Below are positions 1-64,000 of a DNA stretch of 64,000 nt, piece by piece (within the stretch, counting starts at the first letter, position 1; each line of letters starts with the position of its first letter). A program made the position numbers and the translations under genes. The notes below the pieces were generated by a model that was given only the letters and a program-made list of their open reading frames with translations, was not told the origin of the DNA and ran no database searches. This DNA comes from Crossaster papposus (taxonomy: Eukaryota; Echinodermata; Asteroidea; Velatida; Solasteridae), in assembly GCA_037893245.1 (NCBI GenBank), contig JBAIAA010000313.1, forward strand, positions 1,114,001 through 1,178,000. Direction: 5' to 3'.

Positions 1-545
1 CATTGTACCGTTGCCTCGTGGGTCTGGACTCTGAAAGCATCAAGTTCGTGGTCTGCGGGTAATTCTGTGGGTTGTGGGCAGGGATGTAGTCGAGTCCATC
101 ACAAGTCACTCCAAGTCCCTGTAAGTCCCTGCAAGTCCACCACAAGTCCACCACAAGTTCTTCAGTTCCCATTCAAATCACAAGCTATTCAAATCAGCTT
201 TGACAAAAGCATTCCTTTGTCATTGTTCATCTAGTTACTTGTGACTGCCTTTATGAAGGGGCTTGTGACTGGCTTCACGAAAGGACTTGTGAACGGACTT
301 GCAGGGACTCGACTACAACCCTTGTTGTGGGTTCGAGTCTGGCCTGGGATTATGGCGCACGTACCCTTGAGCAAGGTACTTTGTCACTCATTGCTTCTCC
401 CCATCACCCAGGAGTAAATGGGTGCCTTTGAGGGCAGAGATTGTTGTGGTTGATTTAGCTGCTTTGCGCCGAAATGGCAGCAGCGCTGTATACTCCCGGC
501 CCTAGAGAGAGCTGAGATGTAGGACTTCATTTTGTAGAAACAGCC
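1..545 (+). repeat. tRNA-derived SINE, split by a hAT-like insertion
   Basis: Bases 1-78 carry a degenerate Pol III A box (TTGCCTCGTGG). After the insertion at 79-324 the element resumes with a B box (GGTTCGAGTCT at 331-341) and a body containing CACCCAGGAGTAAATGGGTG, a block known to me from invertebrate tRNA-SINEs. The 3' end is unclear, near 500-545. The left end may lie outside the window. Confidence 0.45.
79..324. mobile_element. hAT-like non-autonomous transposon, copy 1
   Basis: A 246-bp element whose ends read CAGGGATGTAGTCGAGTCC and, on the other strand, AAGGGTTGTAGTCGAGTCC. It is flanked by an exact 8-bp duplication GTTGTGGG (71-78 and 325-332). An 8-bp duplication with a CAGGG-type terminus is typical of hAT elements. 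The interior is rich in CAAGTCC repeats and has no coding capacity. Confidence 0.75.
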
Positions 546-899
546 CATTTCAACGTGGTGTCATATACTGGAATGAACTCAATATTGATTTGAAAAAAAA
601 TGTGTACTTCTGTGGTTTCATTTGCCCTAAAATTAAAGAAATCAATGATTAATACTTATATATTTGTTCTTTACTGATTTGCTTAGTTATTATGTAACAT
701 ACTGTACCGGGTCTCACTCTCTATTGTCCTTATTTTGTCCGTGTATAGTTTTTGTCCTGTCCCAGGGAAAGGTAAAAAAGCTTTGCTTCACCGTTTCCCT
801 GCATGTTGACAGCTTTTAATGCTTTCGATTATGTATTGTCTTTGATGAATGCTCTGTAAATACACACATGTTTTGTCCTTTATGTGCATAAGAATGTAA

Positions 900-931
900 G
901 TAAAGTAAAAAAAAAAAATAAAAAAAAAAAA
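900..931 (+). other. A-rich tract; flanking 545-1540 holds no recognised gene
   Basis: Two runs of about a dozen A separated by T follow an AT-rich stretch ending GTAAGTAAAG. This may be the tail of a retroposed sequence. Nothing else in 545-1540 could be assigned apart from short CTAGCTAG-type palindromic words near 1200-1300. Confidence 0.3.
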
Positions 932-1539
932 TGGCATATCGAATGTTTTGAAGCGCCTTAAGCACCTATGTATTATTGAATTATTGTATTATGTGTTGCA
1001 TCTTCTTTGTCTCGTGCTTTGAGCTCAAGATTGTGCGGAAAGTTTTGCAATTGAAGGTTTCAAGTCAAGCTTGTACAATTGTTATGTGGGCATGTCCTCA
1101 GGCTAGACACTGTACTCGATTAACGTAAACTTTAAGCTTCAGTAAACCATTTTCTCAGATGTGCATTTTTATCGTTTGAAGCAGCAAAGATAAAGTTCGG
1201 TTGGGCGACTAGAGTCGACTAGACTCAACCATAGTTGATCTGGATGTCACTCGATCGCTGGGTGGTTTGACTAGCTAATCCAACTGGATCAACCTAGCTA
1301 GCCGCGAAGCATGGTTTCTCTAGTCACTCGCAAGTTACATTACGTCACGGTTTGAAAATGGAGGAAATGTAAACTCGGGCCAGTTTTTGTAAAAGTTTAC
1401 GATACATTTCTCCAATGATTGATAACTCTTTAATGATGATAACTCTAAAATGAATTATTAATTGCACTAAATTAAGTGAAGATAAAAATTAAAATAAATT
1501 TAAAAACAAATAAAAATTACATGCCAACATTTTGCTTCG

Positions 1540-1756
1540 TTAACCAGTTTGCGCAGGAGGACGTATATATGCAATTTTTTTCCCAGACTCAAAACGGATG
1601 ACGCATAAACACGTCACGAACAAGGCCGGAAATGTCTGTCAGCAGCGAGCAAAGCCTGATATGCGTGGGTGTGCTTCCCGGTAACCGAGTTTTGTTAAAA
1701 ATAATCCAGCGCCTTGGCTTGGTGATGTTAAAATAATCCCGGCGCGAACTGGTTAA
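1540..1756. mobile_element. MITE family A, copy 1 (TTAA-flanked)
   Basis: Ends read TTAACCAGTTTGCGC and GGCGCGAACTGGTTAA, so the inverted repeat CCAGTTYGCGCC sits inside TTAA on both sides. The interior shares words such as GGCCGGAAATGTCTGTCAGC with five other copies in the window. It has no coding capacity and lies left of the last exon found of the WD-like gene. Confidence 0.75.
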
Positions 1757-1934
1757 CAACGTGAAGGTTGTCGTCTGCTCACAAACTAGATTTGACGTCA
1801 TCGATCAACGAGATCGAGTAAAAAAACAGAACACGCATGCGTGGAGTTCAAACGAACATTGACGAAAGGGACCATAGAGTCCAGCAGCTACCAAATTTGC
1901 TCAAAGTGCTCAAAATCATATGGTGATATCCTAC

Positions 1935-4900
1935 CCACCAGGCTTTGTCTTCCTGCTCATTCAGGCACCATAGCTGGTCCTGGTGCTGGTTCCTAAAGAC
2001 CTGTCTACGTTTCTCTAGGTGCTGATCGCTGACAAGGTGCTGTCTGGTGCCAAGACCCACAACCTGTCCCTCGTCAATTGCCCGGAAGATCGACGCCACA
2101 GATCCGGTCACACCTAGAGTGGAAACAAAAATTGATATGACTTCACAAATTTCAGCTAGGAAAATTTCCTAGATTACCTGATGATGGCATACTCTTTGTT
2201 ACGAATCCTCCTGAATCGTCCATATTATGTGACGTCACCATGGTCAAGCCACCCTGATCTTCAAAAGTTCAGGAAATTGATACTTTCACCAGATCTACGT
2301 TTAATTTTGCCCCGAGTATGAACCGACCTCGACTGGAGCTGCCTAAATCACAGGTAGAAAAAACAAAACAAAAAAAACTGATTTTTGCTATTGTGTACAG
2401 GAATAAAATGTAAAGGAAATAAGTTTACAAGATTTTTTACACGCGGGGTTTGGGGTGAAGTGGTAATTCTGTTTATGGCAGATATTCCGAAAAGGTTTGG
2501 ACATAAATGCTTGGCCATGTCTAGTTTTCATTTTGCATTAACTTAAATTATTTGGGTATTTATGTTATTTTAGCCTTAAGTTGATTTAATGTATATTCAC
2601 ATAAAGACACGACTTAAAGGTAGAATACACCAATGGTAATTGCTTGAATTATCATGAATGGAGGGTTGTAGTTTATAGTAAATATCGTTTAACTGGCCTT
2701 TCCGAAGTTTTACAATCATGGATGCTGAGAAAGGAAGAAAAACGATGTTCGTTTTCAACCGACATCGGGCAGTTATTCTTATGTTGTTCTTGGTTTTTTT
2801 GGCGAACGCCATCCGGCGATCAAGAATTTGGGACACTTTTAGGAAACAATTTTAGGAACAATTACCGGTTATTTACCGCGATCATTTTGCTGGGTGCCTA
2901 GAATCATTATTTACTTTCAAATAAGTAAGATATTCATTAATAATTCGGTAGTAAATCTTTTAGATACCTGCAAATGGTGTATCCTACCCTTAATATGGTC
3001 TGGTACCCCGAAGTGTTAGTGCAAGTTTGTGATTGTATATCAATTCCCACCTGTCAGAGTAGACGGCGGTGGCCTGACCCGAAGCACTGCAGTGGGTTTG
3101 GACATCTGTGACATGTTCAGATTTGGTGCTGCAGGTTGTGCCCCTGGGTGGGGAGTGGGCGAACCCCTAGGGGAGCCTGATGAGGTGGACTGCATGCAGG
3201 GGTTGAGGTAAGCATAAGAGAACATTCTGAATCGAGGCTTTGAATGCGGTAAAGAGTTTTTAAAAAAGATAAAAGGTCAGAATACAGTTCCATATTCGAA
3301 AACCATAAAAACTTTCCAACTCTTACTAAATCCAGAGGTTTAGGCCATATTTTCTGGTACGCATAATCGTTGGGATATGCGACCAGATGGGGTACATGTA
3401 GATATGCAGCCATTATAAAAGCATCAGTCTGTGGGAGTATACATGATGTACATGTATATGCATAGCACTTGGGGGCTCGGCGATAAATACATTTTACAAC
3501 GTTCTAGAAAGTCATGGGTTTCACAAAACGTGTTTGTGAGAAAACTTACTTTAAACAAAACACGCAAAAGATTACAAAACAGGACAAGTAAGGTTTGGTT
3601 GACCATAGCCACGGCTATGTTCTAATCATTATTTCTTCTTGAAATTTTCCACACATACAAACTAGTGTATAAACAACAAAGTATCAACATTTTGAAAACG
3701 TGGACCTTACATGGACCTGATTTGCAAATTTATTTACCGTGTTAATTAGACCACTAATGGACTTTAATCTAAACACTATTTACGCAAACACTAAACAAAA
3801 TCGCGTAATTTAAGAGGTTTTCGCTCATCTGATCTCACCCAAAAAATGGGAATATGTAGAGGAGAACTTGGGCTTTTCAAATTACGCAAAATCTCAAAAT
3901 TGACCACCCCTTCATATTTTGACTTTGGATGGCCATATCCCCGAATCACATCGTGCGACTTTACTCTCATTTTGTGGTGACAGGTCACATATGCAACCTG
4001 GCGCCGATTTCACGAAAAACTAAGATCTATCTTATAGGAAGACTAACTCATCCTAACTTCCATTGTATCTATTGTATTAGTTAGGAATGTTTTAATACTC
4101 TTCCTAAAGATTGGTCTTAGCATTGGTGAAATCAGCCCCAGGTTGTACATTTTTTCCTTACCTTTGCCGTGTCTGTTGTAATACCCTCGTTGGATGTGGC
4201 CATGTCGATGCTAGAATCCTGTCATGGGCGAGATACATCAAGAGAATCAATAACTTTTTGCCATTGAATTATTATATCATGCTACTATTAACCAGTTCGC
4301 CCTGGATGACGTATATAAACGCAAAGTTTTCCCTAGTTTCAAAACGGATGAAGCATAAACACGCCACGGGCAAGGCCGGAAATGTCTGTCAGCAGCAAGC
4401 AAGGCCGGAAATGCGTGGGTGTGCTTGCCGGAACTATCGGCCTGAACCCGCTTCGGATCGAGTTTCGTTAAAAATAATCCGGCCTCTCGACTCGGTGATG
4501 TTAATCCCGGCACAAACTAGTTAAAAGTCTTTTTAAGCTGGCAACTTTCTCCCGACCCTACTATGATAACACTGATAACTTCTTTATGTCTATAAGTCTA
4601 CCATTTCGTTCAAATGTGGTCACAGGATATATACTGTTGGTGGGAATACAGTAAAAGTGTGCAGGTTTTAATCTCTGACCACAAGACATGGTGAATTGGC
4701 CGCCCAATTTCATAGCCCCGCTAAACCACAGAATTCAGTACTCATAATTACAATCACTATTTTGCGCTAACAGTCCTAGCAGACAAATTATGCGCTAACC
4801 CTGTAAGCACAGAATCCTTCATTACGAGATTCTTAGTTTCGAGATGTATGCATGCGCAGAAGCCAAAATTTTTCGCTAACTATGAATATGTGACCATCCA

Positions 4901-7900
4901 CGACAAAAGGGCTGTAAAGTTGCCAGAGCCTATTTTGAGAAAAAAACCATTAAAATATGTGAAAAACATTTCTCTAAATACATCGAAACGTCAAGATGCC
5001 TACTTTACAGCCCTTTTGTCGTGGACGCTCACATATGCTTACCGTAAGCACACAATTCTCTGCTAAAGCAGGCAGGAATTGTTCGCTAACGGTAGAGCAA
5101 AGCCATGAAATTGGCCTCAGATCGTGGAAGATTAAAGACCGAGTTTTATAATTCTGAAAATCAAAATCTTACTAGTTTGTCGACTTCTACTGGCTTAGCA
5201 AGTTGTTGTTGCTGCTGTTGTTTGACTGCATTGCTGTGAGCATTCTCCAGTTCTCGTAGCCAGTTATCTCTAGGTAGATGCCACACATCAAGCCAAACAT
5301 CAGATCCATCTAGAACATCCAGACATATTTTTTAATTTTGAAAACTGAACAAAGAAATTGACTGGGACGAGGCCTGAACTAGCGACCTCTGGATTGCCGT
5401 TCCGGTCCTCTACCAACTGTGAGCTATCCAGCCTCTTGTTGGCAGTTCTCCAAATTAGTCAATATCTTTGTAATATACCTGCAATGGTATAGTGATCAGT
5501 AATTCTTATAATTAGAGGGCTCCTTTGAAAAGCAGTTTGTTAACCGAAATGGACTACCCTCTTTAAAGGGATCGTATACGTTTGGTAATTACTCCAAAAT
5601 TTATTGGCAATAAAAACTTACTTAGTAAGAAGTACAGCAGCTTTGGATAGTCGCATTTTATGAAACTTTTTACTTTGAAGTACTGCGGTTATGGAAACAA
5701 AATTTGAATCTGAGAAGCGTTACTGCAGTGACGTTTCTCAGATTGTGTATTCCAATGCAGATTATTCTTCCTGCGTGGACATAACCGCTCCAGATTTTCG
5801 ACAATATCTCAAAATCGCTAGCACATTTTGAAATGAAATTTGTACAGGTTAGTTTTATGGTATATATCTATAACTATATAGGATTGAAACTAACAGTGGG
5901 TTCCAATTACCAAACGTATACGATCCATATAAAGATTACATTAAATACATACAAAATAAAGTAATTGCTATGTAACCAGGGATCATGCCCATATTTTACT
6001 ATATGTTTTCTTGATTAAAAGCTGTATCTTCTAAAAACTTGGTATATTTTTTTCTCATAAAGATTTTTGTATGTTTTTCTATGCAGACAGATACTTACTC
6101 TGAAGAGCAACTGACACGTAGTCCCCATCATTGGAGATGAATGAATTAGTGATGATGGACCCAGCGATGTCCTCATTGAATGTTTTGATGGAATGAATTG
6201 CTTCAAAGGCTGAACAAAGAAGCCTGCCAGTACCTACACTTCACAAGATTAGAAAAAGAAAATCAGTGTTTTGAAATCTACATGAGCTACTAATTAGCTT
6301 TGTGAGTTAGCCACGCCCCTTAGACAACTTTACGCACATGCATCACAGGGGTGGGGCAGGGAGTGGGGCAGGGAGTGGGGCAGGGAGTGGGGCAGGGGAT
6401 GGGGCAGGGGATGGGGCAGGGGATGGGGCAGGGGATGGGGCAGGGGATGGGGCAGGGGATGGGGCAGGGGATGGGGCAGGGGATGGGGCAGGGGATGGGG
6501 CAGGGGATGGGGCAGGGGATGGGGCAGGGGATGGGGCAGGGGATAAGGCAGGGGATGGGGCAGGGAGTGGGGCAGGGAGTGGGGCAGGGAGTGGGGCAGG
6601 GAGTGGGGCAGGGAGTGGGGCAGGGAGTGGGGCAGGGAGTGGGGCAGGGAGTGGGGCAGGGAGTGGGGCAGGGAGTGGGGCAGGGAGTGGGGCAGAGAGT
6701 GGGGCAGAGAGTGGGGCAGAGAGTGGGGCAGGGAGTGGGGCAGAGAGTGGGGCAGGGAGTGGGGCAGAGAGTGGGGCAGAGAGTGGGGCAGGGAGTGGGG
6801 CAGAGAGTGGGGCAGGGAGTGGGGCAGAGAGTGGGGCAGGGGACAGGGCAGAGAGTGGGGCAGGGAACGGGGCAGAGAGTGGGGCAGGGGACAGCGCACA
6901 CAAATCCTCTTAATTTTCATCTTTATTGATCGTTTTTACATACAAGACATTAATGACAATAATCGGTGATAACTATATTTCCTAAAAATACAATGTTCAG
7001 AAAAATGACTTGGTCACGATTTTTACCCATGCGTTCACTTCAACGACCGATTGCGTAAAACGGCCCCAGCGACTTATTCCTGATTACGATGGAGCGGGTC
7101 ACATATAACGTTCCTCTACATACCAGCTGTATCTATAGTTACAATGAGGTACGTCTGCACTCCAATCAGGCAAATCTTGAGAGAGCAGATGCTGGTGTCA
7201 TCTGATCCATGATCCCAGGATGCAATAGGAGCCTGAGTCATTGCGTCGATCATAGTGACGCCATGAGGCATTCCAAAGAATACGTAGCGCCCGTCAGGGC
7301 TGTCTGCTACACTGAGTGATTGGCCGTAGTCCTAGATTTCAGAGTGATAAATAATACAGAATTTCATATTCTTTTCAATTTGTTGCTATCCTAGGTGGTT
7401 TGATACAGAGTACATGTAGAAGGTTGTTACAAAACAATCCCTGTAGGAGAGACTAGGTTTAAGCAATTTATTTTTCTGGATCTCTTAACCAGTTCGCGCC
7501 GGGATTATTTTAACATCACTGAGCCGACGAGCGGAATTATTTTTAACGAAACTCGATCCGAAGCAGGTTCAGGCCACCAGTATCGGGAAGCACACCCACG
7601 CATTTCCGGCCTTGCTCGCTGCTGACAGACATTTCCGGCCTTGCTCGTGGCGTGTTTATGCATCATCCGTTTTGAATCTGGGGAAAACTTTGCATTTATA
7701 TTCGTCATCCGGCGCGAACTGGTTAATTTCAGAAGGAAAACTAGAGAAGTAAACGAAATGATTGGAGTGGTGGGAGAAATCAGAGACTTCAAAATTCGGT
7801 TATCCTATTTTTTTTTCAAACCGAATTATTTGATTTCACCCAAAAGTTATCATCCAACTCACAATCATACCAGCAAAAAGTAATGAGTGAGGTGCCACAA

Positions 7901-8606
7901 GAAATGCCCTCTCAGTGACTGGTTATAGTGGGAAGGATTCAGTGACCACTGGGTCTTTACACAACAAAACCAGAGCTGTGATATTGGGAGAAATGAATGG
8001 GAACTCATCACAAATTAGTCAAATGGGCAGGCTAATAGTGAAACCACTAGTACAATCGGAGACCATGGAGCAAATTGGAAGATGTTACAATTGTCTTCTT
8101 CAGCCTGTGTCACACAAAAATGGAAGACTAAACTTGTTTGGGTTGGTTTCAAATATTTGGTTTTCTAAATCAAAACCGACTAGTGGAATTAAAACCGAAT
8201 ATTGACAAATTCGGTTTCAAATCCCAGCACCAATTTACAGTGACATTACATTACATTCTATGAGGCCTATGATTTTACCCCCTGATCTCTTACTTTCCTA
8301 TTGCATCATGCTCCATGAACAATAAAACAAGTCCACCTCACAACTCACCGGTAACGGAACGGCGCAATCGTACTGCGGCGGTCGGACGCAAGACTTCTCA
8401 GCGATCCTAGCCGACTCTCCCTCGCTGATGACCTCCCAGGCCAGGTCAAAGATCAAGTTGGCGATCTTGTTCACAAGACGGAAGGGCTGGGGCAGTACGT
8501 CGTACATTTGCTCCGGGTTGCGGATGTAGTCCTCATCATCACTGGAACGGTTCCCCAGGGACTCGGGGGTGATGGACAAGAGATTCTTGCGCACGTAGAC
8601 TGGCAT
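1935..8606 (-). CDS. WD-repeat-like protein, six exons, 3' part outside window
   Basis: Six exons can be chained on the minus strand with GT-AG borders and consistent phase: 8606-8349 (86 codons from ATG, phase 0), 7331-7124, 6233-6099, 5309-5173, 2253-2178 and 2113 to about 1935-1939, where two donors are possible. Together they give about 330 residues. Exon 1 has an acidic SSDDEDY stretch followed by [18 protein letters not shown]. Exon 2 has a beta-propeller-like strand pair ([12 protein letters not shown]), and exon 3 has [13 protein letters not shown]. Exon 4 has [14 protein letters not shown] followed by a run of six Gln. This resembles a WD40-type protein and may be WDR93-like; that name is a weak recollection and not a firm match. 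No stop codon or terminal exon was found, so the gene probably continues to the left. Several transposons and a minisatellite lie in its introns. The exon structure is fairly secure; the identity is not. Confidence 0.6.
2614..2993. mobile_element. MITE family B, copy 1
   Basis: Inverted termini TTAA-AGGTAGAATACACCA and GGTGTATCCTACCCTTAA. Family-wide internal words include TTGCTTGAATTATCATGAATG and GCTGGGTGCCTAGAATCATT. The element is non-coding; the short open frames it contains are not conserved between copies. Confidence 0.8.
3994..4145. mobile_element. Short inverted-repeat MITE (GATTTCAC termini)
   Basis: Left CAACCTGGCGCCGATTTCAC and right GTGAAATCAGCCCCAGGTTG are inverted repeats around a 110-bp centre that itself folds (TCCTAAC, TTAGGA words). 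It belongs to the loose group of GGGCCAATTTCA-ended elements also seen at 4698 and 23953. Confidence 0.65.
4288..4524. mobile_element. MITE family A, copy 2
   Basis: Same family as the element at 1540, with TTAACCAGTTCGCCC at the left and CACAAACTAGTTAA at the right; the right terminus is diverged. The interior carries the shared GGCCGGAAATGTCTGTCAGC block. It lies in an intron of the WD-like gene. Confidence 0.75.
4698..5116. mobile_element. GGCCAATTTCATGGC-type MITE, host of a nested element
   Basis: The left end reads GGCCGCCCAATTTCATAGC; the right end is the inverted GCCATGAAATTGGCC. Several GCGCTAAC words recur inside. The element at 4889-5033 interrupts it. Confidence 0.6.
4889..5033. 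mobile_element. TGTGACC-ended MITE nested in the 4.7-kb element
   Basis: A 145-bp element with termini TGTGACCATCCACGACAAAA and TTTTGTCGTGGACGCTCACA, the inverted repeat extending over about 32 bp. It is flanked by TA on both sides, suggesting a TA target. Confidence 0.75.
5563..5932. mobile_element. MITE family C, copy 1
   Basis: TTAAAGGGATCGTATACG at the left and CGTATACGATCCATATAA at the right. The inner part GTTTGGTAATTACTCC is shared with the inverted copy at 24929. It lies in a WD-like gene intron. Confidence 0.8.
6348..6893. repeat. 12-bp G-rich minisatellite
   Basis: About 45 tandem units of GGGGCAGGGAGT, GGGGCAGGGGAT or GGGGCAGAGAGT, with the subtypes clustered in blocks. Because 12 is a multiple of 3, every reading frame is open and gives Gly-Ala, Gly-Gln or Pro-rich strings; these are not treated as genes. 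It lies in the intron between the second and third exons found of the WD-like gene, so the transcript would be C-rich. Confidence 0.95.
7485..7726. mobile_element. MITE family A, copy 3
   Basis: A 242-bp copy with well-preserved ends (TTAACCAGTTCGCGCCGG and CCGGCGCGAACTGGTTAA), in the opposite orientation to copies 1 and 2. It lies in the first intron found of the WD-like gene. Confidence 0.85.
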
Positions 8607-8772
8607 AGCGTCTGACTATATGAGCTGAGCTGATTATGATCAAACTAGACATGCTAGAAAAGAATAAAATAAGGCAAGGTAACATATTTTCACATTAAAG
8701 TTAGAGTGTCCGTGCTTTTTCAAAATTTTGATCTTCTTTTTTAAACAAATTTTGAAGGAATATAATGTACTC

Positions 8773-9013
8773 TTTACCAGTTCGCGCCGGGATTATTTTA
8801 ACATCACCGAGCCGAGGGGCGGGATTTTTTTAACGAAACTCGATCCGAGCGGGTTCAGGCCGATAGTGCCGGGAAGCACACCCATGCATTTCCGGCCTTG
8901 CTCGCTGCTGACAGACATTTCCGAACTTGAACTTGGCGTGTTTATGCGTCATCCGTTTTGAATTTGGGGAAAACTTTGCATTTTTAATATGTCATCTGGC
9001 GCGAACTGGTTAA
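8773..9013. mobile_element. MITE family A, copy 4
   Basis: Right end GGCGCGAACTGGTTAA. The left flank is TTTA rather than TTAA. Same orientation and interior as copy 3. It sits about 170 bp upstream of the first exon found of the WD-like gene, between it and EDC3. Confidence 0.82.
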
Positions 9014-10734
9014 CGAATAAATTTGCTTGTTTGTATTGGCAGGCTTTTTTAGTTTTAAAAAGTGGTTTTTGTCATTGCTTAAATTGCACACTAAGTTTTG
9101 TTGAGCAAAAGGGGTCATTTCGTGTCAAATCACCCAAACAATTTTTTAATTTACAGTTTAAAAAAATTATAGTTGTTTTATAGGGTTATTTGGGGTAAAA
9201 AATCTAAAGTTTCAGTGGCATCCGACCAGTGATTTTTGAGCTATCGTCTGCAATTTGTTGGCGTTTTTGGCCAAAATGGGCGTGGCCGCCCTAACCATAT
9301 TCTCCCTAACCTGTTGACAAAATTTGTTGATTTTGATTACTTTAGATTGGTAACATCCTAGAAAATCACATTTTGCCAACTTTGACATGAGCTATGAAAC
9401 AAACAAAACACATTTTTCCTCAATTTTTTTTATTTATATTGTAATGTAAATATATGCCAGCCCATTTGGCAATACCGTCATATATGTGCCCCCTGTTTAT
9501 GGTCACTGTAGATCTAGAGTAGAGGTAACGTAGGGCAAAAGAACAAATAGCAGGAGTAATTGGAGAGGTGTTACTAACGATTTTAGAAAAATAAACGTAC
9601 TGACGAGGACTGTTCTGTACTGCTGGTGCGCTCGGCTGCTGTAAACAGTGTTTGCAGAGCAGGATGACTGTATTGACTGTCTATTGGCCGGCTAAAGAGA
9701 TGTACTGATAATCGAGAACTGAGTCAAGTCAGCAAAACAAAACCTGTAATGTATGCTGTAATGAAATTAATGAGGTCTGTAATAATAAAGGACAATATTT
9801 GGCAGAAATTGCACTACGTAATTTAGTACAAATACAACATGATGTAGCAACCACAGTAGCAACAGCTGTAGCGCCCTCAATTGTCACACCTATATTTACT
9901 TGGGCCGTTTTCTAAACCCCAGCTTTGTCTCCAGTTTGGCTTTGTTCATGCACATTTTGGCAAAAGTGAATGACCCGGATACTTTATGAGCCTAGTTGAA
10001 ATTTTGACCAAGCTATATCCGGATTATCTGTTTTCCTTCCTTCATGGTCATACTTACTACCGATTCAGTCTGGTTTGTCCGGTCTGAGCATAGAGTACAT
10101 GTAATTAGTGCCGGTTGGGTTCGAGTTGGTGCGGTTGGATCTGGATCTGGATCTGATTGGTGTGGGTCCGAGTTGACCCATGCCTTGCACTGCCACTTTT
10201 GCACTGCAGCGCGCCGAGTTTTACCTTTGTAATCGGTTTTGTTTGTAGGGTCTGTCTTTTACAGAGCTAGCTTAGTAACACGGTAACACTGTACAGAGCT
10301 AGCTTATACTGCAGTGGTGACAGTGTCAAATTTGTTGTAAAATTAATAACTGTACTACGACGGGAGTACGGGGTAATAAAATGTTTGTTATTTTGGACTT
10401 TAATTTCAAGGAATAGGGGCCTATAAAACAAAAACAATTATCTCGTCGTAGTCGTAGTCATACCCGTACTCATCCAAAACAAAAGTTAGATTTGCGAATG
10501 TAGAATGGCTGCCCAGGTTCTGGACAGATGAGCGTTGAAGCATGGAGCTAAATCAGCTAATATAGCTCTATGGTTGATTGCGGTGTAGGCTAGGCAAATT
10601 ACCATTATGATACCACTATTGACTATTAATTATCTCCCATTTGTTATTTATATCTTTATCGTAATAACTAATATCGATAAAGACAAAAGGGAGGCCTAAT
10701 TATTTTTAGTACTAGGCTAGCCTAGTCCGTTTTA
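9014..10734. other. Intergenic stretch between divergent genes, nothing assigned
   Basis: Between the family A MITE and the hairpins upstream of EDC3 no exon could be supported. It contains a short direct duplication of ACAGAGCTAGCTTA near 10261-10304 and a triple GGATCT at about 10137-10155. Confidence 0.4.
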
Positions 10735-10799
10735 CCATGGAGGGTCCTTCTTATTCCTCCATGGCTTTACCATAGAGCGAGGAACAGTTGCTCTATGGT
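10735..10799 (+). promoter_or_regulatory. Two adjacent perfect hairpins upstream of EDC3
   Basis: CCATGGAGG (10735-10743) pairs with CCTCCATGG (10756-10764). Five bases later ACCATAGAGC (10769-10778) pairs with GCTCTATGGT (10790-10799). Stems are 9 and 10 bp with loops of 11-12 nt. They end 143 bp before the EDC3 ATG, in the likely promoter or 5' leader. A regulatory role is inference only. Confidence 0.4.
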
Positions 10800-10942
10800 T
10801 TTACTATGTGCAAATAATGTTAAATTTGTATTTACAAAAGTACATGTACGTACTGATTGTGTATCTTTCTCGCATGATATACTCCCCTTCTTTACTTTAG
10901 ATACATACTTGCAGCTAACTAATAATATTAGCCGGAGCCTGA

Positions 10943-13900
10943 ATGGACCAGGCCAGTTTCGTTGGGTGTCTTCTCTTCGTGGACTGTGGTGATGCCTTGG
11001 GTACATTCCAAGGAGAGGTGATCGACGTCAATAAAGACCAGCAGACCATCTCTCTCAAGCGACCCTACAGGAACGGAATCAAGCTTGATGCCCCAGAAAT
11101 CACTCTCCGGTAGGTGTATGACACTTGACAAGTTCGCGTCGGATGTTGTGTATACGGATGACAGATAAACATGTCACAACAAGGCCGAAAATATCCGTCT
11201 GTGACCGACTCGTACAGCCATGACATCGAGCAAGGCTGGAATTAACAGGGTGTGCTACCCACAGATGCCGGGCTGAACCCACGGCTTGAAATTGAAATTC
11301 GTGAAAAACAATCCCGCGTCGGGGCCCAGTCAATGTTAAAATAATTCCGGTGCAAACTGGTTGAGCCCGGTTTTCAGTCGGTTGCACCCAAGTCCATAAA
11401 CCATCGAAATGTAATCACCTCATAGGCCTGCAAGACCAATTAAGTCTCCCAAAAATCGGCCAAAATGGGAGGATGGATTTTTATGGATTTAGGAAGTTAG
11501 GGTTAATAAAAACCGTACAAGTGTATGATTTTAATAATGTTTATTCAATTGTTTCATTCAGAGCTATAAACATCAGGGATTTAAAAATCCTGAAGTCCTT
11601 CGAAGAACTTAAAGCAGATGTATCTGAGAGAAAAGAGGCGATCAAAACTAACCACAGCCCACCCCTGCTCAATGGAACAGACACAATCCCGCACAACAAT
11701 ACACCAAACAGCAAGCACAGGCCGTCAAATAATGAAAGACAGAAAACACCAGGGAAACCAGATCGTCAGTCCGGTGGTGAGAACGGCAAGGCACCAACAA
11801 AACAACGCAGCGGAGATGGGCCTAACCGTAACGACGCTTCGGGTGGTGACCAGACCGCGATCTACTCCGGCACTCAGCACTCGGCGTTTCAGAGAGTTCA
11901 GAAGGAGGAGGGCAAGGGTCAGGGGTCAGAGGATGAGAGGGAAGCAGCGGATTCTGAAAAAGGCAGGAAAAACCGATACTACTCATCAGGTATAGGCTCT
12001 TGGAAGATATTTCTGAAAAGCAATGTGGAAAGAATGTAGTATCCTAAAGCTACTTCATCGGTTGTGTACAAGTCTACTGGGATTGACCTTCACTGAGATG
12101 ATGAAATAACAAAAGAAAACAGCGACAGGTTGCAACATTCTATTCAGTTGTGTCAACATTCCTGGCCAATTGTTCTGCATTTGTGACCCACTCCACAATA
12201 ATGGGTATCATGTCACAAAATAGTGAAATTGAGTTGCATGTATATACATTGTTGGAAAGCCCACAGCGCAAGCTTCCAGTTGGTGTATAATAGAGCTCCA
12301 TAGCTACTCCTGTTCTGGAGATATGACATGTTTGCTTTTGATTACTTCCTTGGAGTTCAAATTACACAACTGAGAAAACAGGCTTTGAAAAAGTCGGCTT
12401 TGTTGTAGAACAACAGAACGATGAACACAAAATGGGCGTGTTTTCCACTTTAATCATCAAAATCAACAAACCTGAAAATATTGGTTTTAAAGATATCATT
12501 AATGGCAAAAAATGTAAATCCCATTTTGATGAAATGTTTACCCTCTCAACCTCTCAACTTTTTTTGTAAAGCCGGTCACATTTTCAGCTCTGAGTGGCAC
12601 GGAGCCTCCAAACGCTTTCATACGCAGTTAATATCAGAAGCAAAAGGCAATTTTCAATCTACACAGAAAAAATTGTTTCAAAGAGTATACCATTTGCAGC
12701 TGTCCCAAAAATAACCAGCCAAATTATTGTGATGAAAAGCTTACTTGCTGTAAAGATATTAGTGACGCTAAACTCCTTATAAAATGTATTCTTTCCGGCA
12801 TTCGGTCATGTTGAAGAAAACAATAAAAGGTCATTACTGAAGATGCGTCTCAGAGACGCATTTTTTGAAAGCAGTTGGTTTGTAATTTGCGAACGGTGCG
12901 TCTAAACGTTTGCACGATGCTCACGCGTGCGTAGGTGCTATTATTTGTCACTGTCGGTCCTTGCGTGACACGTGCGTAGCTGCAATAAGCTTATTGAGAA
13001 CGTGTTCCGAATGCTGATTTTGCACAAATGACAAATATCTACTCTACCTTTTATTTACTCTCCATTAATAAATACCTAGGAGAGTTGCTAGCTTCTGATT
13101 GGTCGAGACTCGATCACGTGGAGGGGATTATTATGTAGTAATAACCCGGCTTTCAAGAAGAAGCGAATAAATGTCCCCTGAACCGTCGTTAATCAAGCAT
13201 CATGTAAGCCAATGATTGGCCGAATGCAACAGTCCTACAGTAACTTGTAACAAAGGACGCGTCAAATCTTGATACTGCGCGCTATAAATGTACGCGTAGA
13301 ACGTTTGTATCTATACGCGCGGCATTTTTCAAAATGTGCATGTCGTCTGTTAACGCTAGCGCGTTGCTATGCACGGTGGGCATCAGTAGTCAGCTAGTCT
13401 GGTCTCAAAGTATGGGTAATAACAACAACACATATTGAAGAGACAGGGTACCATGCATAAGCTAAAATATGGCCCAAGAACACAAAACGCTGGAAATATC
13501 GCCCAAAGAAAAGTCACGAAATTTGGAGCATTTTCACAATTTTTCTCGTTAAAAAGGTATTTATTAAAAGTAATAACAGTGCGAGGACCTCGCCTTCGGC
13601 TCGATCCATTACCAGCAGTCATTTCTCAACCCGGTCATTATCAAGCAGTAATAACCGGGTCCTCGCACTGTTATTACCTAATTATATGGCATGAATAAGC
13701 ATGTATGGTCTATTACACATTTGTTGACTGATAACAGAGAGATTTTTTTAATCAGGGAACTTGGACACCAACCAGAAAGTCCGATCCTCGCCACGCAAAA
13801 TCGACGGCGGCCAGAAACAGAGACGCAACTTTGGCGCCAACGCCAGGAACGCCGAGTGCTTCAGCGCCCCAGTGGAGTCATTCCTCGCGACAGACTTTGA

Positions 13901-16900
13901 CTTTGACAAGAGCATGAGGTCGTTCAACAAGGCGGCCATCTTTGAGGAGATCGTTTCGACGATGGGCATGGGAGACAACAAGAAGAAGGCGAGGAATATC
14001 CCTCACGATGAGGATATTCTCTTGGAGAATGTGCCGGCTTTCCTCCATGACAAGGGGGGAAGACAAGTGAGGTGCACCTCCTATACGTCAGGTAAAAAGG
14101 GTTTGTAAAAATCTACAACAACTCCATCACAAGCTAATAAGGCTAAATAAAATCAAAACATGTTTAGCGTCATGCCCTTTTTTTAAATGGAAGGAGGAGG
14201 CCGCCCGACACATCTTAATTCGAGTCATGCAGTGAACATGTCACACCCTATCTTCCAATTTAAAATTAAAACATGGTTCACCCACGATTAGAAATCAAAA
14301 TTCATGTGGGTCGATCATGTATGCACCGTACACGACTACACGTCACACCCTAGCCTTCCTATTAGAAAAAATATATTTCCAGCGCATGTACACAGTGATG
14401 CTAAAGTCTAAAATACGATCTTACAAAAGTTTATCTTTAAAAAAAAAAAAAATTAACATTTTTTTTTAAAAAGAAAAAAAAAGAAAAAAGGACGCGGCCC
14501 CCAAAAAGGAAGTGGGCAGTGACGCTAAACCTTTTTTTTTTTCATTTGGCCTAAGTTTAGTATCTTGACCCTAATTCTCCAGGGTATTTTGTCTAGATAC
14601 CCTTTCAGATGCAGCAGCATGATGCACAATTTGTCAAAATGATAGCCTGCCCATTGCAGTAAGATCTATGAGGTCTAAAATTCCAAGGCCAGACCGACTC
14701 AGAGTCTGTGGTCACTCAATGCAGCAGGATCCATCTCTGGCATCTAGCTCTTGGTAGTCTTAGACGTTTTAGAACGCACCCCCTGGACTTAAGTCGGAAT
14801 GTTAAGATTGAGATTATATTAGTTCGACGTGATTGGAACTACTGCTAAATGTGAACAATTTGCTTGTTGCTCTGATGTTTTTCCCAGATACGGGTGTCAT
14901 CATTCCCGCAGCATCTGTAGACGTTGTTCAGAGCCTGTACCAAGCAGCCGATAAACTGGGTCTGACCACTGACAGGAGACTTGAGGCTGGTGGCGTGAGC
15001 ATCTCTAAGATGGCTTTAGACCTCATCGATGGGAAAAGCAGGTAACAAACTGTGTGCCTTTATGTGCAAAGATGTGACCCACCACCCCAAAACCAGGCTA
15101 AAGTCAAAATTTTTCATAAGAGAGATTTTTATACCATTGGATTGCTAGCGTTTTAAGCTTTAAAATGATACATCACATGCACCAGTACCGCTATGGAATG
15201 AAAAGTAACGACGCTTCAAAAAGTGACATTTTGTTGCCGTTCGTGGCAACAAGTTTGCTCAATTTGAGTAATAGCAACGACAACATAAATCAGGAGAAGG
15301 CCGATATTATCACTTTCGGGGATTTTTAAAAAGGTTTAAACATGAACAGCCTATAAATAAAGTTTTAACTAAGGGAATAAATGTGTGTTTGAGAGGTTTT
15401 AATCACTCTGTTTAATACCGCTTGGAGTCTGGGTGCTGATAATTACCCGAGCCGAAGGCGAGGGTAATTATCAGCACCCAGACTCCAAGCGGTATTAAAC
15501 AGAGTGATTAATGCCGACCGAACACACATTTATTCCCATTCATAAATACCTTTTTTGTAAAATTCAGCCATAAAAGCCCCGAAAATCACGGAAAATTGTC
15601 GCAAGTAAATTTCGGTGTTTCGCCATTCTGTGCGTGTCAAATGACATGTTTCCGCCTCTGTCGCTCTACACAATACATGCAATAAAGCGTATTTACTAGG
15701 AACCAGACTATTACTGCTATTGGCAACCTTGTTTTCAGCGTGTCAAGCTGTACGCGCCCAACACCACCCTACTATTGGAGGCGATGAACGGTTGAAAATA
15801 AAGTGACGTATTTTGCTGCCAGCTGGGTTTAAACACTTCCAGCCATGTCTTTATCGTCCGTTTAATACCGGCCACGTGACGGGCTCTCGACCAATAGGAA
15901 TGCCTAAACTGTCCCAGGTATTTATGAATAACAATTTATGAAAAAACAACAACAATCGACCGGCAACACATTTTTTTGTGTACAATGCCATATCTCGAAA
16001 TGGCATTTGCCGACTTCCGCCTGGTTTTGGCCTAGTGGGTCACAGATGTGTGCAGAGATGTGTGCAATATCTTCATTTATATGTGGCAACTTGGTTCCTG
16101 TACTTAAAGGTAGGATACACCATTGGTAATTGCTTGAATTATCATGAATGGGTAGATTTGGGGGGTTGTATCTTATAGTAAATATCGTTTAACTGTCCGA
16201 AGCTTTACAACCATGGATGCCGAGAAAAGCACGAAAAACAGCGATTGTTTTCAAAAGGCGTCAAGCAGTTTTCCTATGTTATCTTTGTTTTTTCGCCGGA
16301 CGGCGATCTCGATTTTTTTCTTTAAAAAATTTAATCTAGCGCAATTATTTTGCTAGATCCCTAGAATCATTATTTACTTTCAAATGAGTAAGATATTTCT
16401 TAATAATTCGGTAGTAAATATTTTTGATATCTGCAAATGGTAGATCCTACCTTTAAGCACTCCCCATATTGACTTCGTGCACACACATCCTAGTGGAGAC
16501 ATCCTTAACTTGAGAATTTCTTCGTGGACACCTTTTAATTTGTTGGTCTTCCATTGTTTATCGTTCTCCATAAGATAGCAAATTTAGAAACAAGAAGCCT
16601 CGGTTTGAAGGGGTCCTTTTTGTGCTCTTTGTTATCATTGTTCTTCGGTTGAAATGTATCCATGTATCAAAGCAAGTTTCAAATTGGTGTTCAGGGAATA
16701 AGCCATGAACCAAACTGTCTTCAGAATGCACGGAAAGGCTGTCTTGATTTGAAGTTGACCCCAACAGTCGTGAATCTACAAATTTTAGGAGGGATTTCCA
16801 CACACACACACACACAAGTGTGTAAAGGCCTTCGATCGTGGACGGGGTATTGTCCGACCGTCTTCCCTCTTTTGTTTATACTCTAACGTTTTTTGATGAT

Positions 16901-19900
16901 CGCCATAGGATTTGTACACGGGAAAAGATCGTGGACGTTTTGTCAATCGTGGACCCATTGTTTGACTCCCAATTCTTTTGTCCGACGACCACGATTGCCG
17001 GTCAATACAAACGCACACATACACACAGGAGTTAGGGTTTTAATAAGGGAATAAATGTGTGTTTGAGAGGTTTTAATCACTCTGTTTAATACCACTTGGA
17101 GTCTGGGTGCTGATAATTACCCGAGCCGAAGGCGAGGGTAATTATCAGCACCCAGAATCCAAGCGGTATTAAACAGAGTGATTAATACCGACCGAACACA
17201 TATTTATTCCTATTCATAAATATTGTCGCAAGTAAATTTCGGTGTTTCGCCATTCTGTGCGTGTCAAATTACATGTTTCCGCCTCTGTCGCTCTACACAA
17301 TACATACAATAAAGCGTATTTACTATGAACCAGACTATTACTGCCATTGGCAACCTCGTTCCCAGGGTGTCGAGCTGTACGCGACCAACACTACCCACTC
17401 TTACTATTAGAGACGAGGTACGTTGGAAATAAAGTGAGCCCTGGGGACGGGTATAATGCATAATCGCTTTGGTTTTGTTGCCAGCTGGTTTTAAACACTT
17501 CCAGCCATGTCTTTATTGTCTGTTTAATACCGGCCACGTGACGGGCTCTCGACCAATAGGAATGTCTAAACTGTCCCAGGTATTTATGAATAATAGGTAA
17601 AAAGAACGTGCCGTTGCTTTTCTTCCGAGTGGATGATTTTGGCATAAATGCTGGCAAAAACTTTCATGGTGCTGGGTCCCTTAATTTTATTATACATATT
17701 TCACACACCCTAGGGAGTTAGGGTTCCCATTGTTCTATTTTTAATCTGCTGACAAAAATGATTTTGATAATGAAGCTCAGTAAATTGCAAAATGCTTAAT
17801 TCCCTGAATAGTCACTGACATTTCTGTTTATGCTTAAAGGTCCCTCCAAATTGTGCGCTCTCTCTCTCTCTCTCTCTCTCTCAGAGTCGCAGATCAGCCC
17901 TCCATTCTTGTCGTCTGCGGACCGCACCTGCAGGGTGCCCAGGGTATCAACTGTGCCCGGCATCTTGCCAATCACAACGCGGACGTCACGCTCTTCATGC
18001 CCAACTTTGCCAAAATGCCCGAGGTAGTAACGGGAGAACTAAGGCTGTTTAGAGAGACGTCTGGGAAACACGTAACCAACATCAAAGGTAAGACTGTGAT
18101 TCCTCCGCAAGACTGGTGTATTCAGCTGTCTAAACCATGTGGACAAACTACCACTTCTGAGACAATAAGAGCTAGTCTTATTGAACAATGCCAGAATTGT
18201 ATATCCTGCTGTGGTAGGTGACCGCAGACTCTGAGGCTGTTTTGGGCCTTGAGTATTTTGAACTGATGGTTCTTGCCGCACTGGGCAGGTTGCGTGTATG
18301 TTGCTGCATGCGTTAAGATAGTTTTGGGGTGCTAAGTGGTCTTGTGGCAGACTAAAAGGCTGAAAGGGCGTGGGCCCCCTTGCCTCATTGTGAGGACTGA
18401 CCAATTCAAAATAGGCTCCTAAGATGCACAAAATAAGCATTGGTCTTAACAAAGACGTAATTTGTGGGTATCATGTTCCCAAAATGCCTGTAGTAGCACA
18501 GCCTAAACTGAAATATCTGTTTCATCAGGATTTCAAGTATTCCTACTTTTTACCTCCTTTTTTTCTGGAAATTACTACTATTTCTTCCATTTGATCCCAC
18601 AATAAAAAATTCATTGAATATTGTTCATAACAGTGTTACTCACTGTCATGTGTAAATCACACAATGAAGGGCTGATACATGCAGGAGTACTGCAATTGTA
18701 CTTCTGAGAGCTTAGTTGAGCTGAAGCACAAGTGTCATAAGTACAGAACATGAGGCTCATGCTGTGGGCATGGGCGAGTATCAACAAAAACTACTCTGAT
18801 AAAAGCCTTCAAAAGTCCTACATTTATCCTAATTTTGTCATCAAGTGTCCTTCTAAAACAAAATTGGCCCTACTATTCTCCTTACTCTTTCACCTGGTTC
18901 TGCTTGAATGCCATTTTTTTTCCAAAGACGACTGTTTTTTTATATTGCACGTAGTGTATTCGTTTTACAAAGTGCGCTCGCCCACCGCTAACGCCCCGAT
19001 TATAGGGAGCTGGACCAGTTAGGGAGCTGAACCTAGTTAGGGAGCTGAACCTAGTTAGGGAGCTGAACCTAGTTAGGGAGCTGGACTAGTTAGGGAGCTG
19101 AACCTAGTTAGGGAGCTGAACCTAGTTAGGGAGCTGAGGCTAGGTGGGGAGCTGGGCTAGTTAGGGAGCTGGGCTAGTTAGGGAGCTGGGCTAGTTAGGG
19201 AGCTGGGCTAGTTAGGGAGCTGGACTAGTTAGGGAGCTGGACTAGTTAGGGAGCTGGACTAGTTAGGGAGCTGGACTAGTTAGGGAGCTGGACTAGTTAG
19301 GGAGCTGAACCTAGTTAGGGAGCTGAACCTAGTTAGGGAGCTGAACCTAGTTAGGGAGCTGAACCTAGTTAGGGAGCTGAACCTAGTTAGGGAGCTGAAC
19401 CTAGTTAGGGAGCTGAACCTAGTTAGGGAGCTGAACCTAGTTAGGGAGCTGAACCTAGTTAGGGAGCTGAACCTAGTTAGGGAGCTGGACTAGTTAGGGA
19501 GCTGGACTAGTTAGGGAGCTGGACTAGTTAGGGAGCTGGACTAGTTAGGGAGCTGGACTAGTTAGGGAGCTGGACTAGTTAGGGAGCTGGACTAGTTAGG
19601 GAGCTGGACTAGTTAGGGAGCTGGACTAGTTAGGGAGCTGGACTAGTTAGGGAGCTGGACTAGTTAGGGAGCTGGACTAGTTAGGGAGCTGGACTAGTTA
19701 GGGAGCTGGACTAGTTAGGGAGCTGGACTAGTTAGGGAGCTGGACTAGTTAGGGAGCTGGACTAGTTAGGGAGCTGGACTAGTTAGGGAGCTGGACTAGT
19801 TAGGGAGCTGGACTAGTTAGGGAGCTGGACTAGTTAGGGAGCTGGACTAGTTAGGGAGCTGGACTAGTTAGGGAGCTGGACTAGTTAGGGAGCTGGACTA

Positions 19901-21563
19901 GTTAGGGAGCTGGACTAGTTAGGGAGCTGGACTAGTTAGGGAGCTGGACTAGTTAGGGAGCTGGACTAGTTAGGGAGCTGGACTAGTTAGGGAGCTGGAC
20001 TAGTTAGGGAGCTGGACTAGTTAGGGAGCTGGACTAGTTAGGGAGCTGGACTAGTTAGGGAGCTGGACTAGTTAGGGAGCTGGACTAGTTAGGGAGCTGG
20101 ACTAGTTAGGGAGCTGGACTAGTTAGGGAGCTGGACTAGTTAGGGAGCTGGACTAGTTAGGGAGCTGGACTAGTTAGGGAGCTGGACTAGTTAGGGAGCT
20201 GGACTAGTTAGGGAGCTGGACTAGTTAGGGAGCTGGACTAGTTAGGGAGCTGGACTAGTTAGGGAGCTGGACTAGTTAGGGAGCTGGACTAGTTAGGGAG
20301 CTGGACTAGTTAGGGAGCTGGACTAGTTAGGGAGCTGGACTAGTTAGGGAGCTGGACTAGTTAGGGAGCTGGACTAGTTAGGGAGCTGGACTAGTTAGGG
20401 AGCTGGACTAGTTAGGGAGCTGGACTAGTTAGGGAGCTGGACTAGTTAGGGAGCTGGACTAGTTAGGGAGCTGGACTAGTTAGGGAGCTGGACTAGTTAG
20501 GGAGCTGGACTAGTTAGGGAGCTGGACTAGTTAGGGAGCTGGACTAGTTAGGGAGCTGGACTAGTTAGGGAGCTGGACTAGTTAGGGAGCTGGACTAGTT
20601 AGGGAGCTGGACTAGTTAGGGAGCTGGACTAGTTAGGGAGCTGGACTAGTTAGGGAGCTGGACTAATTGTGTGTTAGCGATCACACTGTATAAAAAGAAT
20701 GTGCGACGTGTAAATTTAAATGTGACCCGCTCCAGGAAAAGGTGACATAAGTCGCGCTATGCATTTATGAGTAATTGCCCGTTAAAGTTAATAGGGTAAA
20801 TATTTTTGTCAAAATTTGATTTTCATTTTTTGTCTTAAATGACATCTGTAATATCCAAAGTTTCAGATTTAATTAACAAAAAGCTGGAATTCGATAAATA
20901 CAGTGAAACAAAACCTTTTAAGTGCATGGTTCCAATGTATTGTCTTGGATTTGTTGTGTTTCGAAGCCTGTTTTCTCAGTTGTGTATTTTGAATTCCATG
21001 GAACCATTAATATGCAAAGACGTCATATCATCGGAACGGGAGGGGCTATGGAGCTGTACTATGTACCAAATAAAAGCTTATATCCTAGACTTTGTAATCA
21101 TGTACCACTACCAAACTCTATTTTTAGTTTTCGCAACTTATGTCACCTTTTCCTGGAGCGGGTCACAATTAGTCGTCTTTGGCAAAGACTACTTGAATGC
21201 TGTTTTCTCAATTTTCTTCTTGTATTCACCGCAGACTTGTCGGAGGAACCCCCAGATTTGATCATCAGCGCTTTGGATGCCCCAAGTGATGCCTCCCTGT
21301 CCAAGCAACCCTGGCTCAAGAGTATCGTCACCTGGGTCACTGCCAACAAGGCCCCAGTACTCTCAATCGATCCCAGTCCCAACCACAGCGTCCGGAGCAA
21401 ATGGTCCGTCGTAACAGTCCTCCCGCTGTCCTACGACAACACCAATGCCGGATTACTGCATCTCTGCGACGTGGGCATTCCTCACAAGGTTTTCAGCTCC
21501 GCCGGCGTTAAGTACACGCCGCCGTTTAAGAACAAGTTTGTTGTGCGGCTTCATAATCGTTAA
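10943..21563 (+). CDS. EDC3: Enhancer of mRNA-decapping protein 3 (EDC3), six exons
   Basis: Exons 10943-11109, 11562-11989, 13756-14091, 14888-15041, 17885-18087 and 21235-21563 join in phase (2,1,1,2,1) into 1617 nt, encoding 538 residues; human EDC3 is about 508. EDC3 is a P-body scaffold that binds the decapping enzyme DCP2 and the helicase DDX6 and dimerises through its C-terminal domain. Residues 1-70 form the LSm domain (DCGDALGTFQGEVIDV, then LKRPYRNGIKL). Exon 2 encodes a hydrophilic, low-complexity linker. Exon 3 holds the FDF motif (TDFDFDKSM, FDF at 246-248) and KAAIFEEI. Exons 4-6 encode the YjeF-N Rossmann-like domain (SILVVCGPHLQGAQGINCAR, VLSIDPSPNH, LCDVGIPHKVF). The start was chosen because this ATG reads in frame into the LSm domain at the usual distance from the N-terminus. 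Introns are heavily loaded with MITEs and a large minisatellite. Similarity is strong along the whole length. Confidence 0.95.
11125..11364. mobile_element. MITE family A, copy 5, in EDC3 intron 1
   Basis: Diverged copy with CAAGTTCGCGTCGG at the left and GTGCAAACTGG at the right, flanked on both sides by TTGA. The paired TTGA supports a 4-bp target duplication. It begins only 15 bp after the intron 1 donor at 11110. Confidence 0.7.
13571..13677. mobile_element. Short inverted-repeat element in EDC3 intron 2
   Basis: TAATAACAGTGCGAGGACC is repeated in inverse as GGTCCTCGCACTGTTATTA over a 107-bp span. The centre contains CTCGCCTTCGGCTCG, a word also present in the loops of the palindromes at 15373 and 17043. 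Confidence 0.6.
14092..14887. other. EDC3 intron 3, poly-A/poly-T rich, nothing assigned
   Basis: Holds A and T homopolymer tracts around 14430-14540 and the polypyrimidine tract leading to the acceptor TTTTTCCCAG. No repeat family or extra exon was recognised. Confidence 0.5.
15073..16044. mobile_element. TGTGACCC-ended MITE in EDC3 intron 4, split by a palindromic element
   Basis: Left end TGTGACCCACCACCCC then AAAACCAGGC; the right end carries the inverted GCCTGGTTTTGG and GTGGGTCACA. The element at 15373-15928 sits between them. The left interior (AGCTTTAAAATGATACATCA) resembles the element at 21589. Confidence 0.7.
15373..15928. mobile_element. Palindrome-bearing element F, copy 1
   Basis: Begins with a near-perfect palindrome of about 165 bp: GGGAATAAATGTGTGTT, AATCACTCTGTTTAATACCG and GTGCTGATAATTACCC mirrored around GAGCCGAAGGCGA. 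It is followed by a body ending CCAGGTATTTATGAATA, which is the inverse of TTCATAAATACC at 15539. Non-coding. Confidence 0.75.
16104..16456. mobile_element. MITE family B, copy 2, in EDC3 intron 4
   Basis: A 353-bp copy with termini AGGTAGGATACACCATTGG and ATGGTAGATCCTACCT inside TTAA on both sides. Same orientation as copy 1. Confidence 0.82.
17043..17592. mobile_element. Palindrome-bearing element F, copy 2
   Basis: Closely similar second copy in the same orientation and the same EDC3 intron. It has the same palindrome with a few substitutions, an internal deletion just after the palindrome near 17220, and a short extra stretch near 17437-17458. The end is again CCAGGTATTTATGAATA. Confidence 0.75.
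17861..17884 (+). promoter_or_regulatory. TC-repeat polypyrimidine tract of EDC3 exon 5 acceptor
   Basis: An uninterrupted CT dinucleotide run leads directly into CAG and exon 5 at 17885, so the 3' splice site of this exon is built on a microsatellite that can change length. Confidence 0.7.
19004..20664. repeat. 17/18-bp minisatellite in EDC3 intron 5
   Basis: About 96 tandem copies. Most are the 17-mer AGTTAGGGAGCTGGACT; blocks near the left use the 18-mer AGTTAGGGAGCTGAACCT, and a few have CTGGGCT. From about 19481 to the end the array is nearly pure 17-mer, suggesting recent expansion. Each unit contains TTAGGG. Confidence 0.95.
20721..21167. mobile_element. TGTGACCCGCTCC-ended MITE in EDC3 intron 5
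   Basis: Termini TGTGACCCGCTCCAGGAAAA and TTTTCCTGGAGCGGGTCACA. The inverted repeat continues through GGTGACATAAGT for over 30 bp. It ends 67 bp before the acceptor of the last EDC3 exon. Confidence 0.8.
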
Positions 21564-21588
21564 AACGGCTCGGGAACACGGGAGCAAA

Positions 21589-22012
21589 TGTGACCTGTTC
21601 CAACGAAACCCGGACAAAGTCGACTTTTTAGTTTTTCAGATTTTGCTTTTTTCATATTCTCTAGGTTCTCAGCTTTAAAATGATGTATCATTTACATATG
21701 TACCCCCACCCTATCTTCTCTGGGGTCTGGATTTAGTGATAAAACCCTGACAACCTAATTATGAGATAAACAGCTTTGAAGTTCACAAAAGCGTATTATT
21801 TCTATACACAAATGTTTCACAAAATTGACAACAAACACACTTCTGGTGGACGGATTTTGTTACAAATTTGAGGAGATTGTAGAATAATAGTGAGTGACTT
21901 AGGAAAACCTAAAACCTCAAAATGGTAAAATTCATCCCGAAATGACTTCAGGAGTACATTGTGACAAAACATATTGTGCGACTTTGTCCGGGTTTCGTTG
22001 GAACAGGTCACA
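21589..22012. mobile_element. TGTGACCTGTTCC-ended MITE just after the EDC3 stop
   Basis: Termini TGTGACCTGTTCCAACGAAA and TTTCGTTGGAACAGGTCACA. The inverted repeat continues through CCCGGACAAAGTCG for about 35 bp. The element is 424 bp long and starts 25 bp after the stop codon, so it should lie in the 3' UTR unless polyadenylation is very early. Confidence 0.8.
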
Positions 22013-22584
22013 AATAGAGTGGCACTACCGTCAAAGTATTGTGTTAATGTTATAAAAAATGTTTTCTTTATTAATGGTTAATTCCCTATTTTTTTTGTTT
22101 TGTTATAGAGGTCCAAAGAGGATATTTTCTACCATATTTTTGTGAAAAGTTCTTGGTTTTAGTTTATAGCGAAGCCAAATTGAATTATGATTTTGAAACA
22201 AATGTGTAGTTTATCATATTCGTTGGAAATATAATTCATTATTTGATTGCATTTTGTAAATGCAGATTGAACGGAAAACAGAAAATTTGCTGTTATATTG
22301 AATACCTACATTGAATGAATGTAGGATATACAGTGTATGTGGAGTTTTGGGATCTGGAGGACTGAGAACAATTCAATCTTTAGACCTTCGAAAGTGATAG
22401 TTAAAGAACTAATTAAACCATATTTTCACCTGAATGCCCTAAATTTACTACTCTATTATGGCGAGATGAACACATTGAACATTGGATGTGATTTCCATTG
22501 TTAAAACACAATGAATTCTGGCCCAGATGTGATTTTGGTGGTGCGGGTGTGATATTGGGTAATCCCTACCGAAATCACATCTAA

Positions 22585-22957
22585 TTAAAGGTAGGATACA
22601 CCATTTGCAGATATCGAAAATATTTACTACCGAATTATTAGGAAATATCTTACTCATTTGAAAGTAAATATTAATTTTAGGCATTCAGCAAAATGATTGC
22701 GCTAGATATCCTGTAATTATTCCGAAAAATTGAATTTTATAAAAAGAAATTGCGATCGCCGCCCGGCGATCGCAAAAAAAATAAAAGATAACATAAAAAT
22801 AACTGCTCGACGCCAGTTAAAAACAAACGCTGTTTTTCGTGCTTTTCTCGGCATCCGTGATTGTAAAACTTCGGAGAGGTCAGTTAAACGATATTTACTA
22901 TAAAATACAACCCCCTCCCCAAATCTACCCATTCATGATAATTCGAGCCATTACCAA
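22585..22957. mobile_element. MITE family B, copy 3, inverted, right terminus lost
   Basis: Opposite orientation to copy 1. The left end is TTAAAGGTAGGATACACC. At the right the family sequence stops at GCCATTACCAA without the terminal repeat. Copy 4 starts 34 bp further on. Confidence 0.75.
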
Positions 22958-22990
22958 GGAACTTTGTGTATACAGTCTATAGAAGTATGC

Positions 22991-23676
22991 TTAAAGGTAG
23001 GGTACACCATTGATAATTGCTTGAATTATCAGGAATGGGTGGAATTAGAGGGTTGTATTTTATAGTAAATATAATTTAACTGAACCTTCCGAAGTTTTAC
23101 AATCATAGATGCGTTGGGCAGTTGTTCTTGTAATTTTTTAATACGATCGTGATTAAAAACAAAAACAAAAACAGTTACAGGATATCTAGCGCAATCATTT
23201 TGCTGGATGCCTAGAATCATTATTTAATTTCAAATTTGTAAGATATTTCTTAATAATTCAGTAGTACAACATTTTTATATCTGCAAATGTGATGCGATCA
23301 AGCAAAATCAGTCGGAACTCGGCAATTCTTGTTTTGAGATCGGGCCAAAATATGTTCGTAGGGGTTGAAAAATCAAAATTGACTTTTTTACAAAAACAGA
23401 AGGGGAAAATATTTTTCTTTTACATGAAAATACTCTTTTAACTAAATTCAGAAGGGAAGTGATACAAAAACATGATTTTCTCAGTTTCTTTTTTTTTAAC
23501 GTGCTGGTGTTAAAATAGTTGTACTTTTTCAACCAAAGGTCGTGTTCACATGGGGTTTTCACTGAAATGGAGCCTAAAGTACGCTACAAAAGAATATGTA
23601 AAAATCCCCAAAATGACCAAAGCCTACTTCAGACTGATTTTGTTTGATCGCATCACAATGGTGTATCCTACCTTAA
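22991..23676. mobile_element. MITE family B, copy 4, interrupted by another element
   Basis: Starts TTAAAGGTAGGGTACACC and ends GGTGTATCCTACCTTAA. The family sequence breaks at 23288 and resumes at 23657, around an inserted element with its own inverted repeats. Confidence 0.82.
23289..23656. mobile_element. Nested inverted-repeat element with 3-bp AAT duplication
   Basis: A 368-bp insertion with termini GTGATGCGATCAAGCAAAAT and ATTTTGTTTGATCGCATCAC, a near-perfect inverted repeat of about 25 bp. Comparison with intact family B copies shows the empty site and an AAT duplication (23286-23288, 23657-23659). The superfamily is not certain; no coding capacity. Confidence 0.8.
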
Positions 23677-23885
23677 AGTACATGAACAAAGCCCAGGGGA
23701 GAACAATACCATGTCGCCACAGGGATGCACATCATGATTGTGCGTTTTCAATTGTTGAAGTATTCTACTGTTAAAATGCACCTTCTATTTGTCACATGGG
23801 TTTACCTTGTTATGCACATTTCACCTCTGTGTTCTTCATATCTATTTTCTTTGTACAATTTCACACTGTTCGAGATTGTTATTCG

Positions 23886-24302
23886 TAGAGTTGTATTTGA
23901 GTCCCTGCCAACCACCACAAGTCCTTCAGTCTCTAGCTTTTCAAATGAACTGGGGCCAATTTCACAAAACTGCTAAGCACAAAAAATTGCTTAGCACGAA
24001 AAAGTCTTGCTCAGTAAACGCAGGTTACCAGCCAAAATTCCATGTGCTTTTCATGCTAAGCAAAAACCTGCTGATTGGTTACCAGTCACAAACAATATAC
24101 ATCACCTGAAAATTTGGTTCGTAAACCCTGTTTTTGCCAACGAAGAATTTTCATGCTAAGCAAATTTGTGTGCTTAGCAGCTACATGAAATTGGCCCCTG
24201 TTAATAAAAACACTCCTTTGTCATTGTTCAACCAGTTACTTGCAACTGGCTTTATGAAAGAACTTGTAAAATAATGACTGGCAGGGACTCAATGCATTTC
24301 TG
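23886..24302. mobile_element. hAT-like non-autonomous transposon, copy 2, with nested insert
   Basis: Starts TAGAGTTGTATTTGAGTCC and ends, read on the other strand, CAGAAATGCATTGAGTCC. An exact 8-bp duplication GTTATTCG flanks it (23878-23885, 24303-24310). The body (ACTCCTTTGTCATTGTTCA, GGCAGGGACTC) matches copy 1 at 79. Confidence 0.8.
23953..24197. mobile_element. GGGCCAATTTCA-ended Harbinger-like MITE nested in the hAT-like element
   Basis: A 245-bp element with termini GGGCCAATTTCA and TGAAATTGGCCC, flanked by CTG on both sides (23950-23952, 24198-24200). The sister hAT-like copies supply the empty site. A 3-bp CWG duplication is characteristic of some animal Harbinger elements, so this superfamily is the best guess. 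Confidence 0.75.
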
Positions 24303-24734
24303 GTTATTCGATGGGTTGTATTCATGTTATATAATTCAATCTAAATTTTTACATTCTTATAAATGTTCAAACTTACTACAAAGAGGTTTTTGTAGTGTTT
24401 ATCGTTGATGTGGAACAAAAAAAGTTTCAATGGTATGATTCAGAGAATGTCTCACATTAGAAATATTTTATTTGCTTAAACTTTTTCCTGAGCTTTATAT
24501 ATACCTCCAAATGCATGAAGACAAATGGCAACAGTTTTGTTCCTACCAAAACAGCATACATTAGATGTTGGCACACAGTAAAATAAACAACCGTTTGGTA
24601 TGAAAACAAAGAATATTGATATTTAAAACAAAAAGCAATTTGCTATCGGTGTTAAACTGAGAAACAAAACAAAATATAATCCTGGGTTTTTGTAATCACA
24701 ATAACCATAGTATAAAGGGTGGCCCCAATTAAAC

Positions 24735-25490
24735 ATGGACAAGTATACCTCGACCGACAAGCTTTACTTCCACTACACTGAGGCTAAAACTACCACTACC
24801 AATTGATGGCAAATCTTTCTAGAATTGTACCAAGATATCTATTTTGGGGCCAGTAGTTTTAGCTCCAGATACTATTTTGTGAAACGTAGAGGTCTTTTCG
24901 CACCGAGAAATAACTAAACCACTTCATGTTAAAGGGATCGTATACGTTTGGTAATTGGAACCCATTGTTTGTTTCAATCCTATATAGTTATAGATATTTA
25001 CCATAAAACTAACCTGTAACAATTTAATTTCAAAAGGTGGTAGCGATTTTGAGATATTGCCTAAAATCTGGAGCGGTTATGTCCACGCAGAAAAAAAGTA
25101 TCTGCTTCGGAATACACAGTCTTAGAAATTAAACGCACTGCAGTAACTATTCTCAGATTCATTTTTTTGAGGATAAAAAGTGATATATTTTTCCATAACC
25201 GCAGTACTTCGAAGTGAACAGTTTCTAAAAATGCATTATATTATTCAAAGCTGCTGTACTTCTTACCAAGTAAGTTTTTATTGCCAATAATTGTTTGGAG
25301 TAATTACCAAACGTATACGATCCCTTTAAGTTTGCAGTGCGAAAAAAACCTCAGACAGATTTAATTGCATCACAAAATAGGGTCTTGGGCAAAAACTACT
25401 GATCAAAATCGAGATAACAAAATCTAAATACACGTATTCTTCATTCATTGTTAGTTTTGGCCTCGGGTAGTGGAAATATTCTTGTCCGGT
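24735..25490. mobile_element. Foldback repeat family D, copy 1, split by a family C MITE
   Basis: Left arm TTCCACTACACTGAGGC, TTTTAGCTCCAGATACTATT, then GTCTTTTCGCACCGAG. The right arm carries the inverted counterparts (AGTGCGAAAAAAACCTC, CAAAATAGGGTCTTGGGC, CCTCGGGTAGTGGAA). The loop is occupied by the family C element. Confidence 0.65.
24929..25329. mobile_element. MITE family C, copy 2, with TTAA duplication
   Basis: A 401-bp inverted copy of the element at 5563. It begins TTAA-AGGGATCGTATACG and ends CGTATACGATCCCT-TTAA, so the TTAA target duplication is exact. It interrupts the foldback repeat spanning 24735-25490. Confidence 0.85.
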
Positions 25491-25688
25491 ATTTATTTTA
25501 GAACCAACCCGTAAAATATAATGTAAACACAATTCAATGCTACTTTGTGTGCTTAAGTTCTGTGTAAGTTCACCTTTGCCAAATAAAAAAAAATGGTTCA
25601 CTATTTGTCAACATTAAAAAATCGTGACCGTTTTATTTCGGAAATCTACATCTTACATTGCAGGTACCTTATTGGCTAGCTTGTGACT

Positions 25689-26232
25689 TTAAAGGTAGGA
25701 TACACAATTGCTTGAATTATCAGAAATGGGTGGATTTTAGGGTTTGTACTATATAGTAAATATCGTTTGTATAAACTGACCTGTCCGAAGTTTTACAATC
25801 ATTGATGTCATGAAAAAAGCCAAAAAAAAAAAACGGCATTCGTTTTTGACCGGCGTCGAAAAGTTCTTGCTTATTTTGGGATTGGCGTCGGTCTATAGTG
25901 AATTTTGTTGCAGGATATCTAGCGCAATCATTTTGCTGGATTTCTAGAAGCATTATTTACTCTCCAATCGGTAGTAAAGGTTGTCAATATCTGCAAATAG
26001 TGAATCTGAATTATATAGTTGGCAAAGCATCCTTCCGGAAACATCACATCAACTTTTTTGGTTCGGTAGCTAGGCAAAGCGTGTGGAGTTTCAACTTTTA
26101 TCAAAAAAACCTGTTTTCACGGATTCTATAGTTCTGGTACGAAGCTGCTTTAATTTCTGTTTGTTGCCTTTGAACGGACGATTACTAGGGGTCATGTATG
26201 CTTTAGAGGAAATGAAGTATCCTACGTTTAAA
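25689..26232. mobile_element. MITE family B, copy 5, degraded
   Basis: Starts TTAAAGGTAGGATACAC and follows the family to about 26012. A terminal-like GTATCCTACGTTTAA occurs at about 26218-26232 after roughly 200 bp of unrelated sequence, so the copy is either interrupted or rearranged. Confidence 0.6.
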
Positions 26233-26404
26233 GCCATCCGCGCGTTGTAATGACTTTTGTCATCTTCTCATCTACCATGTGAGTACAGTCCTCTTATGAA
26301 GCTGAATGCTCCTGACAATTGTCGTGCTGTGGGTGCAAAGGTGCAAAGGTGCTGGTACGGCTACACGGCTATTTACATAATACATGTTCACACTTTTCTG
26401 GTCT

Positions 26405-26646
26405 CCTACCAGTTTGCGCCGGGATTATTTTAACATCACCGAGCCGAGGGGCGGGATTATTTTTAACGAAACTCGATTCGAAGCGGGTTCATGCCGATAG
26501 TGCCGGGAAGCACACCCACGCATTTCCGGCCTTTCACGCTGCTGACAGACATTTCCGAACTTAAACTTGGCGTGTTTATGCGTCATCCGTTTTGAATTTG
26601 GGAAAAATTATGCGTTTATATACGTCATTCGGCGCGAACTGGTTAA
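26405..26646. mobile_element. MITE family A, copy 6
   Basis: Left end CCAGTTTGCGCCGGG, right end GGCGCGAACTGGTTAA, with an interior like copies 3 and 4. The left flank reads CCTA, so the target duplication has decayed. It is downstream of the esterase gene. Confidence 0.8.
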
Positions 26647-27388
26647 TTAAAGTCAAATCGTACATAATTATATGTGTTTTGTCTTCAGATTAGATCAAAT
26701 AATCAAACAGGAAAGTGGCAGAAAATGTTGGGTACCTTTGGTTAATTGGGTATATATCTCTGGACTGACAAAACCAAATCAGATGAAATATAAATCATCT
26801 AAAAGCCTTTTTTCCTTAGTGTGTAGCTTTTTGAAAGCAATTTTCATAACGTTATGATTAAAAAGATGGGTTTAGATTTAGGAACACGTTGTACGTCATC
26901 AGTTGTGCATTTATGTACAATGTATATCCTAAAAAGAACTAAAAAGTAAAAACAAAGTTAATTGAACCTTTATGAATTAATATTTGACCAAACGCCTAAC
27001 ATCGCTAAACTAGAGCACTATTACGCATGGTATTATAATCACTTCGTTATCAAAAGAAGGGATACATATACGGGATTAGATTATTGTAAACTATTTATCT
27101 AAATTATTGTAAGGATACACTTTACACGTCGATTGAGTTACACTTCATTAATACATTGTGTTACATTGCAATAATCTAACTATAAGGATTAGTATTTTCC
27201 ATAAGATCAGTAAACTCTCTTGTCAACAAGTTTACAAAATGGTTTGGCGTGCTCTCAAATCGGCTCGGCAGAAAACATATTCAATAATTGTTCACTAATT
27301 CCATTGATTTTTCTGATGTTTGCTTTCATTTGTACTTGTATACGTCGGCTGGTTTTCAGCTAACAAGTTTTGAAACCAATCATAGCAT
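26647..27388. other. AT-rich region downstream of the esterase stop
   Basis: Presumed 3' UTR and flank of the minus-strand esterase gene. No clear AATAAA signal was identified and no other feature stands out. Confidence 0.35.
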
Positions 27389-30300
27389 CTATTCGCTTTT
27401 AAAGCTTGAAATTTCAATGTTCTCGTTGTACTGGTCTTGGTCTTTGGGATTTTCATAAATAGCCTCCGAATCGGCCTCTATCATCACAATATCGTTCACC
27501 AAACCATACGGCTTCTCCCCCACTGTATATTTATTACCAACGGTCATCGCGATCCCACCATCCCCAAATTTACCGGACTCGGCTTTGATAGCTCGAGCCC
27601 TGTATGCCGCGCACCCACCTAAGAAAAAGACCACCACGACAAGAAGGCCAATGGTCACCCCTATCAGTGCTTCGATGAGAGTGGCAGCATCCTCCAAGGA
27701 GAGATTTAAACCGATATTCCCCCCAACAATGCAAGGCTTAGACACAGTGGGTCCAGGAGGAGTAATAATTGTTGGGGGAACTGTGACGGACGGTATCAAG
27801 TCGGACCAGAAGCGTAGCGTGTGGTCCCAATCGTAGTCGAGGCCCAAGCGGGCGTCAGGGCAGGTGTCCAGGGCCATGAAGCGGAAGTTGTCCGAGTCGA
27901 AGGTGGGCCATCCGGAGAGAGACGTTTCAGGATGCCTATTCAAAAAGGAAAACAATTATACTATTCTTTGGTACTGGAGAAATCACCTCGAAACTCTTTG
28001 TTTGTACTTGTCTACAAAATAATTACACGTTACAAAAAGCAGAGTTTTATCCGAGTCCCTACAATCAAGTCCTTTCGATTTCACAAATCCGGTCACAAGT
28101 GCAGTAACTGATTGAATGACACAGGAATGCTTTGAACAGTTCATTTGAATAGCTAGTGACTCTACTTGAGACTGACGGACTGACAGGGAGAAACCTCTGA
28201 CAAATAGCGTTGTCTATATCGACTGTTTAGCTTGTACTCCTGTCCAATTGAGCATGTCACCACTGATATTGAGTTTGCATTATTTTGATAATTGTTTTTA
28301 GCTGGGAGAAATGAATTGTCTTACCCATCGTGAACAAAGCTCATCAGGGATGCCATGATTTCAAGACTCATCTTATTATCTTGAAGCCGGTAGGGAAGAT
28401 GAAGTTCATCCGCGAGGTGGCTGTAAGGATTTCCAAACAGGAACTGCAAATCATCAGCGTTGGAAGGTCCGGCCAATGTAGGTAAGAAGCTGTTGTAGTG
28501 CTGAAGTGGCTCGTGGTCGAATGAGTAGACATAGACAGAGTTCCCGTTGTCAGAGTAAAGTCGTGCTGTCTCCAAGGTGCTCCAAACCGACAGGTAATCC
28601 TGCATGAATTGTCTGAAACTCCCCCGTGACTGACAGGTGTCATCAAGTCCTCCTTTACCCAGATACTCGGTAGCGAGCGCGACAGAGGCTACCTCTGGAT
28701 TGTGAAATGAAAGCCGGCTGACCTCTTGTATGAGTAGCTTGATTTCATCGGTCGTTGGGCAGTAGGTTAAATTGCTGGGTAGGAGATGGAACGACTGTCC
28801 GGCATTCTCATCCCAAGTCATTCCCACGATGAGGTCTACGTTGTTGAATTTACCGGCTTTAAGGAGATTTATTGGCGAATCTTTCAGAATGTCTTGGTCC
28901 ACCACAACTGGAAACGCACGGCCAAACTTGGGGTTCTGGGTTTGGAGTACAAAATCTGAGGCTGGCTTTTCGCGGAGACATTTTATCATGAGATCACTGT
29001 TGGTTATGGGACAGTCCAAGGCCTTAGCCAGAGCTTGAGCCTTTTCTGAGGCATTGGGTTGGACCTGGTTGTCAACTGGAGGGGAGATGGCTGTAGAACT
29101 CATCAGCACAGCTTGCTGGAAAAGATCCTTTGCCTTCTCCGAGAGCACCAGAAAGTGGGCAAGCTCAGCCCCTGCTCCGTAACCGACGATTGTTACACGC
29201 CTTGCGTCCCCACCAAAGCTGCTAATGTACTTGTTAACCCATGTGAGAGCGGCCAGAACGTCATGTAGTCCGTAATTACCAGGAGCTTTATCATCCCCGG
29301 TGGTCAGAAACCCAAGAGCCCCTAGACGGTAATTGGGGACCACCACAACTGCCTCCAGCTCGGAGGCAAGCAGAATTGCGTCATAGATTGACGACGTGCC
29401 TGAAAGTCCAGAACCAGGATGGATGAAAACTACGACTGGTAGTCCGTCACCTGTTGTTGGCGCGTGGATGTTCAGAGTCAAGCAGTCTTCGCTGGTTTGG
29501 TTGAACCCAAGGCGAACCATCCAAGGATCTTTGGTGACATCCTGTGGGCAGGCAGGTGGTAGCATTTCTGGTATCCCGAGCGGTTCATCTCCCCACGATC
29601 CCACATCTTTAGGCGGTCTAAATCGCAAATCACCAAGGGGTGGCTTTGCATAAGGAATTCCCAAGAACTCGGCAATCTCCTCCCCTCCCATCGCCTTGTC
29701 AGCAACTCTCAAAGAGCCAACCACAGACCCTAAGAGGTAACCTTCTCCACTTCGGATCTCCACCGTCTTAGTGTCAGACTTGTCCACAGTACCACTTCCT
29801 AGCGGTACACGGATAGAGCATTGAGTGTTAGGGTCAGCAGGCACGGCAACTGAAGGGATATAGTCGTTCCACAGGGCCAATGTCTCTGCCTTAAGATGCT
29901 GTCCTGTTGTGATGTTTGGCTCCAAGATGATGTAAGTCTCATTTTCAGGTTCGTATTTTGGCCATTCAGGAAGGCCATCTCCATTAGGGTCACTGAACAA
30001 ATTTAAAAGTATAATAATAAAAGTAAGGGTCGTGCAAGAATTAGATTTACAATCATGTACCAATTACTTTCTGTAAACAAGGAAACAAAACCAAGCCGTT
30101 AATTGTATGACTAATAAGGTTCATGTATTGGAGAAATATACGTGTTTTCTATTATTATGTACTTTTCGTTTCCACGTTTGCATGCGCTGTTGAAATAATC
30201 ATTGAAAGAGACAAAATGGCTGTGTACATGAAACAAACATATAAAGAGAGACATACACGCATGATGCATGACATGGTTCGGGCAAGAAACACAAACGAGG

Positions 30301-32718
30301 GATGCAGAAGTTGGATGGGGTACATAACCAATCGTGAATATTTTCACGACGTCGTGAACTTGTTTACGACTAGTCGTTAACAAATTTACGACGTCGCAAA
30401 CAATATTTCCGACGTCGCGAAAAATATTCACAACCGGTTATGTCTCTTCAGGGCCAACATATACAAATCAGCTCAGTTTTCATGCAATTTCAGGGTACGT
30501 GCCAGTACACACCTGGATATCGTGGATACCTATATAAATATTATATATAGAATTGAACTCAGATTTTAATTAGAGGATACATCTCTATAGAAGAAACTAT
30601 ATACATGTATATACGATACCAAGATATCTCGATTCGGTTTTAGCTCCAGACTCTATTTTGTAAAGCGAAGTCAGAGGTCCAAGTTTCGCATCGAGAACAA
30701 AACGTGACATTTAAAATTCGCGGGCTCGGTTGAGTTTTTTCTCGGTGCGAAAGGCCAGACCTCTGATTGTGCTTCACAAAGTAGGGTCTGGAGCTAAAAG
30801 CACTAGCACAAATCGAGACATCATTTTTCTTCCAGAAAGATTGTCAATCCATGGTAAAGGTAGTTTTGGCCTCAGGGTAGGGGAAGTATGTTTATCCGTT
30901 TTTTGTGTGTGGGCCACTCTATATTGACGATGTACTGTACGTATTATCTCTACTCAAATCAGCCAAACAATAACCGGTGGCTATAGTTTGGGACAATTAC
31001 TCTAATATAATGGTTATGTTTATTACGCTCGGTTCAGACAGGCGTTCTACAGTCGTGCCGAACCAAATTGAAATCAAGTCGCTCCTGAGTCGATCTAACA
31101 ACTCCAGCAGTCGATCGTTCGCCGTCTGGCGCGCCTTGTCGCCCTTATTCGTTTCAGACGTCGGACTCAATTCACTCATTTGGTTCGGCACGACTGTGGA
31201 ACGCCTGTCTGAACCGAGCGTAACTCACCCAGTCTTAGCAAAGTTTGTCCAGAAGCCCACCATCGATTCACTGAGTGAAGCAGACACACTTTCTGGTTGA
31301 GTCTGCACATACTGCCCGAAAACAAACGGGATCTCGAAACCGTGTCCAGCTCCGTCTACCAGGTCCGGTGGAAAAGGGTTGGTTCCAACCTCTGAGAGGT
31401 ATGTGAAGTAATACATGTAGACATTGGCGGAGTTGTTGTATTTGTAAGACAGACGGGAATGGTCACGGACGGTCACGACAGCAGGTGCTAAAAAGATGGA
31501 ATCACCAGCAACTTTGAGCATCACACGTGTGTTTCGCCTCAGATCTTCGAGATCCGAGCCGGCTGTGTAAAGAAACTTGGCAGTCTCCGCCAGCTCCTGG
31601 TAGTTGCTACACTGATAAATAGACTTGATTGTTTCACCCATGAAAAAAGACATGGCGAGTGAGTCAATGAAGAGAGGGATGATTCCAAAGGCGATGCTCC
31701 CTTCGTCGCTGTTAATCCCAACGATGAAGTCATACTGACTAGCAAGTCCTAAAGCGGATAGGCGATGGGGGTAATCCGGTAAGAAATCACCGTCAACTAT
31801 TGGATAATAAGGTGACAGCTGAACAATCTCAACTGGTAATTGACTTCCAGCTGCCAAAATGTCGTCTACCGATGCATCACGCAGGCAATCTATCAGTTGC
31901 CCCGAGTCGGCGAGCTCCTCACACTGCAGAAGACTGCCCAGTAGTCTGGTCCGCACTGCCACTTCCTGTTGTGAATTTGTGAACTCCTGGTGAGCTGTTC
32001 CACTTTCGAGGATCACTCTTTGAAACAGACTTCTGTCATTGAGAGGAGAAATCGCCTGCATGGCAGCGCTTATGGCTCCAGCAGACTCACCGAAGATTGT
32101 TATCATCTCAGGATCACCGTCAAAATTGGCGATATTTTCCTTGACCCACTGGATGGCCAGGCGTTGATCCCAGAGCCCGTAGTTCCCCTTTGCCGTGTCA
32201 TCACCTGTGCTCAGAAATCCCAGAACGCCAAGACGGTAGTTGATAGTCACCACGACAACACGGCCGAGAACAGCTAAGATGGACCCATCGTACTCGTAGT
32301 AAGACGAAGACCCTACAATAAAACCACCACCGTGAATCCAAACCATGACTGGGAGTAGACCCTCTGATGAGACATTGGCCTCGGGAACGAAGATATTTAG
32401 AGTCAGGCAGTCTTCGCTCGACGGTATTGGCGTTGGCTGCGGGCAAATGGGCCCATATTCCGTCGCGTTCAGCACGCCCTGCCACGGGTCTTTGGGTTGA
32501 GGTTTGGCAAAACGCAATGATCCTTCAGGCGGCTCGGCATAAGGTATTCCTTTATATGTCGTTACACTCTCGTTTAGAACAAGTTGACTCGTGCCAATCA
32601 GAGATCCTGAGGTGGTGTTAATGATTCTCGACCAACTCATTGCCTGACAAGAGCCTAGCCCGAAAGAGAACAAACACAAGATCACTAAAACGAAGGCAAA
32701 ACATACTCGAGCCTCCAT
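27389..32718 (-). CDS. Transmembrane protein with tandem carboxylesterase domains (first active-type, second pseudo-esterase)
   Basis: Three exons, 32718-31229, 29992-28325 and 27935-27389, join in phase 2 at both borders into 3705 nt (1234 residues). A signal peptide (about 1-26) precedes a type-B carboxylesterase domain with oxyanion HGGG (129-132), nucleophile GESAG (Ser212), Glu339 in INSDEG, and His459 in GAGHGFEIPFVFG. Exon 2 finishes that domain and a linker ending YIPSVAVP, then encodes a second esterase domain (about 570-1053). There the nucleophile elbow reads GYGAG (Gly769 for Ser), the oxyanion motif reads HPGS, and Asn1008 replaces His; Glu892 remains. Exon 3 repeats the linker (LIPSVTVP), adds a membrane span (about 1138-1162, IGVTIGLLVVVVFFLGG) and a 70-residue tail with an IYENP motif. 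It is predicted to be a type I surface protein related to cholinesterases and neuroligin-type proteins; substrate and partners are unknown. The architecture is read directly from the sequence; function is inferred. Confidence 0.88.
28040..28199. mobile_element. hAT-like non-autonomous transposon, copy 3, in esterase intron 2
   Basis: A 160-bp copy, starting CAGAGTTTTATCCGAGTCC, with the other end CAGAGGTTTCTCCCTGTCAG on the opposite strand. The flanks ACAAAAAG and ACAAATAG match at 7 of 8 positions. Internally it contains the family words in reverse orientation. Confidence 0.7.
30323..30442. repeat. Imperfect 120-bp palindrome in esterase intron 1
   Basis: CATAACC, ATCGTGAATATTTTCACGAC and ACGACGTCGT words at the left are mirrored at the right (GACGTCGCGAAAAATATTCAC, GGTTATG). 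It is probably a degenerate foldback element, and is AT-rich with repeated ACGACGTCG. Confidence 0.6.
30600..30900. mobile_element. Foldback repeat family D, copy 2, in esterase intron 1
   Basis: TTTTAGCTCCAGACTCTATT and TCAGAGGTCC at the left pair with CCAGACCTCTGA and AGGGTCTGGAGCTAAAA at the right. The centre has TTTCTCGGTGCGAAAGG. Limits are approximate. It lies within the 1236-nt first intron of the esterase gene. Confidence 0.6.
31023..31223. mobile_element. Inverted-repeat MITE abutting the esterase exon 1 donor
   Basis: Termini TTACGCTCGGTTCAGACAGG and CCTGTCTGAACCGAGCGTAA. The inverted repeat extends through GTCGTGCCGAACCAAATTGA to nearly 50 bp per arm. TA flanks both CGCTCGG ends, compatible with a TA target. 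Its outer end lies immediately beside the splice donor of exon 1. Confidence 0.85.
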
Positions 32719-32785
32719 GATGGCTGTCCGTTCATTGACGTTTAATTTGCTAGGTTTATGGGAGGGCTATAGACATCATATATAG

Positions 32786-32793
32786 CTTATATA
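32786..32793 (-). promoter_or_regulatory. TATA box candidate of the esterase gene
   Basis: The minus strand reads TATATAAG here, matching the TATAWAAG consensus, and lies 68 bp upstream of the ATG at 32718. A start site about 30 bp downstream would give a 5' leader near 40 nt. No CpG-rich promoter is seen around it. An upstream noncoding exon cannot be excluded. Confidence 0.45.
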
Positions 32794-33158
32794 CCGGTAC
32801 CCGATCTTTACCTTCTGCAAATATTGCCACCCATAGAGCTACAATAAATGAATGACCAAAGTCCTTTCTTATGTCAACTTTTAAGTTTACATCGAATATT
32901 ATCACTGAATTGGAATTTATACCTACTTGGTGGTCACTGGGATATACATATAAAAAAAATAACGGAATAAACAAAGGGTGTGCTGTCTAAACAGCAAAAG
33001 AGCCCCTAACCTATTAGCTTTGAGTGCAAATAGCTGTGGTGTATCTGCAACGTATTTACATGTGATCAGTGTGGGCTGCAATACTGAATGTACATTGTAC
33101 ATTTCTTAATGGCCAATCACAGATCACCGACTGTTGGTTTGCATCATAGCCTGAAAAA

Positions 33159-33546
33159 GCCATTTGCGCGTCACCCCGAGTTAAATTTGAATAATATCTG
33201 GTACACTGACTTGCTCACACAGCTTGGCACAGTTTAACTTTAAATTCTCAAGACCAAAGACGCTGTTGCTATATCACGTGATTCGGGGCAAGCCTTACGC
33301 GTCATACGCTAGCAACCCCCGGCTCTGGAATGGTCTGGTGTCTTTTTGCCATTCTCACCCATTGTAAACAATGTATTGGTGCTGAGCGTCTCTTACGTAA
33401 CTATGCAAAAGCTTGCCCCGAATCACGTGATATAGCAACAGTCTCTTTGGTCTGGAGAATTTAAAGTTAAACTGTGCCAAGCTGTGTGAACAAGTCAGTG
33501 TACCAGATATTATTTTAATTTAACTCGGGGTCACGCGCAAATGGCT
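33159..33546. mobile_element. Long-armed foldback element upstream of the esterase gene
   Basis: Two arms of roughly 135 bp (33159-33296 and 33412-33546) are inverted copies, sharing GCCATTTGCGCGT, ACTCGGG/CCCGAGT, GCTTGGCACAGTTTAACTTT and TATCACGTGATTCGGGGCAAG. A loop of about 115 bp lies between. Confidence 0.8.
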
Positions 33547-33963
33547 TATTATCGCATTTCAGAATGTCCAATCAGCAAATGCAATCAAAGACCAATCAGA
33601 TCCCATGGTTCGAAAGCAGCGCATCTTTAATATAACAACAAAAACTGGAAGTATTGCTAGTGTTCATGACTTCATGCGTTTTGCGCGTACGTAAGACGGT
33701 CATCAAGCTCTTGACCAATGACAAGCTCTGCTTTGCAGGCTCCACCCCAAGCGTCACTCCCTTCGACTATACTGTCCACGTCCTTAATTAGAATTCCACA
33801 ATGAGCCCTGTCTGCGATTGTTCGTTTTATTTCACTCCGTTGATTTGCAACGAAGGTCGTGAAGAGGACAATGCAACGCTATACTTCACGGCTCGGATGT
33901 TATAGGACTCTTTATGGCGATAGTGCAGGCCCGTACGCAGGGGGTGCGACGAGTGCCTACGCA

Positions 33964-33983
33964 CCCCCCCCCCCCCCCCCCCC
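33964..33983. repeat. 20-bp poly-C tract
   Basis: A pure C run after GCCTACGCA, followed by A-rich sequence. The preceding GGCCCGTACGCAGGGGGTGC looks like the terminus of a dispersed repeat; the rest of that repeat was not delimited. Confidence 0.8.
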
Positions 33984-35203
33984 AAAAAAAATCAAAAAAA
34001 ATAACCAAAGTTTTTGAGGCAAATAATGGTATTTTGATGTAGAAATAACGGTACCGTACCACAAAAAAATAAATGACATTGGGATTCATAATACTTCTCG
34101 TAGGTTAGACCCATACCGTGTATACAATCGGCGGCTTCAAGAGTGTTCTTGGTGAACACCAGTCTGTTGAGTTACTCCCTTTTATATAAAAGTTTTACAT
34201 TTCTAAAGACGAGTTGTATTTTCAGAAGACATCGTCCCACGTACGCCAAGTGATTATTATTTACATAGCCGACATATCATTTGAAAAGAATCACAATCCT
34301 TTAGGTACGTCTTTTAGTCAGCCAGGCGGATAAAAGCACCATATTTGACATGAAGATCCCTTAGGGCCTAGTAATTAATGTTAGCCCACCATAAGGTTTT
34401 AATCATGGTAACTGTGCCAGTATACAACTTGGTGAATTTGAAGCTTATCAATACTGAGGTTTGGCAAGACTACTTGATGATATCTGGAGCCAAGGTAAAT
34501 GCGCGCAATCTAAGGGTATGATTTCGACTGTGACTATGTCCTCATGATTATTCAGTCACTTAAATGCTTTACAAAATGTTATTGCAGTAAGGAACTGTAA
34601 GTAAAATCACCAAAATAAACTTTGAAAAAAATATACATATATATTATATATATATCCAAATATGGGAACAAATTATAGTATACGACAGGTATTAAAGATT
34701 TTTGCAAGTTAGGCATATTTCTACAGAAAATCCAGCTTGGTAACCATCATTTTCGGATTCAGCACCCCAAAATAGCTATGTTACAAACTCTACTAAAAAA
34801 AATGCCTCTTTTTGCCCTAAATGAGCCCCGTTTTTAAAATATCGCCTAGACTATAATAGTTCTTATTGCCGGACAACCATTATTAAAGTAATAGAAGGAA
34901 GTGTGTTGTTAATCTCCATTGTTGCAAATCCACAAGTAAAAAAGAAATTAAACAATCGGCTACCGAACTCGTTGTGAAATTCTATAGACATCGACTGTCG
35001 GATGGGACATTGATGTAAAACAGCTCGTGTTGATCTTTTTATCCAGTTTAAAGATTTTTTAATAAATAAATAAATGAATAAATAAACAATAAATAATTAT
35101 GAAATGACAAACATTGTAATTCAAATTAGACAAAAATAATTGAAATTGGTTCCAAAGTTACATCATTAATGCTAGCTCTACAGTCTTCGGACTATTAATA
35201 TCG
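33984..35203. other. AT-rich intergenic stretch, nothing assigned
   Basis: Contains short AT microsatellites near 34630-34655 and 35060-35100. No exon, RNA gene or repeat family could be supported. Confidence 0.45.
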
Positions 35204-35287
35204 TATGGTGGCCCTGGAGGGACACCGCGGATCGTGAATATTGCCGTCAATATTCACGACATGCGTGTCTCTCCAGGGCCACCATAT
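35204..35287. repeat. 84-bp near-perfect hairpin
   Basis: ATGGTGGCCCTGGAGGGACAC is mirrored by GTGTCTCTCCAGGGCCACCAT, and the inner TCGTGAATATTG pairs with CAATATTCACGA across a 4-nt loop. It shares the TCGTGAATATT motif with the palindrome at 30323. Confidence 0.75.
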
Positions 35288-35619
35288 CGACGCGACAAGC
35301 CGAGATTGGTCAGAGTTTTGTGTTGTGTCAGAGCATAGAGCATGCAAGGAACAAATTTTCTGTGCCAGGAGTTATTCACTCCTAATATCATTTAATCATT
35401 CTTTTATTGGGGTTTTTGTTTATTAAAAATTCCTGTAAAGTTGTAATATTTATCTAGATTTTATTTGTTTGTATGTTACCATTCGAGTAAGGATTGACAG
35501 GCTTTCGAGTCACAGTGTTTAATTATACTTTTGTCGATCCTGGCCAGCTTTAATTGGGTTGTTTTTGTTTAGTTAAATCTGTTTGTTTCGTGGATTGCTT
35601 GTTGTATCCCACTGGGCAT

Positions 35620-36600
35620 TTTACCCGATATTACCCGGGTTGTAACGAGTAATAACGCTAGTTATTACTGGGTAACATACCGATATTACCTTGGCTGTAA
35701 CAAGTAAAAATGAGTAATAACGCGTAGTTATTACTGGGTAATAACGGGGAAATAGTAGACAAATATTTCCCTGTTATATATTTACCCCATTTTACCCAAT
35801 ATTACCCAATATTACCAGGTAGAATGTTACCGATATTTCCGGCATTGCATTGTTATTACCACCCGATATTACCCTATTTACCCAATATTACCAGTGAGAA
35901 TGTAACCGTGAGAATGTAACCGTTATTTCCGACAATGCATTGTTATTACCACCGAATATTTTCCCCTTTACCCAATATTACCAGAGAATGTTACCGTTAT
36001 TTCTGGCATTGCATTGTTATTACCAGCCGATATTACCCTGTTTACCCAATAATTATTGGTTAATTGGTTAATTATATGGGTTAATACTACATGTAATATT
36101 ACGATACTACGGAACAATACTACAATACTACAATGTATACACATAAAAATCCACTCTTCTGAGCTTGCCACTCCTATATTCTTAGTGTGTACTTAAATGC
36201 TATATATGTGCCCAATATCACCGCCGTCAGTAATCACAGTTTGCAATTATTTTTTTTGTTAATTTATTTGTGTGTTGGCTTTTTGGCAAATTTGTTTCTT
36301 TGAGACTTGGAGTAAATAAATATTACACAATTATCTCTACGAAAACACCCTAAACGTGTCGCTATTACGCAAAACATAACGTTTATGTAGAAAAAGTAAC
36401 AAAAATGTTTCACCAAGGTTTATCACGCCCACTTGGGGTCAACATGTAAATTGAGGTCACCCGATATTACCCTATTTACCCAGTATTACCATGGAGAATG
36501 TAACTGATATTCCTGGCATTTCCGTGTTATTACCACCTAATATTGACCTTACCAAATATTACCAAGGAGAATGTAACCGATAATTCTGGCATTTCATAAA
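35620..36600. repeat. Degenerate ATTACC-rich tandem repeats
   Basis: A region dominated by ATTACCC, GGTAATA and CCCAATATTACCAG words. An approximately 75-90-bp unit (GGCATTGCATTGTTATTACC followed by GATATTACCCTATTTACCC) recurs near 35830-36060 and again near 36460-36590. Divergence between units is high. Confidence 0.6.
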
Positions 36601-37018
36601 TTTACTGTTATTCCTCAAGTTCCCAATGTTATAACCAATTCAAGCCTTTCACCATTACCCACATTATCTGTATTTATCTTGTTTTTACTCGGTAAAATGT
36701 TGGTTTCAACGGGGTAATAACAGTAATATCAGTAATATTTGAACTTAGAATTTTAGCTTGGATTGCTATAATTTTACCGTTATTACTCAAGTTCCCAGTG
36801 TTATAACCAATTCAAGCCTTTCACCATTACCCACATTACATGTATTTATCTTGTTGTTACTCTGTAAAATGTCGCTTTTAACGGGGTAATAACAGTAATA
36901 TTTAAACTTTGACATTTTGCTGGAATTGCTACTAATTTTACTGTTATTACTTAAGTTCCCGATGTTATAACGAATTCAACCCTTTCACCATAACCCACAT
37001 TATACCTGTATTATATAG
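36600..37018. repeat. About 170-bp tandem repeat, 2.5 copies, at the satellite boundary
   Basis: Three starts at about 36600, 36774 and 36938 share TTACTGTTATT, CAAGTTCCCAATGTTATAAC and CCTTTCACCATTACCCACAT. The third copy is cut off where the 1.75-kb satellite begins. Confidence 0.75.
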
Positions 37019-38089
37019 CTCTATCCTACATCTGCTCAAAGAAAGAAGGAGAAACTGTGTTTTCAGGGTTAACTTGAGCCGCCCACGCATTAATTGTCCG
37101 AAAATTCAACTTATTTTATGTCGATAGAGGGCGCGCCACACAAATAGAAGTCACCGGCAAAGCGAGGGCTCAAAGGAAACAACACAAAATCAGACAAACG
37201 GCGCTGCCTCGCGACACTCGGGAGTAGGTTGGCAATGTATATATTTTTCATTGGAAATTTTGAAATTTAAATAAAATTGTCTTGTTTGCATTGGGTAAGA
37301 ATTTGGCAAAAAATATCTTCGGTCAACCCACCCAAAATTGAAAAGAATATGACATGCTGGTCGTCATGTTTCTGTAGTCCCTGAACACGTGAGAGTTCGA
37401 AGTATTTTAATAAGATCGTGAAAGTATAGGCGTTTTAGCCCTTAGGTCTATGGGAATTGATTTGCTCCGTTTCACCCAATGAGGGCTCTGTGTTAATAAC
37501 GGATCGTACGAAATGTTGTCGTGGTAAGGCCTGGTCACAACGAACCCACGACGCATTTGTTCCACGACACGACATAAAAAGTGGGCAGATCGTGGGTCAT
37601 CGGGGTCGTCGCAAGACAGTCCTACGAAATTTCGAGCATCGTGGCATCGATGTAACTACATGTACGTAGTACGGACGGGTAATGACGCCTTGATCAAGGC
37701 TAAAGAAAACTATACATAGAAAGTTCAAGAAATTTAAAAATCGTATTATTCTCTATTCCACATCTTGTGAAAGTCCAAGGGTGGCATCGAAATGGATTTA
37801 GAAATTACAAGTCGATTTGCAAGCGGGGTGGGGGGGGGGGGCTACATTGTACGTTTGCACTTTCACAAACATAGCATTCAAATGTATTGTTACGTCGAGC
37901 GACACATCAGAGCCAACACACCCCGCTTGCGTACATTGACCGACTCCCATATAGGACTCTTCACCCTGGCGAATTAAGCCGTTGAGCTAACTCCGGTTGG
38001 TATTTGAAGACTATAATTTAATTCTTTTAAAGATAAGATTACGAAATTGCGCGCGTTAAAACTGCGAAAAAAAAGAAAAAAAAAACATC

Positions 38090-38165
38090 GGCCAGGACGA
38101 GGACTCGAACCCAGGCGATGAAACCCCGCAAACGAGGAGCCTAACCACTCGGCCATTGGACTACC
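38090..38165 (-). other. tRNA-like sequence type 1 (class-II-like, pseudo-tRNA), example from first monomer
   Basis: On the minus strand a consensus A box (TGGCCGAGTGG) and B box (GGTTCGAGTCC) are spaced as in a tRNA gene. The anticodon region folds as CCTCG-TTTG-CGGGG with a 4-nt loop, and the acceptor ends do not pair, so it is unlikely to be a functional tRNA. Further copies start at 39844, 41602, 43356, 45111, 46861, 48611, 50354, 52123, 54158, 55900, 57669, 59704, 61465 and 63216. Confidence 0.7.
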
Positions 38166-38469
38166 AGTCGACATAGTTTCAAATCGATGTGACTTATGTT
38201 TGAAAACTAGAGTATTAGCTCCAGTATAGAATGAAGAACAAAAAAAGTTATGTGGTGTTGACCAAGCATTCAGGGGATCGGACCCATGACTTTACTCATT
38301 GAACGACCACCCATATAGGACTCTTTTGGGTTCTAGGATTCCCGGCCCACCACACATCCTTCCCTGTCCATGTTCGTGTAACCCGTAGGCCACGCAACCG
38401 TAAAGGGAGGACTGACGGAGCGAGGCCCTAGCTCTTGCCGCCTATGCAAGCAAACGAGCTCCGTCCCTA

Positions 38470-38545
38470 TACTAAGGTGCGCACCTGAACACCGCGGACA
38501 GTACCAGCCTGACGAATTAAGCCCCTGGGCTAACTCCGGTTGGTG
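38470..38545 (-). other. Second tRNA-like A-box segment in each half-monomer
   Basis: Downstream of the type 2 sequence on the minus strand, CCGGAGTTAGCTCAGNGG resembles the start of a tRNA with a TTAGCTCAGNGG A box (here TTAGCCCAGGGG). A weak TTCAGGTGCGC follows where a B box would be. The same segment follows type 1 near 37975-38000 as GTTAGCTCAACGG. These look like degraded tRNA-derived parts. Confidence 0.4.
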
Positions 38546-38623
38546 ATTGAAGACGATCAATTAATTCTTTTATAGATAAGATTGCGAAATCGCGCGCGTT
38601 AAAACTGAGGAAAAAATGACGTC

Positions 38624-38701
38624 GGGCAGAACGGGGACTCGAACCCAGGCGATGGAACCCCGCAGACGAGGAGCCTAACCACTCGGCCATTCGACTACCA
38701 G
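38624..38701 (-). other. tRNA-like sequence type 2, example from first monomer
   Basis: Paralogue of type 1 about 535 bp away in the same monomer, with the same A box and a B box of GGTTCGAGTCC or, in some monomers, GGTTCGAGACC. The hairpin in the anticodon position is CCTCG-TCTG-CGGGG. The T stem pairs better than in type 1, and the acceptor is partly paired. Copies start at 40377, 42136, 43890, 45644, 47395, 49146, 50888, 52938, 54693, 56434, 58484, 60237, 61999 and 63750. Confidence 0.7.
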
Positions 38702-41700
38702 TCAACACTGTTTGAAATCGATGTGACTTAATAGGTTTGGAAGCTGGAGTAATAGCTCTATCCTACATCTGCTCAAAGGAAGAAGGAGAAACTGTGTTTT
38801 CAGGGTTAATGAGCCGCCCACGCATTAATTGTCAGAAAATTCGACTTATTTTATGTCGATAGAGGGCGCGCCACACAAATAGAAGTCACCGGCAAAGCGC
38901 GGGCTCAAAGGAAACAACACAAAATCAGACAAACGGCGCTGCCTCGCGACACTCGGGAGTAGGTTGGCAATGTATATATTTTTCATTGGAAATTTAGAAA
39001 TTTAAATAAAATTGTCTTGTTTGCATTGGGTAAGAATTTTGCAAAAAAAATCTTCGGTCAACCCACCCAAAATTGAAAAGAATATGACATGCTGGTCGTC
39101 ATGTTTCTGTAGTCCCTGAACACGTGAGAGTTCGAAGTATTTTAATAAGATCGTGAAAGTATAGGCGTTTTAGCCCTTAGGTCTATGGGAATTGATTTGC
39201 TCCGTTTCACCCAAAGGGCTCTGTGTTAATAAACCCCGGTCACAACGGATCGTACGAAATGTTGTCGTGGTAAGGCCTGGTCACAACGAACCCCCGACGC
39301 ATTTGTTCACGACACGACATAAAATGTGGGCAGATCGTGGGTCAACGGGGGTCGTCGCAAGACAGTCCTACGAAATTTCGAGCATCGTGGCATCGATGTA
39401 CGTACATGTACGTACGGACGGGTAATGACGCCTTGATCAAGGCTAAAGAAAACTATGCATAGAAAGTTCAAGAAATTTAAAAATCGTATTATTCTCTATT
39501 CCACATCTTGTGAAAGTCCAAGGGTGGCATCGAAAAGGATTTAGAAATTACAAGTCGATTTGCAAGCGCGGGTGGGTGGGGGGGGGGGGGGGGGGGGCTA
39601 CATTGTACGTTTGCACTTTCACAAACATAGCATTCAAATGTATTGTTACGTCGAGCGACACATCAGAGCCAACACACCCCGCTTGCGTACATTGACCGAC
39701 TCCCATATAGGACTCTTCACCCTGGCGAATTAAGCCGTTGAGCTAACTCCGGTTGGTATTTGAAGACTATAATTTAATTCTTTTAAAGATAAGATTACGA
39801 AATTGCGCGCGTTAAAACTGCGAAAAAAAAGAAAACAAACATCGGCCAGGACGAGGACTCGAACCCAGGCGATGAAACCCCGCAAACGAGGAGCCTAACC
39901 ACTCGGCCATTGGACTACCAGTCGACATTGTTTCAAATCGATGTGACTTATGTTTGAAAACTGGAGTATTAGCTCCAGTATAGAATGAAGAAAAAAAAAG
40001 TTATGTGGTGTTGACCAAGCATTCAGGGGATCGGACCCATGACTTTACTCATTGAACGACCACCCATATAGGACTCTTTTGGGTTCTAGGATTCCCGGCC
40101 CACCACACATCCTTCCCTGTCCATGTTCATGTAACCCGTAGGCCACGCAACCGTAAAGGGAGGACTGACGGAGCGAGGCCCTAGCTCTTGCCGCCTATGC
40201 AAGCAAACGAGCTCCGTCCCTATACTAAGGTGCGCACCTGAACTCCGCGGACAGTACCAGCCTGACGAATTAAGCCGCTGAGCTAACTCCGGTTGGTGAT
40301 TGAAGACGATCAATTAATTCTTTTATAGATAAGATTGCGAAATCGCGCGCGTTAAAACTGAGGAAAAAATGACGTCGGGCAGAACGGGGTCTCGAACCCA
40401 GGCGATGGAACCCCGCAGACGAGGAGCCTAACCACTCGGCCATTCGACTACCAGTCAACACTGTTTGAAATCCATGTGACTTAATAGGTATGGAAGCTGG
40501 AGTAATACCTCTATCCTACATCTGCTCAAAGGAAGAAGGAGAAACTGTGTTTTCAGGGTTAATGAGCCGCCCACGCATTAATTGTCCGAAAATTCTACTT
40601 ATTTTATGTCGATAGAGGGCGCGCCACACAAATAGAAGTCACCGGCAAAGCGCGGGCTCAAAGGAAACAACACAAAATTAGACAAACGGCGCTGCCTCGC
40701 GACACTCCGGAGTAGGTTGGCAATGTATATATTTTTCATTGGAAATTTAGAAATTTAAATAAAATTGTCTTGTTTGCATTGGGTAAGAATTTTGCAAAAA
40801 AAATCTTCGGTCAACCCACCCAAAATTGAAAAGAATATGACATGCTGGTCGTCATGTTTCTGTAGTCCCTGAACACGTGAGAGTTCGAAGTATTTTAATA
40901 AGATCGTGAAAGTGTAGGCGTTTTAGCCCTTAGGTCTATGGGAATTGATTTGCTCCGTTTCACCCAAAGGGCTCTGTGTTAATAAACCCCGGTCACAACG
41001 GATCGTACGAAATGTTGTCGTGGTAAGGCCTGGTCACAACGAACCCCCGACGCATTTGTTCCACGACACGACATAAAATGTGGGCAGATCGTGGGTCATC
41101 GGGTTTCGTCGCAAGACAGTCCTACGAAATTTCGAGCATCGTGGCATCGATGTACGTACATGTACGTACGGACGGGTAATGACGCCTTGATCTAGGCTAA
41201 AGAAAACTATGCATAGAAAGTTCAAGAAATTTAAAAATCGTATTATTCTCTATTCCACATCTTGTGAAAGTCCAAGGGTGGCATCGAAATGGATTTAGAA
41301 ATTACAAGTCGATTTGCAAGCGCGGGTGGGTGGGTGGGGGGGGGGGGGGGGGGGGCTACATTGTACGTTTGCACTTTCACAAACATAGCATTCAAATGTA
41401 TTGTTACGTCGAGCGACACATCAGAGCCAACACACCCCGCTTGCGTACATTGACCGACTCCCATATAGGACTCTTCACCCTGGCGAATTAAGCCGTTGAG
41501 CTAACTCCGGTTGGTATTTGAAGACTATAATTTAATTCTTTTAAAGATAAGATTACGAAATTGCGCGCGTTAAAACTGCGAAAAAAAAGAAAACAAACAT
41601 CGGCCAGGACGAGGACTCGAACCCAGGCGATGAAACCCCGCAAACGAGGAGCCTAACCACTCGGCCATTGGACTACCAGTCGACATAGTTTCAAATCGAT

Positions 41701-44700
41701 GTGACTTATGTTTGAAAACTGGAGTATTAGCTCCAGTATAGAATGAAGAAAAAAAAAAGTTATGTGGTGTTGACCAAGCATTCAGGGGATCGGACCCATG
41801 ACTTTACTCATTGAACGACCACCCATATAGGACTCTTTTGGGTTCTAGGATTCCCGGCCCACCACACATCCTTCCCTGTCCATGTTCATGTAACCCGTAG
41901 GCCACGCAACCGTAAAGGGAGGACTGACGGAGCGAGGCCCTAGCTCTTGCCGCCTATGCAAGCAAACGAGCTCCGTCCCTATACTAAGGTGCGCACCTGA
42001 ACTCCGCGGACAGTACCAGCCTGACGAATTAAGCCGCTGAGCTAACTCCGGTTGGTAATTGAAGACGATCAATTAATTCTTTTATAGATAAGATTGCGAA
42101 ATCGCGCGCGTTAAAACTGAGGAAAAAATGACGTCGGGCAGAACGGGGTCTCGAACCCAGGCGATGGAACCCCGCAGACGAGGAGCCTAACCACTCGGCC
42201 ATTCGACTACCAGTCAACACTGTTTGAAATCGATGTGACTTAATAGGTATGGAAGCTGGAGTAATACCTCTATCCTACATCTGCTCAAAGGAAGAAGGAG
42301 AAACTGTGTTTTCAGGGTTAATGAGCCGCCCACGCATTAATTGTCCGAAAATTCTACTTATTTTATGTCGATAGAGGGCGCGCCACACAAATAGAAGTCA
42401 CCGGCAAAGCGCGGGCTCAAAGGAAACAACACAAAATCAGACAAACGGCGCTGCCTCGCGACACTCGGGAGTAGGTTGGCAATGTATATATTTTTCATTG
42501 GAAATTTAGAAATTTAAATAAAATTGTCTTGTTTGCATTGGGTAAGAATTTTGCAAAAAAAATCTTCGGTCAACCCACCCAAAATTGAAAAGAATATGAC
42601 ATGCTGGTCGTCATGTTTCTGTAGTCCCTGAACACGTGAGAGTTCGAAGTATTTTAATAAGATCGTGAAAGTATAGGCGTTTTAGCCCTTAGGTCTATGG
42701 GAATTGATTTGCTCCGTTTCACCCAAAGGGCTCTGTGTTAATAAACCCCGGTCACAACGGATCGTACGAAATGTTGTCGTGGTAAGGCCTGGTCACAACG
42801 AACCCCCGACGCATATGTTCCACGACACGACATAAAATGTGGGCAGATCGTGGGTCATCGGGGGTCGTCGCAAGACAGTCCTACGAAATTTCGAGCATCG
42901 TGGCATCGATGTACGTACATGTACGTACGGACGGGTAATGACGCCTTGATCTAGGCTAAAGAAAACTATGCATAGAAAGTTCAAGAAATTTAAAAATCGT
43001 ATAATTCTCTATTTCACATCTTGTGAAAGTCCAAGGGTGGCATCGAAATGGATTTAGAAATTACAAGTCGATTTGCAAGCGCGGGTGGGTGGGGGGGGGG
43101 GGGGGGGCTACATTGTACGTTTGCACTTTCACAAACATAGCATTCAAATGTATTGTTACGTCGAGCGACACATCAGAGCCAACACACCCCGCTTGCGTAC
43201 ATTGACCGACTCCCATATAGGACTCTTCACCCTGGCGAATTAAGCCGTTGAGCTAACTCCGGTTGGTATTTGAAGACTATAATTTAATTCTTTTAAAGAT
43301 AAGATTACGAAATTGCGCGCGTTAAAACTGCGAAAAAAAAGAAAAAAAAAACATCGGCCAGGACGAGGACTCGAACCCAGGCGATGAAACCCCGCAAACG
43401 AGGAGCCTAACCACTCGGCCATTGGACTACCAGTCGACATAGTTTCAAATCGATGTGACTTATGTTTGAAAACTAGAGTATTAGCTCCAGTATAGAATGA
43501 AGAACAAAAAAAGTTATGTGGTGTTGACCAAGCATTCAGGGGATCGGACCCATGACTTTACTCATTGAACGACCACCCATATAGGACTCTTTTGGGTTCT
43601 AGGATTCCCGGCCCACCACACATCCTTCCCTGTCCATGTTCGTGTAACCCGTAGGCCACGCAACCGTAAAGGGAGGACTGACGGAGCGAGGCCCTAGCTC
43701 TTGCCGCCTATGCAAGCAAACGAGCTCCGTCCCTATACTAAGGTGCGCACCTGAACACCGCGGACAGTACCAGCCTGACGAATTAAGCCCCTGGGCTAAC
43801 TCCGGTTGGTGATTGAAGACGATCAATTAATTCTTTTATAGATAAGATTGCGAAATCGCGCGCGTTAAAACTGAGGAAAAAATGACGTCGGGCAGAACGG
43901 GGACTCGAACCCAGGCGATGGAACCCCGCAGACGAGGAGCCTAACCACTCGGCCATTCGACTACCAGTCAACACTGTTTGAAATCGATGTGACTTAATAG
44001 GTTTGGAAGCTGGAGTAATAGCTCTATCCTACATCTGCTCAAAGGAAGAAGGAGAAACTGTGTTTTCAGGGTTAATGAGCCGCCCACGCATTAATTGTCA
44101 GAAAATTCGACTTATTTTATGTCGATAGAGGGCGCGCCACACAAATAGAAGTCACCGGCAAAGCGCGGGCTCAAAGGAAACAACACAAAATCAGACAAAC
44201 GGCGCTGCCTCGCGACACTCGGGAGTAGGTTGGCAATGTATATATTTTTCATTGGAAATTTAGAAATTTAAATAAAATTGTCTTGTTTGCATTGGGTAAG
44301 AATTTTGCAAAAAAAATCTTCGGTCAACCCACCCAAAATTGAAAAGAATATGACATGCTGGTCGTCATGTTTCTGTAGTCCCTGAACACGTGAGAGTTCG
44401 AAGTATTTTAATAAGATCGTGAAAGTATAGGCGTTTTAGCCCTTAGGTCTATGGGAATTGATTTGCTCCGTTTCACCCAAAGGGCTCTGTGTTAATAAAC
44501 CCCGGTCACAACGGATCGTACGAAATGTTGTCGTGGTAAGGCCTGGTCACAACGAACCCCCGACGCATTTGTTCACGACACGACATAAAATGTGGGCAGA
44601 TCGTGGGTCAACGGGGGTCGTCGCAAGACAGTCCTACGAAATTTCGAGCATCGTGGCATCGATGTACGTACATGTACGTACGGACGGGTAATGACGCCTT

Positions 44701-47700
44701 GATCAAGGCTAAAGAAAACTATGCATAGAAAGTTCAAGAAATTTAAAAATCGTATTATTCTCTATTCCACATCTTGTGAAAGTCCAAGGGTGGCATCGAA
44801 AAGGATTTAGAAATTACAAGTCGATTTGCAAGCGCGGGTGGGTGGGGGGGGGGGGGGGGGGGGGCTACATTGTACGTTTGCACTTTCACAAACATAGCAT
44901 TCAAATGTATTGTTACGTCGAGCGACACATCAGAGCCAACACACCCCGCTTGCGTACATTGACCGACTCCCATATAGGACTCTTCACCCTGGCGAATTAA
45001 GCCGTTGAGCTAACTCCGGTTGGTATTTGAAGACTATAATTTAATTCTTTTAAAGATAAGATTACGAAATTGCGCGCGTTAAAACTGCGAAAAAAAAGAA
45101 AACAAACATCGGCCAGGACGAGGACTCGAACCCAGGCGATGAAACCCCGCAAACGAGGAGCCTAACCACTCGGCCATTGGACTACCAGTCGACATTGTTT
45201 CAAATCGATGTGACTTATGTTTGAAAACTGGAGTATTAGCTCCAGTATAGAATGAAGAAAAAAAAAGTTATGTGGTGTTGACCAAGCATTCAGGGGATCG
45301 GACCCATGACTTTACTCATTGAACGACCACCCATATAGGACTCTTTTGGGTTCTAGGATTCCCGGCCCACCACACATCCTTCCCTGTCCATGTTCATGTA
45401 ACCCGTAGGCCACGCAACCGTAAAGGGAGGACTGACGGAGCGAGGCCCTAGCTCTTGCCGCCTATGCAAGCAAACGAGCTCCGTCCCTATACTAAGGTGC
45501 GCACCTGAACTCCGCGGACAGTACCAGCCTGACGAATTAAGCCGCTGAGCTAACTCCGGTTGGTGATTGAAGACGATCAATTAATTCTTTTATAGATAAG
45601 ATTGCGAAATCGCGCGCGTTAAAACTGAGGAAAAAATGACGTCGGGCAGAACGGGGTCTCGAACCCAGGCGATGGAACCCCGCAGACGAGGAGCCTAACC
45701 ACTCGGCCATTCGACTACCAGTCAACACTGTTTGAAATCCATGTGACTTAATAGGTATGGAAGCTGGAGTAATACCTCTATCCTACATCTGCTCAAAGGA
45801 AGAAGGAGAAACTGTGTTTTCAGGGTTAATGAGCCGCCCACGCATTAATTGTCCGAAAATTCTACTTATTTTATGTCGATAGAGGGCGCGCCACACAAAT
45901 AGAAGTCACCGGCAAAGCGCGGGCTCAAAGGAAACAACACAAAATTAGACAAACGGCGCTGCCTCGCGACACTCCGGAGTAGGTTGGCAATGTATATATT
46001 TTTCATTGGAAATTTAGAAATTTAAATAAAATTGTCTTGTTTGCATTGGGTAAGAATTTTGCAAAAAAAATCTTCGGTCAACCCACCCAAAATTGAAAAG
46101 AATATGACATGCTGGTCGTCATGTTTCTGTAGTCCCTGAACACGTGAGAGTTCGAAGTATTTTAATAAGATCGTGAAAGTGTAGGCGTTTTAGCCCTTAG
46201 GTCTATGGGAATTGATTTGCTCCGTTTCACCCAAAGGGCTCTGTGTTAATAAACCCCGGTCACAACGGATCGTACGAAATGTTGTCGTGGTAAGGCCTGG
46301 TCACAACGAACCCCCGACGCATTTGTTCCACGACACGACATAAAATGTGGGCAGATCGTGGGTCATCGGGTTTCGTCGCAAGACAGTCCTACGAAATTTC
46401 GAGCATCGTGGCATCGATGTACGTACATGTACGTACGGACGGGTAATGACGCCTTGATCTAGGCTAAAGAAAACTATGCATAGAAAGTTCAAGAAATTTA
46501 AAAATCGTATTATTCTCTATTCCACATCTTGTGAAAGTCCAAGGGTGGCATCGAAATGGATTTAGAAATTACAAGTCGATTTGCAAGCGCGGGTGGGTGG
46601 GGGGGGGGGGGGGGCTACATTGTACGTTTGCACTTTCACAAACATAGCATTCAAATGTATTGTTACGTCGAGCGACACATCAGAGCCAACACACCCCGCT
46701 TGCGTACATTGACCGACTCCCATATAGGACTCTTCACCCTGGCGAATTAAGCCGTTGAGCTAACTCCGGTTGGTATTTGAAGACTATAATTTAATTCTTT
46801 TAAAGATAAGATTACGAAATTGCGCGCGTTAAAACTGCGAAAAAAAAGAAAACAAACATCGGCCAGGACGAGGACTCGAACCCAGGCGATGAAACCCCGC
46901 AAACGAGGAGCCTAACCACTCGGCCATTGGACTACCAGTCGACATAGTTTCAAATCGATGTGACTTATGTTTGAAAACTGGAGTATTAGCTCCAGTATAG
47001 AATGAAGAAAAAAAAAAGTTATGTGGTGTTGACCAAGCATTCAGGGGATCGGACCCATGACTTTACTCATTGAACGACCACCCATATAGGACTCTTTTGG
47101 GTTCTAGGATTCCCGGCCCACCACACATCCTTCCCTGTCCATGTTCATGTAACCCGTAGGCCACGCAACCGTAAAGGGAGGACTGACGGAGCGAGGCCCT
47201 AGCTCTTGCCGCCTATGCAAGCAAACGAGCTCCGTCCCTATACTAAGGTGCGCACCTGAACTCCGCGGACAGTACCAGCCTGACGAATTAAGCCGCTGAG
47301 CTAACTCCGGTTGGTAATTGAAGACGATCAATTAATTCTTTTATAGATAAGATTGCGAAATCGCGCGCGTTAAAACTGAGGAAAAAATGACGTCGGGCAG
47401 AACGGGGTCTCGAACCCAGGCGATGGAACCCCGCAGACGAGGAGCCTAACCACTCGGCCATTCGACTACCAGTCAACACTGTTTGAAATCGATGTGACTT
47501 AATAGGTATGGAAGCTGGAGTAATACCTCTATCCTACATCTGCTCAAAGGAAGAAGGAGAAACTGTGTTTTCAGGGTTAATGAGCCGCCCACGCATTAAT
47601 TGTCCGAAAATTCTACTTATTTTATGTCGATAGAGGGCGCGCCACACAAATAGAAGTCACCGGCAAAGCGCGGGCTCAAAGGAAACAACACAAAATCAGA

Positions 47701-50700
47701 CAAACGGCGCTGCCTCGCGACACTCGGGAGTAGGTTGGCAATGTATATATTTTTCATTGGAAATTTAGAAATTTAAATAAAATTGTCTTGTTTGCATTGG
47801 GTAAGAATTTTGCAAAAAAAATCTTCGGTCAACCCACCCAAAATTGAAAAGAATATGACATGCTGGTCGTCATGTTTCTGTAGTCCCTGAACACGTGAGA
47901 GTTCGAAGTATTTTAATAAGATCGTGAAAGTATAGGCGTTTTAGCCCTTAGGTCTATGGGAATTGATTTGCTCCGTTTCACCCAAAGGGCTCTGTGTTAA
48001 TAAACCCCGGTCACAACGGATCGTACGAAATGTTGTCGTGGTAAGGCCTGGTCACAACGAACCCCCGACGCATATGTTCCACGACACGACATAAAATGTG
48101 GGCAGATCGTGGGTCATCGGGGGTCGTCGCAAGACAGTCCTACGAAATTTCGAGCATCGTGGCATCGATGTACGTACATGTACGTACGGACGGGTAATGA
48201 CGCCTTGATCTAGGCTAAAGAAAACTATGCATAGAAAGTTCAAGAAATTTAAAAATCGTATAATTCTCTATTTCACATCTTGTGAAAGTCCAAGGGTGGC
48301 ATCGAAATGGATTTAGAAATTACAAGTCGATTTGCAAGCGCGGGTGGGTGGGGGGGGGGGGGGGCTACATTGTACGTTTGCACTTTCACAAACATAGCAT
48401 TCAAATGTATTGTTACGTCGAGCGACACATCAGAGCCAACACACCCCGCTTGCGTACATTGACCGACTCCCATATAGGACTCTTCACCCTGGCGAATTAA
48501 GCCGTTGAGCTAACTCCGGTTGGTATTTGAAGACTATAATTTAATTCTTTTAAAGATAAGATTACGAAATTGCGCGCGTTAAAACTGCGAAAAAAAGGAA
48601 AACAAACATCGGCCAGGACGAGGACTCGAACCCAGGCGATGAAACCCCGCAAACGAGGAGCCTAACCACTCGGCCATTGGACTACCAGTCGACATTGTTT
48701 CAAATCGATGTGACTTATGTTTGAAAACTGGAGTATTAGCTCCAGTATAGAATGAAGAAAGAAAAAAAGTTATGTGGTGTTGACCAAGCATTCAGGGGAT
48801 CGGACCCATGACTTTACTCATTGAACGACCACCCATATAGGACTCTTTTGGGTTCTAGGATTCCCGGCCCACCACACATCCTTCCCTGTCCATGTTCATG
48901 TAACCCGTAGGCCACGCAACCGTAAAGGGAGGACTGACGGAGCGAGGCCCTAGCTCTTGCCGCCTATGCAAGCAAACGAGCTCCGTCCCTATACTAAGGT
49001 GCGCACCTGAACTCCGCGGACAGTACCAGCCTGACGAATTAAGCCGCTGAGCTAACTCCGGTTGGTGATTGAAGACGATCAATTAATTCTTTTATAGATA
49101 AGATTGCGAAATCGCGCGCGTTAAAACTGAGGAAAAAATGACGTCGGGCAGAACGGGGTCTCGAACCCAGGCGATGGAACCCCGCAGACGAGGAGCCTAA
49201 CCACTCGGCCATTCGACTACCAGTCAACACTGTTTGAAATCCATGTGACTTAATAGGTATGGAAGCTGGAGTAATACCTCTATCCTACATCTGCTCAAAG
49301 GAAGAAGGAGAAACTGTGTTTTCAGGGTTAATGAGCCGCCCACGCATTAATTGTCCGAAAATTCTACTTATTTTATGTCGATAGAGGGCGCGCCACACAA
49401 ATAGAAGTCACCGGCAAAGCGCGGGCTCAAAGGAAACAACACAAAATCAGACAAACGGCGCTGCCTCGCGACACTCCGGAGTAGGTTGGCAATGTATATA
49501 TTTTTCATTGGAAATTTAGAAATTTAAATAAAATTGTCTTGTTTGCATTGGGTAAGAATTTTTCAAAAAAAATCTTCGGTCAACCCACCCAAAATTGAAA
49601 AGAATATGACATGCTGGTCGTCATGTTTCTGTAGTCCCTGAACACGTGAGAGTTCGAAGTATTTTAATAAGATCGTGAAAGTATAGGCGTTTTAGCCCTT
49701 AGGTCTATGGGAATTGATTTGCTCCGTTTCACCCAAAGGGCTCTGTGTTAATAAACCCCGGTCACAACGGATCGTACGAAATGTTGTCGTGGTAAGGCCT
49801 GGTCACAACGAACCCCCGACGCATTTGTTCCACGACACGACATAAAATGTGGGCAGATCGTGGGTCATCGGGGGTCGTCGCAAGACAGTCCTACGAAATT
49901 TCGAGCATCGTGGCATCGATGTACGTACATGTACGTACGGACGGGTAATGACGCCTTGATCTAGGCTAAAGAAAACTATGCATAGAAAGTTCAAGAAATT
50001 TAAAAATCGTATTATTCTCTATTTCACATCTTGTGAAAGTCCAAGGGTGGCATCGAAATGGATTTAGAAATTACAAGTCGATTTGCAAGCGCGGGTGGGG
50101 GGGGGGGGCTACATTGTACGTTTGCACTTTCACAAACATAGCATTCAAATGTATTGTTACGTCGAGCGACACATCAGAGCCAACACACCCCGCTTGCGTA
50201 CATTGACCGACTCCCATATAGGACTCTTCACCCTGGCGAATTAAGCCGTTGAGCTAACTCCGGTTGGTATTTGAAGACTATAATTTAATTCTTTTAAAGA
50301 TAAGATTGCGAAATTGCGCGCGTTAAAACTGCGAAAAAAAAGGGGAAAAAATCGGCCAGGACGAGGACTCGAACCCAGGCGATGAAACCCCGCAAACGAG
50401 GAGCCTAACCACTCGGCCATTGGACTACCAGTCGACATTGTTTCAAATCGATGTGACTTATGTTTGAAAACTTGAGTATTAGCTCCAGTATAGAATGAAG
50501 AAAAACAAAAGTTATGTGGTGTTGACCAAGCATTCAGGGGATCGGACCCATGACTTTACTCATTGAACGACCACCCATATAGGACTCTTTTGGGTTCTAG
50601 GATTCCCGGCCCACCACACATCCTTCCCTGTCCATGTTCATGTAACCCGTAGGCCACGCAACCGTAAAGGGAGGACTGACGGAGCGAGGCCCTAGCTCTT

Positions 50701-51842
50701 GCCGCCTATGCAAGCAAACGAGCTCCGTCCCTATACTAAGGTGCGCACCTGAACTCCGCGGACAGTACCAGCCTGACGAATTAAGCCGCTGAGCTAACTC
50801 CGGTTGGTGATTGAAGACGATCAATTAATTCTTTTATAGATAAGATTGCGAAATCGCGCGCGTTAAAACTGAGGAAAAAATGACGTCGGGCAGAACGGGG
50901 ACTCGAACCCAGGCGATGGAACCCCGCAGACGAGGAGCCTAACCACTCGGCCATTCGACTACCAGTCAACACTGTTTGAAATCGATGTGACTTAATAGGT
51001 TTGGAAGGTGGAGTAATAGCTCTATCCTACATCTGCTCAAAGGAAGAAGGAGAAACTGTGTTTTCAGGGTTAATGAGCCGCCCACGCATTAATTGTCCGA
51101 AAATTCTACTTATTTTATGTCGATAGAGGGCGCGCCACACAAATAGAAGTCACCGGCAAAGCGCGGGCTCAAAGGAAACAACACAAAATCAGACAAACGG
51201 CGCTGCCTCGCGACACTCGGGAGTAGGTTGGCAATGTATATATTTTTCATTGGAAATTTAGAAATTTAAATAAAATTGTCTTGTTTGCATTGGGTAAGAA
51301 TTTTGCAAAAAAAATCTTCGGTCAACCCACCCAAAATTGAAAAGAATATGACATGCTGGTCGTCATGTTTCTGTAGTCCCTGAACACGTGAGAGTTCGAA
51401 GTATTTTAATAAGATCGTGAAAGTATAGGCGTTTTAGCCCTTAGGTCTATGGGAATTGATTTGCTCCGTTTCACCCAAAGGGCTCTGTGTTAATAAACCC
51501 CGGTCACAACGGATCGTACGAAATGTTGTCGTGGTAAGGCCTGGTCACAACGAACCCCCGACGCATTTGTTCCACGACACGACATAAAATGTGGGCAGAT
51601 CGTGGGTCATCGGGGGTCGTCGCAAGACAGTCCTACGAAATTTCGAGCATCGTGGCATCGATGTACGTACATGTACGTACGGACGGGTAATGACGCCTTG
51701 ATCTAGGCTAAAGAAAACTATGCATAGAAAGTTCAAGAAATTTAAAAATCGTATTATTCTCTATTCCACATCTTGTGAAAGTCCAAGGGTGGCATCGAAA
51801 TGGATTTAGAAATTACAAGTCGATTTGCAAGCGCGGGTGGGT

Positions 51843-51877
<35 letters not shown>
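51843..51877. repeat. Length-variable poly-G tract of the satellite monomer (longest copy)
   Basis: Every monomer has a GGGTGGG-like start and a G run ending GGGCTACATTG. Pure G run lengths range from 11-12 (37830, 50097, 55643) through about 20 (39578, 53892, 59448) to 35 (here and at 57389). Confidence 0.85.
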
Positions 51878-52316
51878 CTACATTGTACGTTTGCACTTTC
51901 ACAAACATAGCATTCAAATGTATTGTTACGTCGAGCGACACATCAGAGCCAACACACCCCGCTTGCGTACATTGACCGACTCCCATATAGGACTCTTCAC
52001 CCTGGCGAATTAAGCCGTTGAGCTAACTCCGGTTGGTATTTGAAGACTATAATTTAATTCTTTTAAAGATAAGATTGCGAAATTGCGCGCGTTAAAACTG
52101 CGAAAAAAAAGGGGAAAAAATCGGCCAGGACGAGGACTCGAACCCAGGCGATGAAACCCCGCAAACGAGGAGCCTAACCACTCGGCCATTGTACTACCAG
52201 TCGACATTGTTTCAAATCGATGTGACTTATGTTTGAAAACTTGAGTATTAGCTCCAGTATAGAATGAAGAAAAACAAAAGTTATGTGGTGTTGACCAAGC
52301 ATTCAGGGGATCGGAC

Positions 52317-52589
52317 CACTGACCTCAACACCTGGACGGATCATTGTCCATATTCTGCTGTGCTAACACTTGAAGTCGGCGCGAACTGGAAGTGCAACAT
52401 GGCGTCACTGCTGTGAGGCAATGAAATGTCCAGTTGTAGAGGTCAGTGGATTTACCAACCAACTGAACTCTACACCTGGACATTTCATTGGCTCACAGAG
52501 TGACTTCGTGGGTCCGCCATGTTGCACTTCTCTGCATGCCGACTTCAAAATGAAACAATGGATGATCTGTCCATGTATAGAGGTCAGTG
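52317..52589. mobile_element. hAT-like MITE inserted in a satellite monomer
   Basis: A 273-bp element with termini CACTGACCTC and GAGGTCAGTG, flanked by exact 8-bp GATCGGAC duplications (52309-52316, 52590-52597). Uninterrupted monomers provide the empty site. Longer internal inverted arms (GAAGTCGGC, AAGTGCAACATGGCG) give it a foldback character. Non-coding. Confidence 0.88.
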
Positions 52590-55500
52590 GATCGGACGCA
52601 TGACTTTACTCATTGAACGACCACCCATATAGGACTCTTTTGGGTTCTAGGATTCCCGGCCCACCACACATCCTTCCCTGTCCATGTTCATGTAACCCGT
52701 AGGCCACGCAACCGTAAAGGGAGGACTGACGGAGCGAGGCCCTAGCTCTTGCCGCCTATGCAAGCAAACGAGCTCCGTCCCTATACTAAGGTGCGCACCT
52801 GAACTCCGCGGACAGTACCAGCCTGACGAATTAAGCCGCTGAGCTAACTCCGGTTGGTGATTGAAGACGATCAATTAATTCTTTTATAGATAAGATTGCG
52901 AAATCGCGCGCGTTAAAACTGAGGAAAAAATGACGTCGGGCAGAACGGGGACTCGAACCCAGGCGATGGAACCCCGCAGACGAGGAGCCTAACCACTCGG
53001 CCATTCGACTACCAGTCAACACTGTTTGAAATCGATGTGACTTAATAGGTTTGGAAGGTGGAGTAATAGCTCTATCCTACATCTGCTCAAAGGAAGAAGG
53101 AGAAACTGTGTTTTCAGGGTTAATGAGCCGCCCACGCATTAATTGTCCGAAAATTCTACTTATTTTATGTCGATAGAGGGCGCGCCACACAAATAGAAGT
53201 CACCGGCAAAGCGCGGGCTCAAAGGAAACAACACAAAATCAGACAAACGGCGCTGCCTCGCGACACTCGGGAGTAGGTTGGCAATGTATATATTTTTCAT
53301 TGGAAATTTAGAAATTTAAATAAAATTGTCTTGTTTGCATTGGGTAAGAATTTTGCAAAAAAAATCTTCGGTCAACCCACCCAAAATTGAAAAGAATATG
53401 ACATGCTGGTCGTCATGTTTCTGTAGTCCCTGAACACGTGAGAGTTCGAAGTATTTTAATAAGATCGTGAAAGTATAGGCGTTTTAGCCCTTAGGTCTAT
53501 GGGAATTGATTTGCTCCGTTTCACCCAAAGGGCTCTGTGTTAATAAACCCCGGTCACAACGGATCGTACGAAATGTTGTCGTGGTAAGGCCTGGTCACAA
53601 CGAACCCCCGACGCATTTGTTCACGACACGACATAAAATGTGGGCAGATCGTGGGTCAACGGGGGTCGTCGCAAGACAGTCCTACGAAATTTCGAGCATC
53701 GTGGCATCGATGTACGTACATGTACGTACGGACGGGTAATGACGCCTTGATCAAGGCTAAAGAAAACTATGCATAGAAAGTTCAAGAAATTTAAAAATCG
53801 TATTATTCTCTATTCCACATCTTGTGAAAGTCCAAGGGTGGCATCGAAATGGATTTAGAAATTACAAGTCGATTTGCAAGCGCGGGTGGGTGGGGGGGGG
53901 GGGGGGGGGGGCTACATTGTACGTTTGCACTTTCACAAACATAGCATTCAAATGTATTGTTACGTCGAGCGACACATCAGAGCCAACACACCCCGCTTGC
54001 GTACATTGACCGACTCCCATATAGGACTCTTCACCCTGGCGAATTAAGCCGTTGAGCTAACTCCGGTTGGTATTTGAAGACTATAATTTAATTCTTTTAA
54101 AGATAAGATTACGAAATTGCGCGCGTTAAAACTGCGAAAAAAAGGAAAACAAACATCGGCCAGGACGAGGACTCGAACCCAGGCGATGAAACCCCGCAAA
54201 CGAGGAGCCTAACCACTCGGCCATTGGACTACCAGTCGACATTGTTTCAAATCGATGTGACTTATGTTTGAAAACTGGAGTATTAGCTCCAGTATAGAAT
54301 GAAGAAAGAAAAAAAGTTATGTGGTGTTGACCAAGCATTCAGGGGATCGGACCCATGACTTTACTCATTGAACGACCACCCATATAGGACTCTTTTGGGT
54401 TCTAGGATTCCCGGCCCACCACACATCCTTCCCTGTCCATGTTCATGTAACCCGTAGGCCACGCAACCGTAAAGGGAGGACTGACGGAGCGAGGCCCTAG
54501 CTCTTGCCGCCTATGCAAGCAAACGAGCTCCGTCCCTATACTAAGGTGCGCACCTGAACTCCGCGGACAGTACCAGCCTGACGAATTAAGCCGCTGAGCT
54601 AACTCCGGTTGGTGATTGAAGACGATCAATTAATTCTTTTATAGATAAGATTGCGAAATCGCGCGCGTTAAAACTGAGGAAAAAATGACGTCGGGCAGAA
54701 CGGGGTCTCGAACCCAGGCGATGGAACCCCGCAGACGAGGAGCCTAACCACTCGGCCATTCGACTACCAGTCAACACTGTTTGAAATCCATGTGACTTAA
54801 TAGGTATGGAAGCTGGAGTAATACCTCTATCCTACATCTGCTCAAAGGAAGAAGGAGAAACTGTGTTTTCAGGGTTAATGAGCCGCCCACGCATTAATTG
54901 TCCGAAAATTCTACTTATTTTATGTCGATAGAGGGCGCGCCACACAAATAGAAGTCACCGGCAAAGCGCGGGCTCAAAGGAAACAACACAAAATCAGACA
55001 AACGGCGCTGCCTCGCGACACTCCGGAGTAGGTTGGCAATGTATATATTTTTCATTGGAAATTTAGAAATTTAAATAAAATTGTCTTGTTTGCATTGGGT
55101 AAGAATTTTTCAAAAAAAATCTTCGGTCAACCCACCCAAAATTGAAAAGAATATGACATGCTGGTCGTCATGTTTCTGTAGTCCCTGAACACGTGAGAGT
55201 TCGAAGTATTTTAATAAGATCGTGAAAGTATAGGCGTTTTAGCCCTTAGGTCTATGGGAATTGATTTGCTCCGTTTCACCCAAAGGGCTCTGTGTTAATA
55301 AACCCCGGTCACAACGGATCGTACGAAATGTTGTCGTGGTAAGGCCTGGTCACAACGAACCCCCGACGCATTTGTTCCACGACACGACATAAAATGTGGG
55401 CAGATCGTGGGTCATCGGGGGTCGTCGCAAGACAGTCCTACGAAATTTCGAGCATCGTGGCATCGATGTACGTACATGTACGTACGGACGGGTAATGACG

Positions 55501-57388
55501 CCTTGATCTAGGCTAAAGAAAACTATGCATAGAAAGTTCAAGAAATTTAAAAATCGTATTATTCTCTATTTCACATCTTGTGAAAGTCCAAGGGTGGCAT
55601 CGAAATGGATTTAGAAATTACAAGTCGATTTGCAAGCGCGGGTGGGGGGGGGGGCTACATTGTACGTTTGCACTTTCACAAACATAGCATTCAAATGTAT
55701 TGTTACGTCGAGCGACACATCAGAGCCAACACACCCCGCTTGCGTACATTGACCGACTCCCATATAGGACTCTTCACCCTGGCGAATTAAGCCGTTGAGC
55801 TAACTCCGGTTGGTATTTGAAGACTATAATTTAATTCTTTTAAAGATAAGATTGCGAAATTGCGCGCGTTAAAACTGCGAAAAAAAAGGGGAAAAAATCG
55901 GCCAGGACGAGGACTCGAACCCAGGCGATGAAACCCCGCAAACGAGGAGCCTAACCACTCGGCCATTGGACTACCAGTCGACATTGTTTCAAATCGATGT
56001 GACTTATGTTTGAAAACTTGAGTATTAGCTCCAGTATAGAATGAAGAAAAACAAAAGTTATGTGGTGTTGACCAAGCATTCAGGGGATCGGACCCATGAC
56101 TTTACTCATTGAACGACCACCCATATAGGACTCTTTTGGGTTCTAGGATTCCCGGCCCACCACACATCCTTCCCTGTCCATGTTCATGTAACCCGTAGGC
56201 CACGCAACCGTAAAGGGAGGACTGACGGAGCGAGGCCCTAGCTCTTGCCGCCTATGCAAGCAAACGAGCTCCGTCCCTATACTAAGGTGCGCACCTGAAC
56301 TCCGCGGACAGTACCAGCCTGACGAATTAAGCCGCTGAGCTAACTCCGGTTGGTGATTGAAGACGATCAATTAATTCTTTTATAGATAAGATTGCGAAAT
56401 CGCGCGCGTTAAAACTGAGGAAAAAATGACGTCGGGCAGAACGGGGACTCGAACCCAGGCGATGGAACCCCGCAGACGAGGAGCCTAACCACTCGGCCAT
56501 TCGACTACCAGTCAACACTGTTTGAAATCGATGTGACTTAATAGGTTTGGAAGGTGGAGTAATAGCTCTATCCTACATCTGCTCAAAGGAAGAAGGAGAA
56601 ACTGTGTTTTCAGGGTTAATGAGCCGCCCACGCATTAATTGTCCGAAAATTCTACTTATTTTATGTCGATAGAGGGCGCGCCACACAAATAGAAGTCACC
56701 GGCAAAGCGCGGGCTCAAAGGAAACAACACAAAATCAGACAAACGGCGCTGCCTCGCGACACTCGGGAGTAGGTTGGCAATGTATATATTTTTCATTGGA
56801 AATTTAGAAATTTAAATAAAATTGTCTTGTTTGCATTGGGTAAGAATTTTGCAAAAAAAATCTTCGGTCAACCCACCCAAAATTGAAAAGAATATGACAT
56901 GCTGGTCGTCATGTTTCTGTAGTCCCTGAACACGTGAGAGTTCGAAGTATTTTAATAAGATCGTGAAAGTATAGGCGTTTTAGCCCTTAGGTCTATGGGA
57001 ATTGATTTGCTCCGTTTCACCCAAAGGGCTCTGTGTTAATAAACCCCGGTCACAACGGATCGTACGAAATGTTGTCGTGGTAAGGCCTGGTCACAACGAA
57101 CCCCCGACGCATTTGTTCCACGACACGACATAAAATGTGGGCAGATCGTGGGTCATCGGGGGTCGTCGCAAGACAGTCCTACGAAATTTCGAGCATCGTG
57201 GCATCGATGTACGTACATGTACGTACGGACGGGTAATGACGCCTTGATCTAGGCTAAAGAAAACTATGCATAGAAAGTTCAAGAAATTTAAAAATCGTAT
57301 TATTCTCTATTCCACATCTTGTGAAAGTCCAAGGGTGGCATCGAAATGGATTTAGAAATTACAAGTCGATTTGCAAGCGCGGGTGGGT

Positions 57389-57423
<35 letters not shown>

Positions 57424-57862
57424 CTACATTGTACGTTTGCACTTTCACAAACATAGCATTCAAATGTATTGTTACGTCGAGCGACACATCAGAGCCAACA
57501 CACCCCGCTTGCGTACATTGACCGACTCCCATATAGGACTCTTCACCCTGGCGAATTAAGCCGTTGAGCTAACTCCGGTTGGTATTTGAAGACTATAATT
57601 TAATTCTTTTAAAGATAAGATTGCGAAATTGCGCGCGTTAAAACTGCGAAAAAAAAGGGAAAAAAATCGGCCAGGACGAGGACTCGAACCCAGGCGATGA
57701 AACCCCGCAAACGAGGAGCCTAACCACTCGGCCATTGTACTACCAGTCGACATTGTTTCAAATCGATGTGACTTATGTTTGAAAACTTGAGTATTAGCTC
57801 CAGTATAGAATGAAGAAAAACAAAAGTTATGTGGTGTTGACCAAGCATTCAGGGGATCGGAC

Positions 57863-58135
57863 CACTGACCTCAACACCTGGACGGATCATTGTCCATATT
57901 CTGCTGTGCTAACACTTGAAGTCGGCGCGAACTGGAAGTGCAACATGGCGTCACTGCTGTGAGGCAATGAAATGTCCAGTTGTAGAGGTCAGTGGATTTA
58001 CCAACCAACTGAACTCTACACCTGGACATTTCATTGGCTCACAGAGTGACTTCGTGGGTCCGCCATGTTGCACTTCTCTGCATGCCGACTTCAAAATGAA
58101 ACAATGGATGATCTGTCCATGTATAGAGGTCAGTG
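57863..58135. mobile_element. Duplicate of the hAT-like MITE in a later monomer
   Basis: Same length (273 bp), same site and same GATCGGAC duplication as the copy at 52317, including the C-to-G change just after the right duplication. It therefore arose by duplication of the host block and not by a second insertion. Confidence 0.88.
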
Positions 58136-61100
58136 GATCGGACGCATGACTTTACTCATTGAACGACCACCCATATAGGACTCTTTTGGGTTCTAGGATT
58201 CCCGGCCCACCACACATCCTTCCCTGTCCATGTTCATGTAACCCGTAGGCCACGCAACCGTAAAGGGAGGACTGACGGAGCGAGGCCCTAGCTCTTGCCG
58301 CCTATGCAAGCAAACGAGCTCCGTCCCTATACTAAGGTGCGCACCTGAACTCCGCGGACAGTACCAGCCTGACGAATTAAGCCGCTGAGCTAACTCCGGT
58401 TGGTGATTGAAGACGATCAATTAATTCTTTTATAGATAAGATTGCGAAATCGCGCGCGTTAAAACTGAGGAAAAAATGACGTCGGGCAGAACGGGGACTC
58501 GAACCCAGGCGATGGAACCCCGCAGACGAGGAGCCTAACCACTCGGCCATTCGACTACCAGTCAACACTGTTTGAAATCGATGTGACTTAATAGGTTTGG
58601 AAGGTGGAGTAATAGCTCTATCCTACATCTGCTCAAAGGAAGAAGGAGAAACTGTGTTTTCAGGGTTAATGAGCCGCCCACGCATTAATTGTCCGAAAAT
58701 TCTACTTATTTTATGTCGATAGAGGGCGCGCCACACAAATAGAAGTCACCGGCAAAGCGCGGGCTCAAAGGAAACAACACAAAATCAGACAAACGGCGCT
58801 GCCTCGCGACACTCGGGAGTAGGTTGGCAATGTATATATTTTTCATTGGAAATTTAGAAATTTAAATAAAATTGTCTTGTTTGCATTGGGTAAGAATTTT
58901 GCAAAAAAAATCTTCGGTCAACCCACCCAAAATTGAAAAGAATATGACATGCTGGTCGTCATGTTTCTGTAGTCCCTGAACACGTGAGAGTTCGAAGTAT
59001 TTTAATAAGATCGTGAAAGTATAGGCGTTTTAGCCCTTAGGTCTATGGGAATTGATTTGCTCCGTTTCACCCAAAGGGCTCTGTGTTAATAAACCCCGGT
59101 CACAACGGATCGTACGAAATGTTGTCGTGGTAAGGCCTGGTCACAACGAACCCCCGACGCATTTGTTCACGACACGACATAAAATGTGGGCAGATCGTGG
59201 GTCAACGGGGGTCGTCGCAAGACAGTCCTACGAAATTTCGAGCATCGTGGCATCGATGTACGTACATGTACGTACGGACGGGTAATGACGCCTTGATCAA
59301 GGCTAAAGAAAACTATGCATAGAAAGTTCAAGAAATTTAAAAATCGTATTATTCTCTATTCCACATCTTGTGAAAGTCCAAGGGTGGCATCGAAATGGAT
59401 TTAGAAATTACAAGTCGATTTGCAAGCGCGGGTGGGTGGGGGGGGGGGGGGGGGGGGCTACATTGTACGTTTGCACTTTCACAAACATAGCATTCAAATG
59501 TATTGTTACGTCGAGCGACACATCAGAGCCAACACACCCCGCTTGCGTACATTGACCGACTCCCATATAGGACTCTTCACCCTGGCGAATTAAGCCGTTG
59601 AGCTAACTCCGGTTGGTATTTGAAGACTATAATTTAATTCTTTTAAAGATAAGATTACGAAATTGCGCGCGTTAAAACTGCGAAAAAAAAGAAAACAAAC
59701 ATCGGCCAGGACGAGGACTCGAACCCAGGCGATGAAACCCCGCAAACGAGGAGCCTAACCACTCGGCCATTGGACTACCAGTCGACATTGTTTCAAATCG
59801 ATGTGACTTATGTTTGAAAACTGGAGTATTAGCTCCAGTATAGAATGAAGAAAAAAAAAGTTATGTGGTGTTGACCAAGCATTCAGGGGATCGGACCCAT
59901 GACTTGACTCATTGAACGACCACCCATATAGGACTCTTTTGGGTTCTAGGATTCCCGGCCCACCACACATCCTTCCCTGTCCATGTTCATGTAACCCGTA
60001 GGCCACGCAACCGTAAAGGGAGGACTGACGGAGCGAGGCCCTAGCTCTTGCCGCCTATGCAAGCAAACGAGCTCCGTCCCTATACTAAGGTGCGCACCTG
60101 AACTCCGCGGACAGTACCAGCCTGACGAATTAAGCCGCTGAGCTAACTCCGGTTGGTGATTGAAGACGATCAATTAATTCTTTTATAGATAAGATTGCGA
60201 AATCGCGCGCGTTAAAACTGAGGAAAAAATGAGGTCGGGCAGAACGGGGTCTCGAACCCAGGCGATGGAACCCCGCAGACGAGGAGCCTAACCACTCGGC
60301 CATTCGACTACCAGTCAACACTGTTTGAAATCGATGTGACTTAATAGGTATGGAAGCTGGAGTAATAGCTCTATCCTACATCTGCTCAAAGGAAGAAGGA
60401 GAAACTGTGTTTTCAGGGTTAATGAGCCGCCCACGCATTAATTGTCCGAAAATTCTACTTATTTTATGTCGATAGAGGGCGCGCCACACAAATATAAGTC
60501 ACCGGCAAAGCGCGGGCTCAAAGGAAACAACACAAAATCAGACAAACGGCGCTGCCTCGCGACACTCGGGAGTAGGTTGGCAATGTATATATTTTTCATT
60601 GGAAATTTAGAAATTTAAATAAAATTGTCTTGTTTGCATTGGGTAAGAATTTTGCAAAAAAAATCTTCGGTCAACCCACCCAAAATTGAAAAGAATATGA
60701 CATGCTGGTCGTCATGTTTCTGTAGTCCCTGAACACGTGAGAGTTCGAAGTATTTTAATAAGATCGTGAAAGTGTAGGCGTTTTAGCCCTTAGGTCTATG
60801 GGAATTGATTTGCTCCGTTTCACCCAAAGGGCTCTGTGTTAATAAACCCCGGTCACAACGGATCGTACGAAATGTTGTCGTGGTAAGGCCTGGTCACAAC
60901 GAACCCCCGACGCATTTGTTCCACGACACGACATAAAATGTGGGCAGATCGTGGGTCATCGGGTTTCGTCGCAAGACAGTCCTACGAAATTTCGAGCATC
61001 GTGGCATCGATGTACGTACATGTACGTACGGACGGGTAATGACGCCTTGATCTAGGCTAAAGAAAACTATGCATAGAAAGTTCAAGAAATTTAAAAATCG

Positions 61101-64000
61101 TATTATTCTCTATTCCACATCTTGTGAAAGTCCAAGGGTGGCATCGAAATGGATTTAGAAATTACAAGTCGATTTGCAAGCGCGGGTGGGTGGGGGGGGG
61201 GGGGGGGGGGGGGGGGGGCTACATTGTACGTTTGCACTTTCACAAACATAGCATTCAAATGTATTGTTACGTCGAGCGACACATCAGAGCCAACACACCC
61301 CGCTTGCGTACATTGACCGACTCCCATATAGGACTCTTCACCCTGGCGAATTAAGCCGTTGAGCTAACTCCGGTTGGTATTTGAAGACTATAATTTAATT
61401 CTTTTAAAGATAAGATTACGAAATTGCGCGCGTTAAAACTGCGAAAAAAAAGAAAACAAACATCGGCCAGGACGAGGACTCGAACCCAGGCGATGAAACC
61501 CCGCAAACGAAGAGCCTAACCACTCGGCCATTGGACTACCAGTCGACATAGTTTCAAATCGATGTGACTTATGTTTGAAAACTGGAGTATTAGCTCCAGT
61601 ATAGAATGAAGAAAAAAAAAAGTTATGTGGTGTTGACCAAGCATTCAGGGGATCGGACCCATGACTTTACTCATTGAACGACCACCCATATAGGACTCTT
61701 TTGGGTTCTAGGATTCCCGGCCCACCACACATCCTTCCCTGTCCATGTTCATGTAACCCGTAGGCCACGCAACCGTAAAGGGAGGACTGACGGAGCGAGG
61801 CCCTAGCTCTTGCCGCCTATGCAAGCAAACGAGCTCCGTCCCTATACTAAGGTGCGCACCTGAACTCCGCGGACAGTACCAGCCTGACGAATTAAGCCGC
61901 TGAGCTAACTCCGGTTGGTGATTGAAGACGATCAATTAATTCTTTTATAGATAAGATTGCGAAATCGCGCGCGTTAAAACTGAGGAAAAAATGACGTCGG
62001 GCAGAACGGGGTCTCGAACCCAGGCGATGGAACCCCGCAGACGAGGAGCCTAACCACTCGGCCATTCGACTACCAGTCAACACTGTTTGAAATCGATGTG
62101 ACTTAATAGGTATGGAAGCTGGAGTAATACCTCTATCCTACATCTGCTCAAAGGAAGAAGGAGAAACTGTGTTTTCAGGGTTAATGAGCCGCCCACGCAT
62201 TAATTGTCCGAAAATTCTACTTATTTTATGTCGATAGAGGGCGCGCCACACAAATAGAAGTCACCGGCAAAGCGCGGGCTCAAAGGAAACAACACAAAAT
62301 CAGACAAACGGCGCTGCCTCGCGACACTCGGGAGTAGGTTGGCAATGTATATATTTTTCATTGGAAATTTAGAAATTTAAATAAAATTGTCTTGTTTGCA
62401 TTGGGTAAGAATTTTGCAAAAAAAATCTTCGGTCAACCCACCCAAAATTGAAAAGAATATGACATGCTGGTCGTCATGTTTCTGTAGTCCCTGAACACGT
62501 GAGAGTTCGAAGTATTTTAATAAGATCGTGAAAGTATAGGCGTTTTAGCCCTTAGGTCTATGGGAATTGATTTGCTCCGTTTCACCCAAAGGGCTCTGTG
62601 TTAATAAACCCCGGTCACAACGGATCGTACGAAATGTTGTCGTGGTAAGGCCTGGTCACAACGAACCCCCGACGCATATGTTCCACGACACGACATAAAA
62701 TGTGGGCAGATCGTGGGTCATCGGGGGTCGTCGCAAGACAGTCCTACGAAATTTCGAGCATCGTGGCATCGATGTACGTACATGTACGTACGGACGGGTA
62801 ATGACGCCTTGATCTAGGCTAAAGAAAACTATGCATAGAAAGTTCAAGAAATTTAAAAATCGTATTATTCTCTATTTCACATCTTGTGAAAGTCCAAGGG
62901 TGGCATCGAAATGGATTTAGAAATTACAAGTCGATTTGCAAGCGCGGGTGGGTGGGGGGGGGGGGGGGGCTACATTGTACGTTTGCACTTTCACAAACAT
63001 AGCATTCAAATGTATTGTTACGTCGAGCGACACATCAGAGCCAACACACCCCGCTTGCGTACATTGACCGACTCCCATATAGGACTCTTCACCCTGGCGA
63101 ATTAAGCCGTTGAGCTAACTCCGGTTAATATGTGAAGACTATAATTTAATTCTTTTAAAGATAAGATTACGAAATTGCGCGCGTTAAAACTGCGAAAAAA
63201 AGGAAAACAAACATCGGCCAGGACGAGGACTCGAACCCAGGCGATGAAACCCCGCAAACGAGGAGCCTAACCACTCGGCCATTGGACTACCAGTCGACAT
63301 TGTTTCAAATCGATGTGACTTATGTTTGAAAACTGGAGTATTAGCTCCAGTATAGAATGAAGAAAAACAACAGTTATGTGGTGTTGACCAAGCATTCAGG
63401 GGATCGGACCCATGACTTTACTCATTGAACGACCACCCATATAGGACTCTTTTGGGTTCTAGGATTCCCGGCCCACCACACATCCTTCCCTGTCCATGTT
63501 CATGTAACCCGTAGGCCACGCAACCGTAAAGGGAGGACTGACGGAGCGAGGCCCTAGCTCTTGCCGCCTATGCAAGCAAACGAGCTCCGTCCCTATACTA
63601 AGGTGCGCACATGAACTCCGCGGACAGTACCAGCCTGACGAATTAAGCCGCTGAGCTAACTCCGGTTGGTGATTGAAGACGATCAATTAATTCTTTTATA
63701 GATAAGATTGCGAAATCGCGCGCGTTAAAACTGAGGAAAAAATGACGTCGGGCAGAACGGGGACTCGAACCCAGGCGATGGAACCCCGCAGACGAGGAGC
63801 CTAACCACTCGGCCATTCGACTACCAGTCAACACTGTTTGAAATCGATGTGACTTAATAGGTTTGGAAGGTGGAGTAATAGCTCTATCCTACATCTGCTC
63901 AAAGGAAGAAGGAGAAACTGTGTTTTCAGGGTTAATGAGCCGCCCACGCATTAATTGTCCGAAAATTCTACTTATTTTATGTCGATAGAGGGCGCGCCAC

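Follow-up and report, generated by a model that had tools for sequence, protein, structure and literature searches.

Many pseudoenzymes are products of genes separate from those of their active relatives. The locus at positions 27,389 to 32,718 of the window (the whole 64,000-nucleotide stretch of Crossaster papposus DNA that was analysed) raises the question of whether an active-type and a dead-type esterase domain can be joined in one polypeptide, and of what the second could do for the first. We refer to the two domains as D1 and D2.

Gene model

The preliminary description had proposed a gene of three exons that together give an open frame of 1234 codons, and this was confirmed. The exons lie on the minus strand (32718-31229, 29992-28325 and 27935-27389), are separated by GT-AG introns and yield, when spliced, 1234 codons followed by a stop. 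The stop-to-stop frames comprise 513 codons for exon 1 and 580 codons for exon 2. The features are as follows.

31229..32718, minus strand: exon 1; hydrophobic leader at the N-terminus (residues ~1-25), then the bulk of D1 (31-497)
29993..31228, minus strand: intron 1; 1236 nt, GTGAGT...CAG, splitting a Gly codon between its second and third bases
28325..29992, minus strand: exon 2; D1 C-terminus, linker and most of D2
29761..29847, minus strand: interdomain linker, residues ~546-574; includes Cys555, a Cys in representatives of all four family groups (see below)
27936..28324, minus strand: intron 2; 389 nt, GTAAGA...TAG, placed and phased in D2 as intron 1 is in D1
27389..27935, minus strand: exon 3; D2 C-terminus, stalk, predicted membrane span, presumed cytoplasmic tail and stop
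27608..27685, minus strand: predicted membrane span, residues ~1137-1162, from hydropathy
27392..27607, minus strand: presumed cytoplasmic tail (residues 1163-1234), with little conservation from one group to another

Intron 1 splits D1 at the position, and in the phase, at which intron 2 splits D2. Exon 1 ends short of an esterase's C-terminus, and the missing part is supplied by exon 2, whose residues 1-54 give a match of their own, ahead of the D2 match, to the C-terminus of the carboxylesterase 5fv4 (E 1.3e-5); against 9grb and two neuroligin chains, the same residues gave matches too weak to count (E 1.3 and above). Exon 2 opens with the C-terminus that D1 lacks, and we therefore treat the two exons as one gene. 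The BLASTP alignment between D1 and D2 runs through the start of exon 3, and exon 3 thus completes D2.

The gene model is a prediction from the DNA sequence, and retention of intron 1 would lead at once to a TGA stop; both points agree with the alternative that the first reading wrongly fused two adjacent genes. We consider this very improbable, because the D1 C-terminus is missing from exon 1 and present in exon 2, and because the same join was obtained in all 14 family models spliced by a script (which admitted only GG|GT donors, AG acceptors and this phase).

Domains and active-site residues

The Pfam profile COesterase (PF00135) matched residues 31-496 of exon 1 (437.3 bits, 1.3e-130) and residues 88-554 of exon 2 (383.5 bits, 2.5e-114), both above the curated cut-off of 27, and the two matches covered profile positions 3-471 and 10-470 of 515, respectively. 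The residues originally assigned to the two active sites were all found in place: Ser212 (in GESAG), Glu339 and His459 in D1, and Gly769 (in GYGAG), Asn1008 and the altered oxyanion motif HPGS (688-691) in D2, which also retains an acid, Glu892.

32083..32085, minus strand: Ser212, D1 nucleophile (GESAG)
31702..31704, minus strand: Glu339, D1 acid
31342..31344, minus strand: His459 of D1
29416..29418, minus strand: Pro689, in place of the oxyanion Gly of D2 (HPGS for HGGG)
29176..29178, minus strand: Gly769, in place of the nucleophile Ser of D2
28807..28809, minus strand: Glu892, acid kept in D2
28459..28461, minus strand: Asn1008, in place of the catalytic His of D2

As a yardstick we used prokaryotic homologues, keeping the best 80 of 586, of which 79 gave a D1-matching frame of at least 350 aa (L045 did not). 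Among these 79, the Ser column holds Ser in 74, and the His column and the oxyanion position hold His and Gly in all 79. The homologues define 71 columns that are at least 90% conserved; D1 keeps 69 of these and D2 keeps 60. The 11 losses of D2 include Ser to Gly769, His to Asn1008 and the oxyanion Gly to Pro689, and Glu892 stays. Judged by sequence, the comparison marks D1 as an active-type esterase domain and D2 as a dead-type one. Five of the 79 prokaryotic esterases have Gly (3) or Asp (2) at the Ser column, and apparently dead esterases may thus occur among these homologues as well, if the alignment is right.

Two Cys pairs occupy matching places in the two domains (92/104 and 266/278 in D1, 645/667 and 824/835 in D2) and are Cys in representatives of the four family groups. 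The full set of positions that are Cys in all four representatives comprises 92, 104, 266, 278, 370 and 555 in D1 and the linker, and 645, 667, 824, 835, 908, 950 and 1078 in D2. The linker might be tethered to D1 through the cysteines 370 and 555.

In the window protein, the two strongest hydropathy peaks lie at the N-terminus and at residues ~1137-1162. Of the membrane anchor in the preliminary description, the hydrophobic C-terminal span stood, both by hydropathy and, judged by eye, as a hydrophobic stretch at the same position in 12 of 12 intact family copies; the topology is predicted from sequence only. The presumed tail (27392-27607) carries the motif YENP, which we take to resemble an SH2-binding motif, in four of the five intact copies from the window and contig C84; C84e has YQNP, and the motif is absent from the seven copies elsewhere.

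Predicted structure

The two exons were folded singly, with 60 of the 79 prokaryotic homologues and both window exons as the input set. AlphaFold2 returned pLDDT 87.5 and pTM 0.90 for exon 1, and pLDDT 79.3 and pTM 0.83 for exon 2, in which 268 of 555 residues reached 90 or more. The detached D1 C-terminus and the linker were poorly placed in the exon 2 model, where residues about 400-460 also had a pLDDT of only about 60-80. The best PDB matches in Foldseek were butyrylcholinesterase (BChE) for D1, and neuroligin 4 and CES1 for D2.

A family of tandem esterase genes

Counted exon by exon, the genome (G000; 1,023,315,904 bases) holds at least 87 COesterase matches. For the family analysis, 20 stretches (200 kb) of contigs C84, C209 and C1213 were fetched. 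In these regions and the window, all 17 D2-type exons are preceded by a D1-type exon on the same strand, the farthest pair (C1213e) being 10.6 kb apart. Seventeen models were examined and 14 of them were given to the splicing script, which sought the above donors and acceptors in the window gene's phase at the expected places. Splice sites were found in 14 of 14, with the intron 1 site at the window gene's place each time; since the script was restricted to that phase, the shared phase was searched for and not found blind, and the sites were printed for inspection. Start codons were set provisionally to the first ATG of the open frame.

Of the 14 spliced models, 12 are open as far as the tail; C84c is interrupted by a stop in exon 1, and C84a does not reach the span. 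The remaining three models (C84f, C209b and C1213e) contain stops or frame breaks. Some D1-type fragments lack a D2 partner (among them C1213:211218, C1213:191952 and C209:1042905), and a stray exon-3 piece lies at C84:129250. Elsewhere in the genome, twelve dispersed esterase fragments with nearly equal scores (contigs C304, C198, C61, C937, C271, C636 and C232) cover profile positions of about 280-475 in a frame of mostly 233 aa, and may stem from a piece that is mobile or was duplicated.

Four diverged groups can be distinguished among the 12 intact copies (window and C84; C209; C1213a/b; C1213c/d/f), with between-group identities of 45-61% in D1 and 46-72% in D2. All 12 D1 domains have the full triad; Ser and His are invariant, and the acid is Glu in eight copies and Asp in four. 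In D2, both Ser and His are missing from all 12: the Ser position is occupied by Gly in 10 copies and by Asn in the two from C209, and the His position by Asn in five, Leu in five and Ile in two. The D2 acid is present in 10 of the 12 and replaced by Gln in two, and the oxyanion Gly position holds Pro in eight copies, His in two and still Gly in two. These counts come from one assembly and represent four groups rather than 12 independent cases, and the dead state of D2 may trace to a single ancestor.

The window is 94-97% identical to C84 over positions 23070-34675 and 35057-36134, a match that takes in the flanks. The window gene and C84g might therefore be two alleles, or the product of a segmental copy, and the number of copies given here may be too high; more generally, close copies are perhaps alleles or homogenised by gene conversion. 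Across the diverged paralogues, the D1-D2 pairing, the places of the splice sites and the split of the triad all recur, and the earlier claim of one chain with an active-type and a dead-type domain is thereby upheld.

Selection on the two domains

In five independent recent pairs, pN/pS was 0.41 for D1 and 0.32 for D2 (binomial p versus neutral 9e-7 and 4e-10, respectively). The two values do not differ significantly (Fisher p 0.32, or 0.10 with a sixth, non-independent pair); among 15 close pairs, themselves non-independent, 12 gave the lower pN/pS for D2. Between groups, D2 was more conserved than D1 in five of six comparisons, clearly so in three (63 v 45, 63 v 47 and 72 v 61%), and the comparisons with C1213a were nearly equal (48 v 46, 48 v 46 and 46 v 47%). 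Both domains are under purifying selection, and D2 is therefore not decaying.

A degenerate, functionless D2 in decay might be suspected from its end branch (2.14), the longest in the tree that has the window gene as sole family member. We regard decay as extremely unlikely, since the D2 stem is long but its later branches are short, since its pN/pS is as low as given above, and since D2 has 187 invariant columns in seven copies, versus 161 in D1.

Origin of the tandem

Trees were built from 15 of the 79 prokaryotic homologues with the window gene, and, in a larger set of 36 rows, from 8 of the 79 with 7 of the 12 intact family members. In the 36-row tree, D1 forms one clade (100/98) and D2 another (100/100), which would fit a single origin of the tandem before the split into four groups. 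The closest neighbours of D1 are C1213-cluster esterases that apparently have a single domain (84/86). The vertebrate cholinesterases form a clade (100/100) with four other genes of this genome, and D1 falls outside it; in the smaller set, a grouping of D1 with cholinesterases was not rejected (AU p 0.115).

The approximately-unbiased values for D1 and D2 as one clade were p 0.06 in the small set and 0.134 in the larger, and for D1 and D2 together with the C1213 single-domain esterases p 0.04 (larger set). In the larger tree D2 and the neuroligins lie on one side of a branch, which lacks support (53/44), and their grouping was not rejected in the small set (AU p 0.35). When the D2 data were forced into the D1 branching order, the constraint was not rejected (AU p 0.21); the D1 data did reject the D2 order (AU p 0.014), so shared inheritance of both domains is consistent with the data but not proven.

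Over 544 alignment columns D1 and D2 share 31% identity, and their mutual score (184 bits) is lower than that of D1 with BChE (277 bits); a recent duplication within the gene was ruled out on these grounds. An old duplication and a fusion would both be compatible with the trees. Three scans found no relatives in viral contigs.

Comparison with known esterase-like proteins

With the type-B carboxylesterase/cholinesterase family (PF00135), the protein shares the profile in both domains, the triad and oxyanion motif in D1, and the two Cys pairs at matching places in D1 and D2; it differs in having two domains in tandem within a single chain, of which the second lacks Ser and His. Acetyl- and butyrylcholinesterase are the best PDB sequence matches of D1 (277.5 bits), and two cholinesterase-like genes of the same genome (L083 and L084) carry a splice donor at the equivalent position, followed downstream by sequence that matches the D1 C-terminus. 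The Cys-loop Trp of cholinesterases binds choline. In the window D1, the Cys loop is about 15 residues shorter than in BChE and lacks the stretch that holds this Trp; some other groups have longer loops, but no Trp occurs in the D1 loop of any of the 14 spliced copies. D1 is therefore not a typical cholinesterase.

Neurotactin, gliotactin and glutactin have a single esterase domain and are not known to carry it in tandem with one that has a complete triad. These insect proteins are described in passages of PMC5943944 as non-catalytic cholinesterase-like adhesion proteins. Neuroligins, according to the same passages, carry a catalytically dead esterase ectodomain on a membrane span (PMC5943944). 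They share with D2 the dead state and the Gly at the Ser position (Gly769), but have one esterase domain versus two here and keep the His for which D2 has Asn, Leu or Ile; the Pro or His that replaces the oxyanion Gly in 10 of 12 D2 copies is also unlike neuroligins. The cholinesterase and neuroligin labels of the preliminary description thus hold by fold only, since the D1 Cys loop lacks the Trp and D2 lacks the neuroligin His.

Thyroglobulin offers a further dead domain: passages of PMC5943944 describe its ChEL domain, which has no working triad, as an intramolecular chaperone and dimeriser in a larger protein, and titles cited in PMC3464141 use the same terms. The remainder of thyroglobulin consists of Tg1-Tg3 repeats (PMC3464141), so the partner of the dead domain is different from the active-type esterase found here. 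Among the matches listed in a search of the open-access literature (title and start of abstract), no description of a tandem active and dead esterase was found, and predicted proteins of the same build may well exist in eukaryote databases.

Proposed function

At the level of sequence, the locus presents both domains in one gene, a split triad, a hydrophobic anchor and purifying selection on both domains. The architecture is real, conserved and unusual: live and dead copies of one fold are locked in a single chain, and all four diverged gene groups retain this split. That the pairing of living and dead domains is kept in related genes points to a lasting division of labour between D1 and D2.

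We think that the product, a member of a multigene family of this genome, is probably a type I membrane protein in which an ectoesterase is carried by a conserved pseudoesterase. The N-terminal leader and the one C-terminal span predicted from hydropathy would be compatible with the type I topology. D1, as a type-B carboxylesterase domain whose triad is complete, would hydrolyse an ester outside the cell. D2 would serve as a structural and binding module between D1 and the membrane, holding D1 away from the membrane and most likely pairing either with D1 or with another protein that acts as its partner. Because the tail is variable between groups, any signalling would be group-specific.

A neuroligin-type adhesion or recognition receptor, in which D2 binds a partner on another cell and the D1 triad is incidental or a side activity, would explain why D2 has the neuroligins' Gly at the Ser position, why neuroligins are among its best PDB matches in sequence and fold, and why the larger tree places both on one side of a branch, albeit without support (53/44). 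We consider such a receptor unlikely. The D1 triad in 12 of 12 intact copies, together with purifying selection, argues for catalysis by D1, and D2 also lacks the His that neuroligins keep. Neuroligin tails end in a PDZ motif, whereas the tail here ends in FKSE, which is no PDZ motif.

Alternatively, D2 could act as an intramolecular chaperone or as a cis-dimer partner for D1 folding and ER exit, as in thyroglobulin. The esterase fold dimerises through a four-helix bundle (passages of PMC5943944), the thyroglobulin domain is called both chaperone and dimeriser in the portions of PMC5943944 and PMC3464141 cited above, and the C-terminal helix region aligns between D1 and D2 in the four groups. 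An interface between D1 and D2 is hypothetical, however, and the C1213 cluster contains apparently single-domain esterases with no D2-type exon found beside them. In the canonical dimer, moreover, the C-termini point the same way (PMC5943944), so the linker, about 31 residues long, would need to double back in order to reach the start of D2. On balance, a chaperone or cis-dimer role as the explanation for D2 appears quite doubtful.

The favoured reading, an ectoesterase on a pseudoesterase, can be extended to a more speculative proposal, which we advance with little confidence: echinoderm membrane receptors might use a fixed enzyme-pseudoenzyme tandem, in which D2 gates or senses for D1 in cis, and the faster-changing D1 and the variable tail give each cluster its own substrate and signal. 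The system is open to testing what a pseudoesterase does for an esterase, as scaffold, dimer and binding roles are separable in one protein.

Other features of the window and the genome

The neighbouring open frames (20922-21560 and 11365-12036) had no Pfam match at 0.01, and the window had no Rfam match. In the NCBIfam search, every match lay far below the curated cut-offs. A long array of tandem repeats, about 1751 bp per period, occupies positions 37000-64000, composition being nearly constant from 38 kb on. Two minisatellites were also found, one of 17 bp at 19003-20665 (97 copies, 98% matches) and one of 12 bp at 6346-6889 (45 copies).

Mitochondrial code 9 is that of echinoderms and flatworms. 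The mitochondrial COX1 on contig C1841 contains 13 in-frame TGA codons in its profile match and scored higher against solved COX1 with code 9 (924.6 bits) than with code 5 (889.8 bits), which in our judgement points to an echinoderm. Eight AAA sites were aligned between the COX1 sequences of C1841 and C8, with 2 Asn and 2 Lys. Besides the mitochondrial C1841, stop-free COX1 matches occur on the long contig C8, at C8:5208663 (L109) and C8:2872001-2873343, and C8 is perhaps a bacterial contig within the assembly.
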